Source: Acinetobacter sp. LoGeW2-3 (GTDB lineage: Bacteria > Pseudomonadota > Gammaproteobacteria > Pseudomonadales > Moraxellaceae). Taken from it: a stretch of DNA of 64,000 nucleotides. Location of the stretch: assembly GCF_002688565.1 (NCBI RefSeq), contig NZ_CP024011.1, positions 2,666,001 through 2,730,000 on the forward strand. The letters run 5' to 3'. The number at the start of each line of letters is the position of its first letter. Position 1 is the first letter of the stretch. The notes beneath the pieces are model-generated. The model did not search any database. It saw only the letters and a list, made by a program, of their open reading frames with translations, and had not been told where the DNA came from. Position numbers and translations under genes: made by a program. Below are positions 1 through 64,000 of the stretch, one piece after another.

Positions 1-638
1 AAAAGTTTTATCAGGACATGCCACAAAGTCAGACTATAGAGATTCAGGTCTTGGTGGTGATGGATAGCTGCACCGATGCTACAGCAGAAAAGGTCAACAC
101 TTATAATGTTTTAACTATAAGTTGTGACTATCGTTGTGTAGGAAAAACCCGTGATCTCGGCATTCAGCATTTGATTGAACAAGGCTGTGATTGGATTTGC
201 TGTACCGATGCCGATTCCAGAGTTCATCCGGACTGGTTTAAAAACATGCTGTTACATCAGCCGACACATGTGATTTGTGGGGTGGTTGAAATTGCCCAAT
301 GGGAGCATTTAAGCATAGATACTCGACAAGATTATCTACGTCATTATCAGGATCGAATGGGACATCGGCATATTCATGGCGCCAATCTCTGCTTTCGGGC
401 ATCGAGTTATAAGGTTCTTGGGGGATTTAAGCCTATGCCATGTCATGAGGATGTGGATCTGGTCAAACGCGCAGAAAAAATGGGATTACATATTACCTGG
501 TCGAATCAGTTAAGAGTAATGACTAGCAGTCGACTGATTTCACGAGTTTGTGAAGGATTTTCACAGTTTCTATGGAGCATAGAACGGCAAAATCAGGATA
601 ACAAATCATCTACAAAATACCTGCGAAAAATTATTTGA
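1..638 (+). CDS. Family 2 glycosyltransferase, 3' part (5' end outside window)
   Basis: The reading frame is open from the first bases, so the gene begins upstream; the first ATG (18) is probably internal. The visible part shows a GT-A fold nucleotide-sugar glycosyltransferase: a DSCTD segment near the start, a metal-binding CTDADSR motif at about residue 63 from that ATG, and a late acceptor-side CHEDVDL motif. Transfer of a sugar to a lipid or glycan is the family role; the substrate cannot be read here. No membrane segment is visible in this part. It is followed by about 200 bases without a gene before the MFS transporter. Confidence 0.75.
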   Translation, partial: KFYQDMPQSQTIEIQVLVVMDSCTDATAEKVNTYNVLTISCDYRCVGKTRDLGIQHLIEQGCDWICCTDADSRVHPDWFKNMLLHQPTHVICGVVEIAQWEHLSIDTRQDYLRHYQDRMGHRHIHGANLCFRASSYKVLGGFKPMPCHEDVDLVKRAEKMGLHITWSNQLRVMTSSRLISRVCEGFSQFLWSIERQNQDNKSSTKYLRKII

Positions 639-848
639 AAATTTTTGAAACTATATTTTTTAACGAATCATAGGCTTAACAATTTGGCCGATTTTTTTGA
701 TAAAAACCTATTCCATTTAAAATAAAACTGCTTATAATTCATCCAAATCAAGCCCTGTGTTCTAATACATTTCACGTATAAGTTCATGGGGTTTTTCTAT
801 GGATCAACGGTTAGGGATGCCGCACCGAATTTTATACTGGGTCTTACT

Positions 849-2081
849 ATGTACGCTCCGTTATTACCTGCTTCTCTTCGTGCGCTTCCACGTAGTCATT
901 GGCAACGTATTGCCACTGCATTATGTTTTTTCGCTCTAGGTTTTAGTACTGCTGCCTGGGCACCGTTGATTCCATTGGTGCAACAGCGCCTGAATTTAAG
1001 CCATTCAGATTTTGGTGTGTTATTGCTTGCTGCAGGTGTAGGTTCAATGATCGCGATGCCATTGGCAGGGCGTTTGGCGCATCGTTACGGCTGTCGTTCT
1101 GTCATTGCGGCTGTGCTGGCTGCATTTATTGTGATTCTACCTGCATTAGCCTTTAGCCCGACTAAACTACTATTAGCAGCTGCTTTATTCTGCTTCGGTT
1201 CTAGCGCTGGCGCATTGGGTGTATCAGTTAACCTGCAGGCAATTAAACTGGAAAGCCAGCAACGTAAAAGCATGATGTCATTATTCCACGGCGTATGTAG
1301 CCTAGGCGGTTTGGCAGGTGTTTTAGGTATGACCAGCATGCTGGCATTGGGTTTAGCTATGCCTTTCAGTGTATTGGCAATCAGTCTAAGCATTTTACTG
1401 ATCATGGTACTTGCTGTGCCATTCTGTCTAAGAGCAGATGCTACGACTGAGGCAACAGAAGCTGAAAACTCAACTCAGAAAGCTGTTCACAAACCTCGTC
1501 CAACATTTGCAATTCTTTGCATGGGCTTGATCTGTTTTATCGCTTTCCTGTCGGAAGGTGCAGCAATGGACTGGAGTGGTATTTACCTGAATACTCAATT
1601 TAAAGTTCAAGCATCTCAAGCTGGTCTAGCATATAGTTGCTTTGCAGCGTTGATGGTTGCAGGACGTTTAAGCGGCCACCTGATCATTCGTTTCTTTGGT
1701 GAAAAAAATACTATTCTGTACAGTGCAACTTTGGCAGGCTTAGGTCTTCTAACTGTGGTGATTGCACCAGTTTGGTATGTGGCTTTGATTGGTTATGCGA
1801 TCTTGGGTCTGGGTAGCGCTAACATTGTTCCATTGATGTTTTCACGTGCAGGGCGTCAAACTGAATTACCAAAACATGTTGCTTTATCTTACGTATCTGT
1901 ATTTGCTTACACCGGTTCTTTGCTTGGGCCAGCATTAGTGGGCTTCGGTAGTGAGATGATGGGGTTGAGCCATGTGTTCTTTATTATTGCAGTTGGTCTG
2001 ATCGGCATCACTGTACTCAACCAAATGGCTTCCGCTCCAGCAACTGTGGCAGAAGCAGAAAAAACACAAACACCAGCTTAA
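849..2081 (+). CDS. MFS transporter, YbjJ/fucose-permease-like
   Basis: A major facilitator with about 12 hydrophobic segments. The first cytoplasmic loop has the MFS signature GRLAHRYGCR after TM2, and the TM1 region (FSTAAWAPLIP) resembles E. coli YbjJ. A hydrophilic central loop falls at about residues 195-215. The substrate is unknown. The frame stays open to an ATG at 786, but the 21 extra residues are not typical of the family and neither start has a clear ribosome site; I prefer 849. The stop codon lies in the loop of a terminator shared with convergent otsA. Confidence 0.8.
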   Translation: MYAPLLPASLRALPRSHWQRIATALCFFALGFSTAAWAPLIPLVQQRLNLSHSDFGVLLLAAGVGSMIAMPLAGRLAHRYGCRSVIAAVLAAFIVILPALAFSPTKLLLAAALFCFGSSAGALGVSVNLQAIKLESQQRKSMMSLFHGVCSLGGLAGVLGMTSMLALGLAMPFSVLAISLSILLIMVLAVPFCLRADATTEATEAENSTQKAVHKPRPTFAILCMGLICFIAFLSEGAAMDWSGIYLNTQFKVQASQAGLAYSCFAALMVAGRLSGHLIIRFFGEKNTILYSATLAGLGLLTVVIAPVWYVALIGYAILGLGSANIVPLMFSRAGRQTELPKHVALSYVSVFAYTGSLLGPALVGFGSEMMGLSHVFFIIAVGLIGITVLNQMASAPATVAEAEKTQTPA

Positions 2082-2095
2082 AGCTGGTGTTTTGC
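2068..2095. terminator. Bidirectional intrinsic terminator between MFS gene and otsA
   Basis: Ten-base arms (2068-2077 and 2083-2092) with a 5-base loop, A-rich before and T-rich after, so it can work in both directions between the convergent genes. Confidence 0.8.
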
Positions 2096-2112
2096 ATTTA
2101 GATCAAAGCAAT

Positions 2113-3543
2113 TTAATGCTGTAAATATAGGTCGTGAGATGCTGACTTGCTCAGTGGCTGGTAAATATACTGACTAGTAACATGTTTAAGATCTTTTAAG
2201 AAACAATCTCGCCAATGCACAATGTCATAATTCGTTAAACCTTTATACAGCGCTTGGTAACGTGCAATACGTTCAGACTTCGGCATTTTTACTGCTAGTT
2301 TTAAGGCTTTGATCATGCTGTTGTTGTCATGTGGATCGACTATTAAAGCTTCTCGCATCTGTTCAGCAGCGCCGGCATATTTAGACAGAATCAAAATACC
2401 CGGATTTTCTGGATCCTGAGCAGCAATATATTCTTTTGCCACCAGGTTCATGCCGTCACGTACTGAATTGACCCAGCAGATTTCGGATTTACGGTATAGG
2501 CGCATTAAGGCATGATGACCTAAAGCTTCATAATGACAGTCAAAGACAGGCTGATCCGTATTTGGGAAATCATGATTCAGCTGATCCACACCTTGCTTTA
2601 AATCCCGATATAGATTGGCATAAGTCGGTACTTCCAGTCGGCACGGACAAGCAATCTGGAACTGGCGTATCTTTGACAGCATTTCAGGGCTTTCCTGGAA
2701 ACACTGACGCATTGCGTCCACCTTCTGTAATAAGCCTTTGCTATAGTCAATTCGGTCTACTGAAATGATATGTTTAACATCAGGCGTTGAACTAAAATCA
2801 AATGGCAGTTCTGTTTCAGTCAGTTGTCCAGCACGACGCTGAATAGCGGTTGGATGCACACTGATTGGATAAGCTTTAATTTCCACCTGGCGATGACCAT
2901 TACGCAGCGTATTAGGAGAATGAGCACTCAAGGAAAGGGTCGTCTTCAGAAATTCATAACAGTTTCTCTGATCCTGCTGCGTTTGCATACCCAACAGGTC
3001 ATACTGAGCCAAATGTGCTGCAAGATGCTGACTACAAGCTAAATCATGCCATTTCTCTGTAGTAGGAAATGGAATATGAAGGAAGAAACCGATGCGATTA
3101 CGCATGCCCAATTGACGGCAGTAATGTGCAACACTCAAGAAATGATAATCATGAATCCATATCATGTCACCTGGTTGAATAATTTTCTGTAACTGGCGGG
3201 CAAACTTGAAATTGACATTCTGATAAATCCGGTAATCCTGATCTGAGTAATCAATATATTGATTTTGATCATGCATCAGGGGCCACAGTGCGCCATTGGC
3301 GAAACCACAGTAAAAACCCTGATATTCAGCTTCGGAGAAGCTACAGGTATGATATTCAATCTGCTGATCTTTCAGGACGTCAAAGGAATTTTGCCTATGC
3401 GCCGTCTTTTTGCCATTCCATCCCATCCAGATGCCGCCTATACCATTGAGGGCATCTTCCAGAGCAACCGCAAGACCACCTGCCTGAGTAGCATTGGGGT
3501 TCGGTAGTGTTACACGGTTGGATAATACAATGAGTCGGGACAC
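2113..3543 (-). CDS. otsA: Trehalose-6-phosphate synthase
   Basis: GT20 glucosyltransferase of 476 residues, the usual length. It makes trehalose 6-phosphate from a nucleotide-glucose and glucose 6-phosphate. Visible motifs: N-terminal GGLAVAL (22-28), WIHDYHFL (129-136), DRIDYSKGL (263-271) and RDGMNLVAKEY near 363. The start is GTG at 3543, supported by a strong AGGAG eight bases upstream. This start lies 34 bases inside the end of otsB, so the two are translationally coupled in the order otsB-otsA. Trehalose made by this pair is an osmo- and desiccation protectant in Acinetobacter (established for the genus; inferred here). Confidence 0.95.
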   Translation of the reverse strand: MSRLIVLSNRVTLPNPNATQAGGLAVALEDALNGIGGIWMGWNGKKTAHRQNSFDVLKDQQIEYHTCSFSEAEYQGFYCGFANGALWPLMHDQNQYIDYSDQDYRIYQNVNFKFARQLQKIIQPGDMIWIHDYHFLSVAHYCRQLGMRNRIGFFLHIPFPTTEKWHDLACSQHLAAHLAQYDLLGMQTQQDQRNCYEFLKTTLSLSAHSPNTLRNGHRQVEIKAYPISVHPTAIQRRAGQLTETELPFDFSSTPDVKHIISVDRIDYSKGLLQKVDAMRQCFQESPEMLSKIRQFQIACPCRLEVPTYANLYRDLKQGVDQLNHDFPNTDQPVFDCHYEALGHHALMRLYRKSEICWVNSVRDGMNLVAKEYIAAQDPENPGILILSKYAGAAEQMREALIVDPHDNNSMIKALKLAVKMPKSERIARYQALYKGLTNYDIVHWRDCFLKDLKHVTSQYIYQPLSKSASHDLYLQH

Positions 3544-4361
3544 GTTTTTTCTCCTTTCATTTCTTGTTTTAACGCTTGTAGTGATGTTAAAAATTCATGT
3601 AAGAAAAAACCGACATCTGCCACGTCGTCTAAACGAGCTTTGGCTGCGCTTTCTCCTGGGCCAACTTTGATTGACATACCTCCATAGTCATTAATGATGT
3701 GAAAACCAGCTTCATCTGTTAAATCATCCCCAATGAAAATGGGGTAAAACTGTTCAGCTTCGAGATCTTCTAAAATATGCTGGATTGCCGCACCTTTATT
3801 GCAACCGCGGGGAACCAGTTCATAAACACATTTGCCGCTTTTCAATTCAAAACTTGAAAATTGTTTCAGATAACCGTCAATAATGGCTTTCGCTTGAGCC
3901 TCACATTCAGGATGTTCACGAAAATGCAGTGCAACAGAATAGGTTTTGGTTTCTACACGGATCGGCTGCCATTGATCTTGCTGATCAAGCACGCTGGACT
4001 TGAGTTGTTCGAGTTCTTTGTTATTGATATAGACAAGTTTCTGACGTATACCGTCTTGCTGAAGCAGCTCTATGCCATGCGATCCGACAATATTCCAGCG
4101 ATAAGGCTGAATCAGTTTTTGTGCTTGCTCAATAGAACGGCCAGTGACCAAATATAGGGGTAAAAATTGCTGGATTTGTGCAATATTATTTAGGGTAGAA
4201 GAAGGGATAAAACTCTGTTCAGGATCTGGATGAAATTCTGAAAGTGTGCCGTCAATATCTAAAAATAAAATACAGGGTAAGGAATTATACTTGGTCCTCC
4301 GATCCAGCTTTTTCGCTATCTCGGTATAAATATTATCTAGAACAGTATTTGTAGTTTTCAT
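3510..4361 (-). CDS. otsB: Trehalose-6-phosphate phosphatase
   Basis: HAD-superfamily phosphatase that dephosphorylates trehalose 6-phosphate. The nucleophile motif LFLDIDGT is near residues 32-39, the lysine/threonine region (TGRS) near 80, and the Mg-binding GDDLTDEAGF motif in the C-terminal third. About 283 residues from the ATG at 4361; the frame extends to an ATG at 4397, but those 12 residues look non-homologous and neither start has a good ribosome site. First gene of the otsBA operon; its 3' end carries the otsA start and Shine-Dalgarno. Confidence 0.93.
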   Translation of the reverse strand: MKTTNTVLDNIYTEIAKKLDRRTKYNSLPCILFLDIDGTLSEFHPDPEQSFIPSSTLNNIAQIQQFLPLYLVTGRSIEQAQKLIQPYRWNIVGSHGIELLQQDGIRQKLVYINNKELEQLKSSVLDQQDQWQPIRVETKTYSVALHFREHPECEAQAKAIIDGYLKQFSSFELKSGKCVYELVPRGCNKGAAIQHILEDLEAEQFYPIFIGDDLTDEAGFHIINDYGGMSIKVGPGESAAKARLDDVADVGFFLHEFLTSLQALKQEMKGEKTCPDSLYYPTV

Positions 4362-4397
4362 TGTTAGGGTGTAATAAATTACAGTCTCTTGATGCAT

Positions 4398-4774
4398 TGA
4401 TTATTTTTATAACATGCATACATATGCGATCCGCTTATTCCCATAATGAATAATACATTTCACCTATCTACTGTAACGTTGCAATATCTTGTAAAAATCT
4501 CTTGAAAATCACATTTATATAAAATCCTCTCTCAGACTTAATTTTTAATAATTGATCAAGATATGAATAAGCAGGGTTTTGTATAAGAATCTTTATAATA
4601 GACAAGGAGCGTTGTCAGTTTTTAATCGCAGTGTTAAGAAGTGATGCTAAAGGGATAAATAAAGCAAAGGAGATCACCTCTTTAAAATTAGAATGAATAA
4701 AAATGAAGAATATAAGAAAAACGCATAGCTCATTGATCGAGGAATGCATCATTAAAATAATCAGGATATAAATA
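4398..4774. other. AT-rich divergent intergenic region
   Basis: About 380 bases between otsB and the CocE-type hydrolase gene. It must hold promoters for both directions. I see only short possible coding frames (for example 22 codons from 4704) and no repeat, terminator or recognised binding site. Confidence 0.5.
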
Positions 4775-6787
4775 ATGAATCTTCTGAATAAACTTTATGC
4801 TGCTATAGCAGCAACGGTCACTGTGGTCGCAGTGACCGTGGGGGTGGTCAATAAAATCACCACACCCACCCAACAGGTCAGTGCGGATTTGAAATATCTG
4901 GAACTGCAGTCTTTTACCGACACTACAGCCACTACTCAACCGACTATTACATTAAAAAATACCAAATTAGGCACACGCCAGTTTGAGAGCCAGATTCAAC
5001 GACAATTACTTACCAATGCAGATGCTAAATGGAGTAATTACACACGTAAGTATGATTATCCCAATATGGTGACCTTACCGGTACAGTGGATCAAGATGCG
5101 TGATGGCACCAAAATCGCAATTCGTGTCACGCTACCTGCGGATGAACATAAACAACCTGTTTATAGTAAGCGCCATCCCGTAATTTTAATTCAAACTGCA
5201 TATAATACAGGCCTGGCAGGCCAGATTGCGGATATGGCAGGAGGGCCGAATCCTGAGTTTGTACGCCGTGGTTATGCCACAGTGGTTGCCGATGTGCGTG
5301 GTACCGGTTCTTCAGAAGGGGTATGGCAGGCATTTGACAGTACTGAACAGCAGGACAGTTATGAAATTATTGACTGGGCCAGCAAACAGTCCTGGTCAGA
5401 TGGCAATATTGGTCTCTATGGTGTTTCATATCTAGGCATCACCAGTCTGCTTGGTGCATCTACCCAGCATCCAGCAGTAAAAGCAGCCTTCCCAATGGTG
5501 CCAATTGGTGATGGTTACCGTGATATTTTATTCAATGGCGGACAGCTCAATACCAACTTTATCCCATTGTGGATGAGTCTGGTCGGCCTACTCGGCGCAT
5601 TACCAGTGGATGCGATTCAAAACGATCCGGTGAATGGTATTACTTTGGGGCTGGATAAAATCCAGAACTTGCTGTTTGAATTTCAGTTGCCATTAACTTT
5701 CCAGGCATTACAAGGTACGGACACTTCATTTGACAGCGATTTCTGGTTACAGCGTTCACCTTTAGAATATGCACCAAAAATCAAAGTGCCCACCTTTGTC
5801 GTGGGTGGTACCCGAGACCTGTTCCAGCGCAGTGAACCTCTATGGCTGGAAGCTTTAAAAGACCAGACAACGGCGAAAATCCTAATCGGGCCTTGGAACC
5901 ATATTCAGGCTGCTTTAGGTTCTTCTGAACCAAGTCATGGTGTACCTGCAATGAATAATATTGCCTTGCAATGGTTTGACCAGTATGTCAAAGGTGAAAA
6001 GAATGGGGCTGAGCAACTGCCAAATGTAACGCAATGGGTATATGGTCATGAAAAGTTTGTCATTTCAACAGACTGGCCACATACCGCCATTCAGCCGGAT
6101 CGTTTGTACTTGAATACCCTAGGTAAATTGGTTGCAAACAAGTCAAGCTCCAGTATCGGTGAAAACTTCCTTTTAGAAGCACCCACTTTCGGGATTTGTT
6201 CGAATACAGTTGAGACAGTGACCATCGGTGTTGCTGCAATATTACCATTCCCATGCCTGCAAAATAATAATATGTCCAATATTCCTGCAGCTGTATTCAA
6301 TACTGAAACCTTGCAGAGTGATTATTATTTAAATGGACCCATTCAGGCTGATCTTTGGGTTTCTTCGAGTTCAGCAGATATGGGCCTAGTGGTTCGTGTA
6401 GCAGCTGTCGATCCGAAGACAGGCAATGCAAAAGCCCTGAGTACTGGCATTCTGACTGCTTCTTTACGTAAGGTGGATGAAACGCGTTCTCGGTATATCA
6501 ACGGCGTCATGATGCAGCCGTGGCATAGCTTCAAGAAAACAGATGTTCAACCCCTTGAGAAGAACAAACCAGTGCTGATGAATATTGAAATTGCCCCGGT
6601 TGCTGCATTAATTCCAAAAGGTCACCAGCTGCAGATTTCTGTGGTGGCGAGTGATATCTGGAAAGGCGTTGCACCATTACCGACCTTGGCTGCAAGTTTA
6701 AATGGTTCAATTTCGATTTATTCGAACTCCAAGTATCCATCCAGCGTGGTATTGCCAAAAGTGCCAACACAATATCTGAATCCTTAA
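4775..6787 (+). CDS. CocE/NonD (peptidase S15-like) alpha/beta hydrolase, exported or anchored
   Basis: 670 residues. An N-terminal hydrophobic segment (about 8-27) suggests a signal anchor or uncleaved signal peptide. The S15 alpha/beta-hydrolase domain follows, with nucleophile Ser218 in GVSYLG, a candidate Asp in GGTRDLF (about 345) and His in GPWNHI (about 370). The C-terminal third is the jelly-roll PepX_C domain. Family members hydrolyse acyl esters or amides (cocaine esterase, glutaryl-7-ACA acylase, X-Pro peptidases); the substrate here is unknown. Start ATG 4775 has CAGGA upstream. Monocistronic, closed by the terminator at 6803. Confidence 0.85.
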   Translation: MNLLNKLYAAIAATVTVVAVTVGVVNKITTPTQQVSADLKYLELQSFTDTTATTQPTITLKNTKLGTRQFESQIQRQLLTNADAKWSNYTRKYDYPNMVTLPVQWIKMRDGTKIAIRVTLPADEHKQPVYSKRHPVILIQTAYNTGLAGQIADMAGGPNPEFVRRGYATVVADVRGTGSSEGVWQAFDSTEQQDSYEIIDWASKQSWSDGNIGLYGVSYLGITSLLGASTQHPAVKAAFPMVPIGDGYRDILFNGGQLNTNFIPLWMSLVGLLGALPVDAIQNDPVNGITLGLDKIQNLLFEFQLPLTFQALQGTDTSFDSDFWLQRSPLEYAPKIKVPTFVVGGTRDLFQRSEPLWLEALKDQTTAKILIGPWNHIQAALGSSEPSHGVPAMNNIALQWFDQYVKGEKNGAEQLPNVTQWVYGHEKFVISTDWPHTAIQPDRLYLNTLGKLVANKSSSSIGENFLLEAPTFGICSNTVETVTIGVAAILPFPCLQNNNMSNIPAAVFNTETLQSDYYLNGPIQADLWVSSSSADMGLVVRVAAVDPKTGNAKALSTGILTASLRKVDETRSRYINGVMMQPWHSFKKTDVQPLEKNKPVLMNIEIAPVAALIPKGHQLQISVVASDIWKGVAPLPTLAASLNGSISIYSNSKYPSSVVLPKVPTQYLNP

Positions 6788-6802
6788 CTTCTTGAAAGAT
6801 AA

Positions 6803-6833
6803 AAAGCCCCAGCGTCAGTTCTGGGGCTTTGTT
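6803..6833. terminator. Bidirectional terminator
   Basis: Ten-base GC-rich arms (6803-6812, 6821-6830), 8-base loop, A and T tracts on the outside. It sits between the convergent hydrolase and Rieske genes. Confidence 0.85.
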
Positions 6834-6850
6834 TTGGAAATAAGTTTAAA

Positions 6851-7903
6851 TCAAGCTGCAAATAACGGACTAAAACCATGCTTACGCAATAATTTCCTGT
6901 ACATGCTGGAACTACGGTCGGCGGGGAAATGTGCTTCCAACGATAAGTCGAGAGGCAAATACTCTGGCTTTTGATTTTCGACAATCATACGGTCTTCTTC
7001 AAAGATTTTTAAGTTAAAGTCATACGCATCTTCAACCGGTAGATCTTTGTCATAATTCCGACAGATAGGAGCAAACAGGCGAGTGGTACTTGCAGTCATC
7101 GGTGAAGCCGCATTCATAATCACCTGTTTGGCATCTTCTGGGAAATGAATGGTGAGTGTTGCCGTAAATGGCACACTGATTTCAAAATGTCGTAGCCATT
7201 TAAAATTTTCTGCACCCCGTTGATCTAGCCCAATCGGGTAACGTCCAACAGTACTGACATAATCTGCTGCAAAACCGTAATCCGTTTCATAGGTTTTATA
7301 ATCAGGTACTTCAGCATTATCTGGATCACCAAAAGTATCTGGATGGACCCAGGCAAAATGTGCGACATCAATAAAACCTTCCAGCTGACGACCCGCAAAG
7401 CATTTAATGTCCACGATTGGGCAGACCAGTTGCTGATAATCAGGATCTTCCCAATAAGGCATATACGGAATATTCGGTTCCGCATTTTTATCCGCCAGTA
7501 GAGAACACCAGATCAAGCCATATTTTTCTACTGAGGCATAGGTTTTTAGATGGAATCGATCAGAGATCTTGTGGTCAGGATGGGCGGGAATACGGTTGCA
7601 TTTTCCTTCGGCACCGAAGCGCAAACCATGATAAGGACAGACCACACCTTGGCCGTCATTTTTGCCCAGACTCAGCGCCACCCCACGATGCGGACAGGCA
7701 TCTTTGGCAACAATCACTTCATCGCCCATTTTATAAATCACTAAGGGCATATCCAAAAGCATAGTGCCCATCGGCTGCTCTGTGACTTCACGTGCCAGTG
7801 CGACTGGATACCAGTATTTTGCCAGCAAGTGCCAGTCATGTTCAGAAAATGTCATATGAACTGGCAAGTCTGGGTTATGGGTGAGGATCGTTTTGCTATT
7901 CAT
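6851..7903 (-). CDS. Rieske non-heme iron oxygenase, phthalate/VanA/NdmA-type (copy 1)
   Basis: About 350 residues. The Rieske 2Fe-2S site is C71-x-H73-x16-C90-x2-H93; the mononuclear iron ligands are H183 and H188 in FIDVAHFAWVH, with D305 as the likely third ligand (numbering from the upstream ATG at 7906). Size and C-terminal layout match the monooxygenase branch that includes vanillate O-demethylase, TsaM and the methylxanthine N-demethylases NdmA/B. ATG 7903 has GAGG at good spacing. No ferredoxin or reductase gene is nearby, so electrons must come from elsewhere. The 168-base gap to the LysR gene upstream allows co-transcription. Substrate inferred only from context (purine cluster). 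Confidence 0.85.
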   Translation of the reverse strand: MNSKTILTHNPDLPVHMTFSEHDWHLLAKYWYPVALAREVTEQPMGTMLLDMPLVIYKMGDEVIVAKDACPHRGVALSLGKNDGQGVVCPYHGLRFGAEGKCNRIPAHPDHKISDRFHLKTYASVEKYGLIWCSLLADKNAEPNIPYMPYWEDPDYQQLVCPIVDIKCFAGRQLEGFIDVAHFAWVHPDTFGDPDNAEVPDYKTYETDYGFAADYVSTVGRYPIGLDQRGAENFKWLRHFEISVPFTATLTIHFPEDAKQVIMNAASPMTASTTRLFAPICRNYDKDLPVEDAYDFNLKIFEEDRMIVENQKPEYLPLDLSLEAHFPADRSSSMYRKLLRKHGFSPLFAA

Positions 7904-8070
7904 CATGGCCTCAAATTAGTCTGCTTTTAATGACTATAGAACAAGGACCCATTCACTGAAATTAGAGAAATCTGGACAATGTATTAAGAAAATTAGAACA
8001 GCTAAACGGCATGCCCAGTCACAAGCGTGTTTTCGCTTAAACCTGAGATTTAGGTGATCTAAGCCATCAT

Positions 8071-9015
8071 TTATCCCGCCAATTCCTGATAGAGTTGATT
8101 TTTAAGTTGTTCCATCTGCTCAATAATGTGTTTAATCATGAGTTGTGATGCACGGGAAATCTGGCGTTTCGGTGCCACGCAAAGTGCGATAGTCAAAGGA
8201 CGTACACCTTTTTCGGTAATGGGTTTGAAAATCAGTTCATCACGCTGTAGCTCGGGATAGACATCCAGATAACTTAAGATGCCAATCCCAGTATTGGCCT
8301 TAATCATACTGTTCATCAAACGAATATCATTCGATTCTGTTTTTCGTGCAGGTATAAATTTGTGGTGTTTATAAATTGCCTGTACATAGTCATGCACAAT
8401 CAGCGGTTCTGAGGGAATAAAGTGGTTGTCATTGAGCGTATCCGAAAAATAAATCTTTTCAGCATATGCCAGTGGATGTTGTTTGGACATCACAAAACCC
8501 AATGGCAATTCAAGGAAATGTAATACCTCAAGCTGATGATGGGCTTTTGGATTCATAATGAGTCCAAAATCCAGTTCGGCATCCATGATTTTTCGGGCAA
8601 CCACTTCACTGTCAGCCACCCGAATATTGAAATTGATCCAGGGATACTGTTCATACATATGCTGCAGCGACTGCATGACAAAACCCTCACTCAAAGCAGC
8701 AATCAGCCCGAATTCGATACTGCCACGCTTTAGCCCCTGAATTTCATCAAAGCGGATACAGGTCTGCTGGAATTCCTTTTGCCATTTCAGAATATCAGCA
8801 TACAGCATCTCACCCGCCAAAGTCAGTTTCAGCCCATTCGGCAAGCGCTCGAACAGATCAATGCCCAGTTCTTCTTCAGCCAGGGCAATTTGACGATGTA
8901 CTGCGGATACCGAGATAAACAGCTGATCCGCGGCCTTACGCAAACTGCCGCTTTTCGCTACCGCAATAAAGTATTCGGAAAAACGTGAGAAAGGAGTATT
9001 CAACAATTTGCTCAA
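8071..9015 (-). CDS. LysR-family regulator of the Rieske/purine cluster
   Basis: 314 residues. The winged-helix DNA-binding domain is at about 8-68 (FSEYFIAVAKSGSLRKAADQL, cut here at helix ends) and a LysR substrate-binding domain follows. It lies between the two oxygenase genes and is divergent from the second, the usual place for a pathway-specific activator. The intergenic region on the divergent side contains an inverted repeat (9118-9132) that could be its site. Ligand unknown; a purine-like inducer is an inference. Confidence 0.85.
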   Translation of the reverse strand: MSKLLNTPFSRFSEYFIAVAKSGSLRKAADQLFISVSAVHRQIALAEEELGIDLFERLPNGLKLTLAGEMLYADILKWQKEFQQTCIRFDEIQGLKRGSIEFGLIAALSEGFVMQSLQHMYEQYPWINFNIRVADSEVVARKIMDAELDFGLIMNPKAHHQLEVLHFLELPLGFVMSKQHPLAYAEKIYFSDTLNDNHFIPSEPLIVHDYVQAIYKHHKFIPARKTESNDIRLMNSMIKANTGIGILSYLDVYPELQRDELIFKPITEKGVRPLTIALCVAPKRQISRASQLMIKHIIEQMEQLKNQLYQELAG

Positions 9016-9117
9016 GCCAGATCTACCTGTATTTAAAATTCACTCAATCGCTTTATGCGAGTTTTATGCCAAAGCAGTAAGATGAAGCTCAATAAAATCA
9101 GGTGTTTCAGCCATACG

Positions 9118-9155
9118 TTCTAATTTTTAGAATGATTTATACCAAACATTCTAAT
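9118..9155. promoter_or_regulatory. Candidate LysR operator
   Basis: TTCTAATTTTTAGAA (9118-9132) is an inverted repeat with 6-base arms, followed 15 bases on by ATTCTAAT (9148-9155), a further half-site. It lies between the LysR gene and divergent Rieske copy 2, where such regulators bind. No footprint evidence. Confidence 0.4.
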
Positions 9156-9271
9156 AGACGAAATATCAAAAAAACCAGTAATTTCAATCCTAAATAAGTG
9201 GGACGTTAACTCAACTCGGTCACGTTCCAAGGCATTAAAACGATTCAGAATTTTGCAGAAAAAGGTTTGAT

Positions 9272-10327
9272 ATGAACGCTATTCCAATGATCAATGTATT
9301 TAGCAAACCATGCTACAGCCAGTTTGACGATCAGGATTGGGAGATTCTGGCGCATCATTGGTATCCGGTTGCACGTATTCAGGACGTCACCGAAAAGCCG
9401 CAGCAAGTCACTTTGCTGGACGTCAAACTGGCAATCTATAAAACTGAAAGTGGTGCGATTCATCTGGTCCGTGATATCTGTCCGCACCGCGGGGTCCCAC
9501 TGAGTAAGGGATGGGTTTCTGGAGAAAGCATCGTCTGTCCATATCATGGCCTCGAATATAATGAGCGCGGGAAGTGCGTCAAAATTCCGGCACAACCTGA
9601 ACTGACCAAAATTTCTGACCGTTTTTCACTGACCAAATTCCCAGTGGTAGAAAAATACGGTCTGGTGTGGACCAGCCTGTTTAGTCGTGATGAAAGCACA
9701 GCGAATTTCCCCGTACTGGAAACTTGGGATACAACAGAGCATCAATCCATCCTGCCGCCGTTTGTAGATATTGCTGGTTCCAGCGGTCGTCAATTAGAAG
9801 GCTTTATCGATGTCGCACATTTTGCTTTTGTGCATCACAATGCCTTTGCCGATCGAGACAATCCGGTGGTGCCAAAATACAGTACCGAACGTACACCGTA
9901 TGGCCTGCATACCGAATATGTCAGCAATGTCAGCAACTATCCGCATGGCTTGCAACATCTGGCACCAGAAGGCTTTTTATGGAAACGTGTGTTTGATGTC
10001 TATCCGCCATTTTCAGCGACTTTAACTGTACATTTTCCAAATGACGGCATCTTAAAAATTCTGAATGCTTGCTGTCCGGTGTCACATAACAAAACCCGAC
10101 TGTTTGTACCACTGACCCGTAATTTTGATACCACGGGTGATTTACAGGCGGTTTACGATTTCAATGCGCAAATCTTTGCTGAAGATCAGGAAATGGTAGA
10201 AAGCCAAAAACCGGAAGAACTTCCGCTGGATATTTCTATGGAAGCACATTTTGAAGCTGACCGTTCATCGACGACTTATCGACGTATATTAGCCGAAATG
10301 GGATTAAGTAAACGCTATGTTGTTTAA
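9272..10327 (+). CDS. Rieske non-heme iron oxygenase, phthalate/VanA/NdmA-type (copy 2)
   Basis: 351 residues. Rieske ligands C70-x-H72 and C89-x2-H92; mononuclear iron ligands H183 and H188 in FIDVAHFAFVHH, and a late acidic AEDQEMVES segment that should hold the aspartate. Paralogous to the copy at 6851 with the same architecture but clearly diverged, so the two may act on different positions or substrates, as NdmA and NdmB do. AAAAAGG precedes the ATG. Divergent from the LysR gene; upstream of the deaminase and nucleoside importer. No partner reductase is encoded nearby. Confidence 0.85.
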   Translation: MNAIPMINVFSKPCYSQFDDQDWEILAHHWYPVARIQDVTEKPQQVTLLDVKLAIYKTESGAIHLVRDICPHRGVPLSKGWVSGESIVCPYHGLEYNERGKCVKIPAQPELTKISDRFSLTKFPVVEKYGLVWTSLFSRDESTANFPVLETWDTTEHQSILPPFVDIAGSSGRQLEGFIDVAHFAFVHHNAFADRDNPVVPKYSTERTPYGLHTEYVSNVSNYPHGLQHLAPEGFLWKRVFDVYPPFSATLTVHFPNDGILKILNACCPVSHNKTRLFVPLTRNFDTTGDLQAVYDFNAQIFAEDQEMVESQKPEELPLDISMEAHFEADRSSTTYRRILAEMGLSKRYVV

Positions 10328-10437
10328 TGTAAGCGAGTGAGTTCAATTTAATATAGGCTGCATTTAAATAATATGATTTTAAGTGCAGTTTATGTTTTTA
10401 ATATGATTTTATTTAAAATAAATTTTGGAATGATTAA

Positions 10438-10923
10438 ATGAGTCGTCCGAATCAGGAACAGATATTAAATTTTTTGAAACTCTCCAATGAGGTTGGACGT
10501 CGTGCGACCGAGCTAGGGCATCATCCTTTTGGAGCTGTACTGGTCGCGCCAGATCATGAAACGGTACTGTTGACCCAGTGCAATATCGATACGGTCAATC
10601 ATGCCGAATCAACTTTAGCCCGTATAGCAGCGACCAATTATCCCGCGGATTATTTATGGCAATGTACGCTATATACCGCTGTAGAACCTTGCTGCATGTG
10701 TGCTGGAACCATTTATTGGGCCAATATTGGCCGTGTGGTGTATGGCATGTTGGAAGAACGACTGCTGGAATATACCGGCAATCATCAGGAAAACCCGACC
10801 ATGAGTGTCAGCTCAGAATATGTGTTTAGTCATGGACAAAAGGATATTGATCTGATTGGTCCAGTACCTGAGATTGAAGCGGAAATCATCAACTTACAGC
10901 AGCAGTTCTGGCAAAATCGATAA
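10438..10923 (+). CDS. CDA-fold nucleobase/nucleoside deaminase (guanine-deaminase-like)
   Basis: 161 residues, a Zn-dependent cytidine-deaminase-fold enzyme. The catalytic HAE motif is H55-A-E57 and the zinc cysteines are C85 and C88 in EPCCMC. Length and order resemble the small bacterial guanine deaminase GuaD (about 156 residues in Bacillus subtilis) and tRNA adenosine deaminase relatives. The loop between HAE and PCxxC is AT-rich in sequence choice but intact. GGA lies 8 bases before the ATG. Followed by its own terminator. The substrate is probably an aminopurine; that is inference from fold and neighbours. Confidence 0.8.
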   Translation: MSRPNQEQILNFLKLSNEVGRRATELGHHPFGAVLVAPDHETVLLTQCNIDTVNHAESTLARIAATNYPADYLWQCTLYTAVEPCCMCAGTIYWANIGRVVYGMLEERLLEYTGNHQENPTMSVSSEYVFSHGQKDIDLIGPVPEIEAEIINLQQQFWQNR

Positions 10924-10938
10924 ATATTTATCTAAACT

Positions 10939-10968
10939 AAAATCCCATTTTTATAATGGGATTTTTTA
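10939..10968 (+). terminator. Intrinsic terminator after the deaminase gene
   Basis: AATCCCATT and AATGGGATT arms within A- and T-rich flanks, ending in a T run. Confidence 0.8.
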
Positions 10969-11151
10969 TTTTATAGCGTAATAATTTTAAATATAAACGC
11001 CCAATTTAATTGCATCAAATATTAAAAATTGCACTTATTTAAAACATATTTATTTAATATTAAAAAGCAATCTATGTTTATAAATTTAAAAATACGAAAT
11101 CTGAGCTTTTATTTAAAAGGAATAAATTAAATCCATGGTTTCTTAAACAAG

Positions 11152-11168
11152 TTGGAATAGTTATTGCT
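11152..11168 (+). promoter_or_regulatory. Candidate sigma-54 promoter of the nucleoside importer operon
   Basis: TTGGAATAGTTATTGCT keeps the invariant GG (11154-55) and GC (11166-67) separated by 10 bases, and the TTGCT of the -12 box; the -24 box has AAT in place of CAC. It is about 90 bases before the preferred start of the binding-protein gene. Sigma-54 control would fit a nitrogen-scavenging role. Confidence 0.5.
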
Positions 11169-11253
11169 AATTATAAATAGAACCGACTGAACTCATCTGA
11201 GCCAAGTTTTAATGAATGTGCATGTGCACACGTACAAAAAGAGCGGAAAAAAA

Positions 11254-12342
11254 ATGAAAGATAAAAAGACCTTTAAAACTGGATTCAAAACACTCATGGG
11301 GATGTTGCTTGCAGGTGGTCTGATGGCAACATCAATGACTCATGCACAGGATAAAGCCGCGTTTGTATATATTGGTCCAACAAGTGACCATGGCTGGACC
11401 TATTCACATGATCAGGGTCGAATCAAAACTGAGAAAGCGCTGGCAGGCAAGTATAAAACTTCTTATATCGAGAATGTCCCTGAAACTGCCGATGCAGAGC
11501 GTGTGATCCGTAACCTTGCGCAGCAGGGCAATAAAGTCATTTTTGCGACTTCATTCGGCTATATGAATGCCATGGAGAAAGTGTCCAAGCAATTCCCGAA
11601 TACAGTTTTTATGCATGCGACAGGTTATAAGCAAAGTAAAAACCTAGGCGTCTATGACGTACGTACCTATGAGGGTGCCTATATGCTGGGTGTGGTTGCA
11701 GGCCAGAAAACCAAAAACAATACACTCGGCGTTGTAGCATCATTCCCAATTCCAGAAGTGGTGCGTAACATCAATGCCTATACCTTGGGTGCACAAAGCG
11801 TGAATCCAAAAGTAAAAACCAAAGTGATCTGGGTCAATTCTTGGTTTAACCCAGGCAAAGAGCGTGATGCGGCTTTAGCACTCATTGCACAAGGTGCAGA
11901 TGTGCTCATGCAAAATACTGACTCTCCAGCTGTAGTACAAGCTGCTGAGCAGAAAGGTGTTTACGCTTTTGGCTGGGATTCAGATATGAGCAAGTTTGGT
12001 CCTAAAGCGCATCTGGCGGCTTCGGTACTACATTGGGAAAAAATCTATACACCAGTAATGACGCAAGTCAGCAATAAAACCTGGAAACCAAGTGCACTCT
12101 GGTATGGCGTAAAACAAAAAGCGGTTGATATTGAAAACTTTGGTCCAATGGTTACTGCGGATGAGAAGAAAAAAGCTTTAGCTGCACGTGATGCGCTTCT
12201 AAAAGGCACTATCCATCCATTTAGCGGTCCACTCTACAAGCAAGATGGTTCATTGGTGATTGCTAAAGGTAAGCTGGATGATGCGACATTAGGCAAAATG
12301 AACTACTACGTGAAAGGTGTAGAAGGCGCATTACCAAAATAA
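11254..12342 (+). CDS. BMP-family (PnrA/Med-type) nucleoside-binding ABC lipoprotein/periplasmic protein
   Basis: About 362 residues. The N-terminus has a basic region, a hydrophobic core and an AxA cleavage-type end (THA before QDK), a type I signal peptide. The mature part starts with the BMP-family signature KAAFVYIGPTSDHGWTYSHD, cut at 20 residues here. PnrA/BmpA-type proteins bind purine nucleosides or bases for import. The ATG at 11254 gives a normal signal length and has GAGCGG upstream; the frame also opens at 11212. First gene of a four-gene importer (binding protein, ATPase, two permeases) plus the amidohydrolase. Confidence 0.88.
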   Translation: MKDKKTFKTGFKTLMGMLLAGGLMATSMTHAQDKAAFVYIGPTSDHGWTYSHDQGRIKTEKALAGKYKTSYIENVPETADAERVIRNLAQQGNKVIFATSFGYMNAMEKVSKQFPNTVFMHATGYKQSKNLGVYDVRTYEGAYMLGVVAGQKTKNNTLGVVASFPIPEVVRNINAYTLGAQSVNPKVKTKVIWVNSWFNPGKERDAALALIAQGADVLMQNTDSPAVVQAAEQKGVYAFGWDSDMSKFGPKAHLAASVLHWEKIYTPVMTQVSNKTWKPSALWYGVKQKAVDIENFGPMVTADEKKKALAARDALLKGTIHPFSGPLYKQDGSLVIAKGKLDDATLGKMNYYVKGVEGALPK

Positions 12343-12449
12343 TGACAACAATAAGCGGCACTTTGATCTAAAAACAGGTTTGGAGACTCATCTGACACCT
12401 TACCTCAAGTGAGATGAGTCATCCAGCCACATAAAACAGGGCACTGACA

Positions 12450-14051
12450 ATGAACCAAACACAAAATCTGTCTGCGCATTCGCCCAAGCTGAATACAGTT
12501 TCAAATCGAGAAGTTCCACGTCTGGAACTGATTAATATCTGCAAAAGCTATAATTCTCTTAAGGCCAATGACCAGATTCATTTAACTGTTTATCCAGGAC
12601 AGATTCACGCCATTTTAGGTGAAAACGGTGCAGGCAAAAGTACCCTGATGAAAATCATCTATGGCGCGGTCAAAGCAGATCAGGGCCAAATAATCTGGAA
12701 TGGTAAAGAAGTTAAAATTGACAGTCCCTCGATGGCGAGAAAACTCGGGATCGGCATGGTCTATCAGCATTTCTCCCTGTTTGAGACACTGACTGTCGTT
12801 GAAAATATTTTATTGGGACTCGATGAAAAAATAGATCGATCTGAACTCAGTAAAAAGATTATTGATGTTTCTGAACAATACGGTTTACCTGTCGATCCAC
12901 GACGAGAAGTGCATTCCTTATCTGTGGGTGAACGCCAGCGTGTCGAAATCATTCGTTGCCTGTTACAGCATCCTAAGCTGATTATTCTGGATGAACCCAC
13001 TTCTGTGCTAACACCACAGGCCGTACGACAATTATTTAAAACCTTACGACTGCTGTCATCTCAAGGCGTATCCATTCTCTATATCAGCCATAAGCTGCAT
13101 GAAATCAAAGAACTCTGTGATGAAGCAACCATTTTGCGTAATGGATGCGTGACTGGCAATGTCGATCCACGAGAAAAATCCATCAGTGAACTGGCACGGC
13201 TGATGATTGGTCGGGATTTACCAACCTATGTACGCGCAGAATATCAAGGTACGCCTGAAACCTGCTTCGAAGTGAAAAACCTCAGCTTTCAATCCGATGA
13301 TCCTTTTAGCGTTTCTTTAAAAAATATCAATCTCAGCGTGCAAGCTGGGGAAATTATGGGCATTGCCGGTATTTCAGGAAATGGTCAGGCTGAACTGCTG
13401 TCTTTGCTTTCAGGTGAAGCACTGACCAAAAACGGCATGCTGTATCTGGAACAGCAGGACATTACTGCACTGAGTGCTGGTCAACGCCGCGATGTTGGAC
13501 TGGGCTTTGTTCCAGAAGAACGTTTAGGTCGTGGTGCCGTACCGAATATGACCCTGTCACAAAATGCGCTACTAACGGCCTATCGCCAAAAATTTACCCA
13601 ATGGGGGCTGATTAAATTTCAGAATATTCAGTCTTTCGCAGAAAAAATTATCGAAAAATTTGGCGTGAAAGCCAGTGGTGCATCAGCAGAAGCCCGCTCT
13701 TTATCAGGCGGTAATCTACAGAAATTTATTGTCGGCCGTGAAATTCTACAAAACCCGAAATTTCTGATCGTGGCTCAGCCTACCTGGGGTGTGGACGTCG
13801 GTGCTTCCATGTTTATCCGCCAGACACTCATTGACCTATCCCGTCAGGGGGTCGGTATTTTGGTAATTTCTGAAGAACTGGAAGAGCTGTTTGAGATGAG
13901 CGATCGCATTTGTGTACTTGCCAATGGGGAATTATCCGATCCTGTACCGACTCATGAAACCAATGCGGAAAGCATCGGTTTACTCATGTCGGGTATCCAG
14001 CAGCATGCAACACCCTCTGCAACAACAGAAGAGGAACGTATTCATGCTTAA
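12450..14051 (+). CDS. Nucleoside ABC importer ATPase, two fused ABC domains
   Basis: 533 residues with tandem ABC domains, as in NupO/RbsA/YufO-type ATPases. Domain 1 has Walker A GENGAGKST (about 57-65), signature LSVGERQRVEI and Walker B LIILDEPTS. Domain 2 has a degenerate Walker A (GISGNGQAE), signature LSGGNLQKF and a weak Walker B (FLIVAQPTWG, E replaced by Q), so the second site probably hydrolyses ATP poorly, which is common in this family. AGGG precedes the ATG. Powers the permeases encoded directly downstream. Confidence 0.92.
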   Translation: MNQTQNLSAHSPKLNTVSNREVPRLELINICKSYNSLKANDQIHLTVYPGQIHAILGENGAGKSTLMKIIYGAVKADQGQIIWNGKEVKIDSPSMARKLGIGMVYQHFSLFETLTVVENILLGLDEKIDRSELSKKIIDVSEQYGLPVDPRREVHSLSVGERQRVEIIRCLLQHPKLIILDEPTSVLTPQAVRQLFKTLRLLSSQGVSILYISHKLHEIKELCDEATILRNGCVTGNVDPREKSISELARLMIGRDLPTYVRAEYQGTPETCFEVKNLSFQSDDPFSVSLKNINLSVQAGEIMGIAGISGNGQAELLSLLSGEALTKNGMLYLEQQDITALSAGQRRDVGLGFVPEERLGRGAVPNMTLSQNALLTAYRQKFTQWGLIKFQNIQSFAEKIIEKFGVKASGASAEARSLSGGNLQKFIVGREILQNPKFLIVAQPTWGVDVGASMFIRQTLIDLSRQGVGILVISEELEELFEMSDRICVLANGELSDPVPTHETNAESIGLLMSGIQQHATPSATTEEERIHA

Positions 14052-14092
14052 AACCGTATTCAAACAATTAATACCTTTGGGAGGATGAGCAC

Positions 14093-15190
14093 ATGCATTT
14101 ACTCGAACCGCGTGAACATCCATCACAATTGATGAAATGGTTATCACCAGTTATTGCCTTGGCGGCTATGCTGGTCGTTGGCAGTATTTTATTTTTAATG
14201 CTGGGGATTAGCCCCGCAAAAGCCATGTATGTGTTTTTTATTGAACCGCTGATGACCTCTTATGGCTGGAGTGAACTGGCAGTTAAAGCTGGACCATTAA
14301 TTCTGATCGCACTGGGCTTAGCCGTTGGCTTCCGTGCCAAATTATTCAATATCGGAGCTGAAGGTCAGCTGATCATGGGTGCCATTTTTGGTGGTGGGAT
14401 CGCACTATTATTTCATGAGCAAACAGGCTGGTGGATTCTCCCGCTGATGATTGTTATGGGTGCCATTGGCGGTGCTGTATGGGGTGCAATTCCTGCTTTA
14501 TTAAAGACTCATTTTAATGCTGAAGAAACGCTAACCACCTTGATGATGAATTATGTGGCGCTGTTTGTATTGCTGTATCTGGTCAATGGGCCATGGCGCG
14601 ATGCTGAAGGCATGAATTTCCCGCAAACCGTGATGTTTAGTGATGGTGCGCTGTTGTCAATGATTCTGGAAGGGACACGCGTCAATGCTTCGATTTTTAT
14701 TACGATTGTGGCTGTGATTCTATTTTGGGTGTTTATGCGTAAAAGCCTGACAGCATTCAAACTGGAAGTCAGCGGGCAGGCACCTTTAGCCGCTAAATAT
14801 GCAGGCTTTTCATCTTCCAAAGCGATTTGGCTCAGTTTGGTTATTTCCGGAATGATGGCAGGCATTGCCGGGATTTGTGAAGTGGCAGGTCCGATTGGAC
14901 AGCTCAATCCAAACCTGTCACCAGGTTATGGTTATGCCGCGATTATTGTAGCTTATCTCGGACGTTTAAACCCAATTGGGATCGTACTTTCTGGTTCCTT
15001 CATGGCGCTCATCTACCTAGGTGGGGAAATGGCACAAATGCAATTACAACTCCCAGTTGCGATTACCGGAATTTTCCAAGGTTTATTACTGTTTTTCCTG
15101 TTGGCATCTGATGCCTTGATTGAAAACCGCTACCGCTTTGCCAAAAAACGTGTGATCCCTGCAGTTGAAACTGCCTCGACTCATGCTTAA
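14093..15190 (+). CDS. Nucleoside ABC importer permease 1
   Basis: 365 residues, about 9-10 membrane segments, of the BPD_transp_2 (RbsC/NupP/YufP-like) family. Family signature FNIGAEGQLIMGA is visible at about residues 81-93, and the C-terminal region GPIGQLNPNLSPGYGY is typical of purine nucleoside permeases. The strong GGGAGGA eight bases upstream fixes the start. It pairs with the next gene to form a heterodimeric channel in the inner membrane. Confidence 0.92.
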   Translation: MHLLEPREHPSQLMKWLSPVIALAAMLVVGSILFLMLGISPAKAMYVFFIEPLMTSYGWSELAVKAGPLILIALGLAVGFRAKLFNIGAEGQLIMGAIFGGGIALLFHEQTGWWILPLMIVMGAIGGAVWGAIPALLKTHFNAEETLTTLMMNYVALFVLLYLVNGPWRDAEGMNFPQTVMFSDGALLSMILEGTRVNASIFITIVAVILFWVFMRKSLTAFKLEVSGQAPLAAKYAGFSSSKAIWLSLVISGMMAGIAGICEVAGPIGQLNPNLSPGYGYAAIIVAYLGRLNPIGIVLSGSFMALIYLGGEMAQMQLQLPVAITGIFQGLLLFFLLASDALIENRYRFAKKRVIPAVETASTHA

Positions 15191-15211
15191 TAGAATAAGA
15201 GGAAGAAAAAA

Positions 15212-16132
15212 ATGGCTATAGAAATCACTGCAATACTTGCAGGAACAATCGCCGCAGCAACGCCTCTGATCTTTGCAGGCTTAGGGGAGTTGGTATCACA
15301 ACGGACTGGTGTGATTAATTTAGGTGTGGAAGGCATGATGCTGGTCGGCGCGATTGCTGGTTTTGCTTTCGCTGCCCAATATGAGGCCAGTGTGTTTAGC
15401 GCTTTATTGATCGGTGGACTGGCGGGGATGCTCATGGCATTGCTGTTTGCTTTTTTCACTTTATCCCTGAGCACTAATCAGTCCGCATGCGGTTTAGCTT
15501 TAACTATTTTTGGTCTCGGTATTTCTGCTTTCTTGGGACAAAACTATGTCAGCATGGCTTTACCAGGGTTAAGCAACTGGAATATTCCTGTATTAGCCGA
15601 TATTCCATTCATTGGTCCAATCTTGTTCCAACAAAACTATGTGGTTTATCTGTCGATACTGGCATTTTTCGCGATCTGGTTTGTGCTGACTAAAACCCGT
15701 TTAGGTCTGCTCTTAAAGGCAGTCGGAGAGTCGCCTGAAAGTGCCCATGCCATGGGATATAACGTGCTCGCAATCCGCTACGGCGCTGTACTATTTGGCG
15801 GACTCATGGCAGGGATTGGTGGTGCCTTCTTATCGACGGTTTATACCCCGATGTGGATTGAAAATATGGTCGCAGGTCGTGGCTGGATCGCAATTGCTTT
15901 AGTAGTTTTTGCTGTGTGGAAGCCAACCCGACTTATGCTGGGTGCTTATCTGTTTGGTGGGGTGACGATTCTACAATTTCATGCACAAGCACTTGGGATT
16001 AAAGTCCCCAATGAATTCTTAGCAGCGCTGCCGTATCTGGCAACTATTGTGGTTCTGGTGGTGATTTCCCGCGACAAGAAACTTTTAAAGATGAATTTGC
16101 CAGCGTCATTAGGCAAAACTTTCGTGCCTTAA
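15212..16132 (+). CDS. Nucleoside ABC importer permease 2
   Basis: 306 residues, 8-9 membrane segments, second BPD_transp_2 permease (NupQ/YufQ-like). The signature NLGVEGMMLVGA near residues 35-46 matches the paired permease. It starts 21 bases after permease 1 with AGAGGA upstream, so the two are co-translated in one operon. Substrate specificity is set by the binding protein upstream; purine-like nucleosides or bases are inferred. Confidence 0.92.
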   Translation: MAIEITAILAGTIAAATPLIFAGLGELVSQRTGVINLGVEGMMLVGAIAGFAFAAQYEASVFSALLIGGLAGMLMALLFAFFTLSLSTNQSACGLALTIFGLGISAFLGQNYVSMALPGLSNWNIPVLADIPFIGPILFQQNYVVYLSILAFFAIWFVLTKTRLGLLLKAVGESPESAHAMGYNVLAIRYGAVLFGGLMAGIGGAFLSTVYTPMWIENMVAGRGWIAIALVVFAVWKPTRLMLGAYLFGGVTILQFHAQALGIKVPNEFLAALPYLATIVVLVVISRDKKLLKMNLPASLGKTFVP

Positions 16133-16164
16133 AGCGCATTAATGAAAAGATGATGTAGAGCAAA

Positions 16165-17550
16165 ATGAAAATATTAGCAGCAGCCTATGTGCTGACCATG
16201 AATCATCAAAATGAATGTATCAAAAATGGGGCAGTGTTGCTTGATGGAGACAAAATCAAAGCCGTTGGCACCAAAGCTGAACTGACCCAGCAATATCCCA
16301 ATGTGATGGTACATGATTATCCTAAAGCCTTGCTCATGCCTGGCTTGATCAATACGCACTGTCATTCTGGGCTCTTAAGGGGTACTGCGGAAGGACTGCC
16401 TGTCTGGGACTGGTTGCAGCAGTTTATTGATCCTATGCATCGTGTTCTGCTACCCGGAGATGCCAAGGCTGCATCCTATCTCTGTTATGCAGAAGCATTA
16501 CTCTCCGGTACCACAACCATCGTAGATATGTGGCGTTATATGGATGGCAGTGCTGAGGCGGTAAAAGACTTAGGAATTCGTGCTGTTCTGGTGCCTTATG
16601 TAGCTGAGCATCCAGACCATGACTATTTTGAAACCCTAAAAAGCAATGAGGCATTGATTAATCGCTGGCATCAACAAAATCATGGGCAAATTCAGGTTTG
16701 GGTCGGTTTAGAACATTTATTTTATGCAGAACCGCATGCGCTAAAACGGATTCAAAGCTTATGTCAGGATTATCAGACGGGTTTTCATACTCACAGTAAT
16801 GAGAGTCAGTTTGATGTTCAGGAAAACTTACGCCGTCATGGGGCACGTCCCATCCAAACCCTGGAACACCTAGGTTTGTTAGATTTACCGCAAACCCTCC
16901 TTGCACATTGTGTCTGGGCAGATTCGACTGAAATTCAAATTATGAAACAACACAATGTCGGCGTTGCCCATAATCCAATTTCCAATATGAAACTGGCTTC
17001 GGGTGCAGCGCCTGTGCTGGAGATGCTCAAACAGGGAATTGCAGTAGGCTTGGGTACAGATGGTGAAAAGGAAAATAATAATCTGGATATGTTTGAAGAA
17101 ATGAAAACGGCGTCCTTATTGGCGAAATTCTCTACTTTAGATGCCGCAGCGTTGGATTCATTATCTATTTGTCAGATGGCGACGCGCACTGGTGCAAAAG
17201 CCTTAGGTATGCAGAATCAGATTGGCAGTCTTGAATTAGGTAAATTAGCAGACATCATTGCTGTGAATATAGCGACACCACGTATGACCCCATTGGTCGA
17301 TGAAGGTCGACTCTTCAATTTATATACCAATCTGGTGCATGCGGTTCAGGGACAGGATGTGGTGATGACCATGGTCGGCGGTAAAATTGTGGTTGAAGAT
17401 GGAAAATTGCTGAATGCAGATTTGCAAAGCTTAATTGATGAAGTGAATCGAGTGACGCCTTTACTCTTTGAACGTCGTGACACATGGATGGCGCAAAAAG
17501 GAAAAGCCGTCAATGAGTTAAATCGGAATACTGTTGAGGAAACTGAATAA
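16165..17550 (+). CDS. Amidohydrolase deaminase (MtaD/8-oxoguanine deaminase/AtzA-TrzN superfamily)
   Basis: 461 residues, cytosolic TIM-barrel metal hydrolase. Metal ligands: H65-x-H67 (NTHCHSG), a later HTHSNES histidine (about 212), LAHCVW (about 247) and the catalytic Asp in GTDGEKENN (about 301). This subtype deaminates purine or pterin-like rings (MtaD, 8-oxoguanine deaminase) or dechlorinates triazines. It sits 33 bases after the second permease, so it should act on what the importer brings in. The exact substrate cannot be read. A second, unrelated deaminase (10438) lies in the same cluster. Confidence 0.88.
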   Translation: MKILAAAYVLTMNHQNECIKNGAVLLDGDKIKAVGTKAELTQQYPNVMVHDYPKALLMPGLINTHCHSGLLRGTAEGLPVWDWLQQFIDPMHRVLLPGDAKAASYLCYAEALLSGTTTIVDMWRYMDGSAEAVKDLGIRAVLVPYVAEHPDHDYFETLKSNEALINRWHQQNHGQIQVWVGLEHLFYAEPHALKRIQSLCQDYQTGFHTHSNESQFDVQENLRRHGARPIQTLEHLGLLDLPQTLLAHCVWADSTEIQIMKQHNVGVAHNPISNMKLASGAAPVLEMLKQGIAVGLGTDGEKENNNLDMFEEMKTASLLAKFSTLDAAALDSLSICQMATRTGAKALGMQNQIGSLELGKLADIIAVNIATPRMTPLVDEGRLFNLYTNLVHAVQGQDVVMTMVGGKIVVEDGKLLNADLQSLIDEVNRVTPLLFERRDTWMAQKGKAVNELNRNTVEETE

Positions 17551-17606
17551 ATAGATTAAAAATAAAATTCGCTATGTTGTAGTAAATATAAAGAAAAACT
17601 AAGACG

Positions 17607-17640
17607 ATTGGACTTATCATTGATGAATAAGTCCAATTTC
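17607..17640 (+). terminator. Probable terminator of the purine cluster
   Basis: Eleven-base perfect arms (17607-17617, 17627-17637) with a 9-base loop, but only a short T run, so termination strength is uncertain. Confidence 0.55.
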
Positions 17641-17662
17641 AATAACCAAAGATTCAGATCTC

Positions 17663-18346
17663 ATGACAGCGCTTTGTAGAACTATTCAAGGAACAGATTA
17701 CACCGCCATTTATGTGGTCGGGGACCTGCACGGTTGCTATAACTTACTCATGCAAGAGTTAGAAAAAGTCTGCTTTAATTTTGAGACCGACTTACTGATT
17801 TGCACCGGTGATCTGGTGGATCGTGGCCGTGAAAACCTGGAATGTGTATCACTGTTGGATCAACCCTGGTTTTGCAGCGTTCGCGGCAATCATGAGGAAA
17901 TGTGCATCAAAGGTCGCGATGATGTCTGGATGCAGGAGATGCATGCTCGTAATGGCGGCGAGTGGTTTTATCTCTTGCCAATAGAAAAACAGGATCAATT
18001 AAGCGATATTTTCTTGGCACTTCCCTTAGTGATTGAAGTCCAGCTAGAAGATAAAAAGATTGGCATTCTGCACGCTGATATTGATATCCATGAATGGAAC
18101 CGGTTTAAGAAAAAAATTGACAAAGGTGAGCGGAAACTTCCGGGTTTAACTTCAGCCTATGCCAATGCTTTATGGGGCAGAGGGCGCATCAGGAATCATT
18201 CTTATCGCTATAGAACAGTCAAAAACATTGATGAAATTTATTTAGGGCATACTATTGTGAATAGACATACCCAGATTGATAACTGCCACTATATTGATGT
18301 CGGTTCTTCTTATACGCAGAGGCTGTGTATCGTCAAAATTAAATAA
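17663..18346 (+). CDS. PP1-type metallophosphoesterase (PrpA/PrpB-like protein phosphatase)
   Basis: 227 residues, the length of bacterial and lambda-type Ser/Thr phosphatases. The PPP metal motifs are in order: GDLHG (about 22-26), GDLVDRG (about 50-56), GNHEEM (about 77-82), then the distal histidines HAD and GHT. The family removes phosphate from proteins or small phosphoesters using Mn or Fe/Zn. No membrane segment. Monocistronic, convergent with cyanase. Its target is unknown; the Ser/Thr kinase at 20024 is nearby, which is only a positional hint. Confidence 0.85.
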   Translation: MTALCRTIQGTDYTAIYVVGDLHGCYNLLMQELEKVCFNFETDLLICTGDLVDRGRENLECVSLLDQPWFCSVRGNHEEMCIKGRDDVWMQEMHARNGGEWFYLLPIEKQDQLSDIFLALPLVIEVQLEDKKIGILHADIDIHEWNRFKKKIDKGERKLPGLTSAYANALWGRGRIRNHSYRYRTVKNIDEIYLGHTIVNRHTQIDNCHYIDVGSSYTQRLCIVKIK

Positions 18347-18384
18347 GTTTAAGCACGATAAGAAAGAAAGTTTTCATTCGAAAT

Positions 18385-18412
18385 ATAAAGCCATCTCATT
18401 CGATGGCTTTAT
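18385..18412. terminator. Bidirectional terminator
   Basis: Eleven-base arms (18385-18395, 18402-18412), 6-base loop, between the convergent phosphatase and cynS genes. Confidence 0.75.
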
Positions 18413-18422
18413 CACATGCTGA

Positions 18423-18872
18423 TTAATAGGTTTTATAAGGCAGGAATTTGCCAGACAATACCACATTGACTCGGTCACCATTCGGATTTTCCTCACGCTG
18501 AATGTCCATGCTGAAGTCAATCGCACTCATAATGCCGTCACCAAATTCTTCATGAATCAGCTCCTTAATGGTGGAGCCATATACATTCACCACTTCATAC
18601 CAGCGGTAAATCAGAGGATCTGTAGGAACGCTGGTTGGTAAAGAGCCTTTATAAGGCACAATTTGCAGCCATGCGACAGCTTCATCACTCAGGTCAAAAA
18701 TCTGACCAATTTTCTCTGCCTGTTCTTTATTAAATGCCATTTGCCCAAGACATGCAGCCGTTACCCATTCTTTAGAAAGACCAATTTCCTTGGCGACATC
18801 TGCCCATTTAATTGACTTTAAAACTTTCGCTGAAATGATCATGTCAGTTACTTGTTGACGATGGGTAATCAT
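18423..18872 (-). CDS. cynS: Cyanate hydratase (cyanase)
   Basis: 149 residues, near the family length (E. coli CynS 156). It converts cyanate and bicarbonate to ammonium and CO2, giving a nitrogen source and detoxification. The N-terminal helical DNA-binding-like domain is followed by the catalytic domain with all three active-site residues: R90 (YRWYE), E93 and S116 (DGIMSAIDF), each six positions before E. coli R96, E99 and S122. No cynT or cynX is next to it. A sigma-54-like promoter and an inverted repeat lie upstream, which suggests nitrogen control. Confidence 0.96.
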   Translation of the reverse strand: MITHRQQVTDMIISAKVLKSIKWADVAKEIGLSKEWVTAACLGQMAFNKEQAEKIGQIFDLSDEAVAWLQIVPYKGSLPTSVPTDPLIYRWYEVVNVYGSTIKELIHEEFGDGIMSAIDFSMDIQREENPNGDRVNVVLSGKFLPYKTY

Positions 18873-18922
18873 AAAAAATCTCCAGAATATTTTTAAAATA
18901 GATTTATGTGAAATTTCAACAA

Positions 18923-18955
18923 TGCAGTTCTCATGCCAACAATAGCTTTGGCATG
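18923..18955 (-). promoter_or_regulatory. Candidate sigma-54 promoter of cynS plus inverted repeat
   Basis: On the minus strand TGGCATGAGAACTGCA (18923-18938) has GG-N10-GC spacing, about 50 bases before cynS. It overlaps a perfect 8-base inverted repeat (18932-18939 and 18948-18955) that could be a regulator site or a second -24 element on the other strand. Confidence 0.5.
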
Positions 18956-19001
18956 AGGGTTAAATAAAAAATAAAGAATTGAATGATTTTTATATTATTT
19001 G

Positions 19002-19017
19002 TGGCACAGCTTTTGCT
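19002..19017 (+). promoter_or_regulatory. Sigma-54 promoter (-24/-12) of the formate/nitrite channel
   Basis: TGGCACAGCTTTTGCT matches the consensus TGGCAC-N5-TTGCW exactly, with GG-N10-GC spacing. Transcription should begin near 19028, giving a leader of about 135 bases that contains the two hairpins and terminator described next. Confidence 0.82.
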
Positions 19018-19033
19018 TCATTAACCACAAACG

Positions 19034-19122
19034 TGGCAATGGCGCCATAACACAAATTACCTGTTCTAATATTTAAGGCAACGACGCCTAAGGTTTAAAG
19101 GACCTTAGGCGTCGTTTTGTTT
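19034..19122 (+). promoter_or_regulatory. ANTAR-type antitermination leader (two hexaloop hairpins plus terminator)
   Basis: Hairpin P1 is TGGC-AATGGC-GCCA (19034-19047) and P2 is AGGC-AACGAC-GCCT (19076-19089). Both have six-base loops with A at position 1 and G at position 4, the known recognition features of ANTAR-domain antiterminators such as NasR and NasT. P2 shares bases with the 5' arm of a perfect 15-bp terminator (19080-19094 / 19102-19116) followed by a T-rich tract to 19122. Forming P2 would therefore prevent the terminator. The ANTAR protein itself is not in this window. Confidence 0.78.
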
Positions 19123-19162
19123 AAAGAACGGGTTCAGATTTAGAAATAATGAGGACGACCAT

Positions 19163-19972
19163 ATGGCATATCTTGCTCCTGCAGAATTTGCAAAAAAAGT
19201 AGTAGATGCTGGTGAAGCCAAGCTTCATATGGCAACGCGTGATGTTTTGATCCGTGCATTTATGGCGGGCGCGATTTTGGCCTTGGCAGCAGTATTTGCC
19301 ATCACTATCGCCGTTCAAACCGGGTCACCATTAATTGGTGCATTACTGTTCCCAGTCGGCTTCTGTATGTTGTATCTATTGGGCTATGACTTACTAACAG
19401 GGGTATTTGTACTAACACCACTGGCTTGGTTAGATAAACGACCTGGTGTCACATGGGCGCGTATTCTAAAGAATTGGGGTTTAGTATTTGCGGGTAACTT
19501 CACCGGTTGTTTAGTGGTAGCAGTACTGATGGCCGTGGTTTATACCATGGGTTTTGCAGCAGATCCGAATCCAGTCGGTGAAAAAATTGCCCATATTGGT
19601 GAAGATCGTACACTAGGTTATGCAGCTTATGGGTTGTCAGGCTGGATGACCATTTTTATCCGTGGCATGTTGTGTAACTGGATGGTGTCATTGGGCGTGA
19701 TTGGCGCCATGATGTCGACTACAGTGAGCGGTAAATTTATCGCGATGTGGATGCCAGTAATGCTGTTCTTTGCGATGGGCTTTGAACACTCTGTCGTGAA
19801 TATGTTCCTGTTCCCATTCGCCATGATGATGGGTGGTGACTTCTCGATTGCTGACTACTTCTTATGGAATGAACTTCCTGTCGCTTTGGGTAACTTAGTG
19901 GGCGGTTTATCTTTAACTGGTCTAGCGCTCTATACGACTCATGTTCGTACTGGTGCAAAAAAAGAATTTTAA
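19163..19972 (+). CDS. Formate/nitrite transporter family channel (NirC/FocA-like)
   Basis: 269 residues, six membrane segments, a pentameric FNT channel for small monovalent acids (nitrite, formate, hydrosulfide). The N-terminus (MAYLAPAEFAKKVVDAGEAK) and the membrane motifs are typical, with GNFTGC near residue 112 and NWMVSLG near 172 as the central re-entrant regions. The sigma-54 promoter and ANTAR-type leader upstream are those of nitrate/nitrite assimilation genes, so nitrite (or nitrate-derived nitrite) is the favoured substrate. A terminator separates it from the kinase-phosphatase gene 51 bases downstream. Confidence 0.9.
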   Translation: MAYLAPAEFAKKVVDAGEAKLHMATRDVLIRAFMAGAILALAAVFAITIAVQTGSPLIGALLFPVGFCMLYLLGYDLLTGVFVLTPLAWLDKRPGVTWARILKNWGLVFAGNFTGCLVVAVLMAVVYTMGFAADPNPVGEKIAHIGEDRTLGYAAYGLSGWMTIFIRGMLCNWMVSLGVIGAMMSTTVSGKFIAMWMPVMLFFAMGFEHSVVNMFLFPFAMMMGGDFSIADYFLWNELPVALGNLVGGLSLTGLALYTTHVRTGAKKEF

Positions 19973-19987
19973 TCATTCACCATTTTT

Positions 19988-20014
19988 AAAGGGATCAATT
20001 TGATCCCTTTTTGA
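19988..20014 (+). terminator. Terminator between channel and kinase-phosphatase genes
   Basis: Ten-base arms AAAGGGATCA/TGATCCCTTT with a 3-base loop and T run. The next start codon is only 10 bases after it, so it probably limits rather than blocks downstream expression. Confidence 0.75.
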
Positions 20015-20023
20015 GTTTTTAGC

Positions 20024-21748
20024 ATGAAAAAAATATTAAAAGTCAGTATTGGGCAATATTCTACTGCCGGGATTAAAGAGCAGAACCAGGATTTCTATGG
20101 CATATATCTGCCTGAAGGCCATGTGCTGAAGCAAAAAGGCATTGCTTGCGTCATGGCTGATGGGATTGGTAGCAGTAATGTCAGTCATATTGCCGCAGAA
20201 ACCGCTGTCGGCGGTTTTTTATCTGACTATTATTCTACTTCGGATGCCTGGAGCATGCAGACTTCCGCAGAACGGGTAATCCGCGCAACTAACTCATGGT
20301 TGTATGCGCAGACCCAGCAAAGTCAGGGACGTTTTGATAAAGACCGGGGCTATGTATGCACCTTATCTGCACTGATTTTAAAACAGCAACAAGCTCATAT
20401 TTTTCATGTGGGGGACAGCCGGATCTACCGAATCCGTAATGGAGAAATTGAATTACTCACCCACGACCATCGGGTCTGGTTATCTTCAAGAGAGCATTAT
20501 CTTAGCCGTGCTTTAGGTGCCGATTATCGGATAGAGATCGATTACCAGAGCATTGAACTAAAAGAAAAAGATATCTTTTTACTCATGACTGATGGGGTTT
20601 ATGAATTTGTCACAGATCAGCAATTATTAGATCTAACTTTAGCAGATGAAGATTTAAATCATCTTGCCAAAACTTTAGTTGAACAGGCCTTAAAACAGGG
20701 CAGTGATGATAACTTAAGTCTTCAGGTGCTCCATGTAGAGCAATTACCTGAACTAGATCAGTTTTATATTCAGCAGGATTATGTATTTCCACAACAGCTC
20801 AGCAAAGGTGAAGTTTTTGAAGACTATGTGATTGATAAAATATTGCACCAAAATCATCGCAGCTGCCTGTATTTGGCACATGATTGCCAGCAGCAGCCAT
20901 TGGTCATAAAAACTTTGGGGGTTGATTTACAGCAAGATGAAAATGCCGTAGAGCAGTTTCAACTCGAAGATTGGGTATCTAAACGTCTAAAACATGAAAA
21001 TCTGATGCAGTGTTACGGACATAACACAGAGAAAAAATATTTATTCCAATGCTATGAATATTTACAGGGAGAAACCCTGGATCGCTGGCTGCATCGCCAG
21101 AAAAAACCTTTACAACTCGAAGACATTTTACCCATTCTGCAACAAACGGCTTTGGCTTTAAATGCAATGCATCGACTGGAGATGCTGCACCAAGATGTTC
21201 GTCCAGAAAATATCATGGTCTTAAACAATGAAAACAGCATTAAAATTAAGTTGATTGATTATGGTTCAACGGCGGTACGTGGCCTGGCAGAAGTTAATCC
21301 ACAGCATGCCAATCGTCCCTTAGGCACATTAGCCTTTATGGCACCGGAGTATTTTATTGATGCTGCACCTTCAGTTCGCTCTGATCAGTTTTCTCTGGCA
21401 GTGATGAGTTATTATTTGCTTACTCGACAATTACCGTATGGTACCGATCTGGTGCGTTGCCAAAGCTTAAGCCAACAGAAAAAAGTTCAATATCATTCTA
21501 TTCAGAAATATCGGCCTGATTTACCCATATGGTTAGATAAAATCTTAGGCCAAGCGCTGAGTATTGAACCGACACATCGTTTTGAGGCATTGTCTGAACT
21601 CATTCATAATCTGGCGCATCCTTCCAAACAGTTATTGAAGACTAAACCAGCAGCCATCATCGAACGTGATCCTTTACGTTTTTGGCAAATAAGTTGCGCC
21701 GTATTAGGGCTATTATTTCTTTTGAGTATTGCTTGGCCATTTATTTAA
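20024..21748 (+). CDS. Bifunctional PP2C phosphatase - Ser/Thr protein kinase, membrane-tailed
   Basis: 574 residues. Residues about 1-240 are a PP2C (PPM) phosphatase with metal motifs VMADGIG, HVGDSR, LMTDGVYE and DDNLS. Residues about 270-530 are a Hanks-type kinase: VIK lysine, catalytic HQDVRPEN in place of HRDLKPEN, DYG in place of DFG, and an APE-like GTLAFMAPEYF. A single membrane segment ends the protein (about 553-572). This fusion commonly lies in nitrate/nitrite assimilation loci of Pseudomonas-type bacteria, and here follows the FNT channel. Substrates are unknown; control of the channel or of assimilation enzymes is inference. Confidence 0.88.
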   Translation: MKKILKVSIGQYSTAGIKEQNQDFYGIYLPEGHVLKQKGIACVMADGIGSSNVSHIAAETAVGGFLSDYYSTSDAWSMQTSAERVIRATNSWLYAQTQQSQGRFDKDRGYVCTLSALILKQQQAHIFHVGDSRIYRIRNGEIELLTHDHRVWLSSREHYLSRALGADYRIEIDYQSIELKEKDIFLLMTDGVYEFVTDQQLLDLTLADEDLNHLAKTLVEQALKQGSDDNLSLQVLHVEQLPELDQFYIQQDYVFPQQLSKGEVFEDYVIDKILHQNHRSCLYLAHDCQQQPLVIKTLGVDLQQDENAVEQFQLEDWVSKRLKHENLMQCYGHNTEKKYLFQCYEYLQGETLDRWLHRQKKPLQLEDILPILQQTALALNAMHRLEMLHQDVRPENIMVLNNENSIKIKLIDYGSTAVRGLAEVNPQHANRPLGTLAFMAPEYFIDAAPSVRSDQFSLAVMSYYLLTRQLPYGTDLVRCQSLSQQKKVQYHSIQKYRPDLPIWLDKILGQALSIEPTHRFEALSELIHNLAHPSKQLLKTKPAAIIERDPLRFWQISCAVLGLLFLLSIAWPFI

Positions 21749-21934
21749 GTAGATAAGATAAAACCCTACTAAAAGTTAAAAGTAAATAGCTATGTTTTAT
21801 GCCAAATAGACTATTAGATTGAATGTCAAAATTACCGCAATCAATCAACAACCAGAAAAAACAAGAACAGTATGTTCGTTGCTTAAATGAGCTTTTATGA
21901 TAAGGCAATAATGACAAGAAAGCAGGGAACCAAG

Positions 21935-23260
21935 ATGTCTGCTCAAATTTTACGGTCTATCGTGAGTACTGTAATGATATTGGTATTCACTGGATGCATG
22001 TCATCTTCTAAGTCTCTGATTATAGACAGTTATGGTCCTCAACCTCATCTGCCTGAACCCAAATCAAGCCTGTTTCCTGTCGTCAATATCGCACCTGCCA
22101 AAGGCTGGCCCGTAAATACAATGCCTACACCGGCTGCAGGTTTAAAAGTACAAGCATTTGCCAAAGATCTTCAGCATCCGCGTTGGCTTTATGTCCTGCC
22201 GAATGGAGATGTATTAGTGGCTGAAACCGATGCACCGCCTAAGCCTGAGGATAGCAAGGGAATTAAAGGTAAAATTATGAAACTGGTGATGCAAAGGGCG
22301 GGATCATCTTATCCAAGTGCCAACCGTATCAGCCTGCTACGAGACAGCAATCATGACGGTGTCGCGGATCAAAAAACCATATTTCTGCAAAATTTAAATT
22401 CTCCCTTTGGTATGACACTTGTAGGGAATACGCTGTATGTGGCTAATACTGATGCTTTAGTGAGCTTTCCTTATCAATCAGGTATGACCCAAATTAAATC
22501 AAGTGGTCGTAAAGTATTGGATTTACCCGCTGGTCCTTTAAATCATCACTGGACTAAAAACGTAATTGCCAATCCTCATGGTACTAAACTTTATATTACA
22601 GTCGGTTCAAACAGTAATGTGGCAGAAAATGGACTGGATCAGGAAAAAGGACGAGCGCTGATCATGGAATATGATATTGCCAGTTTTCAAGCTCGGCCAT
22701 TTGCGACTGGCTTACGCAATCCGAATGGAATGGATTGGCAACCTCAAAGTGCAGCGTTATGGACCGTCGTCAATGAACGAGATGAAATCGGCAATGATCT
22801 GGTACCTGATTATATGACCTCTGTAAAAGACGGCGCTTTTTATGGCTGGCCATATAGTTATTATGGACAACATGTCGATTCACGGGTAAAACCGCAAAAT
22901 CCTGAGCTGGTTGCACGTGCGATAAAACCGGATTATGCATTGGGCAACCATACGGCATCACTGGGTTTGGCCTTTTATAAGGCTGCATTAATACCTCAAT
23001 ATCGCGGTGGTGCACTGATTGGCCAGCATGGTTCCTGGAACAGAAAACCCCATAGTGGCTATAAAGTGGTTTTTATCCCGTTTAGAAATGGGCAACCTTC
23101 TGGTCAGCCACAAGATGTGCTGACTGGTTTTTTAAGCAAGAATGGAGAGGCATTTGGAAGACCCGTTGGTGTAACTGTGGATTTATTAGGCGCAATATTG
23201 GTCGCTGATGATGTAGGGAATGTGATTTGGCGCGTATCACCGAGTGAAAGCACTCATTGA
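21935..23260 (+). CDS. PQQ-type sugar (L-sorbosone) dehydrogenase family lipoprotein
   Basis: About 441 residues from ATG 21935, which has AGGGA upstream; the frame is open to 21887. The N-terminus is a lipoprotein signal ending VFTGC. The rest is a six-bladed beta-propeller of the sorbosone/glucose dehydrogenase type (GSDH), with HPRWLYVLPNGDVLVAE at the first blade, GLRNPNGMDWQP in the middle and GQHGSWNRKPHSGYKV near the end, each typical of the family. It should oxidise a sugar or aldehyde in the periplasm using PQQ. No PQQ genes are nearby; PQQ source is not known from this window. Confidence 0.85.
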   Translation: MSAQILRSIVSTVMILVFTGCMSSSKSLIIDSYGPQPHLPEPKSSLFPVVNIAPAKGWPVNTMPTPAAGLKVQAFAKDLQHPRWLYVLPNGDVLVAETDAPPKPEDSKGIKGKIMKLVMQRAGSSYPSANRISLLRDSNHDGVADQKTIFLQNLNSPFGMTLVGNTLYVANTDALVSFPYQSGMTQIKSSGRKVLDLPAGPLNHHWTKNVIANPHGTKLYITVGSNSNVAENGLDQEKGRALIMEYDIASFQARPFATGLRNPNGMDWQPQSAALWTVVNERDEIGNDLVPDYMTSVKDGAFYGWPYSYYGQHVDSRVKPQNPELVARAIKPDYALGNHTASLGLAFYKAALIPQYRGGALIGQHGSWNRKPHSGYKVVFIPFRNGQPSGQPQDVLTGFLSKNGEAFGRPVGVTVDLLGAILVADDVGNVIWRVSPSESTH

Positions 23261-23774
23261 TAATCAAAAAAAGGGCTAAAGATACTCGTCTGCAGATTTT
23301 GAGAAATAAATATAATGATGGAAAGGGGATGGAAAGGGTTTGAATTTGAAAAATAATGAGTAAAATAAAAGCCTTATAGTCTCTCCCAAAACTATAAGGC
23401 TTAGCGGCTGTAGTCTCTTCTTTTATCACTTACCATCCGAGTAAGTTCGCTGTCTTTCGACTTTATTATCGTTATTATGCGGTTATTATCAGCTTTCCTT
23501 GCTGACTCTTTATGTGAAAGATAATGTCAAAAATATTGATATTAGGAAATAGGGTAATTGCTCTAATCTGTGTAAGTAATATCTTACAAAAAATAACACT
23601 TTTAAACAAAAGTAAACATTAAATGAAAGTTCTTGTAAAAAAGCTCTGTTTCAAGCCATATTTCGGTTAGCATGTTGGTGATTTTTATTAATTTATCCTA
23701 AACTAAATTCAAAACTTTTAAGATACAATTTCTTGATCAAACAATCAGAATTGCTATCTTATATACGGAATCAC
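23261..23774. other. Gene-free AT-rich region with one strong inverted repeat
   Basis: About 510 bases. The only clear structure is the 12-bp perfect hairpin at 23369-23402. The rest (23403-23774) is AT-rich without an open frame of note, a recognised RNA or a repeat. Confidence 0.5.
23369..23402 (-). terminator. Perfect 12-bp hairpin, minus-strand terminator
   Basis: Arms 23369-23380 and 23391-23402 with a 10-base loop. On the minus strand it is followed by a T-rich run; on the plus strand it is not. It would end transcripts from the DUF1826-like gene, 370 bases away, or an unseen short RNA. Confidence 0.6.
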
Positions 23775-24470
23775 TTAACAAATTAATAGCAGTCTATACT
23801 CATTGTTTTCAACCGGTGCTCGATGCACACACGGTAAAACCTGTTGTGTTGGATGATCAACAGCCAGTCGCCAGAGGTGTCCTAGACCTAAATTTACAGG
23901 ATGTGCATCTGGTTTAGGCTGATAATGCAGATCAAAGAAATATTCTGCGAGAAAGGCTTCGAAATCAGCTTCAGGTCCATCATGTAATTGTTTGAGTTGT
24001 GCTCTAATTTCTGGAATCAAAACTTTTTGCTCAACCTGGTCATTGGGCAAAATGTCACTTGCAGCCCCATGATAGGTACATAAAAATGTATCCGTTTCGA
24101 TGGGCGAACGGTCCACATGATAGGAATAGACATCGGTTGAAATGAAGTCGAGCTCATCATCCCGTTCATAGCATTTCAGCAAATTCAAAGAAGGAGAAGC
24201 GCCGTAGTCAGTTAATAACTGCATATCTTTTAAAATAATTTCTCTGGCTAGATGACCATTTTCAGAAAGCTGAAGTGCCAAAAGATCCTCAATAGACACT
24301 TCGGTCATGTTTTCTTTTAACTCTAATTTAGCGACAATTTCTTTAAAATCACCCAGCAAATTTCTAGACCAACAAATGGCGTTCATCTCACCTTGAAAAT
24401 TTGTATGAACAAGTTCAAAAAAATTTGAAACTACGCCAATTTGATTATTGCCAGCAAATGTATTCGCCAT
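23775..24470 (-). CDS. DUF1826-like protein with HxD...H...R pattern
   Basis: 231 residues, cytosolic, no signal. The C-terminal half resembles DUF1826: SYHVDRSP, TFLCTYHGAAS, then CVHRAP and YRLLL near the end. The pattern H-x-D, a distal H and an R ten residues later recalls Fe(II)/2-oxoglutarate oxygenases, but the function of the family is not known. DUF1826 genes often accompany COG0523 metal chaperones; here the neighbour is a CDF metal exporter on the other strand. I see no Zur-type box. Assignment rests on remembered motifs only. Confidence 0.5.
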   Translation of the reverse strand: MANTFAGNNQIGVVSNFFELVHTNFQGEMNAICWSRNLLGDFKEIVAKLELKENMTEVSIEDLLALQLSENGHLAREIILKDMQLLTDYGASPSLNLLKCYERDDELDFISTDVYSYHVDRSPIETDTFLCTYHGAASDILPNDQVEQKVLIPEIRAQLKQLHDGPEADFEAFLAEYFFDLHYQPKPDAHPVNLGLGHLWRLAVDHPTQQVLPCVHRAPVENNEYRLLLIC

Positions 24471-24761
24471 CTGAGAATGAAGTCACTTTTAAACCGTGCC
24501 CAATAATACACTTAGATGTTGAGAAGGGAAGAATGATGCACGACATAAATTAGAAACTTAATCTTCCTATTTGCTTCTAGAGAACCTTCATATATTGAGC
24601 ATTGTCAGCAGATTTGGTATTTCCGGCACTGTATCGCAAGATGAATAATCATATACAAAATTTTAAATTAGAAACAGAATAATCATTTTAAAATTAAGTA
24701 AATACGCGCAGTATAATTTTGAGACAGATCGTCCAGTGTATTTCTAAGCAAGGAATGCCTC

Positions 24762-25664
24762 ATGAGTGAATCACATCAGCACGACCATAGTCATTTTGAA
24801 GTATCAGAAAAAAATGCAAAAAAACTATATCTGGCACTGGGGTTAACAACAACGTTTTTAATTATTGAAGTGATTGCAGCAGTCATTACCCAGAGCCTGG
24901 CGTTACTTTCAGATGCTGCACATATGCTGACAGATACAGCGGCATTGGCTATTGCCCTGGCTGCAATAAAAATTGGGCAAAAACCTGCAGATGACAAACG
25001 CACTTTTGGTTATCAACGCTTTGAAATCCTGGCAGCATTATTTAATGCCGTCATGCTATTTGCGGTCGCGATCTATATTCTGTTTGAAGCCTATCAACGA
25101 TTTCAGCATCCCCCTGAGATCCAGAGTATTGGCATGCTGATCGTGGCAATATGTGGTTTGGCAATTAACCTGATTTCAATGAGTATTTTAGCCTCAGGAA
25201 GTAAAGAAAGCCTGAATGTCAAAGGTGCTTATCTTGAGGTATTGAGTGATGCCATAGGATCTGTCGGTGTCATTATTGGCGCCATTCTGATTTATTACAC
25301 CGACTGGATGTGGATTGATACGGTGATTGCAGTATTGATTGGATTCTGGGTGCTGCCAAGAACCTGGATTTTGTTAAAGCAAAGTACCAATATTTTACTA
25401 GAAGGCGTACCAAAAGAGATTGATATTGAAAAATTAAGAAATGATTTACTCAGTCTGGAAGGTGTACAAGATATTCATGAGTTAAAAGTTTGGGCGATCA
25501 CATCGAAAAAGATTATTTTAACGGTACATTTGATTGCACCCCATGCAGATCCAAAAAGATTACATGATGAGGCTTTTCACATGCTGCAGGATAAACATCA
25601 TATTCATGAAATCACATTACAGATTGAAGATGAACATTGGCATGATCACCACCATCAGCATTAG
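24762..25664 (+). CDS. Cation diffusion facilitator, CzcD/ZitB-type
   Basis: 300 residues, six membrane segments and a cytoplasmic C-terminal domain. It exports Zn(II) (also Co, Cd in relatives) in exchange for protons. Visible: histidine-rich N-terminus (HQHDHSHFE), the TM2 metal site SDAAHMLTD (50-58), the TM5 region EVLSDAIGS, and a histidine-rich C-terminal tail (HWHDHHHQH). AAGGA precedes the ATG. Monocistronic. No metal-sensing regulator is next to it. Confidence 0.93.
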   Translation: MSESHQHDHSHFEVSEKNAKKLYLALGLTTTFLIIEVIAAVITQSLALLSDAAHMLTDTAALAIALAAIKIGQKPADDKRTFGYQRFEILAALFNAVMLFAVAIYILFEAYQRFQHPPEIQSIGMLIVAICGLAINLISMSILASGSKESLNVKGAYLEVLSDAIGSVGVIIGAILIYYTDWMWIDTVIAVLIGFWVLPRTWILLKQSTNILLEGVPKEIDIEKLRNDLLSLEGVQDIHELKVWAITSKKIILTVHLIAPHADPKRLHDEAFHMLQDKHHIHEITLQIEDEHWHDHHHQH

Positions 25665-25718
25665 GCGTATTAATCATTAAAAGCATTAAGCAAGCCACTC
25701 GAGAGAAACCCCTTAAAG

Positions 25719-25731
25719 TGAATTTTACTCA
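25719..25731 (+). promoter_or_regulatory. Candidate MetR box upstream of mesX
   Basis: TGAATTTTACTCA matches TGAA-N5-TTCA with one mismatch and shares AAGTGAATTT with the better box at 28539. It is about 105 bases before the mesX start. Confidence 0.5.
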
Positions 25732-25836
25732 GCTTTAACTGAATTTATATCGTTTTACTCATGTTTTGATTCACGCTTAAATACAGCCATACAGAAATTT
25801 AGTCTTTATGTTAAAAATTTAGGGTTGTGAATCTCC

Positions 25837-26835
25837 ATGAGTAATAAATTTGCATGTTCAATAAAACGTATTCGTTTTGATGAGAACTACGAGCCAGCAA
25901 ACAATACACGCTTAACCACTAACTTTGCCAATTTGGCGCGTGGCGAAAGTCGTCAAGAAAACCTTCGTCGTACTCTAACGATGATCAATAATCGCTTTAA
26001 TAGCTTGGCGACTGTCGATAACCCTAAAGGTGATCGCTATTCACTTGAGATCGATATCATCTCTGCTGAAATTGATATTGAAGGGAATGGTCAAACCTTC
26101 CCATTTATTGAGACCCTCAAAAGCACCATTATCGATCATAAAACGGGGGAACGTATTGAAGGTATGATCGGTAATAGCTTTTCTTCCTACGTACGTGATT
26201 ATGACTTTAGTGTGGTGCTTCCTGCATTGGGCTGTAAGTTTAATGAAATGCCTGAAGACTTTGGTGACTTGCATGGCAAGCTGTATTTGCATTTGGTGAA
26301 CTCTAATGTGTTTAAAGCAGAATTTAAAAAGCAGCCAGTAATTTGTCTGAGTATTTCAACCACTAAAACTTATTACCAAACTGCAAATGTACATCCGATC
26401 TTAGGTGTGGAATACACCAATGATGATTACTCTCGTACAGATGCATATTTCGCCAAAATGGGTTTAAGTGTACGTTACTTCAAACCTCAAGGTGCTAACG
26501 CACCACTGGCATTCTACTGTGCAGGTGACTTGCTACGTGACTACACCGATTTTGAACTGATCAGTGCCATTAGTACTATGGAAAGCTTCCAACGCATCTA
26601 TCGTCCTGAAATCTATAACACGAATTCACCTGCAGGTGTTGTGTACCAACCCAGCTTGAGCTATGGCGATTATTCATTGACGCGTGTTGTCTATGACCGT
26701 GTTGAACGTGGTGAATTGGCTGTGAAACAAGGGAAATGGACAGAAGAAAACTTTATCAAGCCATATAAAAACATTCTTGATGAATGGGCTACAAATTTTA
26801 AAGTAGAAAAAGCTCAGCCAGACCAAGCTGCTTAA
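25837..26835 (+). CDS. mesX: MesX (DUF1852), partner of the MesD methionine synthase
   Basis: 332 residues, cytosolic, recognised as DUF1852 by its opening (FACSIKRIRFDENYEPANN) and its constant position before a short MetE-like protein. Genetic work on folate-independent methionine synthases in Acinetobacter and relatives showed that MesD needs this partner, and that the pair works only with oxygen. Its chemistry is still unclear. It lies 49 bases upstream of mesD; the flavin reductase gene after mesD suggests a reduced-flavin input. MetR-like box upstream. Confidence 0.9.
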   Translation: MSNKFACSIKRIRFDENYEPANNTRLTTNFANLARGESRQENLRRTLTMINNRFNSLATVDNPKGDRYSLEIDIISAEIDIEGNGQTFPFIETLKSTIIDHKTGERIEGMIGNSFSSYVRDYDFSVVLPALGCKFNEMPEDFGDLHGKLYLHLVNSNVFKAEFKKQPVICLSISTTKTYYQTANVHPILGVEYTNDDYSRTDAYFAKMGLSVRYFKPQGANAPLAFYCAGDLLRDYTDFELISAISTMESFQRIYRPEIYNTNSPAGVVYQPSLSYGDYSLTRVVYDRVERGELAVKQGKWTEENFIKPYKNILDEWATNFKVEKAQPDQAA

Positions 26836-26884
26836 TACACCAGATTAATTAAAGATTTACGAAATTAAAGAAAGAAGATTAGAT

Positions 26885-27913
26885 ATGGCACTTTTACTCC
26901 CGACATCGACAGCAGGCAGCTTACCGAAACCCTCTTGGTTAGCAGAACCTGAAAAATTGTGGTCAGCATGGAAACTTGAAGGCGAAGAACTGCTTGAGGC
27001 GAAACGTGATGCATTGAAATTGTCTTTACACGAACAAGTATGTGCAGGCATTGATATTGTGAGCGATGGTGAACAAACTCGTCAGCACTTTGTAACCACC
27101 TTTATTGAGCATCTTGAAGGAGTGGATTTTAACAAGCGTGAAACCGTGCGAATCCGAAACCGTTACGATGCCAGCGTGCCATCTGTGGTTGGTGAAGTGT
27201 CGCGTAAAAAAGCAGTCTTTGTCGATGATGCCAAATTCTTACGTAGCCAAACCAATCGACCGATCAAATGGGCATTACCTGGTCCAATGACTATGATTGA
27301 TACACTGTACGATGGTTATTACAAGAGCCGTGAAAAACTGGCGTGGGAATTTGCCAAGATCCTGAATCAGGAAGCGTTGGAACTCGAAGCGGCAGGGGTT
27401 GATATCATCCAGTTCGATGAACCTGCATTCAATGTGTTCTTTGATGAAGTAAATGATTGGGGCGTGGCAACTTTAGAACGTGCACTTGAAGGTCTGAAAT
27501 GTGAAACAGCCGTGCATATTTGCTACGGTTATGGCATTAAAGCCAACACAGACTGGAAAAAGACCTTGGGTTCAGAATGGCGCCAGTACGAAGAAGTTTT
27601 CCCGAAACTGCAAAAATCCAAGATTGATATCGTGTCCTTAGAATGCCAAAACTCACGTGTGCCGATGGATCTGATCGAGCTGATTCGTGGCAAGAAAGTG
27701 ATGGTCGGCGCCATTGATGTCGCAACTAATCAAATCGAAACAGCTGACGAAGTGGCCGATACATTGCGTAAAGCACTGCAATTTGTTGATGCAGATAAAC
27801 TCTATCCTTCCACCAACTGTGGTATGACACCTTTATCCCGCAATGTTGCACGTGGCAAGCTTGAGGCCTTAAGTGCAGGTGCTGCCATTGTTCGTCAAGA
27901 GCTGAGTGCTTGA
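26885..27913 (+). CDS. mesD: MesD-type core methionine synthase (MetE C-terminal domain only)
   Basis: 342 residues, equal to only the catalytic C-terminal barrel of MetE; the N-terminal folate-binding half is absent. Zinc ligands match MetE: H211 and C213 (VHICYG), E253 (SLEC) and C312 (NCGMTP). It transfers a methyl group to homocysteine; the donor is not 5-methyltetrahydrofolate and is not known with certainty. Upstream mesX is required. GAAGA precedes the ATG. Probable operon mesX-mesD-flavin reductase, controlled by the MetR homologue at 28648. Confidence 0.92.
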   Translation: MALLLPTSTAGSLPKPSWLAEPEKLWSAWKLEGEELLEAKRDALKLSLHEQVCAGIDIVSDGEQTRQHFVTTFIEHLEGVDFNKRETVRIRNRYDASVPSVVGEVSRKKAVFVDDAKFLRSQTNRPIKWALPGPMTMIDTLYDGYYKSREKLAWEFAKILNQEALELEAAGVDIIQFDEPAFNVFFDEVNDWGVATLERALEGLKCETAVHICYGYGIKANTDWKKTLGSEWRQYEEVFPKLQKSKIDIVSLECQNSRVPMDLIELIRGKKVMVGAIDVATNQIETADEVADTLRKALQFVDADKLYPSTNCGMTPLSRNVARGKLEALSAGAAIVRQELSA

Positions 27914-28011
27914 CACAAAGTGGGGCTAAAGCAAAGTAACGCGAATGATTCATGCTTCATTCGCCCACACTTGAATCCAAGCACGTCCTATATACATTTG
28001 AGATCAAAGAG

Positions 28012-28506
28012 ATGATTGAAGCAACAGATTTTAGAAATGCAATGTCTTTATTGACGACTGCCGTGAATGTTATTACCACACACAGTACAGCAGGGATGCA
28101 TGGCTTTACTGCATCAGCGGTATGTAGTGTCACCGATACACCGCCGACATTGCTGGTCTGCATGAATCAATCCTCTCGTTCTCATGCACATTTTATTGAA
28201 AATAAAGTGCTATCCGTGAATGTACTCAGTACACAGCACGAACAGCTCTCCAATGCTTTTGCTTCAAGCAAATTCAGTTCGAAAGAGCGCTTTAAACTAG
28301 GTAATTGGACTACACTTGAAACAGGTTCACCTGTATTAGAAGATGCTCTAGCGAGTTTTGACTGTCAGATAGAAGAGATTCAAAACGTCGGCACACACAG
28401 TATTTTTTTATGTCGTGTTGTAGCGATTAAACAAAGTCAGCAAGAGGAAAGCTTAGTTTACTTTAATCGCGCCTATCATCAGGTTGGTGCGTTAGAGACA
28501 GTTTAA
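28012..28506 (+). CDS. Flavin reductase family protein (HpaC-like)
   Basis: About 164 residues. The flavin-reductase-like FMN-binding split-barrel domain is clear: RNAMSLLTTAVNVITTH, GFTASAVCSVTDTPPTLLVC (conserved T-S-V and P-P-T-L) and a distal GTHSIFLCRV. It reduces FMN or FAD with NAD(P)H for a partner. ATG 28012 begins the conserved domain; the frame is open to 27952 across an inverted repeat GCGAATGA/TCATTCGC (27940s-27960s). It lies just after mesD and may supply the flavin or electrons for the oxygen-dependent MesXD reaction (inference). Confidence 0.85.
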   Translation: MIEATDFRNAMSLLTTAVNVITTHSTAGMHGFTASAVCSVTDTPPTLLVCMNQSSRSHAHFIENKVLSVNVLSTQHEQLSNAFASSKFSSKERFKLGNWTTLETGSPVLEDALASFDCQIEEIQNVGTHSIFLCRVVAIKQSQQEESLVYFNRAYHQVGALETV

Positions 28507-28535
28507 TGAGAGCAAGCGAGCTGTATGGTAGATTT

Positions 28536-28554
28536 AAGTGAATTTAATTCACTT
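28536..28554. promoter_or_regulatory. MetR-type box upstream of metR
   Basis: AAGTGAATTTAATTCACTT is a near-perfect palindrome containing TGAA-N5-TTCA, the MetR consensus. It is about 95 bases before metR, consistent with autoregulation. Confidence 0.7.
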
Positions 28555-28647
28555 TGATGAAATAAAAATGAAATTTTCACATCTTTCATGCTCAATCTTG
28601 TATTCTCGTAAGACAGGTATTGCTTCTCCTAATAGTTTGGAACCTTC

Positions 28648-29565
28648 ATGATTGAACTACGACACTTAAAGACACTTAGTGCAATCCGTGAACATGGCTC
28701 TTTAGTCGCGGCAGCAAGTGATTTATGTTTAACGCCGTCTGCAATATCACATCAACTGCGTGAGTTGGATCAGTGGTTTGGTGTGGAAGTGGTGAATCGT
28801 AAGACACGTCCGATTAGTTTTTCCAATGTAGGATTACGCTTATTGAAGTTGGCAGATGAAATCTTGCCTCAAGTTCAAATTGCGCAAAGTGATATCACCC
28901 GTATTGTTCATGGTCAAACAGGACGCATTATTTTTTCTTCAGAGTGTCATAGTTGTTTTGACTGGCTGATGCCACTTTTGAATCAATACCGTAGCCAGTA
29001 TCCTGATGTGGATCTGGACTTTGCCTCTGGCTTTGAAGCGAATCCACATGAACTTCTACAAACAGGCGAATTTGATCTGCTGATTACTGCTGATCCAATT
29101 GCGCTTAAAAGTATCGAATATTTCCCAATTTTTGAGTATGAATCACGATTAGTATTATCGAATACTCATCCATTGGTGCGTGCCAAAGATATTACAGTGC
29201 AGGAATTGGCTGAAGAAACTCTGATTACCTATCCTGTAGACAAACATCGTTTGGATATCATGTCACGTTTATTTATTCCGGCGAACATTCTACCTAAGAA
29301 AATTCGTACCACTGATTTAACCCAAATGTTGATCCAGCTGGTTGCAAGTGGAAGAGGGATTGCAGCATTGCCAGATTGGGTGGTAAATGAATATGAGCAG
29401 AAAGGGTGGGTGACTTCACGTCGTCTGAAATGTGTTTCACCTGAAGGGTTGCGCCGTACTTTATATGCGGGCTATAGAACTGAAGAAAAACAAAAAGACT
29501 ATTTTGAAGGATTCTTGAAGCAGTTGGATCGGTTCTCTAAGAAACGGAATCATTATTACGCTTAA
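28648..29565 (+). CDS. metR: LysR-family methionine regulator MetR
   Basis: 305 residues. LysR winged-helix domain at 1-60 (MIELRHLKTLSAIREHGSL is MetR-like) and effector domain. Similarity to E. coli MetR runs through the whole length, including ECHSCFDWLMPLL and the C-terminal GRGIAALPDWVV. MetR uses homocysteine as coregulator to activate methionine-synthase genes. A consensus box precedes this gene and a weaker one precedes mesX, so it probably controls mesXD. Confidence 0.88.
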   Translation: MIELRHLKTLSAIREHGSLVAAASDLCLTPSAISHQLRELDQWFGVEVVNRKTRPISFSNVGLRLLKLADEILPQVQIAQSDITRIVHGQTGRIIFSSECHSCFDWLMPLLNQYRSQYPDVDLDFASGFEANPHELLQTGEFDLLITADPIALKSIEYFPIFEYESRLVLSNTHPLVRAKDITVQELAEETLITYPVDKHRLDIMSRLFIPANILPKKIRTTDLTQMLIQLVASGRGIAALPDWVVNEYEQKGWVTSRRLKCVSPEGLRRTLYAGYRTEEKQKDYFEGFLKQLDRFSKKRNHYYA

Positions 29566-29600
29566 GGTCATCTCTGGAATAACGATTTATCTATTTATAA

Positions 29601-29635
29601 AAAATTAAAACAGCCATTTGCTGTTTTAATTTTCA
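29601..29635. terminator. Strong terminator after metR
   Basis: Perfect 14-base arms (29601-29614, 29620-29633), 5-base loop, A and T tracts on the two sides. Confidence 0.85.
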
Positions 29636-30031
29636 ATATTTCCATTAACTTAAATTGATATAATGAATCATTCTGACTGTAGAAAGTCATGAATTTATTG
29701 TAAGAAACGAGTTCGCAGCTAATGTATTAGATCGTAAAAGATAAATTGCCATTTGGCACTAAAGCACATTCATGACTGATATAACTAGCTCAATCGATTC
29801 ATTTTTATAAAATAAATGAATATACATATAAAAAAACTTGATTAAATAACTTTTTAGTGTATAGTTAACTTAACTAGAAAAAAGTCTTGTTTCGGTAAAT
29901 CTTCTTTAAGTATCGTAGTTTTAGTCATAATCCTCCGTTTTTTCAGATTTTAAGTCTCATTCTTTATTATTTCAAAGTTACAACCATTCAATAAATTGGC
30001 TAAAAATTATTAAAAATTAGTAGGATATATT
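29636..30031 (+). other. Long AT-rich leader region of the cold-shock gene
   Basis: About 400 bases without a gene before csp. Cold-shock genes usually have 5' untranslated regions of 100-160 bases that act as RNA thermosensors; the part from about 29880 could be that, but I could not define a fold or a cold box with confidence. Confidence 0.4.
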
Positions 30032-30247
30032 ATGTCAAACTCAAATGTTGTTAAAGGTACTGTAAAGTGGTTCAACGAAACTAAAGGTTTTGGTTTCATT
30101 CAACAAGAATCAGGTCCAGATGTTTTTGCTCATTTCAGCGAAATCGCGAGTTCAGGTTTCAAAACCTTAATTGAAGGTCAACAGGTTGAATTTAGTGTCG
30201 CTCAAGGTCAGAAAGGACCAAATGCTGTAAATATTGTTGCTATCTAA
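30032..30247 (+). CDS. Cold-shock domain protein
   Basis: 71 residues, a single cold-shock domain. RNP1 (KGFGFI, about 20-25) and RNP2 (VFAHF, about 33-37) are intact, and [14 protein letters not shown] is typical. It binds single-stranded RNA or DNA and melts RNA structure. Long upstream leader; a UUCG-loop terminator follows. Two small genes of unknown function lie downstream. Confidence 0.95.
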
Positions 30248-30265
30248 GTAAGAATAAGCAGTAAC

Positions 30266-30291
30266 AAAAAGCACTTTCGAGTGCTTTTTTA
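30266..30291 (+). terminator. Terminator of the cold-shock gene
   Basis: GCACT-TTCG-AGTGC hairpin with a UUCG tetraloop, preceded by A's and followed by a T run. Confidence 0.9.
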
Positions 30292-30343
30292 AACTTTAAA
30301 ATTTGGTTTTCAAATTAAAAATTATCTAAAAATAGGATGTAAG

Positions 30344-30571
30344 TTGTTAAAAATAAATGATTTAATTGCAAAATCTAAAAATGGTACTGAAATTATTGTT
30401 TCATTAATTCCTCTCAATAAAATGCAAAATACACGTCAAGGTTTTAAACGAGTCGAAGTAGGTAAGAGAGTTCTTCTTGAGTCTGGCATCGAAGTTGATT
30501 TAAATCTGGACGGTCGTACATTTTATACTTCTCTCAATCAGTTATTTAAATTAAATCATAAAGTGATTTAG
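30344..30571 (+). CDS. Small hypothetical protein, 75 residues
   Basis: The start is TTG at 30344 with AGGAT six bases upstream. The protein is basic and soluble, with a stretch VEVGKRVLLESGIEVDLNLDGRT cut here to note only its beta-like alternation of hydrophobic residues. No family recognised. It follows the cold-shock terminator by about 60 bases and precedes another small gene, so the three may be cold-related, but that is only position. Confidence 0.55.
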   Translation: MLKINDLIAKSKNGTEIIVSLIPLNKMQNTRQGFKRVEVGKRVLLESGIEVDLNLDGRTFYTSLNQLFKLNHKVI

Positions 30572-30639
30572 ATCTTAAATTTATAAATATCAATAAATTA
30601 TGTTGGTTTTTCTACTTAAATTTTATTCAGGGTATATTT

Positions 30640-30837
30640 ATGCTTAAACACAGTCTCAGCGTGAAAGATCAGTTTGGGGTTAAACACACGATTCAGGCAA
30701 CGGTGGATCAACAGTTTGTTAACACGCAATCTCATTCTAATATCAAACATATCACCGTTGATGGTGAAGATATTCGACCTAGTTTTGAAATGTTTTTCCA
30801 AAGCACCTTGAGTGGGAAAATTTTTAAAATCTTATAA
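30640..30837 (+). CDS. Small hypothetical protein, 65 residues
   Basis: CAGGG lies 8-12 bases before the ATG. The protein has no membrane segment; its pattern (SLSVKDQFG, IQATVDQQF, IKHITVDGEDI) suggests a small beta-rich fold. No family recognised. The 68 bases between it and the previous small gene hold no terminator, so the two may form a short operon. Confidence 0.5.
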   Translation: MLKHSLSVKDQFGVKHTIQATVDQQFVNTQSHSNIKHITVDGEDIRPSFEMFFQSTLSGKIFKIL

Positions 30838-30919
30838 ATAATAGTTTGTATTAAACCATTACTTGTTCGCTGAGGTTGTTGTGAAGACGATATCTAGCGA
30901 TGGCAGCAAGTGGAAAAAG

Positions 30920-30956
30920 GAAGAGATTTTAAAAACTAAAATCTCTTCTTTTTTAT
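30920..30956. terminator. Bidirectional terminator
   Basis: Eleven-base arms (30920-30930, 30938-30948) and a T run on the plus strand; it separates the small gene from the convergent YdcZ-type pair. Confidence 0.8.
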
Positions 30957-31420
30957 TAATTTTCAACTTGCGCTTTAGCTGCAATATTACTTTTATAAAT
31001 AAAAAACAGCGCAATGGCTAACAATATAATTGCCGCTAGTCTTGATCCATCTAAAGGGATCACTGGGTTATTCAACCATCCGAAATGGTCGATGAGCAGA
31101 CTCATTAATAACTGGCCACTAATAACAGCGACAGTGGTGGCAGCAGCACCCAGTCTAGGCATCGCAAATACAATAGTGAGCATATAGGCTACGCCAAAAA
31201 ATGCACCTGTTAATTGCCATCTTGGGGCGGTGAATAAATTCAATGCATGGTTTGGCTCAAGAAAGAAAGCAATTAGAAAACTGACTAGAGCACCTAAGAC
31301 AAATGTCAGCCATGAACTTTCCAGCACACCAACTGTTGCACCCAAACGACCATTAATTGAAGATTGAGCACATAAAACAGCTCCGCCAAACATAACGACG
31401 AATAACATTAGATAAATCAT
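30956..31420 (-). CDS. DMT-family transporter, DUF606/YdcZ type (second of pair)
   Basis: 154 residues and five predicted membrane segments. The DUF606 (YdcZ) opening (AQSSINGRLG) is typical. These half-size members of the drug/metabolite superfamily occur as tandem pairs, here with the gene 12 bases upstream, and probably act as heterodimers. Substrate unknown. Confidence 0.82.
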   Translation of the reverse strand: MIYLMLFVVMFGGAVLCAQSSINGRLGATVGVLESSWLTFVLGALVSFLIAFFLEPNHALNLFTAPRWQLTGAFFGVAYMLTIVFAMPRLGAAATTVAVISGQLLMSLLIDHFGWLNNPVIPLDGSRLAAIILLAIALFFIYKSNIAAKAQVEN

Positions 31421-31432
31421 GGGGAAGCTTCC

Positions 31433-31861
31433 TTATTGAATAAGCCATAATGCAGCGAGAATAGCCACCAGTGCGCCAATACGATATTTATCTACAGCCC
31501 GTTTTCGACTGCCTAATAAACCCCAATGATCAATAATGAGACTGGTCAAAACCTGGCCAAACAAAATACCGACCATGGTAAGACCAACACCAATATGCGG
31601 CGTCGCTACCGTTAAAGCTACGACATATATAGGTCCTAATATACCGCCAGTCAGTTGCCACCGGGGTTGCTTGAACATCAGGGAGAGTTTTGGACGGCTA
31701 AAGATTAGCCCCAAGGTTAAGAGCAGTGAGCCTATGGCGAAAATTCCTAAGGTCGCCCAGAAATGGCCAATTTCTTCTCCGAGTGGACCCAGTAGGCCTG
31801 CTTCAACAGATAACCCCATACCTGCAAGCACGACCAATGGGAAAATCCACAACTGTTTCAT
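31433..31861 (-). CDS. DMT-family transporter, DUF606/YdcZ type (first of pair)
   Basis: About 142 residues with five membrane segments, paired with the next gene. ATG 31861 has GGAAA upstream; the frame extends to 31882. Motifs such as QPRWQLTGGILGPIYVVALT (20 shown) repeat in the partner as PRWQLTGAFFGVAYMLT, so the two are paralogues. Divergent LysR regulator 31997 likely controls the pair. Substrate unknown. Confidence 0.82.
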   Translation of the reverse strand: MKQLWIFPLVVLAGMGLSVEAGLLGPLGEEIGHFWATLGIFAIGSLLLTLGLIFSRPKLSLMFKQPRWQLTGGILGPIYVVALTVATPHIGVGLTMVGILFGQVLTSLIIDHWGLLGSRKRAVDKYRIGALVAILAALWLIQ

Positions 31862-31996
31862 ACATGATTTCCAAAGAAACAAAGCAGGAAATTATATTCT
31901 TTTATTTAAAAGCTACAATTCAGCAATTTTTCAAAACATAATTGCTATTATGACAATAATAAAATGATTCAACGTACATTCAGGGACAGATCGGAT

Positions 31997-32926
31997 ATGC
32001 AACTCAATGCGCTACGCTATTTTGTGATGGTGGCAACCACAGGCAGTTTTTCTGCTACAGCAAAACATTTTCAGGTGCCATCCTCTTCAGTATCCCGATT
32101 TATTTCTAAACTTGAACAGGAAGTCGGGCAGCAGTTGTTTTATCGCAATACTCGCTCTGTTCGGCTGACTGAAATAGGGGAAAAGTACTTTGTGCAAATT
32201 AAGGAAATACTGGATACACTGGATTTGGCCAATGAAGAAATTTCAGGCAAAAATGCAATCAGAGGATTAATTCGTATCAATACGGCGGTTGCACTGGGAA
32301 GGCTGCATATCGCGCGTATTGTAAATAAACTGTATGAGCTCTATCCCGATCTTACAGTCGAGTTGATTTTGACGGATACCTTTATTGATCCGGTACAAGA
32401 AGGCGTTGATATTGCCATACGCATTGGTTCCTTACAGGATTCAGCATTAATTGCACGAAAGATCTGTGATCAGCACTACGTCCTGTGTGCGAGTCCTGCA
32501 TATCTTGAGAAATATGGAACCCCGCAATCCCCAGCAGAGATTCAGAATCATCAGTGTCTTGTATATAAGGGCGTCTCTGGAACTCAACGCTGGTATTTCC
32601 GTCAGCAGGATCAGGACAAGCCAATTTTGATAGAGCCACAAGGTCCTTTGATGAGTAATAACGCAGAAGTCCTGGTAGATGCTGCATTGGAAGGACGGGG
32701 GATTGTATTATTTCCAACCTGGATTTTTACAGAGAATTACTTCAAAACCCATCAACTGGTTCAACTTCTTCCTGACTGGATCAGTACAGTAGAGCCTTAT
32801 TCTATAGGGATCCATCTTGTTTCTCCGGAAAATAGAATTCGTTCACAAAAAGTAAGAGTAGTCCTAGATTTCATTTTAAAAGAAATTGGAGACCCACCTT
32901 ACTGGGATAATATTCTTAAGCTTTAA
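31997..32926 (+). CDS. LysR-family regulator
   Basis: About 309 residues from ATG 31997; the frame is open to 31964. HTH domain MQLNALRYFVMVATTGSFSA at the N-terminus, then a substrate-binding domain of the CrgA/PA0477 subgroup (EGVDIAIRIGSLQDSALIAR, 20 shown). Divergent from the YdcZ-type transporter pair, which is the likely target. About 250 bases of AT-rich sequence without features follow. Confidence 0.88.
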   Translation: MQLNALRYFVMVATTGSFSATAKHFQVPSSSVSRFISKLEQEVGQQLFYRNTRSVRLTEIGEKYFVQIKEILDTLDLANEEISGKNAIRGLIRINTAVALGRLHIARIVNKLYELYPDLTVELILTDTFIDPVQEGVDIAIRIGSLQDSALIARKICDQHYVLCASPAYLEKYGTPQSPAEIQNHQCLVYKGVSGTQRWYFRQQDQDKPILIEPQGPLMSNNAEVLVDAALEGRGIVLFPTWIFTENYFKTHQLVQLLPDWISTVEPYSIGIHLVSPENRIRSQKVRVVLDFILKEIGDPPYWDNILKL

Positions 32927-33180
32927 ATTTTTATGTTTCAGTTATATCCATTACTTGACTAATGTCAGTCTCTTAATCCCCGATTACAATTGTTTGGTTT
33001 AGGAAACAGGCTGACGACTGATTAATTCAGAGCACTAATCCGTTTATTTTCTTAAGGAAGCAATAGTTTGTGGAATAAACGGTTGTTTTTTTTGAATATA
33101 ATAAATATATGATCATGATATTGATAACAAAAAAGAGATTTTACCTTTTAAATGATGATCAAGAGCTATTCGCAACCAAG

Positions 33181-35742
33181 TCATCCTACTTGCTTATAAT
33201 TAAGTTTAAGCTCAGCAAGGGGAGCCGGTTTAGCAAAATAAAACCCTTGAAAATAATCACATTCATATTCTCTAAGAAACTGGGCTTGAGCAGGGGTTTC
33301 AATACCTTCAGCGACCACTTCTAGTCCGAGTTTATGTGCCATCACAATAATGGCGGCAACAATAGCACCATCCTTTTCATTTTCCGGTAATTGTTCGATA
33401 AAGCAGCGATCAAGTTTTATCTCATCAACAGGTAAAGTGCGTAAGTAACTTAGACTGGAGTATCCGGTTCCAAAATCATCGACAGAAACTTTGATACCTA
33501 ATTCTCGAATTGCTTTTAGTATTTCTAATGAACGGTCAGCACCCGCTATTAACATCGTTTCAGTGACTTCAATTTTTAATAATTCAGCCTGTAGTTGAGT
33601 GTTTTTCAACGTTTCTTGTAATTCATGCAAGAAGCCTGTGCGCTTAAACTGTAAAGGGGAAAGGTTGACGGCTACACTCAGGTCAGCTGCATTTTCCTTA
33701 TTCCACGCGACAAGATCCTGACACGCTTGTTGTAAAACCCATTGACCAATCGCTACAATTTGACCGGTTTTTTCAGCGAAGGGAATGAACTCTGCTGGAG
33801 ATATAAAACCTCTTTCTGGATGCTGCCAACGGATTAAAGCTTCTACACTTTTTAATTGGCCTGAGTTTGCATCAATCACTGGTTGATAGAACAACCTAAA
33901 CTGTTTTTCTTCCAGGGCAACCATGAGTTCATGGCGCATCTGCACGTAATCAATTTTTGGTGTGTTAGCAGAATGAGAAGCATACCAATTCCAAGTATTG
34001 CCACCTTCTTTTTTCGCTTCATTCATGGCATGGATCGCATGATGAAGAAATTGGGTAGACTTCTCTATCTCAGGGTCATCATCTGCAATACCAATACTCG
34101 CACTCATATGGATTTTATGACCGTCGATATCAAATGGAACTGATAGACTTTTTAATATTTTTTCTGCAATGACCGCGACTTGTTTTAAATCCTGATATTT
34201 ATTCAGAAGAATGCCAAATTCATCCGCTGAAAAATGAGAAATGATATCTTCTTCCTGAAAGATCTGACGCAGACGATGTGCTACAGCCATTAGAAGTTGA
34301 TCACCAATGAGGTATCCCAAACTGTGATTTAAAGGCTGGAAACCATCTAAATCAATATACATGACAATAAGGGAACGATCATTCTCATGTTGGATACAGA
34401 AAGCAGCCTCCAGTTGTTTTTCAAAGGTATTACGATTAATTAACCCTGTTAAACTATCATGGGTTTGCTGACGGGCGATATATTCACTATCTGCGCGCTG
34501 TTGCGTAATATCTTGCTGAATCCCAAGAAAATGGGTGCAAAAATTTTGATCATCAAAAACCGGTCCTACTATCAGATGGTTCCAGAACCAGCTTCCGTCT
34601 TTACGATAGTTTTTTAAGGTGGTTTGAATTTCTTGTTTTTCTTGCAGCGCGTTTCGTATTTTATCCACTGCTTCAGGATCAGTATCCGGACCTTGTAGAA
34701 AACGACAATTTTTACCGATAATTTCTTCTTTTTTATACCCAGTCAAATCTTCAAAAGCTGGATTCACATATTCAATTGCTTGGTCTGAGGTGGCATTCGT
34801 TAACATAATACCAAGAGGATTCGCGTCGACACTGCGTTTTAGTAAACGTAGCATTTCTTCGCTTTCACGCCGTTCGGTAATATCACGCGCAATACCAAAT
34901 ACGCCAACGACTTGTTGTGCCTGTTTGATTGGTAAATAGGTGAGGTCTAACCAATAACGTTCACCAGAAAAAGTGAGAGCCTGAATTTCCAGATACTGAC
35001 TATTTCCCTTGGATGCTTGTTCAAATGCTGCTTGAGTTCTTTCTATAAATTCAGCACATATAAATTTTGAAAAATGAGCACCTAAAGTCTGTTCAAGATT
35101 AAATTTAGTCATACCTTCAGCAGCGAGATTGGCATCAAGGATAACCCCTTGAAGATTATGCTCAAATATCACATCTGGATGGTAATTAAAGAAAGAACCG
35201 TATTTATCATTAAGTGCCAGTTTTTGTTGTCGTTCTACATACAAATCCATACTGAGGGCAATTAAAGATGCTGCATGACGAATTAATTGAATATGTGTAG
35301 ATGTTGGGCGTTTAGGAGAACGATAATAGGTCGCAAAGGTGCCATAGAGTTTCCCTAAGGCATTAATAATAGGAGCAGACCAACATGCGTGTATATTTTC
35401 GTCTTGAACCAGATATTGGAACGCTTGCCAGTTCGGATCAGTCGCTAAATTTTCACAAATCACCAGTTCTCGATGAAAAGCTGCTGCCCCACATGCACCC
35501 ACATGTGGACCTATTTTAATATTAGCAATCCCTTCCTGATAGCGATTTGAAAAATGTTGCGCACCACTGACTAAATTTAAAGTTTGTTCTGTTTCCGAAT
35601 ACGACATGATGGATACCATTGAGTCAGGTATTCGGTTTTCTAGCCATTCACTAATCTTCTGAAATATGAGGTGTAAATCAGCATGTTGCCCAATTAAATT
35701 AAAGATTGATTGGGTGTCTAAATAACTTGCTGTTTGACTCAT
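33181..35742 (-). CDS. GAF-PAS-PAS-GGDEF-EAL protein, probable c-di-GMP phosphodiesterase
   Basis: 853 residues, no membrane segment. A GAF domain at about 10-170 (GPHVGACGAAAF, 20 or fewer shown), two PAS/PAC domains at about 180-300 and 300-425 (the second, GKNCRFLQGPDTD, is LOV-like and contains the NCRFLQG motif that binds flavin in LOV sensors), a GGDEF domain at about 435-590 in which the signature is SADEF, so cyclase activity is unlikely, and an EAL domain with intact EALIRW, DDFGTGYSSL and EGIET. It probably degrades c-di-GMP in response to light, redox or a small ligand. Monocistronic. Confidence 0.9.
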   Translation of the reverse strand: MSQTASYLDTQSIFNLIGQHADLHLIFQKISEWLENRIPDSMVSIMSYSETEQTLNLVSGAQHFSNRYQEGIANIKIGPHVGACGAAAFHRELVICENLATDPNWQAFQYLVQDENIHACWSAPIINALGKLYGTFATYYRSPKRPTSTHIQLIRHAASLIALSMDLYVERQQKLALNDKYGSFFNYHPDVIFEHNLQGVILDANLAAEGMTKFNLEQTLGAHFSKFICAEFIERTQAAFEQASKGNSQYLEIQALTFSGERYWLDLTYLPIKQAQQVVGVFGIARDITERRESEEMLRLLKRSVDANPLGIMLTNATSDQAIEYVNPAFEDLTGYKKEEIIGKNCRFLQGPDTDPEAVDKIRNALQEKQEIQTTLKNYRKDGSWFWNHLIVGPVFDDQNFCTHFLGIQQDITQQRADSEYIARQQTHDSLTGLINRNTFEKQLEAAFCIQHENDRSLIVMYIDLDGFQPLNHSLGYLIGDQLLMAVAHRLRQIFQEEDIISHFSADEFGILLNKYQDLKQVAVIAEKILKSLSVPFDIDGHKIHMSASIGIADDDPEIEKSTQFLHHAIHAMNEAKKEGGNTWNWYASHSANTPKIDYVQMRHELMVALEEKQFRLFYQPVIDANSGQLKSVEALIRWQHPERGFISPAEFIPFAEKTGQIVAIGQWVLQQACQDLVAWNKENAADLSVAVNLSPLQFKRTGFLHELQETLKNTQLQAELLKIEVTETMLIAGADRSLEILKAIRELGIKVSVDDFGTGYSSLSYLRTLPVDEIKLDRCFIEQLPENEKDGAIVAAIIVMAHKLGLEVVAEGIETPAQAQFLREYECDYFQGFYFAKPAPLAELKLNYKQVG

Positions 35743-35960
35743 ATGGCAAACTATCCTTGAGCTGTGCTATCTATTTGGACGGAATCTAAACAAAAATTAC
35801 GTAAAAACTAGCCAAATATGAATTATCAATTCTACTTAAATAATATAACAGAAATACAATAATCATCGCCTATACTTATCTTAAAGTCTTATAAATAACA
35901 GGCTGTAAAATGAGCAATAAAGTCTTATAGTTACTCGGTATACTTGCTTTCACTTAATAT

Positions 35961-36150
35961 TCAATATTTAACTTTTTTAAGTCTTGAAATTAAGTTATTC
36001 AGATTAATTCCTATTAATCTGCTAGCGCCGTCTTTACTAGAGATCTTTTCATCACAATAAAGGATAGTTCGTTTCAGTTTTTCAATTTGAAATCATTAAT
36101 AGTAAGAATATCTAGAGGGTTATTCTCAGCAAAGAATATATTTCTGGTTA
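35961..36150 (-). pseudogene. Remnant of the C-terminal Fis domain of a sigma-54 activator
   Basis: Minus-strand translation, read across one frame change, gives NNPLDILTINDFK then KLKRTILYCDEKISSKDGAS, RLIGINLNNLISRLKKVKY and a stop. This is a clear relative of the end of the regulator at 59784 ([49 protein letters not shown]). The frame breaks between the two parts by a small deletion, and nothing upstream encodes the AAA+ domain. It is the tail of a lost paralogue. The rest of 35743-36299 is AT-rich and without other recognisable features. Confidence 0.85.
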
Positions 36151-36299
36151 AAACAGGGAAGGGACTTTGCAGTTTTGATTAATCCATTTTCTATACTTAA
36201 GAGATTATAAATTCCATATTAGTAATATTTGAATTTCCTTCTATGTGTCCATTTAAAGATCTCTACTATGTCAATGTAGAGATCTGGGAAAATAATAAG

Positions 36300-36629
36300 T
36301 TAGAATTTAGTCTGTAAATATTCGATAAAGTCCTCAATTTTCTTAATGACATATAAGCAGACATGCAACGGACTTTGGCCATATTGTTGATATTTTTCTA
36401 CTCTATATTTTGCTCTTTCTAAGAGAGCTATTAGGTAATCTATCGAACTCTTTAGAACTTTCTTAGGTTCTCGTTTAGAGTACAAGTAACTATTGATTTT
36501 TTCAAAAGGTTCATCATTTACCACTATCTCCAATATAGTGCGATTGATCTCTTTGCTTATTGATTCCTCAATATGTTCCAATTCATAGGAATGTAGAGCA
36601 TCTGCTATCACTATTTGAAGGTTTTTCAT
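36300..36629 (-). CDS. Hypothetical protein, 109 residues
   Basis: Soluble and mostly helical by composition, with many charged residues; no signal peptide or membrane segment and no family recognised. The ATG at 36629 has no strong ribosome site. The gene stands alone between the activator remnant and the truncated tatA, in AT-rich sequence unlike the core genes, so it may belong to a region of turnover. Confidence 0.45.
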   Translation of the reverse strand: MKNLQIVIADALHSYELEHIEESISKEINRTILEIVVNDEPFEKINSYLYSKREPKKVLKSSIDYLIALLERAKYRVEKYQQYGQSPLHVCLYVIKKIEDFIEYLQTKF

Positions 36630-36937
36630 TTTTTCTGATCAAATTTATTTAGATTGTGAAATTAATTTATCGCACGTTATAAGAAGTTAAGGAATTGATT
36701 GTACGGACTATTTTTATGTATTTTTGTAACTTTTAAAGCTTGGATGTGTTTTTTATTAAAAACACTCTAAATCTCAGAAATATTGGAATGATGTTTATAA
36801 AGAAAAATTAATTGGGATACATGGAAAAACTTAAGAAAAGATGATTTACCTACATAACGTAGAAGTTATGGCTACAGCAGAGATTCGTTCTTGGGATTCT
36901 CGGCGTGAAGACGATCGGTATAACTTTTTAGAGACAT

Positions 36938-37045
36938 TTAATTTCCTTGTTCATCTTTTCCTAGATTTTTTAGTTTGGAAGTACCAAAAAGTAAAATCAC
37001 GACGATTGCAAAAATCAGTACATGCCAGATAGATAGTCCTGCCAT
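36938..37045 (-). CDS. Truncated TatA, 35 residues
   Basis: Starts ATG at 37045 with AGGAA at good spacing. The translation begins [20 protein letters not shown], then [15 protein letters not shown] and stop. This is the membrane helix, hinge (FG) and start of the amphipathic helix of TatA, ending where normal TatA (usually 60-90 residues) continues with LGGA. The tatA at 59367 shares [14 protein letters not shown], but the N-terminus differs, so it is not a recent copy of that gene. It is either a decayed gene or a mini-TatA. The opposite strand also has an open frame here (36841-37032), which I take as its shadow. Confidence 0.65.
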
Positions 37046-37376
37046 TTTTTTATTCCTTATTGAATCCATTTAAATTGACAGGCTTATATCAATATTAATA
37101 AATGACAAAATCATGAAACTTTGATGTCAATTTTATGACAAGGGTAGACAAGGAATATTTATTATTAAGTGTTTATGAAATATATATTTAAGCAGCTTTT
37201 TTAAGTTCAGATGATGCAGTCATCGGCTTAAACAGAATTCGAGTTATTTAATATTTTTGCAATATTTTCTTAATATTACTGACATATTTGAAATCAATAC
37301 TGAGCTCCAAAAGAGATGTGGTGATCCTCATCACTACAGCATTTAAAAACGACGATAAGTCTTTATTGGAGCAAAA
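37046..37376. other. Region upstream of the porin gene
   Basis: About 330 AT-rich bases. A short inverted repeat GTGAT-CCTC-ATCAC lies at 37321-37334, in the porin leader and possibly an operator or hairpin. No other structure seen. Confidence 0.4.
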
Positions 37377-38471
37377 ATGAAAAAAACTGCTATCGCACTT
37401 ACCATTGGGGCAAGCATTTTAACACCTATGATTGCGTCAGCTGCAGACGTTAAATTATATGGGCGAGCACATGTCTCTCTCGACTACTTAGATGATGGTC
37501 AAGACTACCAGGAAGTTGGACTATCCTCTAACTCATCACGTTTAGGTTTTAAAGTTGAACAAAAAATTAATGATGATTTAAATGTTTTTGCACAAATTGA
37601 ACAGGAAATCAGTTTCGCGAGTGGTGATCAAGACTCAAAAGCCATTAATTTTTCTACACGCGATACTTTCGTAGGGCTTAAAAATGATCAATATGGTCAA
37701 CTACGTGTAGGTCGATTTGATAGCCCATTTAAAACTACACGTAGTCCAGTCAATCAATTTGGCGATATGATTGGCGATATTCGAAATGTGACACGTGTTG
37801 GTGACTTAAAATTCGATGAGCGAAATGAAAATACACTGGAGTATAAATCACCCAAATTTGCAGATGGCTTTAATGTACTCGCTGCAATTTCTATGAACAG
37901 TGGTAAAGAAAATTCCAAAACCGCAGATGATTCTGGTAAGGACGACAGTAAAGCATACGACCTTGCGCTGACCTATAAAAAAGATCGCATTGACTTTGCA
38001 GCCGCTTACCAGAATTTTGGTAAAAATTCAGCCAACACAGCAGCACCTACAGAAGAGACAGACTCGGAGCGAGATGCTTTCCGTATCGCAGGTTCTTATC
38101 AATTTACTGAAAGTTTAAACTTAGGTGCCTTATATCAAAAAGCGCAGTTTGAAGATACAGATCGCGGTCTAGATGCACAAGTTTGGGGAGTTTCAGGTGA
38201 ATATAAATTCACACCTAAAACACTGCTACGCACTGAGTATTTTTACCGAGATGTCGACAGAGAGGATGCGAACACGAGTTTAATCGCCTTAGGCATGGAA
38301 CACAAACTTGATCCTGCACTACGCTTATACGGTAATGTCGCAACCACACTGAATGATAAAAACGCCAACTTAACCCCTTGGAAAGAAGGTCGAAGTTTAG
38401 GTAATGGCGTTAGTGGATCAGCAGGTCAAGATGCGCTCGCGCTATCACTAGGTATGCGCTACGATTTCTAA
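37377..38471 (+). CDS. Gram-negative porin
   Basis: 364 residues. Sec signal peptide (MKKTAIALTIGASILTPMIA, cleaved after ASA before ADVKLYG). The mature part is a 16-strand general porin: ADVKLYGRAHVSLDY at strand 1, GLSSNSSRLGFKVEQ next, a constriction-loop-like NQFGDMIGDIRN (about 120-131), and a C-terminal phenylalanine (MRYDF) required for outer-membrane assembly. Substrate unknown; a terminator follows. Pho control is possible given pstSCAB next door, but no Pho box is seen before this gene. Confidence 0.92.
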   Translation: MKKTAIALTIGASILTPMIASAADVKLYGRAHVSLDYLDDGQDYQEVGLSSNSSRLGFKVEQKINDDLNVFAQIEQEISFASGDQDSKAINFSTRDTFVGLKNDQYGQLRVGRFDSPFKTTRSPVNQFGDMIGDIRNVTRVGDLKFDERNENTLEYKSPKFADGFNVLAAISMNSGKENSKTADDSGKDDSKAYDLALTYKKDRIDFAAAYQNFGKNSANTAAPTEETDSERDAFRIAGSYQFTESLNLGALYQKAQFEDTDRGLDAQVWGVSGEYKFTPKTLLRTEYFYRDVDREDANTSLIALGMEHKLDPALRLYGNVATTLNDKNANLTPWKEGRSLGNGVSGSAGQDALALSLGMRYDF

Positions 38472-38489
38472 ACAACTAATACTGATATA

Positions 38490-38523
38490 AAAGGATACCC
38501 ATCTAAGGTGTCCTTTTTTTTAT
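38490..38523 (+). terminator. Terminator of the porin gene
   Basis: AAAGGATACC pairs with GGTGTCCTTT (one G-U) across a 7-base loop, followed by T's. Confidence 0.85.
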
Positions 38524-38701
38524 TTAATAAATCATGGCATTGGACAGGTTCTTAGGCAGTCTTGTACCAGACATAGCGACTAGTAAAACTGCGTCTGATG
38601 ATTTGATTTACTAACACATTATTTTCTGTACTACAGACTCAAAATATGACCTAATATTTTGAAAATATTGATTATTTATAATTAATTTCTTGCTGCAATA
38701 A

Positions 38702-38741
38702 CTTTCATAAAACTTTAATAAATCTGCAACCTGCTTGTCAT
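38702..38741 (+). promoter_or_regulatory. Pho box (four 7-base repeats)
   Basis: CTTTCAT, CTTTAAT, CTGCAAC and TTGTCAT occur at exact 11-base steps (38702, 38713, 38724, 38735), separated by 4 AT-rich bases in most gaps, as in PhoB operators (CTGTCAT repeats). It lies 76 bases before pstS. Confidence 0.75.
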
Positions 38742-38816
38742 ATTCAAAAATCAAAATGTTGGTATCGAAACAAGTCACACGCTAAAGGCGTAGCTAAATA
38801 TAAAGAGAGATACTAA

Positions 38817-39848
38817 ATGCGTTTAACAACAGCAATGACAACAGTGGCATTAATGGGAACTGTAGCGGCATGTGCAGCGAATGCCGCACGCGATACGATC
38901 CAGATTGCAGGTTCTTCAACTGTCTTACCTTATGCCAGTATCGTGGCTGAAGAATTTGGCAACACATTCCCACAGTTTAAAACCCCAGTAGTCGGTTCAG
39001 GTGGTTCATCTGCAGGGTTAAAGCAGTTCTGTCGTGGTGTGGGTGATAACACGATTGATATTGCCAATGCTTCCCGCCAGATCAAAAGTGCCGAACTCGC
39101 CGAATGTAAGAAAAATGGTGTCAATAAAGTTCTGGAAATCAAGATCGGTTATGACGGCATTGTCTTTGCCTCGAATGCCAAGAAAGCAGCTTATAAACTG
39201 CACCCACAACATGTCTTTGCCGCACTCGCTGCTGAAGTACCATCTAATGGCAAAATGGTAGCTAATCCATATACCCGCTGGAACCAGATTGATCCAGCAC
39301 TTCCGAATGAACTGATCACGCTGGTCATCCCGGCTTCTAATCATGGAACGCGCGAAGTCTTCCAGGAGAAGATGGTGGATGCAGGTTGTGAAACGTACGC
39401 TGCAATTAAGTCTCTAGACAAAGATGCCCAGAAAAAAGCGTGTAGTACCTTCCGTAAAGATGGTCGGGTGATTGAAATATCCGGTGACTATACCGAAACC
39501 CTGGCACGCCTGAAAACATCACCAAATGCAGTCGGGGTCTTTGGGCTTGGTTTCTATGATCAGAACCGTGACAAGCTACGTGTAGCGACGGTAAACAATG
39601 TTGCTCCATCCGAGAAAACGATCCTGAATGGAACTTATCCGGTTTCTCGTCCATTGTACTTCTATGTCAAAGGTGAACACCTGAAATCAATTAAAGGTCT
39701 GCAACAGTTCACTGAATATTTCCTGAATAAAAAAGTATCGGGCAAAGGATCAAAACTGGAAAGAGCAGGGCTGATTGCCATGTCTGACAAGGAGCGGTCA
39801 GTGGTGCTGACAAACTTCAAAGCAAATAAGGCAGTTGTACTGAAGTAG
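38817..39848 (+). CDS. pstS: Phosphate ABC transporter substrate-binding protein
   Basis: 343 residues. Signal peptide with a lipobox-like VAAC at about 17-20, so it could be a lipoprotein or be cut after ANA. The phosphate-binding motifs are clear: AGSSTVLPYA and GSGGSSAG in the first lobe, ASRQIK, and NHGTREVFQ in the second. It delivers phosphate to PstCA. First gene of pstSCAB, with a Pho box upstream; phoU is not in the window. Confidence 0.93.
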   Translation: MRLTTAMTTVALMGTVAACAANAARDTIQIAGSSTVLPYASIVAEEFGNTFPQFKTPVVGSGGSSAGLKQFCRGVGDNTIDIANASRQIKSAELAECKKNGVNKVLEIKIGYDGIVFASNAKKAAYKLHPQHVFAALAAEVPSNGKMVANPYTRWNQIDPALPNELITLVIPASNHGTREVFQEKMVDAGCETYAAIKSLDKDAQKKACSTFRKDGRVIEISGDYTETLARLKTSPNAVGVFGLGFYDQNRDKLRVATVNNVAPSEKTILNGTYPVSRPLYFYVKGEHLKSIKGLQQFTEYFLNKKVSGKGSKLERAGLIAMSDKERSVVLTNFKANKAVVLK

Positions 39849-39927
39849 GTAATGAAATGGCTGGGAGCAGGAAACTGTGACCAGCTTTTTTTTCAACGAT
39901 AAAGATTGAAAAAACAGTGGAGCATCA

Positions 39928-41307
39928 ATGAATCTGCTACTACTCGGTGTATTACTGGCGATCATCGCGATTGCTTATCAGCTCGGATTAAGCCAAAGTC
40001 AGCAGCTGGCTGGTCAGGGTAAAAATACCGCTATGCTGAATTCACGTCCTGGCTACTATGGTGCGATGGTGGCTTTATGGTGTGGGATTCCAGCATTTTT
40101 TATTTTTCTACTCTGGAGTCTGGTAGAGCCTGTCATCCTGAAACAGTTGGTTGTGAACCATTTGCCAGAACAGATGGTGGCAGACATGGATCAGGCAAGC
40201 TTAAGCATCATGGTGGATCGGGTACAGGCACTGGCTTCCGGTTTTGGCATCAGCGATACGCCCCAAGCCTATGAACTGTCTGCAGCAGAACAGATGGCAC
40301 GCATGCTGAGCATCAGCAGCTATGCCAAGCTGGTGGTGGTCATCTCAGCTGCGGTTGCCGGACTAGTCTGGGCAAAACGACGCATCACCAAACAGTTACG
40401 TGCCCGCCATCAGGTCGAAAAAGTGATCAATATTAGTCTGGCACTCTGTTCTGGTGTGGCCATCCTGACCACACTGGGTATTGTCATGTCGATGTTTGGC
40501 GAAGCCATGCGCTTCTTCAGCTTTGTCAGCCCGATGAACTTCTTCTTTGGTACTGAATGGAATCCGGGATTTAGCAGTTCAGGCGATGCTGAAGGCAGTT
40601 ATGGTCTGTTGCCACTACTGTGGGGCACAGTCATGGTCAGTGCAATTGCACTGCTGGTTGCTGTACCTATCGGTTTGATGATTGCAATCTATCTGGCGGA
40701 ATATGCTTCTCTACGATTTAGAACTTGGGCCAAGCCGATCATTGAGGTACTTGCCGGAATACCAACCATTGTCTATGGCGTATTTGCCTTGATGATTCTC
40801 GGTCCATTTCTTAAAAGTGTAGGTGCCATGTTGGGCGTTGATATCAATGCCACCAGTGCCCTGACAGCGGGTGTGGTGATGGGAATCATGATCATTCCAT
40901 TTGTCTCATCACTTTCAGATGACATCATTACCCAGGTACCACGTGCACTTCGCGATGGTTCGCTAGGACTGGGCGCAACCAAATCGGAAACCATCCGTCA
41001 GGTGGTGCTTCCAGCTGCCTTACCCGGCATTATGGGTGCCTTTTTACTTGCAGCGTCTCGTGCCATTGGTGAAACCATGATTGTGGTACTGGCTGCGGGA
41101 AACAGTCCAATCTTGCATGCCAACCCGCTTGAAGCGGTCTCTACCGTCACCATGACTATTGTTAATCAGCTAACAGGGGATACAGATTTCGCCAGTCCAC
41201 AGGCATTGGTAGCCTTTGCACTCGGTCTAACCCTATTTGTGATTACTTTAGGTTTAAACATCATTGCACTGATCATTGTGCGCAAATATCGTGAGCAATA
41301 CGACTGA
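39928..41307 (+). CDS. pstC: Phosphate ABC transporter permease PstC
   Basis: 459 residues, longer than E. coli PstC (319), like the Pseudomonas-Acinetobacter form with an extended N-terminal domain and extra membrane segments. The BPD permease loop (EAA-like, RALRDGSLGLGATKSETIRQ, 20 shown) that contacts PstB is at about 340-365. Stop and the start of pstA overlap at ATGA (41304-41307). Confidence 0.95.
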   Translation: MNLLLLGVLLAIIAIAYQLGLSQSQQLAGQGKNTAMLNSRPGYYGAMVALWCGIPAFFIFLLWSLVEPVILKQLVVNHLPEQMVADMDQASLSIMVDRVQALASGFGISDTPQAYELSAAEQMARMLSISSYAKLVVVISAAVAGLVWAKRRITKQLRARHQVEKVINISLALCSGVAILTTLGIVMSMFGEAMRFFSFVSPMNFFFGTEWNPGFSSSGDAEGSYGLLPLLWGTVMVSAIALLVAVPIGLMIAIYLAEYASLRFRTWAKPIIEVLAGIPTIVYGVFALMILGPFLKSVGAMLGVDINATSALTAGVVMGIMIIPFVSSLSDDIITQVPRALRDGSLGLGATKSETIRQVVLPAALPGIMGAFLLAASRAIGETMIVVLAAGNSPILHANPLEAVSTVTMTIVNQLTGDTDFASPQALVAFALGLTLFVITLGLNIIALIIVRKYREQYD

Positions 41308-42698
41308 TGAGTACTTCAAATACCACGCCGTTGGATCAGGATCTGGATCCTGTAAGCGCAGCAGCACAACGGGAAAAGCGCAAGCAGATCATTCAGGATT
41401 CCTTGGCCAAGCGTCATCGCAGGGAAAAATCATTTCGCAGGTTTGGTCAGTCTGCAGTACTGGCGGGTCTGTTCTTTGTGGTGTTGCTATTTGGCAGCAT
41501 CCTGGCCAAAGGATTACCTGCATTCTGGCAGAGCAGCATGAGCCTACCGATTTACTTTGACCCAGCTATTGTTAATGTAGAGCCGAAGCCAGTGCAGTCT
41601 GACAAAGAATCGCCAGCACAATATCAGGAACGTTTGTTAGCTTGGCAAATGGAAATGGGTATGGTGGATTGGGATGCACTGATTATCAATGGCATGTTGG
41701 CACGGGATCCAAAGCTGGAAGCTCAGCAAGACGAACTGGGCGCTTTATACGCCAGTTCTGAAGCCTACCGTTTGCGGGATATGGTGATGAATGACCCATC
41801 ACTGATCGGTCAGACAGAGCAGGTAAAAATTCTGGCAGATGCTAATGTTGATGTCTGGCTAAAAGGCAATATTGACCGTGATCTGTCAGATGAACAACAA
41901 CAGCTGAGTCCAGAAATACGCAAACTGGCGGACAGTATGAAAACTTCAGGGCTCATCAAAAGCAGTTTTAATACCCAGATCTTTACTAGTCCAGATTCAC
42001 GTAGTTCACCCGCGGCTTCTGGTTTGGCAGGTGCCTTTATGGGGTCGCTATTCATGATGCTGATTGTAATTCTGATCTCGATTCCCATTGGTGTAGCATC
42101 TGCAATCTATCTGGAAGAGTTTGCACCAAAGAACTGGATCACGGATGTGATTGAGGTGAATATCAACAATCTCGCAGCAGTACCTTCCATTGTCTTTGGT
42201 CTACTGGGTGCAGCGATCTTTATTGGCTGGATGCATTTACCGTTATCTGCGCCATTAGTAGGTGGTTTAGTTTTAAGCCTGATGACATTACCTACTGTAA
42301 TTATTACTACTCGAGTTTCATTAAAAGCAGTTCCTCCATCAATTCGGCAAGCTGCCTTAGGCTTGGGTGCCTCACGCTTACAAACAACTTTCCATCACGT
42401 GTTGCCACTGGCACTGCCGGGTATTTTAACCGGTGCAATCATTGGTGTAGCACAAGCATTAGGTGAAACCGCACCACTTTTATTAATTGGGATGAGTGCC
42501 TTCGTTGCCAGTGTGCCAGCCACTCCACTAGATCAATCAACCGCTTTACCCGTACAAATTTTCCTGTGGCAGGGCAATGAACTGCGTAACTTCTTCGAAG
42601 GACGTACTGCCGCAGCCATTATTGTTCTTCTTGCGCTCATGATTGGATTAAACAGTTTAGCCATCTGGTTGCGCAAGAAATTTGAAGTCCGTTGGTAA
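41307..42698 (+). CDS. pstA: Phosphate ABC transporter permease PstA
   Basis: 463 residues, again longer than E. coli PstA (296) because of a periplasmic insertion (about 80-230) after the first membrane segment. The transporter core follows, with the PstB-contact loop IRQAALGLGASRLQTTFHHV near 350. Translation start overlaps the pstC stop. Forms the membrane channel with PstC. Confidence 0.95.
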   Translation: MSTSNTTPLDQDLDPVSAAAQREKRKQIIQDSLAKRHRREKSFRRFGQSAVLAGLFFVVLLFGSILAKGLPAFWQSSMSLPIYFDPAIVNVEPKPVQSDKESPAQYQERLLAWQMEMGMVDWDALIINGMLARDPKLEAQQDELGALYASSEAYRLRDMVMNDPSLIGQTEQVKILADANVDVWLKGNIDRDLSDEQQQLSPEIRKLADSMKTSGLIKSSFNTQIFTSPDSRSSPAASGLAGAFMGSLFMMLIVILISIPIGVASAIYLEEFAPKNWITDVIEVNINNLAAVPSIVFGLLGAAIFIGWMHLPLSAPLVGGLVLSLMTLPTVIITTRVSLKAVPPSIRQAALGLGASRLQTTFHHVLPLALPGILTGAIIGVAQALGETAPLLLIGMSAFVASVPATPLDQSTALPVQIFLWQGNELRNFFEGRTAAAIIVLLALMIGLNSLAIWLRKKFEVRW

Positions 42699-42710
42699 TA
42701 AGGAAAAAGA

Positions 42711-43628
42711 ATGATGAACACGACAGAAATTTTAAAATCTATCATGCAGGATCCAGAATTGAATTCACAAGCATTATTATTTAATTCAGCAGATGCAGCA
42801 GCTAAATCCATCCCTACATTGACTCCACAATCAGCCGCTAAAATTGAAAGTAAGCAAGCTGACAAAAGTCATCAGATCAAAATCAGTACCCAGGATGCGC
42901 ATGTTTACTATGGCGAATCTGAAGCCATTAAAGGAATTGATCTGGACATTTATGAAAATGAAGTCATTGCCTTTATTGGTCCATCTGGATGTGGGAAATC
43001 AACTTTCTTGCGTATGCTCAACCGTATGAATGACAGTATTGATGGTTGTCGTATGACAGGAAAAGTGTTGCTGGATAATCAGAATATTTATGATCCAACT
43101 CTGGATGTGGTAATGTTACGCGCCCAAGTCGGCATGGTGTTCCAAAAACCGAATCCGTTTCCAAAATCAATTTTTGAAAATGTGGCTTATGGCCCAAAAT
43201 TGCATGGACTGGCCCGAGATCGATATGATCTTGAAGAAATTGTTGAGAACAGTTTACGTAAGGCGGGGTTATGGGCTGAGGTAAAAGATCGACTGAATCA
43301 ACCAGGAACAAGCCTGTCAGGTGGACAGCAGCAGCGTTTATGTATTGCACGTACCATTGCAGTTTCGCCTGAGGTGATTTTAATGGATGAACCCTGTTCA
43401 GCACTTGATCCGATAGCAACCGCCAAAGTTGAAGAACTGATGAGTGAATTAGCGCAGCAGTACACGATTGCAATCGTCACACACTCGATGCAACAGGCAG
43501 CACGTGTATCCAACCGCACAGCATATTTCCACTTGGGCCATTTAATTGAAGTCAATGCAACAGAGAAAGTCTTTTCTCAACCTGATCATGAGTTGACTGA
43601 GGCTTATATTACTGGACGTTTTGGGTAA
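42711..43628 (+). CDS. pstB: Phosphate ABC transporter ATPase PstB
   Basis: 305 residues with a 45-residue N-terminal extension before the usual PstB start. Walker [11 protein letters not shown] loop, signature [15 protein letters not shown], Walker [14 protein letters not shown], and the switch histidine (VTHSM). GGAAAAAG precedes the ATG, 13 bases after pstA. Last gene of the operon; no phoU adjoins it. Confidence 0.96.
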
Positions 43629-43702
43629 TACGACCAGTAGAAGGCTTAAAAGTTAAAAAATTTAACTAAAAAATAGAGCAATTGAAGTGTTTAATGCTGG
43701 TT

Positions 43703-43732
43703 TTGACATGGACTGCATAATATAGATTAAAT
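43703..43732 (+). promoter_or_regulatory. Possible sigma-70 promoter in the pstB downstream region
   Basis: A perfect -35 TTGACA (43703-43708) with TTAAAT (43727-43732) 18 bases on. The -10 is weak. With the terminator at 43860 it would make an RNA of about 150 bases. Confidence 0.3.
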
Positions 43733-43859
43733 CATATAATAGCTTTTATGTCTAATATTATACATATAAAGTATTTTATTGTTTAAGAAGTGATCTGTAT
43801 GATTCTCGCCCAGATACTAAGGCTGTAGTTTCTGATTTATTTCTTATTTTTGTTTTTCT

Positions 43860-43892
43860 AAGCTCATCCGTCCCGCGGATGAGCTTTTTTTT
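43860..43892 (+). terminator. Strong intrinsic terminator
   Basis: AGCTCATCCG and CGGATGAGCT arms with a 5-base loop and a run of eight T's. It can end the pst transcript 240 bases after pstB, or an independent short RNA. Confidence 0.85.
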
Positions 43893-43906
43893 GTCTAGTC
43901 TTTAGA

Positions 43907-43978
43907 TTAAATATAAGCTTTTTTCTCCAGATAAGCTTCGCAAACCAGTAGCTCTTCTTGCTGCAATTCCTCAGTAAT
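43907..43978 (-). pseudogene. 3' remnant of a tetR-family gene (72-base repeat, copy A)
   Basis: Identical to 47733-47804 at 70 of 72 positions and in the same orientation. On the minus strand it encodes the last 23 residues of the TetR protein (ITEELQQE...LEKKAYI) and its stop codon; the single residue change is E for A. Nothing of the rest of the gene is present upstream. Confidence 0.9.
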
Positions 43979-43994
43979 AATGTCATCGTTTTTG

Positions 43995-44262
43995 ATCATT
44001 ATAGGATTTATATTATCTTTCACAGGGATTATTTTTGGCCTTATGTTGCATAATAAAGTCAAAGATCATATGGATGCAAAAGCTGCTGGGTTCTTGTGTA
44101 TGCTGCCTAGGGTATCACTACTTGGTATAGGGAGTTATCTGAAGTAAAAACTTACCGTTGGGGTGGGCTGTTTGGGGCGAAAAGAATTATGATGAGGGAA
44201 TGCTACTTGTGGGCATGATGCTTGCCATATTTACCAATATTTTGGCTTCACGCTTAAAATAA
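43995..44262 (+). pseudogene. Decayed small membrane-protein gene
   Basis: One frame gives IIGFILSFTGIIFGLMLHNK followed by VKDHMDAKAAGFLCML and GIGSYLK, then a stop at about 44147. A second frame continues with GWAVWGEKNYDEGMLLVGMM, LAIFTNILASRLK and a stop at 44262. The two parts look like one small protein with two or three membrane segments, broken by a frameshift and lacking a start codon. Family not recognised. Confidence 0.55.
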
Positions 44263-44321
44263 TCTCTATTAACGCTATCCTCGAGAATAATCTGAAACTT
44301 CGCATATAGCGGCGCTTTCTA

Positions 44322-45269
44322 TTAATTATTAATAGTAGATTTGATTAAGACTTTATCGTGATACATCTTTTCATCAGCTTCTACGATAGCCGCGGACAAC
44401 CCATATGCTGGATTTCGCATTGCAAGGCCCATTGCAGCACTAAGATTAGCTTCTGCAAACCCAGTCTGAATTCTTAAAACAAGTTTTTTAGCATTCTCTA
44501 AGTTAGTTTCTATACTCATTACAGCAAACTCATCGCCACCCAAGCGAGCGACAATATCATTGCTACGTACAATGTCTTTTAAAGTTAGGGCTGCTTTCTG
44601 AATTAGCTCATCACCTGCCGCATGTCCTAAGGTATCATTTGTGATTTTTAAGTCATTAAGATCAATCATGATTAAAGCAGTGGGGTGACCATAACGTTTG
44701 CACCGCTCTTCTTCTAAGTTAATTAATCGATCCCATGCACGACGGTTAAAGAGACCAGTCATTGAGTCTGACAAGGCTTCCATTTCAAAACGTTCAGCTT
44801 TACGTACATGTTCAGCTGCTCTTAATTCAGCTTGGATAGTATAACTAAGGACCTTTGCTATAAGATCAAATAATGGAGCATCTTCAATAAGAACTTTAGT
44901 TTGAGGTTCAGGGTCAATTGCACAGAGAGTACCGAAAAGAGATCCATCTTCTCTTAAAAGAGGTTGTCCAATATAGGCTTTAATAGTGACAAGTTTATTT
45001 ATTGGTGCATCTGTATAAATTTGAACATCAGGGGAGTGGGGAGCAATACGAGGCGCGTTATTTTGTACCATGTGCGAACAGAAGGAGTCTGCCCAACGAA
45101 ACACTTGCCCAGGCTTGACATCATAGCCATTATCTTCACTTAGTAGCACGATCCAGTCATCACCCTCCGTACGGGTAATCATCCATAACTTAAACCCGAA
45201 ACGTTGAGATAAGAATTTTAAAATAGCTTGGCCTGCTTCTTCAAAATTCTTAAAGTTAAGATTATCCAT
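44322..45269 (-). CDS. GAF-GGDEF diguanylate cyclase
   Basis: 315 residues, soluble. A GAF domain at about 15-145 (SFCSHMVQNNAPRI, PLLREDGSLFGTLCAIDP) and a GGDEF domain at about 175-310 with intact LGGDEFAV. The inhibitory RxxD site is not evident at the usual place before GGDEF. It should make c-di-GMP in response to a ligand. The gene lies inside the segment bounded by the 72-base repeat. No ribosome site is obvious at 45269. Confidence 0.88.
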   Translation of the reverse strand: MDNLNFKNFEEAGQAILKFLSQRFGFKLWMITRTEGDDWIVLLSEDNGYDVKPGQVFRWADSFCSHMVQNNAPRIAPHSPDVQIYTDAPINKLVTIKAYIGQPLLREDGSLFGTLCAIDPEPQTKVLIEDAPLFDLIAKVLSYTIQAELRAAEHVRKAERFEMEALSDSMTGLFNRRAWDRLINLEEERCKRYGHPTALIMIDLNDLKITNDTLGHAAGDELIQKAALTLKDIVRSNDIVARLGGDEFAVMSIETNLENAKKLVLRIQTGFAEANLSAAMGLAMRNPAYGLSAAIVEADEKMYHDKVLIKSTINN

Positions 45270-45740
45270 TCAGTTAATCCACGCTGATATAAAGAGAGAT
45301 GTGACAGAATTACAACTTTCAAATCACTGTTATGTGTATCGTAATTTAAGGGGTCATCTGTTCTAGACAATTAGGCTGAAATAGATAGTTAGCTTCCTCA
45401 AGTCATCACAATACATATTATTTATTGTTGAACTTTCCAACAACTATATATTGGCATATCAATGTAAATATTGTCTAAGAGTTCATTGAATCATAGACTT
45501 GCCGGTGGAGCGCATTTTGTCTATCTAAATAGATGGCAAAATCTTTAAGCCTAACCATCAACGGCACTTTTGCAGATTGCTCAATTTTGAGTGCTGGAAA
45601 TGGGAGATGATTAAAGGTTTTTTTGAATGGATACACATTAATTTACTTTTTATATAGAAATGTATTACAAATGACTTTAGAAGGCTACAGATATAGGTGG
45701 TAATTATATAGGCTGTCATCCTGATTGGTGGAGGTGAAAT
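45270..45740. other. Gene-free region
   Basis: About 470 AT-rich bases with no open frame of note. The partial inverted stretch TTGTCTATCTAAATAGATGGCAA around 45519-45542 (shown in part: CTATCTAAATAGATGG) is a short palindrome. I see no terminator or recognised RNA. Confidence 0.4.
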
Positions 45741-45896
45741 ATGAAATTATTAACTTTGATTGGTGCAGGGATGTTAGCTGGATATTGTTATAAGAAAGTT
45801 AAAGGCAAAAACACTTTGAAAAATAACGGTTCTTATGATGCACAGCAAGATCTTAATGCCCCACAAGATCCTAAGGTGCAACCCCCGGCAGATTAA
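45741..45896 (+). CDS. Small exported or membrane protein, 51 residues
   Basis: ATG with an excellent GGAGGTG seven bases upstream, and a terminator directly after the stop. The N-terminus (MKLLTLIGAGMLAGYCYKKV) is one short hydrophobic segment followed by a hydrophilic, proline- and aspartate-rich tail (NAPQDPKVQPPAD). No family recognised. The signals on both sides make it a real gene. Confidence 0.75.
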   Translation: MKLLTLIGAGMLAGYCYKKVKGKNTLKNNGSYDAQQDLNAPQDPKVQPPAD

Positions 45897-45903
45897 TTTA
45901 CTA

Positions 45904-45932
45904 AAAAACCTCACGCATTAGTGGGGTTTTTA
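45904..45932 (+). terminator. Terminator of the 51-residue gene
   Basis: AAAACCTCAC pairs with GTGGGGTTTT (one G-U) around a 6-base loop, then T's. Confidence 0.85.
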
Positions 45933-46112
45933 CTTTTCAAAGAAAACTTAACAGATTGTCTAGCTCGAATTTAAAAAATTAACTTAAAGAATACGGATTA
46001 AAATTAGTTCTCAATATTTTCTATACTTTCTTAAGCTCCTTAAAGTGCTATTTTGAAATCACTCCACAAAGTGATGATCCAACTAAAAAATATAATGAAG
46101 TATTAAATCCTA

Positions 46113-46150
46113 CCCGCTTAATTATCCCCGGTTAAGTGGGCTTTTTTTTA
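46113..46150 (+). terminator. Terminator hairpin, copy 1
   Basis: CCCGCTTAA pairs with TTAAGTGGG (one G-U), followed by CTTTTTTTT. A very similar hairpin occurs at 46739. No gene over 40 codons precedes it within 215 bases, so an undetected short RNA is possible. Confidence 0.75.
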
Positions 46151-46239
46151 TTTACATGCAAATTAAATTAAAAATCACCTTCTTATATCTATTATGTGCT
46201 ATTACAAGAGTTCGATATCTATTCTAAGTAATTCATAAA

Positions 46240-46539
46240 ATGACGAAAAATGATATTGAAGCTGGAATGGAGTGGAGTGAGTCTATATATGAGGCGGCAC
46301 TGAAGCTACATAAGCCTAAAAAATATAGAACCATTAATAAAGTAGAATTCTTCGCGCTTATATTGGAATTGTTTTCTGAAATACGACACGAAGAGGCGAT
46401 TATTCAAATAGAAGCAGTAGCGGTAAGATTTAAATTTAGAACTAAGGGTAGGACCTACTGGATATTTGATATGCCTGAAATAAGCGATAAGCGGCTGTAT
46501 ATTGAATACATATTAGATCAGCTGGACGAATTTAACTAA
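46240..46539 (+). CDS. Hypothetical protein, 99 residues
   Basis: Soluble, charged, no membrane segment; no family recognised. The second half has beta-type alternation (AVAVRFKFRTKGRTYWIFD). The ATG has no clear ribosome site. It sits in the repeat-bounded segment between two near-identical terminators. Probably accessory. Confidence 0.45.
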   Translation: MTKNDIEAGMEWSESIYEAALKLHKPKKYRTINKVEFFALILELFSEIRHEEAIIQIEAVAVRFKFRTKGRTYWIFDMPEISDKRLYIEYILDQLDEFN

Positions 46540-46738
46540 TATGTAACCCTTTATTAACTCAGGATTTTTCCCCTAAATAGCAGGTGATCTTTGTCTAACA
46601 ATAACTTAAACAAGCATAAAACCAACAAGTAAGAACGATTTAACCGTATTTACCATACTTACATCAAACTATTTAAAGGGTATCTTTAAATGGTTCTAAG
46701 AGAAAATATTTAGCTAAAAACCATAAAAGTTAATCACT

Positions 46739-46776
46739 GGCCCGCTTAATTTCCAATAGTTAAGTGGGCCTTTTGT
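46739..46776 (+). terminator. Terminator hairpin, copy 2
   Basis: GGCCCGCTTAA pairs with TTAAGTGGGCC, followed by TTTTGTTTT; near-copy of the hairpin at 46113. Confidence 0.8.
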
Positions 46777-46834
46777 TTTCTAATGATAATCCCCTCATAT
46801 CCCGAAGCAGGGGCAACAAAGTGAGGAGATGTAT

Positions 46835-46948
46835 ATGCTCCAGTTCCTGCCTTGCTTATTTGGCCTACATGGTGCGACTGAGTTCGAATACACGGCTGAT
46901 GGTGAAGAAATCAAGTTATGTCGTAATTGTTTAAAAGAGGTTAAATAG
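46835..46948 (+). CDS. Small zinc-ribbon-like protein, 37 residues
   Basis: GAGGAG six bases before the ATG at 46835 and a strong terminator after the stop. The sequence has CLFGLH near the start and CRNC near the end, the spacing of a mini zinc ribbon and like small phage-related proteins (DUF1660 type: C-x-FGH ... C-x2-C). No other feature. Likely expressed. Confidence 0.65.
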   Translation: MLQFLPCLFGLHGATEFEYTADGEEIKLCRNCLKEVK

Positions 46949-46975
46949 CTGGTAGCCGGACGTATTACGGGCCAT

Positions 46976-47015
46976 AGCTCCACCGGACTGAAGTGCTGGT
47001 GGGGCTTTTTTTTTA
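46976..47015 (+). terminator. Terminator of the zinc-ribbon-like gene
   Basis: AGCTCCACC pairs with GGTGGGGCT (one G-U) around an internal loop, followed by ten T's. Confidence 0.85.
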
Positions 47016-47131
47016 AACTTAAACCTACGTCTCATGGTAAGGCGTTTCGTTGTATGGCATGACAGCAAGAATCGCATACATTGGATGCTGTATGCTGTCT
47101 TTCTTTTTATAACGCCGTAGGGGAGCTGACA

Positions 47132-47269
47132 ATGTACAAGCTAAACAAGATCTACAGTTCTGCTGTGCTGAGCTATCCTAAATATCAAAATCTCAGCAGA
47201 TCAGGCCTAAACCGTCATCAAATGATTGCAATTGATGAAATTATGATTGAGCTTATAGATCGAATCTGA
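47132..47269 (+). CDS. Small hypothetical protein, 45 residues
   Basis: ATG 47132 has GGGGAG 8 bases upstream, better than the frame's earlier ATG at 47081. Basic N-terminal half and hydrophobic, helical C-terminus (MIAIDEIMIELIDRI). No family recognised and no clear terminator after it. Confidence 0.5.
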   Translation: MYKLNKIYSSAVLSYPKYQNLSRSGLNRHQMIAIDEIMIELIDRI

Positions 47270-47375
47270 AATCTTAGAAATATGCTGTAATAAAAAGATT
47301 GTTCAAGATATTTAAAATGATTACTTTTGATATTGTTCTATTTGTGCTTTAGCTTTACACCTATTAAGGGTAAAC

Positions 47376-47477
47376 ATGAAGCCAAGGCATTCTCTAATGA
47401 CCAGGATTGAAATCTTGATAACCCTATTGGCTATCATAATTATTAGTTCAACTATTTACTTATTAGCGCATATATAA
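47376..47477 (+). CDS. Single-span small membrane protein, 33 residues
   Basis: AAGGG before the ATG and a terminator five bases after the stop. Basic start (MKPRHSLMTR), then one membrane helix (IEILITLLAIIIISSTIYLL) and a short tail. Function unknown. Confidence 0.6.
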   Translation: MKPRHSLMTRIEILITLLAIIIISSTIYLLAHI

Positions 47478-47481
47478 AAAT

Positions 47482-47506
47482 AAAACCTCCTTAGAGAGGT
47501 TTTTTA
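47482..47506 (+). terminator. Terminator of the 33-residue gene
   Basis: AAAACCTC pairs with GAGGTTTT around a 6-base loop; T run follows. Confidence 0.85.
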
Positions 47507-47732
47507 ATGGTTGAAAAATATATAATTTCAGCTATAAATTAAATATTTTAAACAAAAATAGAGACATAACGAAAAAATTTATAATACTGGCATTAATCAC
47601 CTAGTTTGCTACAACCGTATATTCTCATGGTGGGCGCACTGAAAAAATGGTTGTCATAATGAGACAAAGACAGGGACTAGACACTGTCACTAGGGGGGAA
47701 TATGGGCTTCAATTTTCTTGATTACGTATAAT

Positions 47733-47804
47733 TTAAATATAGGCTTTTTTCTCCAGATAAGCTTCGCAAACCAGTAGCGCTTCTTGCTGCAATTCCTCAG
47801 TAAT
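47733..47804 (-). repeat. 72-base direct repeat, copy B (within tetR)
   Basis: Matches 43907-43978 at 70 of 72 positions. It is the last 24 codons of the intact tetR gene. The two copies bound a 3.8-kb segment. Confidence 0.9.
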
Positions 47805-48341
47805 ATAGCCATAACGATAAAAACTATGCTTCATCAACGAGAAAATTAATTCAATCATGATGGTTATATCATCGGTTTTTTTTAGCGTTAAAGGATTTTC
47901 CTTTTGGGTAAAAATTTTGACGAACTCTTTGGATATCTCTTCGATCACAGCTTCTTGAAGGCTAAATCCTTCGATGTTTACCGGACCACCCAGAATCAGT
48001 ATGCTGGCTGGCTTATTCTGGTTATAAAAAGCAGAGGCGTTACTCAAGGCATCTTGAATGATGTCCAGCACTGACCATGTCTTGTAGATCTGAGCATTAT
48101 GGGTCAAGTAACTTTGCAGTTTTTGGAAATATCGATTTACGATTAAGCTAAACAGATGATCTATCGTAGGAAAATACTGATAGATATGATTTCGTGGCAC
48201 ACCTGAAATTTGTGAAATTTCCTGGATGTTGCATTCAGCTAAGGTCTTGGTTTCTAAAAGATCTATGGTGGTTTGAATCACTTTTTCCAGACGCTCGATA
48301 CTTCTTTTCTGAACTGGCATCTTCACTTCATTCATCAGCAT
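47733..48341 (-). CDS. TetR-family regulator, probable repressor of the flavin monooxygenase
   Basis: About 202 residues from ATG 48341, which has GAGGGG upstream (48356 is an alternative with AGGA). The frame is open to 48398, but that would place the start inside a 30-base palindromic operator, so the shorter form is favoured. N-terminal TetR HTH (VIQTTIDLLETKTLAECNIQ, then ISGVPRNHIYQYFPT) and a C-terminal ligand domain. Divergent from the monooxygenase gene. Its 3' end is duplicated at 43907. Confidence 0.85.
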   Translation of the reverse strand: MLMNEVKMPVQKRSIERLEKVIQTTIDLLETKTLAECNIQEISQISGVPRNHIYQYFPTIDHLFSLIVNRYFQKLQSYLTHNAQIYKTWSVLDIIQDALSNASAFYNQNKPASILILGGPVNIEGFSLQEAVIEEISKEFVKIFTQKENPLTLKKTDDITIMIELIFSLMKHSFYRYGYITEELQQEALLVCEAYLEKKAYI

Positions 48342-48383
48342 CTTACATCCCCTCATTGATTTCCTAAAAAAACTACCATATAT

Positions 48384-48413
48384 TCTAAAAACCGACACGT
48401 GACGGATTTTAGA
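48384..48413. promoter_or_regulatory. 30-base palindromic operator between tetR and the monooxygenase gene
   Basis: Centred on CACGTG, with outer arms TCTAAAA/TTTTAGA and inner CCG/CGG; 26 of 30 positions are symmetric. It covers the divergent promoter region, ending 25 bases before the monooxygenase start. Confidence 0.75.
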
Positions 48414-48438
48414 TTAAAATATTTTCATGGAGCTGAAA

Positions 48439-49797
48439 ATGAATAAAACTGTCTGCATTATTGGCGCAGGCCCTTCAGGCATTGCCGCAGCAAAAAACTG
48501 TAAAGAATATAATATAGCGTTTGATCTATTTGAAAAGAATGACAAAGTTGGCGGAAACTGGGTATTTAACTCAAAAACAGGTCATTCATCTGTTTATGAG
48601 AACACGCATATCATCAGTTCCAAAAAACTTTCAGAGTATGAAGATTACCCGATGCCGGATCATTATCCAGATTACCCACGGCATGATCAGCTACAACAAT
48701 ATTTCGAGAACTATAGTAAACACTTCCAGGTGTATGACCAGATCAAGTTTAACCATACCGTAGATCATGTTGAACGTATGGCTGACGGTCAGTGGCAAGT
48801 GGATTACACCGATGCAGAAGAGCAGAAGCACCAAAAAATTTATCAGTATCTGATGGTGTGTAATGGCCATCACTGGGCACCAAAGTATCCAAAATATGAA
48901 GGTGAATTTACCGGCAAATGGATGCACTCCCACGATTTTAAAGGCGTGAATGAAGAGTGGCGTAATAAAAGGATTCTGGTAATTGGTGCTGGAAATTCAG
49001 GCTGCGATGTCGCCGTAGAAGCTGCACGCGTCAGTAAAGATGTGTACTTATCTATGCGTAGCCCACAATGGTTTTTACCTAAATTCTTGCTAGGCTTACC
49101 AAGTGATATAGTAGCAAAATCATTAGAAAGTTTGCGTCCTAAAATGCGCCAGGGCATATTAACTAAAACCATAAAAATTCTAACGGGCGATTATGCGAGT
49201 TATGGATTGCCTGTAAATACAAAACCAATCCTGAGCCAACACCCAACACTGAATTCTGATCTCATTGATTATGTACGCCATGGCAAAGTCAAACCAAAGC
49301 CAGGCATTAAGAGATTAGATGGCAAGACTGTTGAATTTACAGATGGTACAAAGCAAGAGTTTGACATCATTTGTTGCTGTACTGGATTCTGGACTGTATT
49401 TCCATTCTTTGATCCTGAATTTATCAATTTCCAACATGCTGAGAAAGTACCGCTTTATCGTAAGATGATGCATGCGGATTATAAAAATTTATATTTTATA
49501 GGTTTGTTCCAGCCGATTGGTTGTATCTGGCCGTTAGCAGACTTCCAGGCACGTATCGCATGTCAGGAAATATTAGGTAAGTATAAGCGTCCGAAAGATA
49601 TGAAAGCAGCCATTCAGTATGAGCTGGATCATCCTCACTATAACTTTGAGGGTGGGCAACGTCATGCTGTAGAAGTGGATTACAACACGTTCCGTGAGGA
49701 ACTCGTCTCTGATCTCGCTTCAGCTGGCGTGAAAATCCCTCCACGTGATTATAATATTTCAACACTCAAATTAATTTCTAAATTATTTGCTGCTTAG
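48439..49797 (+). CDS. Flavin-containing monooxygenase (FMO/Baeyer-Villiger group)
   Basis: 452 residues from ATG 48439 (GGAG upstream). FAD site GAGPSG (9-14), the FMO fingerprint FTGKWMHSHDF (FxGxxxHxxxF) near 154, and NADP site GAGNSG near 176. The family oxidises N, S or carbonyl groups with NADPH and O2. Two alpha/beta hydrolases follow or lie nearby, as expected if a Baeyer-Villiger ester product is cleaved; this is inference. Controlled by the divergent TetR. Confidence 0.9.
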   Translation: MNKTVCIIGAGPSGIAAAKNCKEYNIAFDLFEKNDKVGGNWVFNSKTGHSSVYENTHIISSKKLSEYEDYPMPDHYPDYPRHDQLQQYFENYSKHFQVYDQIKFNHTVDHVERMADGQWQVDYTDAEEQKHQKIYQYLMVCNGHHWAPKYPKYEGEFTGKWMHSHDFKGVNEEWRNKRILVIGAGNSGCDVAVEAARVSKDVYLSMRSPQWFLPKFLLGLPSDIVAKSLESLRPKMRQGILTKTIKILTGDYASYGLPVNTKPILSQHPTLNSDLIDYVRHGKVKPKPGIKRLDGKTVEFTDGTKQEFDIICCCTGFWTVFPFFDPEFINFQHAEKVPLYRKMMHADYKNLYFIGLFQPIGCIWPLADFQARIACQEILGKYKRPKDMKAAIQYELDHPHYNFEGGQRHAVEVDYNTFREELVSDLASAGVKIPPRDYNISTLKLISKLFAA

Positions 49798-49811
49798 TTA
49801 GATAATAAGTT

Positions 49812-49842
49812 ACGTAATAAGTGTTTTTTGCACTTATTACGT
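49812..49842. terminator. Hairpin after the monooxygenase gene
   Basis: Perfect 12-base arms (49812-49823, 49831-49842) with a T-rich 7-base loop, but no T run after it. Confidence 0.55.
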
Positions 49843-49878
49843 TCTCATATTAAAAAAATGTATTACAAGGAATGCGTA

Positions 49879-50739
49879 ATGCAGATAAAAAATGTTTTTA
49901 TTCCTGTCGAGTCTTTTCAAATTCAAGCTGATTTATATTTAAATCATAATGGCTTGCCCTTTGTCATTATGGCACATGGCTTGGGTGGTGATAAAAGTTG
50001 TGCTCTAGATCGATATATTAAATCTTATCTGGAACATGGTTATAACGTTTGCTGTTTTGATCATCGAGGATTTGGCAAGAGTAGTGGAAAATATAAAAAT
50101 CTAGTTGATAAAAACAGTCAATTGAAGGACTGGAAAGCAGTCATTCAATATCTTAAAGATGAGTTCAATCTGACTGAACAAGACCTCATTTTATGGGGAT
50201 ATTCCTTTAGCGGTGGACATGTCTTAACACTTGCCAGTGAGCAGAATTACCGTGCCATCATTGCCAATTTCCCCCATGTCGACGGATTGGCAAGCCTTTT
50301 CAAATATCCGCTCCAATACCTTTTGCCTGCAGCTTTTTTAGCGCTTACAGATATGTGCTATCGTCTCTTTGGAAAAGCTAAAAATATGAGCGTCGTTTCC
50401 AAAAAACGGTTTGCAGTACTTTCAGGTAAAGATTGTTACGATGGCTATTATTCACTGATTTCAGAAAATCAAGATTGGGATAATCAGATCCCTGCAAGAA
50501 TTATATTAACTATTCCATTTTATCGACCGATAGCCATAAGCCATAGAATAAAAACGCCAACGTTGATTGTTGGAGCTAAGCAAGATTCTTTAATTCCTAT
50601 TTCAAGAACACGTAAAACAGCACAACAATCAGAATATATAAAGTATTTTGAAGAAGATTGTGGGCATTTTGATCTCTTTCATCTGCCTTTTATCAATCGT
50701 ATTCAATCAGAACATTCGACATTTCTTCAACAGCTTTGA
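49879..50739 (+). CDS. Alpha/beta hydrolase (dienelactone/thioesterase-like)
   Basis: 286 residues from ATG 49879 (AAGGA upstream); the frame is open to 49828 through a hairpin, which argues against the longer form. Oxyanion region AHGLGG, nucleophile elbow GYSFSGGH, acid in VGAKQDSL and catalytic His in EDCGHFDLFH. No signal peptide. It resembles the hydrolase at 50859 throughout and may share its substrate class. It lies after the flavin monooxygenase in the same direction. Confidence 0.82.
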   Translation: MQIKNVFIPVESFQIQADLYLNHNGLPFVIMAHGLGGDKSCALDRYIKSYLEHGYNVCCFDHRGFGKSSGKYKNLVDKNSQLKDWKAVIQYLKDEFNLTEQDLILWGYSFSGGHVLTLASEQNYRAIIANFPHVDGLASLFKYPLQYLLPAAFLALTDMCYRLFGKAKNMSVVSKKRFAVLSGKDCYDGYYSLISENQDWDNQIPARIILTIPFYRPIAISHRIKTPTLIVGAKQDSLIPISRTRKTAQQSEYIKYFEEDCGHFDLFHLPFINRIQSEHSTFLQQL

Positions 50740-50783
50740 TGAATTCAGAGACAGAAATAATTCTACAAGTTCAGATACACCCT

Positions 50784-50820
50784 ATGAAAACAGCCTAATT
50801 GATTATTAGGCTGTTTTCAT
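50784..50820. terminator. Bidirectional terminator
   Basis: Perfect 16-base arms (50784-50799, 50805-50820), 5-base loop, between the convergent hydrolase genes. Confidence 0.85.
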
Positions 50821-50858
50821 TGAAGGCATTAGATCGATATCACCCATGTATTAGCTTT

Positions 50859-51779
50859 TTATGCATTTAATCTTTTTAAAAAGTCTAATTGATAACGTAC
50901 ATTTTTTGAGAAATAAGGTTCAAAGTACGGATCAAAATGATCTGCTTCCATTTCCACTACTTGAAGAAATGGATTCTTAACCTTTTCTATTTTTTTAGAA
51001 ACGAAGGGAGCGACCGTATCTTGTGTTGCGCCAACAATCAACATAGGTACTTCCACTTGCTTTAAACGTTTCCAAGGACGATAAAAACCCATGGTGAGCA
51101 GGGAACGTGCAGTTACACGATTATCATATTCGATATTCAGTTTTTCTTTGGCAAGTTCCATGGCGTTCCAGGCCTGATCTCGATCCATTGCCCCTAATTG
51201 ACCTGGTTGAGAAACAGTTGGAATACAAATGCGTTCACCAGGTTTAATTCTGTCTGCCAGACCATACCCTAAGAATTTAAACATTTGTGGGAGGGGAACA
51301 GAGCGAACAGTTTTGATGCCATCAAGCATAGGAACCTGGATAATCGCGCCTTTTAATTCAGGATGCTTTGCTGCCAAGTCCACTACGTGTCCGCCACCAA
51401 ATGACGTCCCCCAAACAATGATGTTATCGGCATCCACCTGCGGCAAGGATTTCAGATGTGCTAATGCCTGGTGAGCAGTTTTTACGCGTTTCCACGGATT
51501 GATATCTTGTCGTGGTAAGCCAGCACTGCGTCCCCAGCCTGGATAGTCGAACTCCATTACCGCATAACCTTGGGCAACAAAGTGATTGATAAAAGAGTCG
51601 GTTAATGCACCTTGAATACTTCCCCAACCACCAACCATAAGAACTGCTGGAAGTTTTTGATTTTTACACTCATTTGGAACATGTAATGTTGCCGAGCAAA
51701 GGGTGCCATCGGTTAAAAATGTAGATTCAAGGACAGATTTTTTGATATGTGAGGTATCAGGATATTTGCGGTCTGACAT
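50859..51779 (-). CDS. Alpha/beta hydrolase (dienelactone/thioesterase-like)
   Basis: About 306 residues from ATG 51779 (GCAGG upstream); the frame is open to a GTG at 51845 without a ribosome site. Oxyanion region VGGWGS, nucleophile GTSFGGGH, acid in VGATQDTV and His in EADHFDPYF. The paralogue at 49879 shares the same order and the W-G-x-S-F-GGH elbow. Divergent from the TetR gene at 52030, whose two palindromes lie in between. Confidence 0.82.
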   Translation of the reverse strand: MSDRKYPDTSHIKKSVLESTFLTDGTLCSATLHVPNECKNQKLPAVLMVGGWGSIQGALTDSFINHFVAQGYAVMEFDYPGWGRSAGLPRQDINPWKRVKTAHQALAHLKSLPQVDADNIIVWGTSFGGGHVVDLAAKHPELKGAIIQVPMLDGIKTVRSVPLPQMFKFLGYGLADRIKPGERICIPTVSQPGQLGAMDRDQAWNAMELAKEKLNIEYDNRVTARSLLTMGFYRPWKRLKQVEVPMLIVGATQDTVAPFVSKKIEKVKNPFLQVVEMEADHFDPYFEPYFSKNVRYQLDFLKRLNA

Positions 51780-51899
51780 ATATGTTTGCCTGCTCTTAGA
51801 TTTTTCGATGGCTACCTTCCATCTCATTTTTATTGAAGAATGCACCAGAAAATTAAACTTATTTTGATCAATTCATAGTGCACTATTATTCTTCTACGT

Positions 51900-51922
51900 T
51901 ATCTTGAATGATAATCAAGATA
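51900..51922. promoter_or_regulatory. Palindromic TetR operator 1
   Basis: CTTGAATGATAATCAAG core with TAT...ATA flanks, perfect arms TATCTTGA/TCAAGATA. Nearly the same as the site at 51939. Confidence 0.75.
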
Positions 51923-51938
51923 ATTAAATTTAACTATA

Positions 51939-51959
51939 TTCTTGAATACTATTCAAGAA
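51939..51959. promoter_or_regulatory. Palindromic TetR operator 2
   Basis: CTTGAATACTATTCAAG core, perfect arms TTCTTGAA/TTCAAGAA. It starts 38 bases after site 1; both fit CTTGAATNNTAWTCAAG. Confidence 0.75.
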
Positions 51960-52029
51960 ATATTTACGATGCTGTTTTGATTAGTTTTATGCGATAGCAC
52001 TTTAATTTTTAGAAGAGTGAGAAATCTGA

Positions 52030-52566
52030 ATGGCCCGTAATAAACGTGTACAAGATCGGGAAGAAAAACAACAAGAGATTATCGATGCTGCACGTTCGTT
52101 GTTTCTAAGTGAAGGGTATGATGTGACTTCAATGAGTCGTATTGCAGTTGAAGCCAACGTTGCCCCAAATACAATTTATTGGTATTTCAAAAATAAAGAT
52201 GAATTATTGGTTAGCATCCTGAATGCTGAGTTAACCAAGCATGTAAATGAATACATGTTACAAACCTCGCAGGATCTTTCTGAACGTTTAATCTGGGTAG
52301 TAGATCAACTTCAATTAGTGGATCGCTTAGTAAGTACTGTGCATGCCAGATTGAAATTTTCAACAGAACTAAAGGAGTGGCATGAGAGATTTCATGTCAT
52401 GGTGGAGGCATTGTTTCGTTTAGAGCTAAAGAAGATAGGGGTGGCCGCTGATCAAATTGAGCCTAGAGTAAAAATAGCTGTATTCACCATTGAAGGTCTT
52501 TTAGCTCATCCGATATCTGAACAAGAGAAACGGGCTATTTGTGCAGCATTAGTTGCCTGTTCTTAA
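52030..52566 (+). CDS. TetR-family regulator
   Basis: 178 residues. HTH at about 12-58: EIIDAARSLFLSEGYDVTSM and AVEANVAPNTIYWYFKNKDE are typical TetR. C-terminal ligand domain shorter than average. Start ATG follows GAAGAGTGAGAAATCTG, cut here, with GAG about 11 bases upstream. Divergent from the hydrolase at 50859, with two matching palindromes between, so it probably represses that hydrolase and itself. A hairpin (52569-52595) follows. Confidence 0.88.
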   Translation: MARNKRVQDREEKQQEIIDAARSLFLSEGYDVTSMSRIAVEANVAPNTIYWYFKNKDELLVSILNAELTKHVNEYMLQTSQDLSERLIWVVDQLQLVDRLVSTVHARLKFSTELKEWHERFHVMVEALFRLELKKIGVAADQIEPRVKIAVFTIEGLLAHPISEQEKRAICAALVACS

Positions 52567-52568
52567 CA

Positions 52569-52595
52569 GTTCAAATCCTATATTAGGATTTGAAC
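52569..52595. terminator. Hairpin after tetR
   Basis: Perfect 12-base arms GTTCAAATCCTA / TAGGATTTGAAC with a 3-base loop, without a T run. Confidence 0.55.
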
Positions 52596-52730
52596 AAGTT
52601 CGGTCTATGATTTAATTTAAAATATTCATAAAAACATATAGTTATAATTTTAGTTCAATTGATGCCATCAGCATAAGCTTTTTTCTTATGATGGGGGGCA
52701 TATACATCAAAAAATTATTAATTAAGTGGC

Positions 52731-53645
52731 TTAGCGTTTCACAAATTGACTCGGATTTTTCTGAGTCACCCGCTGGAATGCACGGGTAAATGCGGCAACT
52801 GATTGGTAGCCAACTTTTTCAGCACAATCTGCAATAGATATTCCTTGTGACAAATATTGTTGTGCCAATTGAATGCGGTAATATAAAACAAATTGTGTGG
52901 CTGAAAATCCTGCAATATCAGAGAAATACTTGGAAAAATTAGCACGCGATATACCACAGACTGCTGCCATAGACTGCAAAGTCCAATCTGCTTCAGGCTT
53001 AGCAACAATTTCTAAAATCAAAGGATAGAGTGTCGGGTCATTAAATAATATCCAAAGAGGAAACTTTTTATGGTTTTTTTGACTAAAAGTATGGCGAATC
53101 AAGTAGTAAAACAAAATGCTAGTCAGGCGCTCGATTAAACTGATTGAAGCATCATGATCCAAGCTTGCTTCATGACGTATTAATTCAAATATGTTTAAAC
53201 ATTCAGTTAATGCTTGATCATCCTTTCTTAATACTAAATAGGGTGGTAAGGCTGCGATAAACAATTCAGAGAGTTTTGAGCGAAATGTAAAATAACCACA
53301 TGCTAAATGTGTAGAACATGACAAGATATTGGAATCGTCACTGTTGACTAAGTTACGTTGTAATTGAGTCAAAGACGGAGCAACCCGTTGAGAAGTATCG
53401 GTAATAATAAAAGGGATATCTTTTAAGAGAAAAATGGCATCTCCTTGATAGAGATGAATAAAGTTCTGCTCTTCAAGTATATGAAAATGGCAATCTTGTT
53501 GAAGAACCAAATGGAAACTTGCTTGACCTTGTCCTTGAATGGAAGTCGACCATTGTTGGTGATATCGGCTTAAATGCTGGAGAGATGTCTCGATTTCTAA
53601 GCGGTCGATCAACCAACTTAGCATTTTTTGAGAATTATTAAGCAT
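52731..53645 (-). CDS. AraC-family regulator of the oxidoreductase/ABC cluster
   Basis: 304 residues from ATG 53645 (GGAAG upstream); the frame is open to a TTG at 53657. N-terminal AraC-binding-type domain of the cupin_6 type (about 1-190) and C-terminal double HTH (about 205-300: MAAVCGISRANFSKYFSDIA, then GISIADCAEKVGYQSVAAFT). Divergent from the AhpD-like gene, so it is the likely activator of the 53.7-58.1 kb operon. Ligand unknown. Confidence 0.87.
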   Translation of the reverse strand: MLNNSQKMLSWLIDRLEIETSLQHLSRYHQQWSTSIQGQGQASFHLVLQQDCHFHILEEQNFIHLYQGDAIFLLKDIPFIITDTSQRVAPSLTQLQRNLVNSDDSNILSCSTHLACGYFTFRSKLSELFIAALPPYLVLRKDDQALTECLNIFELIRHEASLDHDASISLIERLTSILFYYLIRHTFSQKNHKKFPLWILFNDPTLYPLILEIVAKPEADWTLQSMAAVCGISRANFSKYFSDIAGFSATQFVLYYRIQLAQQYLSQGISIADCAEKVGYQSVAAFTRAFQRVTQKNPSQFVKR

Positions 53646-53727
53646 AAAAACTTCCAATAGTTTAGACGATAAAGCATTTATTAATACTAATGAACATTGA
53701 GAGAATACTATAAATTTTCAACACTAA

Positions 53728-53745
53728 GTACTCTTAACGGAGTAC
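53728..53745 (+). promoter_or_regulatory. Hairpin covering the Shine-Dalgarno of the AhpD-like gene
   Basis: GTACTC (53728-53733) pairs with GAGTAC (53740-53745) around TTAACG; the GGAG ribosome site at 53739-53742 lies in the 3' arm and would be masked. Confidence 0.4.
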
Positions 53746-53750
53746 ATACC

Positions 53751-54314
53751 ATGACGACTTATTTCCAACCTTTAACTAGTGAACAAGCACCTGAAGAAGC
53801 AAAACAACGCCTGATCAATGCCGAAAAAGCGAATGGTTTTAGTTCCAACCTTTTAGGTGTTTTAGCATACGCACCGACTGCGTTAGAAATGTACCAAACC
53901 GTTTCTGAAATCAATAGCCGTAGCAGCTTAAATGTACAAGAACGTGAAGTCGTGCAACTGGTTGCGGCAACAGATAATGGTTGCACCTTCTGTGTTGCTG
54001 GGCATACAGCATTGGCAAAGAATAAAGCGAAACTAACACCTGAAATTGTGCAAGCCTTACGTGATCAAGCAGAGTTACCTGATGCCCGTTTAAATGCTTT
54101 GTCTACTTTTGCACGTCAAGCATTATTGACCAAAGGTGCTGTGGATGAGCAAACAACTCAAGCATTCTTTGATGCCGGTTTTACTGAACAAAATGCTCTG
54201 GATGTATTATTAGGTTTGAGCCTCGCGACTTTATGTAACTATGCGAATAGCCTGGCTCGTACCGAACTGAATAGCCAACTTGCTGCACACAAATGGGAAC
54301 CGAAAAATGCTTAA
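53751..54314 (+). CDS. AhpD/carboxymuconolactone-decarboxylase family protein
   Basis: 187 residues from ATG 53751 (GGAG upstream). The AhpD-type redox motif C78-x2-C81-x3-H85 (GCTFCVAGH) with the preceding glutamate (QEREVV) is intact, so it is probably a peroxidase or disulfide-relay enzyme rather than a decarboxylase. First gene of the operon. Its stop overlaps the next start by eight bases. A peroxidase next to a flavin-dependent oxygenase-like protein suggests removal of peroxide. Confidence 0.85.
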   Translation: MTTYFQPLTSEQAPEEAKQRLINAEKANGFSSNLLGVLAYAPTALEMYQTVSEINSRSSLNVQEREVVQLVAATDNGCTFCVAGHTALAKNKAKLTPEIVQALRDQAELPDARLNALSTFARQALLTKGAVDEQTTQAFFDAGFTEQNALDVLLGLSLATLCNYANSLARTELNSQLAAHKWEPKNA

Positions 54315-55356
54315 TGCCGCTTTAGCTGTTTGGTTAGAACAGCATGCAGAGGCGTTAAATGCGGGCGAAGCAGACGTCAGTCTTGCTTTGCTTCAGCAAT
54401 TAGGTCAAGCCGATGTATTTAGACAAGGTATACCTAAGCACTTAGGTGGTCTTGGCAATACCTTAAAAGATGCAATTGAAACCGTTGCAAAAGTTGCAGA
54501 GTATTCAGTCACAGCTGCGTTTGTCAGTTGGAGTCAGCGTACCTATATTGAATATTTACTCACTGCGAAAGCTGATGTTTTAGATGAATTTCGTTTCGAT
54601 GAACTGCTTACTGGCGAATATGCAGGAGCGACAGGTTTATCCAATGCGATGAAATTCCTCTCAGGCCTAGAGCCTCTGCAAATTCGGGCTGAAGCAGTAG
54701 CGGGCGGCTGGAAACTGAATGGTAAATTACCATGGGTGACCAATTTTCATCCTGCTGGATTTACTGTAGCTGTTGCCGCTGATAGCGCTCAAGGTCCTTT
54801 ATTATTTTTAGTGCCATCTGATCGAGCTGGCTTTGATCGTCGACCAAACCTGGAATTGATTGGATTGAAAGGCAGTTCTACCGCTGCTGCCACGCTTACA
54901 GATGTGATTGTTTCACCTACAGAACTGTTGAGTGATAAAGCTACCCAATATCTTCCAGCCATTCGTCCAGCATTTCTAGGATTACAGTGTGCGTTATCTA
55001 TTGGCTTGATTAAACGCAATCTGCAGCAAGTCATTGCCAAAAAACACTCGAATGTAGTCAATGATCAAGTTGCCTATATTCAGCAGCAGCTAGAAGAAAA
55101 CTTAGCAGTACTCTTTTCTGGATTGGAATCAGGACAATTTGTCACTCAAGCTCGACGCCTATTTGAGATCCGAATTGCACTAAGTGAACTGACTCAACAT
55201 GCGATTCAGCTGGAACTATGCAGTACAGGTGGCAAGTGCTATTTGACACCGTATGAAGATGGCTTTACCAGACGTTTAAAAGAATCTGCCTTTATTCCAA
55301 TTGTGACACCGAGTGTCTTGCAATTAAAAACCGAACTGTCACGTTTAAGTGCCTAA
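54307..55356 (+). CDS. Acyl-CoA-dehydrogenase-fold flavoprotein (SfnB/DszC-like)
   Basis: 349 residues from ATG 54307, overlapping the previous gene (frame open to 54280). The acyl-CoA dehydrogenase fold is seen in the N-terminal helical domain, the middle beta domain (GYAGATGLSNAMKF-like, AGGWKLNGKLPWVTNFHPAG, 20 shown) and a short C-terminal helical domain. Shorter than typical (about 380-400). With a TauABC/SsuABC-type importer it resembles the flavin monooxygenases of organosulfur use (SfnB/SfnC, DszC), but a dehydrogenase is possible. Substrate unknown. Confidence 0.75.
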   Translation: MLNAALAVWLEQHAEALNAGEADVSLALLQQLGQADVFRQGIPKHLGGLGNTLKDAIETVAKVAEYSVTAAFVSWSQRTYIEYLLTAKADVLDEFRFDELLTGEYAGATGLSNAMKFLSGLEPLQIRAEAVAGGWKLNGKLPWVTNFHPAGFTVAVAADSAQGPLLFLVPSDRAGFDRRPNLELIGLKGSSTAAATLTDVIVSPTELLSDKATQYLPAIRPAFLGLQCALSIGLIKRNLQQVIAKKHSNVVNDQVAYIQQQLEENLAVLFSGLESGQFVTQARRLFEIRIALSELTQHAIQLELCSTGGKCYLTPYEDGFTRRLKESAFIPIVTPSVLQLKTELSRLSA

Positions 55357-55359
55357 GAC

Positions 55360-56148
55360 ATGAAGAATAGACAAGCGTTACTCACTGCAAAGCAACTTAC
55401 CATCAGTCATGCGGGTAAAACCCAGGCCGTGATTGATGGTGTGGATTTCGACATTCAACAGGGCGAAATCATTACCATTTTGGGACCAAGTGGTGTAGGT
55501 AAATCGACATTATTGTCTACACTTTCAGGCTTACATGCTCCTGAAAAAGGACAAGTAGAGTTATTAGGGAAACCAATTGCTCAGCAAAAGTCTGAAATGG
55601 CATTTATGTTTCAATCTGCAGTGTTATTGCCTTGGCTGGACATTTCAGAAAATGTTGCATTTGGACAAAATTTTAAAAATCAGCCTAAACAAAATGAGGC
55701 AGAAATCCAAACGCGGGTGAATAATGCGTTGAAACGGGTGAAGCTAGAGCATATTCCCCATGCGAAACCAAACACTTTATCAGGTGGTATGGCGCAGCGA
55801 GTGGCATTGGCACGTGCTTTAGCCAAATCTCCACGTCTATTATTGCTTGATGAACCCTTTAGTGCACTAGATGAATTGAATCGTGCCCAATTACAAAGGC
55901 TGTTGGTTGATTTAGTACAAAGCCAGGAAATTGGTGCTGCAGTGATGATCACACACGATATTGATGAAGCCTTACTCATCTCAGACCGTATTTTCTTTTT
56001 ATCAGGCCAACCTGCCAACATCAGTCAAATATGGTCATTAATGCAAAATCATCCACGTGATATCTGGGAAAATGAATTCTCAATGATTCGCAATGATATT
56101 TTGAAATTACTACATCAACATCAAGCCAAGATGCTGGAAAATATTTAA
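55360..56148 (+). CDS. ABC importer ATPase, SsuB/TauB type
   Basis: 262 residues. Walker A GPSGVGKST, Q loop (MFQSAVLLPW), signature LSGGMAQRVALARAL, Walker B LLLLDEPFSALDEL and switch His (ITHD). Typical of the nitrate/sulfonate/taurine subclass. It starts three bases after the flavoprotein gene and is followed by the binding protein and permease genes. Confidence 0.93.
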   Translation: MKNRQALLTAKQLTISHAGKTQAVIDGVDFDIQQGEIITILGPSGVGKSTLLSTLSGLHAPEKGQVELLGKPIAQQKSEMAFMFQSAVLLPWLDISENVAFGQNFKNQPKQNEAEIQTRVNNALKRVKLEHIPHAKPNTLSGGMAQRVALARALAKSPRLLLLDEPFSALDELNRAQLQRLLVDLVQSQEIGAAVMITHDIDEALLISDRIFFLSGQPANISQIWSLMQNHPRDIWENEFSMIRNDILKLLHQHQAKMLENI

Positions 56149-56158
56149 GGAAACAGAC

Positions 56159-57358
56159 ATGTGTGATGACGATATCAATCATTCTCGTCGAGATTTTCTT
56201 AAATTGATGGGACTTTTTGCCGGAACTGCCGCCTTGCCAATGCAAGCCAGTCTGGCCCAAACCAAGCCTGAAAATACAACAACCAAACGAGTCAGAATTG
56301 GTTATATTCCAATTACTGATGCAACCCCTTTATTGGTTGCCTATCAAAATAAGTTATTTGAAAAACAGGGCTTACAAGTTGACCCACCCATTTTATTTCG
56401 GAGTTGGGCGCAACTGGTGGAAGCTTTTCTATCTGGTAGTGTGAATGTCATTCACCTGTTATCACCGATGGCAGTATGGACACGTTTCGGTAGTCATTTT
56501 CCTGCAAAAATTGTGGCATGGAACCATGTCGGTGGTTCAGCACTGACAGTCGCTCGACATATCAATAGCCTAAAGGATCTTGGTGGTAAGCAAGTTGCGA
56601 TTCCTTTTTGGTACTCAGTGCACAACGTGGTATTGCAGGAAATGCTGCGTAATGCAGGTCTGAAGGTCATCACCAAACAAAAGGGAAAATTGGCGGCCAA
56701 TGAAGTAGGAGTCATCGTATTACCGCCCTCAGATATGCCACCCGCGTTACTCAGTAAGCAAATCTCAGGTTATCTTGTTGCCGAACCGTTTAATGCCATT
56801 GCTGAACATCTGAAGATCGGAAAAATATTGCGATTTACGGGCGATGTCTGGAAAAAGCATGCCTGTTGCGTCGTGTACATGCATGAGAAAGATTTACAGC
56901 AACATCCTGAATGGTCACAAAAAGTGGTGAATGGTATTGTGGAAGCCCAGCTTTGGTGTCGTAGCCATCGTGCTGAAGTCGCGAAATTGATTTCACGCGA
57001 GCATAAACCACGATTAACACCACATATTCATGCTGTGATTTCTCAGGTGGTTAACCCCAATCCATCCCGGCAGAAGTTTTATTTAAGCACTGGGGCAATA
57101 AAACATGCTGCATGGCAAGACCATCGTATCGATTTTCAGCCTTATCCTTTTGAAAGTTATACAGTCGAGCTGATCAAACGTATGCGTCATACCCAGGTTG
57201 AAGGCAATTCTGCATTTTTAAAACAACTGAATCCAACTTTAGCGGCACGCCAATTGGTCGATGATCGTTTTGTTAAAAAAGCCATTCAAAAATTAGGCGG
57301 CATGAAAGCATTTGGTCTCACTGAGTCCTTTACCCGTCAGGAGATTTTTCAATTATGA
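56159..57358 (+). CDS. NitT/TauT-type ABC substrate-binding protein with twin-arginine signal
   Basis: 399 residues. The N-terminus is a Tat signal: SRRDFLKLMG (R10-R11), a hydrophobic stretch GLFAGTAALPMQ and a cleavage region ASLAQ. The mature part is a NMT1/SsuA-like domain (RVRIGYIPITDATPLLVAYQ, 20 shown). Folding before export, perhaps with a bound cofactor, is implied. GGAAACAG precedes the start. Its stop overlaps the permease start (ATGA). The Tat genes face it downstream. Confidence 0.93.
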   Translation: MCDDDINHSRRDFLKLMGLFAGTAALPMQASLAQTKPENTTTKRVRIGYIPITDATPLLVAYQNKLFEKQGLQVDPPILFRSWAQLVEAFLSGSVNVIHLLSPMAVWTRFGSHFPAKIVAWNHVGGSALTVARHINSLKDLGGKQVAIPFWYSVHNVVLQEMLRNAGLKVITKQKGKLAANEVGVIVLPPSDMPPALLSKQISGYLVAEPFNAIAEHLKIGKILRFTGDVWKKHACCVVYMHEKDLQQHPEWSQKVVNGIVEAQLWCRSHRAEVAKLISREHKPRLTPHIHAVISQVVNPNPSRQKFYLSTGAIKHAAWQDHRIDFQPYPFESYTVELIKRMRHTQVEGNSAFLKQLNPTLAARQLVDDRFVKKAIQKLGGMKAFGLTESFTRQEIFQL

Positions 57359-58113
57359 ATAATATCATGATGCCAAATTTGAAATATCATAGTTATGGAT
57401 TATTTGGGCTCATCGGCTTTTTCTGCCTCTGGCTTGTTGGGGGAACATTTATTCCTGAAGGATTTTTTCAGCAATTTACTTTAAACGCGACATTGACGAA
57501 GTTTTTAATGTTAATCCAAGATAGTGAAACCTATACCCATATATGGATGAGCCTCAAGCGTGTATTAGTGGGACTAGGTATTGCCTTGCTGATTGGGATT
57601 CCTGTGGGACTGTTGATTGGACAAAATCAAAAAGCAGATGCATTGACCTCACAAATTTTCCAGTTTTTACGCATGATTTCCCCTTTGTCCTGGATGCCGA
57701 TTGCAGTGATGATTTTAGGTGTGGGTGATAAACCTATTTACTTTTTACTCGCGTTTGCTGCAATCTGGCCTATTATTCTCAATACAGCGACAGGTGTAAA
57801 AAAAGTTGATCCTCAATTGTTAAAGCTTGCGCACAGTTTAGATGCAACACCTGGTGAAATCTTGCAAAAAATTATTTGGCCAAGTGTACTTGGACAAGTA
57901 TTGGTGGGCTTACGTTTGGCGATTGGTATTGTCTGGATCGTACTCGTGCCGAGTGAAATGCTGGGTGTAACTTCAGGACTTGGGTATTTTATTTTAGATG
58001 CACGTGACCGTTTGGATTATACTGAGTTGCTTTCCATCATTTTAATTATTGGTTTTATTGGTTTTGTCCTTGATCGTTTGGTCATTACCTTACAAAAGCG
58101 CATCACAGTTTAA
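57355..58113 (+). CDS. ABC importer permease, SsuC/TauC type
   Basis: 252 residues, six membrane segments. The ATPase-contact loop is LAHSLDATPGEILQKIIWPS (about 158-177), typical of the SsuC/TauC family. Last gene of the operon, overlapping the binding-protein gene by four bases and closed by a terminator shared with tatC. Confidence 0.93.
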   Translation: MNNIMMPNLKYHSYGLFGLIGFFCLWLVGGTFIPEGFFQQFTLNATLTKFLMLIQDSETYTHIWMSLKRVLVGLGIALLIGIPVGLLIGQNQKADALTSQIFQFLRMISPLSWMPIAVMILGVGDKPIYFLLAFAAIWPIILNTATGVKKVDPQLLKLAHSLDATPGEILQKIIWPSVLGQVLVGLRLAIGIVWIVLVPSEMLGVTSGLGYFILDARDRLDYTELLSIILIIGFIGFVLDRLVITLQKRITV

Positions 58114-58126
58114 TCGTAGATAAAAC

Positions 58127-58155
58127 AAAAAAGCCCAAGTTCATCGGGCTTTTTT
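58127..58155. terminator. Bidirectional terminator
   Basis: AAAAAAGCCC and GGGCTTTTTT arms with a 9-base loop, between the convergent permease and tatC genes. Confidence 0.85.
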
Positions 58156-58173
58156 ATATCTGAGTCCATCGCT

Positions 58174-58923
58174 TTATCTAGTTGAATATTCTGTTTGATG
58201 TGGAAGAAATTTTCCTGCAAATAGACCCAATTCAAACAACCCCCACATCGGTACGGCAAGTAATAACATGCTGAGTAAATCTGGTGGGGTGATAAACATT
58301 GATACAAAAAAGCAGCCCACAATAATAAATTTTCTCTTACGCATAAGTTGTTCCAAAGTTACCAATTTTGAAAGCAATAACACGATAATGAGCACGGGAA
58401 TTTCAAAACACAGACCAAAAGTAAAAAACAGCTTTAAACAAAAGCTTAAATAACTGCTGATGTCTGTCATGGGTAAGACAGCATCAGGAGCGATATGCAT
58501 AAAAAAGTACAGTACAGAAGGCAATACGATATAACGGGAAAAACTGATGCCAAGGTAAAATAAAATTAAGCTTGAACTAGACAGTGTAATGATCAGTTTC
58601 TTTTCTTGCAGATACAGCGCAGGCACAATAAAACGCCATATATGCCAAAGAAAAAATGGTAAACAAATTAAAAAAGCAATAAATAGGGTTAATTTAAAAG
58701 GTGCAGTAAATGTCGCAGTAATATCGGTTGCGATCATTTGACTGTTCGCAGGTAAGGCTTGTAAGAGCGGTTGTGCAAATACTTGATATAACCTTTGAGC
58801 AAAAGGCAATAAACATAAAAAGACAACGGCCAGCATTAAGATGATCTGAATCAGACATTTTCTCAGTATTGCCAAGTGACCAAGTAAATGTACAACAGTT
58901 GATGATTGATCTGGAGATATCAT
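58174..58923 (-). CDS. tatC: Tat translocase subunit TatC
   Basis: 249 residues with six membrane segments. N-terminal HLLGHLAILRKCLIQ is the signal-peptide recognition region (usual form HLxELRxR; here ELR is replaced by ILR), and the PF segment (LPFFLWHIWRFIVPALY, shown in part) of TM2-TM3 is present. Receptor for twin-arginine substrates. The start overlaps the tatB stop by four bases. The gene and its partners face the Tat-signal binding protein. Confidence 0.9.
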   Translation of the reverse strand: MISPDQSSTVVHLLGHLAILRKCLIQIILMLAVVFLCLLPFAQRLYQVFAQPLLQALPANSQMIATDITATFTAPFKLTLFIAFLICLPFFLWHIWRFIVPALYLQEKKLIITLSSSSLILFYLGISFSRYIVLPSVLYFFMHIAPDAVLPMTDISSYLSFCLKLFFTFGLCFEIPVLIIVLLLSKLVTLEQLMRKRKFIIVGCFFVSMFITPPDLLSMLLLAVPMWGLFELGLFAGKFLPHQTEYSTR

Positions 58924-59345
58924 GAATGCATATGTCTACTTAAATATGAGGGGGTAATGATGTGCTCATTCAAAGTTGTGTAACTCAACGGATATAGATT
59001 GAGATGTCCCGCTTGTTCCATGGGAACAATTGCTTCGATCTTTCCTAGACTGCTGTAGGGCAAGCCAATATAAATAGGCTCATCAGAATGTAGCTCAGCA
59101 TAAATTTTCTGACTGAGTATTTTTTCCAAATCTCTTACGTTGTTGATTTCAGATTCGAGCGTTTGTTGTAGCTCATTGAGCTTGATTTCACGTTCTACAT
59201 CAGTTTGAAAATTTTGTAGCAGGTTCTTAATCTTTTGATACAACTGGTATGCAGTTTTTAATAGCTCTAATAGTTTCTCAGGACCTAAGAATATCAATGC
59301 GAAACTAATAAAGAAGATAAGTTCAAACAAGCCAACATTTAGCAT
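58920..59345 (-). CDS. tatB: Tat translocase subunit TatB
   Basis: 141 residues. N-terminal membrane helix (LNVGLFELIFFISFALIFLG), then PEKL with the hinge, an amphipathic coiled region (about 25-80) and a tail. TatB normally has the FxxGPxxLP-type hinge; here FLGPEKL. Pairs with TatC in the receptor complex. 21 bases after tatA. Confidence 0.85.
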   Translation of the reverse strand: MLNVGLFELIFFISFALIFLGPEKLLELLKTAYQLYQKIKNLLQNFQTDVEREIKLNELQQTLESEINNVRDLEKILSQKIYAELHSDEPIYIGLPYSSLGKIEAIVPMEQAGHLNLYPLSYTTLNEHIITPSYLSRHMHS

Positions 59346-59366
59346 AGGGTAAGGCGGGTCAGTAAA

Positions 59367-59564
59367 TTAGGATTGAAGGTTTTTATTTTTTGGCTGTGAT
59401 GAAGTGGTAGTTTCATCTTTCGGAGATTCGTCTTGAATTGATGTTTTAAAATCTTTAAAAACACCGCCTAAATCTTTACCTAAATTTTTTAATTTTGATG
59501 TACCAAATAATAAAATCAGAACCAAGGCAAATAGGGCAATGTGTCCAAGTGATAAACCTAACAT
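59367..59564 (-). CDS. tatA: Tat translocase pore subunit TatA
   Basis: 65 residues: membrane helix ([15 protein letters not shown]), [14 protein letters not shown] hinge and amphipathic helix, charged tail. Oligomerises to form the protein-conducting path. First gene of tatABC. It shares its hinge region with the 35-residue TatA at 36938. A second, housekeeping Tat set is probably elsewhere in the genome (inference). Confidence 0.93.
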
Positions 59565-59783
59565 GAAGTATCTCTAGATTGTTTGTTGATTCGACTATTT
59601 TAAACGATGCATATTTTTTCTTATTCATATTAAATGATTAGTTATTTACTCCCATTCAATAGGATTTAGAAATGTGCCCAATTTTGCTTTATGGATTTAT
59701 TATGCATTTATTGAATACCAAGGTGGTTATAAGGCTATATTAATTCAAATATTATTTATAAACTCCTCACTCTAAGTAAAAAA

Positions 59784-61709
59784 CTAATAGCTAATCCCAA
59801 ATTTTTTCAATCTTGAAATTAAGGTCGTCGGGTTAATTCCCAGCAATTTGGCAGCGCCGTCTTCACCAAATATTTTCCCTTCACAATGCTCAACGGCGCG
59901 TTTCAGGTTATCTATTTCCAGCTGTTTCAGATCCTCAGTAGTTAGAATCTCTGGAAGGTTTTGTTGTAATGGGGTATTAGGCTGTTTTGCCTGATGCACA
60001 ACCGGCTGTCCATCCTGCTCCAATAAATACTGAAATGACACAGCCCCGTGCCGAGCGGTAATCATGGCACGTTCCAGCACATTCTGTAATTCACGGATAT
60101 TGCCGGGCCAGTTATAACGTTGCAATTCTTGGATATGTTTCTGGCTAAAAGAAAGGTAGGGCACTTTACGCTGTTCACAGATCAGCTTACTAAAATGACT
60201 AACTAAAAGCGGAATATCTTCTTTGCGTTCACGTAATGCTGGTGAAAAAATAGGAAATACATTTAAACGGAAATAGAGATCTTCACGGAAACGTTTCTGT
60301 CTGACTTCCAGTTTGAGATTACGGTTGGTTGCAGCAATAATTCGGACATTAACTTTACGTGTGCGTTCTTCACCAACCCGTTCAAAGGTACCTTCCTGCA
60401 AGACACGAAGCAGTTTGCTTTGCAACTCGAGTGGAATTTCACCGATTTCATCCAAGAAGAGTGTGCCTTGATCCGCCAGTTCAAAACGTCCAGCACGATC
60501 CCGGACAGCGCCGGTAAAAGCACCTTTGGCATGACCGAAAAACTCACTTTCAAAAAGTTCAGCAGGAATTGCGGCACAGTTAACCCGGATTAGAGGCTGC
60601 TGCTTGCGATGACTAGACTGGTGAATCGCACGGGCAATCAATTCCTTGCCCGTACCCGACTCGCCATAGATCATCACGTTGGCATCGGTTTGTGCAACGA
60701 CCTTGATCTTTTCGATAATTTCCCGGATCGAACTACTATTCCCAACAATATCATGGTATTGATTATCTTGCAGGATTTCTTCTTGCAGATATTCATTTTG
60801 CTGTTCCAGACGGCTTTTCAGGTTTTGCAGTTCATTCAGCGCCTGGGTAAGCTTAGCCTCGGTATTTAAGCGTTCAGAAATGTCACGGAAGACCACGACT
60901 GCACCAATAATCTCACCGTCACGGATTACCGGGGTACTGGTGAATTCAACCGGGAAATAGCTGCCATCCACCCGCCAAAATACTTCCTGAATACCTTCAT
61001 GCACCACGCCGTCGTGAACTGCTGCATAAATCGGACATTCTTCTACAGGATAATGCCGGCCATCTTCATGGGTATGATGATGAATCTGGTGAATATTCTT
61101 GCCGATGACATCTTCAGGTTTCAGCCCCAGCATTTTGGCACCTACCGGGTTAATAAAGGTACACAGTCCCTGATGATTAATACTATAAATTCCGTCACCC
61201 ACGGCGCTCAGCAGTAAATGTTTACCAGTATCGGAATCAATAAAAAGTTCCTGTAATGCTTGCCATTCCAGTAGACCTGCACGTATGGCCTTGTCAGCAT
61301 TTTTATTAAATTGGCGCAGCTCCAGATCTTTCACATCCACCAGCGACCAGATCATGTAGTCATGCTGTTGATACGGTAAATGGATTGAATGCACATCCAG
61401 CTGGATTTTCTCGCCATTGCGGTCAAAGGCATAAATCTCATTATTCCAGGCCTGACCTTTATTTAGCGTTTCCTCAGTAAAGGCAATCAGATAGGGCAGC
61501 TGGGTAAAATGACCAAAAAGAGAAGTAACTGATTTATTCAACAAGTCATGCCGTTCATAACGCAGCAGGCGAGCAGCAGCAATATTAAAATCAATAAAAC
61601 GGTTCTCTTTCGGATCAATCACCATCAATGCCTGTGCGGCATGCTCGAAAGCCAAAGGCCGTAAAGAGTCCTCAGATTGTGCCCAACCTGAAATAAAGTC
61701 TGCTACCAT
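59784..61709 (-). CDS. PAS-AAA+-Fis sigma-54-dependent activator of the Nit1C cluster
   Basis: 641 residues. A PAS domain at about 18-130, a second PAS/PAC at about 160-285 ([20 protein letters not shown], 20 shown), coiled coil about 285-315, AAA+ domain about 320-550 with Walker A GESGTGKE, sigma-54 contact loop GAFTGA and Walker [10 protein letters not shown], and a C-terminal Fis HTH. It drives RNA polymerase-sigma-54 at the divergent promoter (61866). No response-regulator receiver domain: sensing is probably by the PAS domains. Three repeated sites lie just upstream. Its tail has a decayed paralogue at 35961. Confidence 0.93.
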
Positions 61710-61711
61710 GA

Positions 61712-61765
61712 TATGAAATTTCGTAGTTGTAGCTATGAAAAATCATAATAATACGAAATTTCATA
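61712..61765. promoter_or_regulatory. Three upstream activator sites
   Basis: TATGAAATTTCGTA (61712-61725), TATGAAAAATCATA (61734-61747) and TACGAAATTTCATA (61752-61765). The first and third are exact reverse complements; all fit TAYGAAAWWTCRTA. They lie 100-155 bases before the sigma-54 promoter, the usual distance for enhancer-binding activators, and next to the regulator gene, so autoregulation is possible. Confidence 0.8.
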
Positions 61766-61865
61766 ATTGTAAAAGACTTTTATTTAATCACTAAAAAATG
61801 AATGAAAAATTAATTATTAAATAAAAACAATAATTTAAAAAATATATTTAGCAATTTTCTGAATC

Positions 61866-61881
61866 TGGCACGGCTTTGGCA
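61866..61881 (+). promoter_or_regulatory. Sigma-54 promoter of the Nit1C cluster
   Basis: TGGCACGGCTTTGGCA: perfect -24 box and GG-N10-GC spacing, -12 box TGGC. Transcription should start near 61892, 43 bases before the first start codon. Confidence 0.85.
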
Positions 61882-61934
61882 ATCACTAAGACAAACCAAT
61901 CAAGGTTGTTTAACTCATCTTATCGGAGCGCATT

Positions 61935-62417
61935 ATGCCAAAAGTAGATATCGAACAATATAAAGATGGCGACTTCCTGGTCGACTATGAAGAAAAGGTA
62001 TTTGAGGATGTTAAAGCCCAGCCAGGTGAAAAAGCACTGGTGACATTCCATACCGTGGCATTTGAAGGTTCGATTGGTTTAGTCAATGTATTGCAGGCTA
62101 AACGACTTTTACGTAAAGGCTTTGAAACCAAAATCCTGCTATACGGTCCAGGCGTACAACTTGGCGTACAACGTGGTTTCCCAACATTAGGTGCCGAAGC
62201 TTTCCCGGGGCATCTGGCAGTCAACAACCAGCTGAAAGCCTTTATGGAAGAAGGTGGTGAAGTCTATGCCTGCCGCTTCGCACTTCAGGCACTGTATGGC
62301 CAGACTGAAAAAGCGCTCATTCCAGGTATTCGTGCCATCAACCCACTGGATGTGATGGATCTGAAACTGCTGATGCGTCGTGACAATGCATTAATCATCG
62401 ATACTTGGACTGTGTAA
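61935..62417 (+). CDS. MSMEG_0572/Sll0783 family nitrogen-starvation response protein
   Basis: 160 residues, soluble, DsrE-like fold. It carries the family's constant start ([20 protein letters not shown], 20 shown) and the [15 protein letters not shown] region. In cyanobacteria the member Sll0783 is induced by nitrogen starvation. It is the first gene of the Nit1C cluster, ahead of the nitrilase. Its biochemical role is unknown. GGAG precedes the ATG. Sigma-54 promoter upstream. Confidence 0.93.
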
Positions 62418-62450
62418 TTCAAAGATTAGGAAAAATAGGGGAGTAAAACC

Positions 62451-63458
62451 ATGAGTCGAATCGTAAAAGCTGCAGCCGTACAGTGTAGTCCAGTGCTTTA
62501 TAGCCAAGCAGGAACCGTGAAAAAGGTCTGTGAGCTGATTGCTGAGCTTGGACAGCAAGGTGTGCAATTTGCAGTTTTTCCTGAGACTGTGGTGCCGTAT
62601 TACCCTTATTTTTCCTTTGTCCAGCCACCGTTTGCGATGGGTAAAGAACATCTCAAACTGCTCAATGAATCTGTGGTGGTGCCTTCAGAAGCCACGGATC
62701 TCATTGGCGCTGCATGTCGTGCTGCGCAAATGGTGGTCTCCATTGGAATTAATGAACGTGCAGGTGGGACAATTTATAACGCCCAGCTGTTATTTGATAC
62801 GGATGGCAGCATCATCCAGCATCGTCGCAAAATCACCCCGACTTACCATGAACGTATGGTGTGGGGACAGGGCGATGGCAGTGGTTTGCGTGCCATTGAT
62901 TCCGCCGTCGGAAGAATTGGTTCATTGGCATGCTGGGAACACTACAACCCATTGGCGCGTTTCGCTTTGATGGCAGATGGTGAACAAATTCATGCTGCAA
63001 TGTTTCCTGGTTCTTTAGTCGGACAGGTTTTTGCCGATCAAATCTCTGCAACCATTCAGCATCATGCCCTGGAATCCGGTTGTTTTGTAGTGAATGCCAC
63101 AGCATGGCTAACACCAGAACAACAGCAACAAATTATGCAGGATACCGGTTGTGAAAAAGGTCCGATTTCCGGTGGTTGCTTTACTGTCATTGTGTCGCCA
63201 GAGGGTAAATTTTTAACGGCACCGTTAACCGAAGGTGAAGGTTATGTGATTGCCGATCTGGACTTTAGCCTGATCGATAAACGCAAACGCATGATGGACT
63301 CTGTGGGGCATTACAGCCGCCCTGAATTGCTGAGCCTGCTAATCGATCGTCGCAAGACCCAGATTTTACATGAATATCAAGAATCTAATCCATCAACAAA
63401 CCAAGAAAAACTGAGCAACTTTACCGCACCAACAGAAGAGTTGCTAAGTAAAGCATAG
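62451..63458 (+). CDS. Nit1C nitrilase (Nit6803 type)
   Basis: 335 residues. The nitrilase catalytic triad is E45 (FPETVVPYY), K127 ([11 protein letters not shown]) and C161 (LACWEHYNP). Type C class-1 nitrilases (Nit6803 in Synechocystis) cleave nitriles to acid and ammonia. In Pseudomonas fluorescens the Nit1C cluster is needed for growth on cyanide as nitrogen source. GGGGAG precedes the ATG. Co-transcribed with the gene before and the radical SAM gene after. Confidence 0.95.
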
Positions 63459-63506
63459 CCATCAAATTTGAAAATGAATTAAGTATTACGTGTAAGGAGT
63501 GTCGCC

Positions 63507-64000
63507 ATGTCAGCAGTTGAATTACTCAGTGACCTGCAATGCAATGGCCTGAAATGGGAAGGTGAAGTCGGTTTGGCCCGTAAAGGTGGTGCCGGCCCAA
63601 GCGACCATAAAGCCCTGAGTCTGAATGGAAAGACCATGATGATTCCCGTGCTGAATCTTGCCTCTCAGGATTCTCCTTATACCGCACAGCAGGACAAAGA
63701 AACCGATAATGTCATTGTCTTCAAAAACAAGATCCCGGTTGCTACGCTAACTGCACCGAAACGTCCAAAGTTTTATGACCTGAAAACCGCAGATGGCATT
63801 CCTTATGAACAGATTGCCACCTTGCATAGTCATGACGTACTGGCGACTACGGTGTTGCAGCACTGTATTCGCATGAATGACAAGGCAACTGCATGCCAGT
63901 TTTGTTCAATTGATCAATCTCTTAAAGATGGCCGGACCTTAATCCGTAAACGTCCTGAACAACTGGCGGAAGTGGCGAAAGCAGCTGTCGAGTTAAATGG
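63507..64000 (+). CDS. MSMEG_0568-family radical SAM protein (5' part, cut by window end)
   Basis: The first 164 codons, from an ATG with TAAGGAG upstream; no stop before the window ends. The cysteine cluster is C120-x9-C130-x2-C133 (CIRMNDKATACQFC), the spacing used by this family in place of CxxxCxxC. It is the third gene of the Nit1C cluster; relatives are followed by a GNAT/AIR synthase-type protein and others. Its reaction is unknown. Confidence 0.88.
   Translation, partial: MSAVELLSDLQCNGLKWEGEVGLARKGGAGPSDHKALSLNGKTMMIPVLNLASQDSPYTAQQDKETDNVIVFKNKIPVATLTAPKRPKFYDLKTADGIPYEQIATLHSHDVLATTVLQHCIRMNDKATACQFCSIDQSLKDGRTLIRKRPEQLAEVAKAAVELN

Follow-up and report, generated by a model that had tools for sequence, protein, structure and literature searches.

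What does a cluster of two Rieske oxygenase genes, a LysR regulator gene, ABC importer genes, and two deaminase-type genes do in Acinetobacter sp. LoGeW2-3, and on which compounds would its products act? The cluster (Table 1) lies in a window of 64,000 nucleotides, the whole stretch of DNA analyzed here (contig NZ_CP024011.1, positions 2,666,001 to 2,730,000), and every open reading frame named in a preliminary description made from the sequence alone proved open, with the domains claimed for it. That description had proposed purine uptake, Rieske-type oxidation, and deamination, a proposal supported here by placement in the HpxD clade, by an HpxR homologue, and by the tracking of HpxO by RieB across the genus. 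We put a probability of roughly 0.8 on the cluster serving to scavenge purine nitrogen, with HpxD-type Rieske oxygenases supplying the urate pathway without a molybdenum enzyme. Family placement, co-occurrence, linkage, and conserved motifs were computed, and from these we infer the reactions, the import substrate, and the regulation.

Table 1. Features of the cluster, in window coordinates
Feature	Coordinates	Strand	Remarks
RieA, Rieske and VanA_C domains (Pfam)	6851..7906	-	HpxD-clade Rieske oxygenase, predicted (hypo)xanthine hydroxylase
LysR regulator, HpxR homologue	8071..9015	-	start codon TTG
RieB, Rieske and VanA_C domains (Pfam)	9272..10327	+	second, divergent HpxD-family Rieske oxygenase
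CDA-fold deaminase, putative nucleobase or nucleoside deaminase	10438..10923	+	Pfam dCMP_cyt_deam_1
BMP/PnrA-type periplasmic binding protein, putative purine binder	11212..12342	+	match to AtzT 6pi5
ABC importer ATPase, two nucleotide-binding domains	12450..14051	+	Pfam ABC_tran, two stretches
ABC importer permease 1	14093..15190	+	Pfam BPD_transp_2
ABC importer permease 2	15212..16132	+	Pfam BPD_transp_2
Amidohydrolase, putative deaminase, TRZ/ATZ cog0402 type	16165..17550	+	Pfam Amidohydro_1

RieA is 57.5% identical over 341 residues to Klebsiella pneumoniae HpxD, a reference protein reached via plasmid records and annotated as "molybdenum cofactor-independent xanthine hydroxylase subunit HpxD." In a tree of both Rieske proteins, as the preliminary description had called for, RieA falls inside the HpxD clade with support of 100/100. 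RieB, which is 47.5% identical to HpxD and 50% to RieA, forms its own clade (100/100) neighboring that of HpxD, and an Acidithiobacillus protein groups with it (99/99); the branch joining RieB and HpxD has support of 95/79, just under the level that the tool marks with a star. This tree has 50 rows, two (one shortened, one duplicate) having been removed beforehand, and uses as outgroups three of the loci L068–L098 (at most 26% identity). The Rieske CxH/CxxH motif and the mononuclear-iron motif of RieA are intact in the alignment. A class-wide RieA search of 369 genomes returned distant matches in four genomes besides its own, none of them HpxD-like. Judged by sequence, RieA is an HpxD-clade oxygenase and RieB a divergent HpxD paralogue.

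The same comparison bears on the suggestion that methylpurines or N6-substituted adenines lose their N-alkyl groups to the Rieske enzymes, as in Ndm-like reactions or cytokinin breakdown, before the deaminases act. NdmA and NdmB have the Rieske oxygenase fold in common with RieA and RieB and, on the reading proposed here, purine substrates as well; both sequence and fold comparisons place them with the nearest solved structures, and deaminase genes adjoin. The RieB structure model (pLDDT 74) finds its best fold matches in Rieske enzymes of the saxitoxin pathway, then in NdmA, and such model-based matches speak for fold only. However, NdmA and NdmB are 28 to 31% identical to the Rieske proteins of the window, against 47 to 58% for HpxD, and branch apart, outside the HpxD clade, as do VanA-like enzymes; a forced clade of RieB and Ndm is weakly rejected by the AU test (p 0.038), and RieB tracks HpxO and often adjoins guaD or urate genes. 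N-dealkylation is therefore very unlikely on these grounds. Grouping of the oxygenases with aromatic O-demethylases, which the preliminary description had named as evidence against a purine role, was not seen either.

The LysR protein is 47% identical over 300 residues to K. pneumoniae HpxR, and its gene, which shares its strand with RieA, is divergent from RieB. By the tree and by this identity, HpxD with its LysR regulator HpxR was the right choice of the two precedents named at the outset, and the HpxR-like protein would be the likely regulator of the cluster.

Co-occurrence with the next enzyme of the pathway, the urate hydroxylase HpxO, was counted in a sample of 99 Acinetobacter genomes. 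HpxO is found in 64 of them, 61 of which carry an intact RieB (Fisher p 1e-23), and no genome with an intact RieB lacks it (61/61). Pairs of genomes controlled by a quick gyrB tree (98 of the 99 genomes; G030 gave no gyrB match) gave 21 concordant, 0 discordant, and 2 that on average did not differ (p about 1e-6). Two genomes (G082 and G089) have RieA with neither RieB nor HpxO. The genes for RieB and HpxO lie less than 30 kb apart in 29 of the 61 genomes, share a contig at a greater distance in 11, and are on different contigs in 21. An XdhB-type xanthine dehydrogenase is present in 10 of the 99 genomes, and RieB occurs in 52 of the 54 HpxO genomes that lack XdhB; because 9 of the 10 XdhB genomes carry RieB as well, RieB does not merely stand in for xanthine dehydrogenase.

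Gene order was read in 48 named Acinetobacter RieB loci, a set that overlaps in species with the 99 genomes, so that the two are not independent samples. Excluded from these counts were 31 of 80 loci (L068–L098, as above) and the Acidithiobacillus locus L063; RieB is a mere fragment in one of the 48 (L067), and not every locus reaches 21 kb. The LysR gene is present in 45 of the 48, whereas a second Rieske gene is found in 12, the BMP gene in 16, the amidohydrolase gene in 15, and the CDA gene in 12. The A. baylyi locus (L055) has LysR and RieB, and neither RieA nor HpxE in the stretch fetched. The expectation that the genes stay together in other genomes is thus borne out in part, and the grouping goes beyond chance, as the LysR count and the confinement of BMP and CDA matches to RieB genomes (below) attest. 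A urate or allantoin gene is seen in 32 of the 48 loci, and none in the other 16, within fetched stretches of at most 21 kb. A RieB copy directly adjoins guaD in 16 of the 61 genomes. A plasmid of Acinetobacter sp. NCu2D-2 has the gene order of the window, followed by hpxO and genes for allantoicase and ureidoglycolate lyase and, beyond transposase genes, by uraH, uraD, and puuE. At 0.9 kb from the cluster, the window also has a gene for cyanate lyase.

Of the RieB genomes, 30 retain both paralogues and 31 have RieB alone. A refinement of the main reading, not exclusive with it, is that the two would share out the hydroxylation of purines between them, one acting at C2 of hypoxanthine and the other at C8 of xanthine, or one serving imported 8-oxoguanine or isoguanine. 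This would suit the 14 of the 31 RieB-alone genomes in which a RieB copy sits beside guaD, whose product is xanthine, as well as the 8-oxoguanine-deaminase-type gene in 4 of the 48 named loci, one member of which was checked and scores above the family cut-off. Against it, Klebsiella hpxDE is reported to take part in both steps, the oxidation of hypoxanthine to xanthine and of xanthine to uric acid (PMC7373994), and we hold such a division only tentatively.

The binding protein matches AtzT of Pseudomonas sp. ADP (6pi5) with 408 bits and the Brucella purine-binding protein 3s99 with 345 bits, and belongs to the same BMP subfamily as both. Five of the seven direct guanine contacts of AtzT are kept (S97, F98, E165, W194, and N218) and two are changed (Y45W and N220D); at further positions, N169 is kept and T139A is a change. 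N220D may alter specificity. Among the compounds tested with AtzT, affinity is reported as tightest for guanine (0.11 uM), with binding also of ammeline (0.36 uM) and 2-hydroxyatrazine (2.2 uM) (PMC6834077). The latter two ligands, together with the TRZ/ATZ-like amidohydrolase and the nearby cyanate lyase gene, would fit the scavenging of an s-triazine, pterin, or other azine-type compound by the importer and deaminases, with the Rieske genes as neighbors by history. This is quite unlikely given the preference of AtzT for guanine; moreover, BMP matches occur in 25 of the 99 genomes, all 25 of which carry RieB and HpxO, and within the stretches fetched, cyanate lyase accompanies the cluster in no more than 2 of the 48 named loci, and these 2 are the nearest. 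The binding-protein gene of the window is linked to purine oxidation genes, whereas that of AtzT is tied to cyanuric acid genes. In three of the 25 genomes (G009, G024, and G090) the sole BMP copy is shortened; in G061, G097, and G116 a full-length BMP (63–64%) and a CDA protein (46–47%) form a more distant pair on contigs other than that of RieB.

A canonical guanine deaminase, guaD, is present in 94 of the 99 genomes, including that of LoGeW2-3. The CDA-fold protein has a zinc motif (HAE and PCxxC) that is invariant across 11 aligned sequences, and its matches occur in 16 of the 99 genomes, each with RieB and a BMP match; its structure model (pLDDT 48) is too poor for use. The distribution of guaD rules out the CDA-fold enzyme as sole guanine deaminase. 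The amidohydrolase scores below the cut-off of all 25 NCBIfam families among the matches listed (25 of 40). It was rejected as guanine deaminase TIGR02967 (143 bits against a cut-off of 375, with the guaD of the genome encoded elsewhere) and as 8-oxoguanine deaminase NF006055 (219 bits against 532). Its nearest solved relative is the MTA/SAH deaminase 4f0r, an assignment also discarded since the Glu of the 4f0r WPTEG motif, which we take to be the ribose-binding residue, is replaced by His; its substrate is probably a free base. With guaD so widespread, neither extra deaminase is needed for guanine itself, and the two may serve another substrate.

The preliminary description had noted that no reductase is encoded nearby, and none is found among the 17 open reading frames of at least 120 residues between 2113 and 23260. 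The best HpxE/VanB-type homologue of the genome is 41% identical and adjoins another Rieske gene 2.4 Mb along the contig; a dedicated reductase elsewhere in the genome was considered and set aside, the homologues reaching only 33 to 41%. No close HpxE was found in 53 of the 61 RieB genomes, that of LoGeW2-3 included; eight genomes, each of them RieB-positive, have a close HpxE-type reductase gene that flanks the Rieske genes or is set between them. As pairing with HpxE does not hold, we speak of an HpxD-type oxygenase and not of an HpxDE system. In two Burkholderiaceae records, among several listed, an HpxD-family gene is directly followed by genes for rubredoxin and an FAD-dependent oxidoreductase, with no purine gene annotated beside them; the Paraburkholderia HpxD-family protein of the two is 56% identical to RieB. 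Rubredoxin is common, and its gene is present in all 23 Acinetobacter genomes searched. A more speculative proposal, which we consider doubtful, is that RieB draws electrons from general rubredoxin and rubredoxin reductase of the alkane-oxidation type, without a dedicated HpxE, and that RieA, RieB, the importer, and the deaminases together scavenge modified bases (8-oxoguanine, isoguanine) plus guanine.

In the purine-scavenging pathway that we favor, the BMP-type ABC importer would take in a guanine- or adenine-like purine base, and the CDA-fold enzyme, the amidohydrolase, or both would convert it to xanthine or hypoxanthine by removal of the exocyclic amino group. Hydroxylation of the purine ring to urate would then fall to RieA and RieB, which would use O2 and draw electrons from a reductase whose gene lies elsewhere, and HpxO, HIU hydrolase, OHCU decarboxylase, PuuE allantoinase, allantoicase, and ureidoglycolate lyase would finish the breakdown toward ammonia. 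The genes for these last enzymes form a cluster on the same contig, 1.7 Mb away (L124).

An HpxD-clade oxygenase, a divergent LysR regulator (HpxR), and genomic HpxO and urate genes are common to this genome and the Klebsiella hpxDE-hpxR-hpxO system. In contrast to Klebsiella, the window has two HpxD-family oxygenases (the Klebsiella locus read has one) and adds an ABC importer of the BMP type along with two further deaminases, and its genome has distant urate genes and no close HpxE. The abstract of the 2009 HpxDE paper reportedly names Acinetobacter among species with homologues. The Acinetobacter urate module is treated in PMC10117892, and in the text of that paper "Rieske," "aromatic ring," and "dioxygenase" have zero occurrences. 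Neighborhoods of the xanthine/uric acid (NMT1) riboswitch are reported in PMC7373994 to include Rieske-type and 2OG oxygenases, amidohydrolases, tsx, and tadA-like genes. A scan of the window at Rfam gathering scores found no such riboswitch, and a scan of seven related loci found two, both in one locus (L024), where a 2OG oxygenase gene and an operon for an NMT1-type transporter lie close by. Nothing in the literature searched describes the joining of an HpxD-type core to a BMP importer plus two accessory deaminases; the earlier statement that no system with this gene set is described goes too far for the core, which is of the known HpxD type. New, then, are the two HpxD paralogues, the purine ABC importer with its two accessory deaminases, and the lack of a close HpxE in most RieB genomes.

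These findings provide a likely function for genes annotated as "aromatic ring-hydroxylating dioxygenase" in 61 of the 99 Acinetobacter genomes sampled, and caution against taking such genes for caffeine or aromatic-compound genes. They also raise testable questions as to the electron donor, the reason for two oxygenases, and the purine served by the importer and extra deaminases. For 52 of the 64 HpxO-bearing genomes, they point to a possible route to urate without an XdhB-type xanthine dehydrogenase.

The nine genes between positions 6851 and 17550, which the preliminary description had read as a purine-like uptake and oxidation cluster, match that account in ORF and domain checks. A domain search of the ORFs neighboring the cluster found no reductase gene. 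The arrangement is given in the table together with related loci.

Features of the cluster and of related loci (window, 2666001–2730000 of contig C1; genome, 3.36 Mb)
Feature	Location	Strand or arrangement
RieA, Rieske oxygenase	Window 6851–7906	Minus
LysR regulator	Window	Minus
RieB, Rieske oxygenase	Window 9272–10327	Plus; first of the genes divergent from LysR/RieA
CDA-fold deaminase	Window	Divergent, second
BMP binding protein	Window	Divergent, third
ATPase	Window	Divergent, fourth
Two permeases	Window	Divergent, fifth and sixth
Amidohydrolase	Window	Divergent, seventh
Cyanate lyase; formate/nitrite transporter; protein combining a PP2C phosphatase with a protein kinase domain	Window 18423–21748	Adjoining the cluster
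HpxD-family gene, rubredoxin, FAD-dependent oxidoreductase	L151 (Paraburkholderia) 7959–10382	In this order
HpxD-family gene, rubredoxin, FAD-dependent oxidoreductase	L256 (Caballeronia) 4959–7373	In this order
Fusion of a Rieske oxygenase with flavodoxin, FAD and NAD domains	L063 (Acidithiobacillus sp. YTS05) 6232–8928	LysR gene between it and a RieB relative
Two xanthine (NMT1) riboswitches	L024 (A. haemolyticus) 1622–1681, 1997–2048	∼8 kb from RieB, flanked by a 2OG oxygenase gene and an NMT1-type transporter operon

RieA shares 57.5% identity over 341 residues with the Klebsiella pneumoniae hpxD product, annotated as "molybdenum cofactor-independent xanthine hydroxylase subunit HpxD"; for RieB, the identity to HpxD is 47.5%, and the cluster LysR protein is 47% identical to HpxR, the LysR regulator of that system, over 300 residues. 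In a 50-row tree, RieA falls within the HpxD clade (support 100/100) with proteins from Klebsiella, Pantoea, Pseudomonas, Komagataeibacter, Rhizobium, and Novosphingobium. RieB belongs to a separate Acinetobacter clade (100/100), joined by an Acidithiobacillus protein (99/99) and adjoining HpxD, with the branch uniting RieB and HpxD at 95/79, slightly under the tool's support mark. NdmA and NdmB are 28 to 31% identical to RieA and RieB and, as are VanA-like proteins, lie outside the HpxD/RieB grouping; constraining RieB together with NdmA/B is weakly rejected (p = 0.038). Iron-ligand motifs align intact. In a genome collection search, the named relatives closest to RieB came from Acinetobacter sp. 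HR7 (98%) and A. schindleri (94%). Among database proteins, P0013 apparently comprises two tandem Rieske oxygenases in a single chain, and P0014, P0017, P0019, and P0023 each combine in one chain an OHCU decarboxylase domain with a Rieske and VanA_C oxygenase. These fusions link the urate pathway with the broader oxygenase type; identity to RieA and RieB is ≈30% for the two compared. Weak "ndm" calls are tabulated in PMC8055839 for K. oxytoca, Erwinia, and Acinetobacter associated with the coffee berry borer; our guess is that these may be HpxD-family genes. Acinetobacter sp. S54 in that table corresponds to locus L050 here.

Across 99 Acinetobacter genomes spread evenly over the genus, intact RieB (≈75% identity or more) is found in 61, a RieA-type gene in 33 (one with a stop), the urate hydroxylase HpxO in 64, and xanthine dehydrogenase, searched with the XdhB model only, in 10. 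HpxO is present in all 61 RieB genomes; the three with HpxO and no intact RieB harbor XdhB (G036), a shortened RieB (G028), or neither (G108). RieB occurs in 52 of the 54 HpxO genomes lacking XdhB and also in 9 of the 10 XdhB genomes, so the two are not strict alternatives. With phylogeny controlled by a gyrB tree covering 98 genomes (averaged over random pairings), HpxO is concordant in 21 and discordant in none of 23 independent pairs differing in RieB (p ≈ 1e-6). The two genes lie within 30 kb in only 29 of 61 genomes, and thus their link is not mere hitchhiking; a further 11 genomes have them on one contig at a greater distance, and in 21, some of which are draft assemblies, they are on separate contigs. 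Two genomes, G082 (L125) and G089 (L126), harbor RieA with neither RieB nor HpxO.

Among 48 named Acinetobacter RieB loci (each ≤21 kb), 45 contain a LysR gene and 32 at least one urate/allantoin gene (puuE in 30, hpxO in 15), with no urate gene inside the fetched stretch in the other 16. BMP, CDA, and amidohydrolase genes are found in 16, 12, and 15 loci, respectively, a second Rieske gene in 12, and an HpxE-type reductase and an 8-oxoguanine-deaminase-type gene in four each; A. nectaris, A. pollinis, A. populi, and A. qingfengensis share the order LysR, RieA, reductase, RieB. The guanine deaminase gene guaD directly adjoins a RieB copy in 16 of 61 genomes. The strongest single linkage case comes from a 310-kb plasmid in Acinetobacter sp. 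NCu2D-2. There, the gene order of the window continues into hpxO, allantoicase, ureidoglycolate lyase, and an outer membrane channel gene, with uraH, uraD, and puuE beyond transposase genes; these urate genes are also found in the window's own genome, at ≈987 to 995 kb. The best RieB match is at 80 to 90% identity in 41 plasmid records, and copies of 84 to 85% identity lie near 2OG-Fe(II) oxygenase genes in A. baumannii plasmid pE47_002 (L149), L128, and L139.

The closest match of the BMP binding protein is AtzT (6pi5), which, according to PMC6834077, was purified with guanine bound and has affinities of 0.11 μM for guanine, 0.36 μM for ammeline, and 2.5 μM for adenine. Six of the nine AtzT residues named there are identical in the alignment. 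The changes are Y45 to Trp, T139 to Ala, and N220 to Asp. The CDA-fold deaminase retains its zinc motif. The amidohydrolase falls under the cut-off of every NCBIfam family among the matches listed (25 of 40), and its nearest solved relative is methylthioadenosine deaminase; a Glu of the latter, which we take to be ribose-binding, aligns with His in the cluster protein, which suggests a free base as substrate. Since guaD is already present in 94 of 99 genomes, the role of the two deaminases may be to broaden the range to further amino-purines, not to handle plain guanine.

A close HpxE-type reductase (55% or more to that of A. populi, the next class being 41% or less) is found in eight of the 99 genomes, all with RieB, and not in the other 53 RieB genomes, including the window's own. 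In two of the eight (G076 and G113), the reductase gene adjoins RieB, with no RieA found. Rubredoxin adjoins an HpxD-family gene in a single record each from Paraburkholderia and Caballeronia and is present in all 23 Acinetobacter genomes searched, and on these grounds is our guess at a candidate electron donor. The Acidithiobacillus fusion is perhaps a self-contained diflavin-driven oxygenase; P0007 to P0011 share its architecture, and the NAD part is missing from P0012, which may be a fragment.

The likely route is one in which an imported purine would be deaminated, hydroxylation of the ring by RieA and RieB would yield urate, and breakdown toward ammonia would follow the known urate and allantoin steps. 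No description of this gene set was found in the literature searched, which did not extend to the primary HpxDE papers. The core of the cluster is a known kind of system, because Klebsiella hpxDE is reported, in PMC7373994, to be involved in both hydroxylations. Relative to hpxDE, the cluster in the window adds a second oxygenase, an importer, and extra deaminases and is missing the reductase, and is thus a variant of that system.
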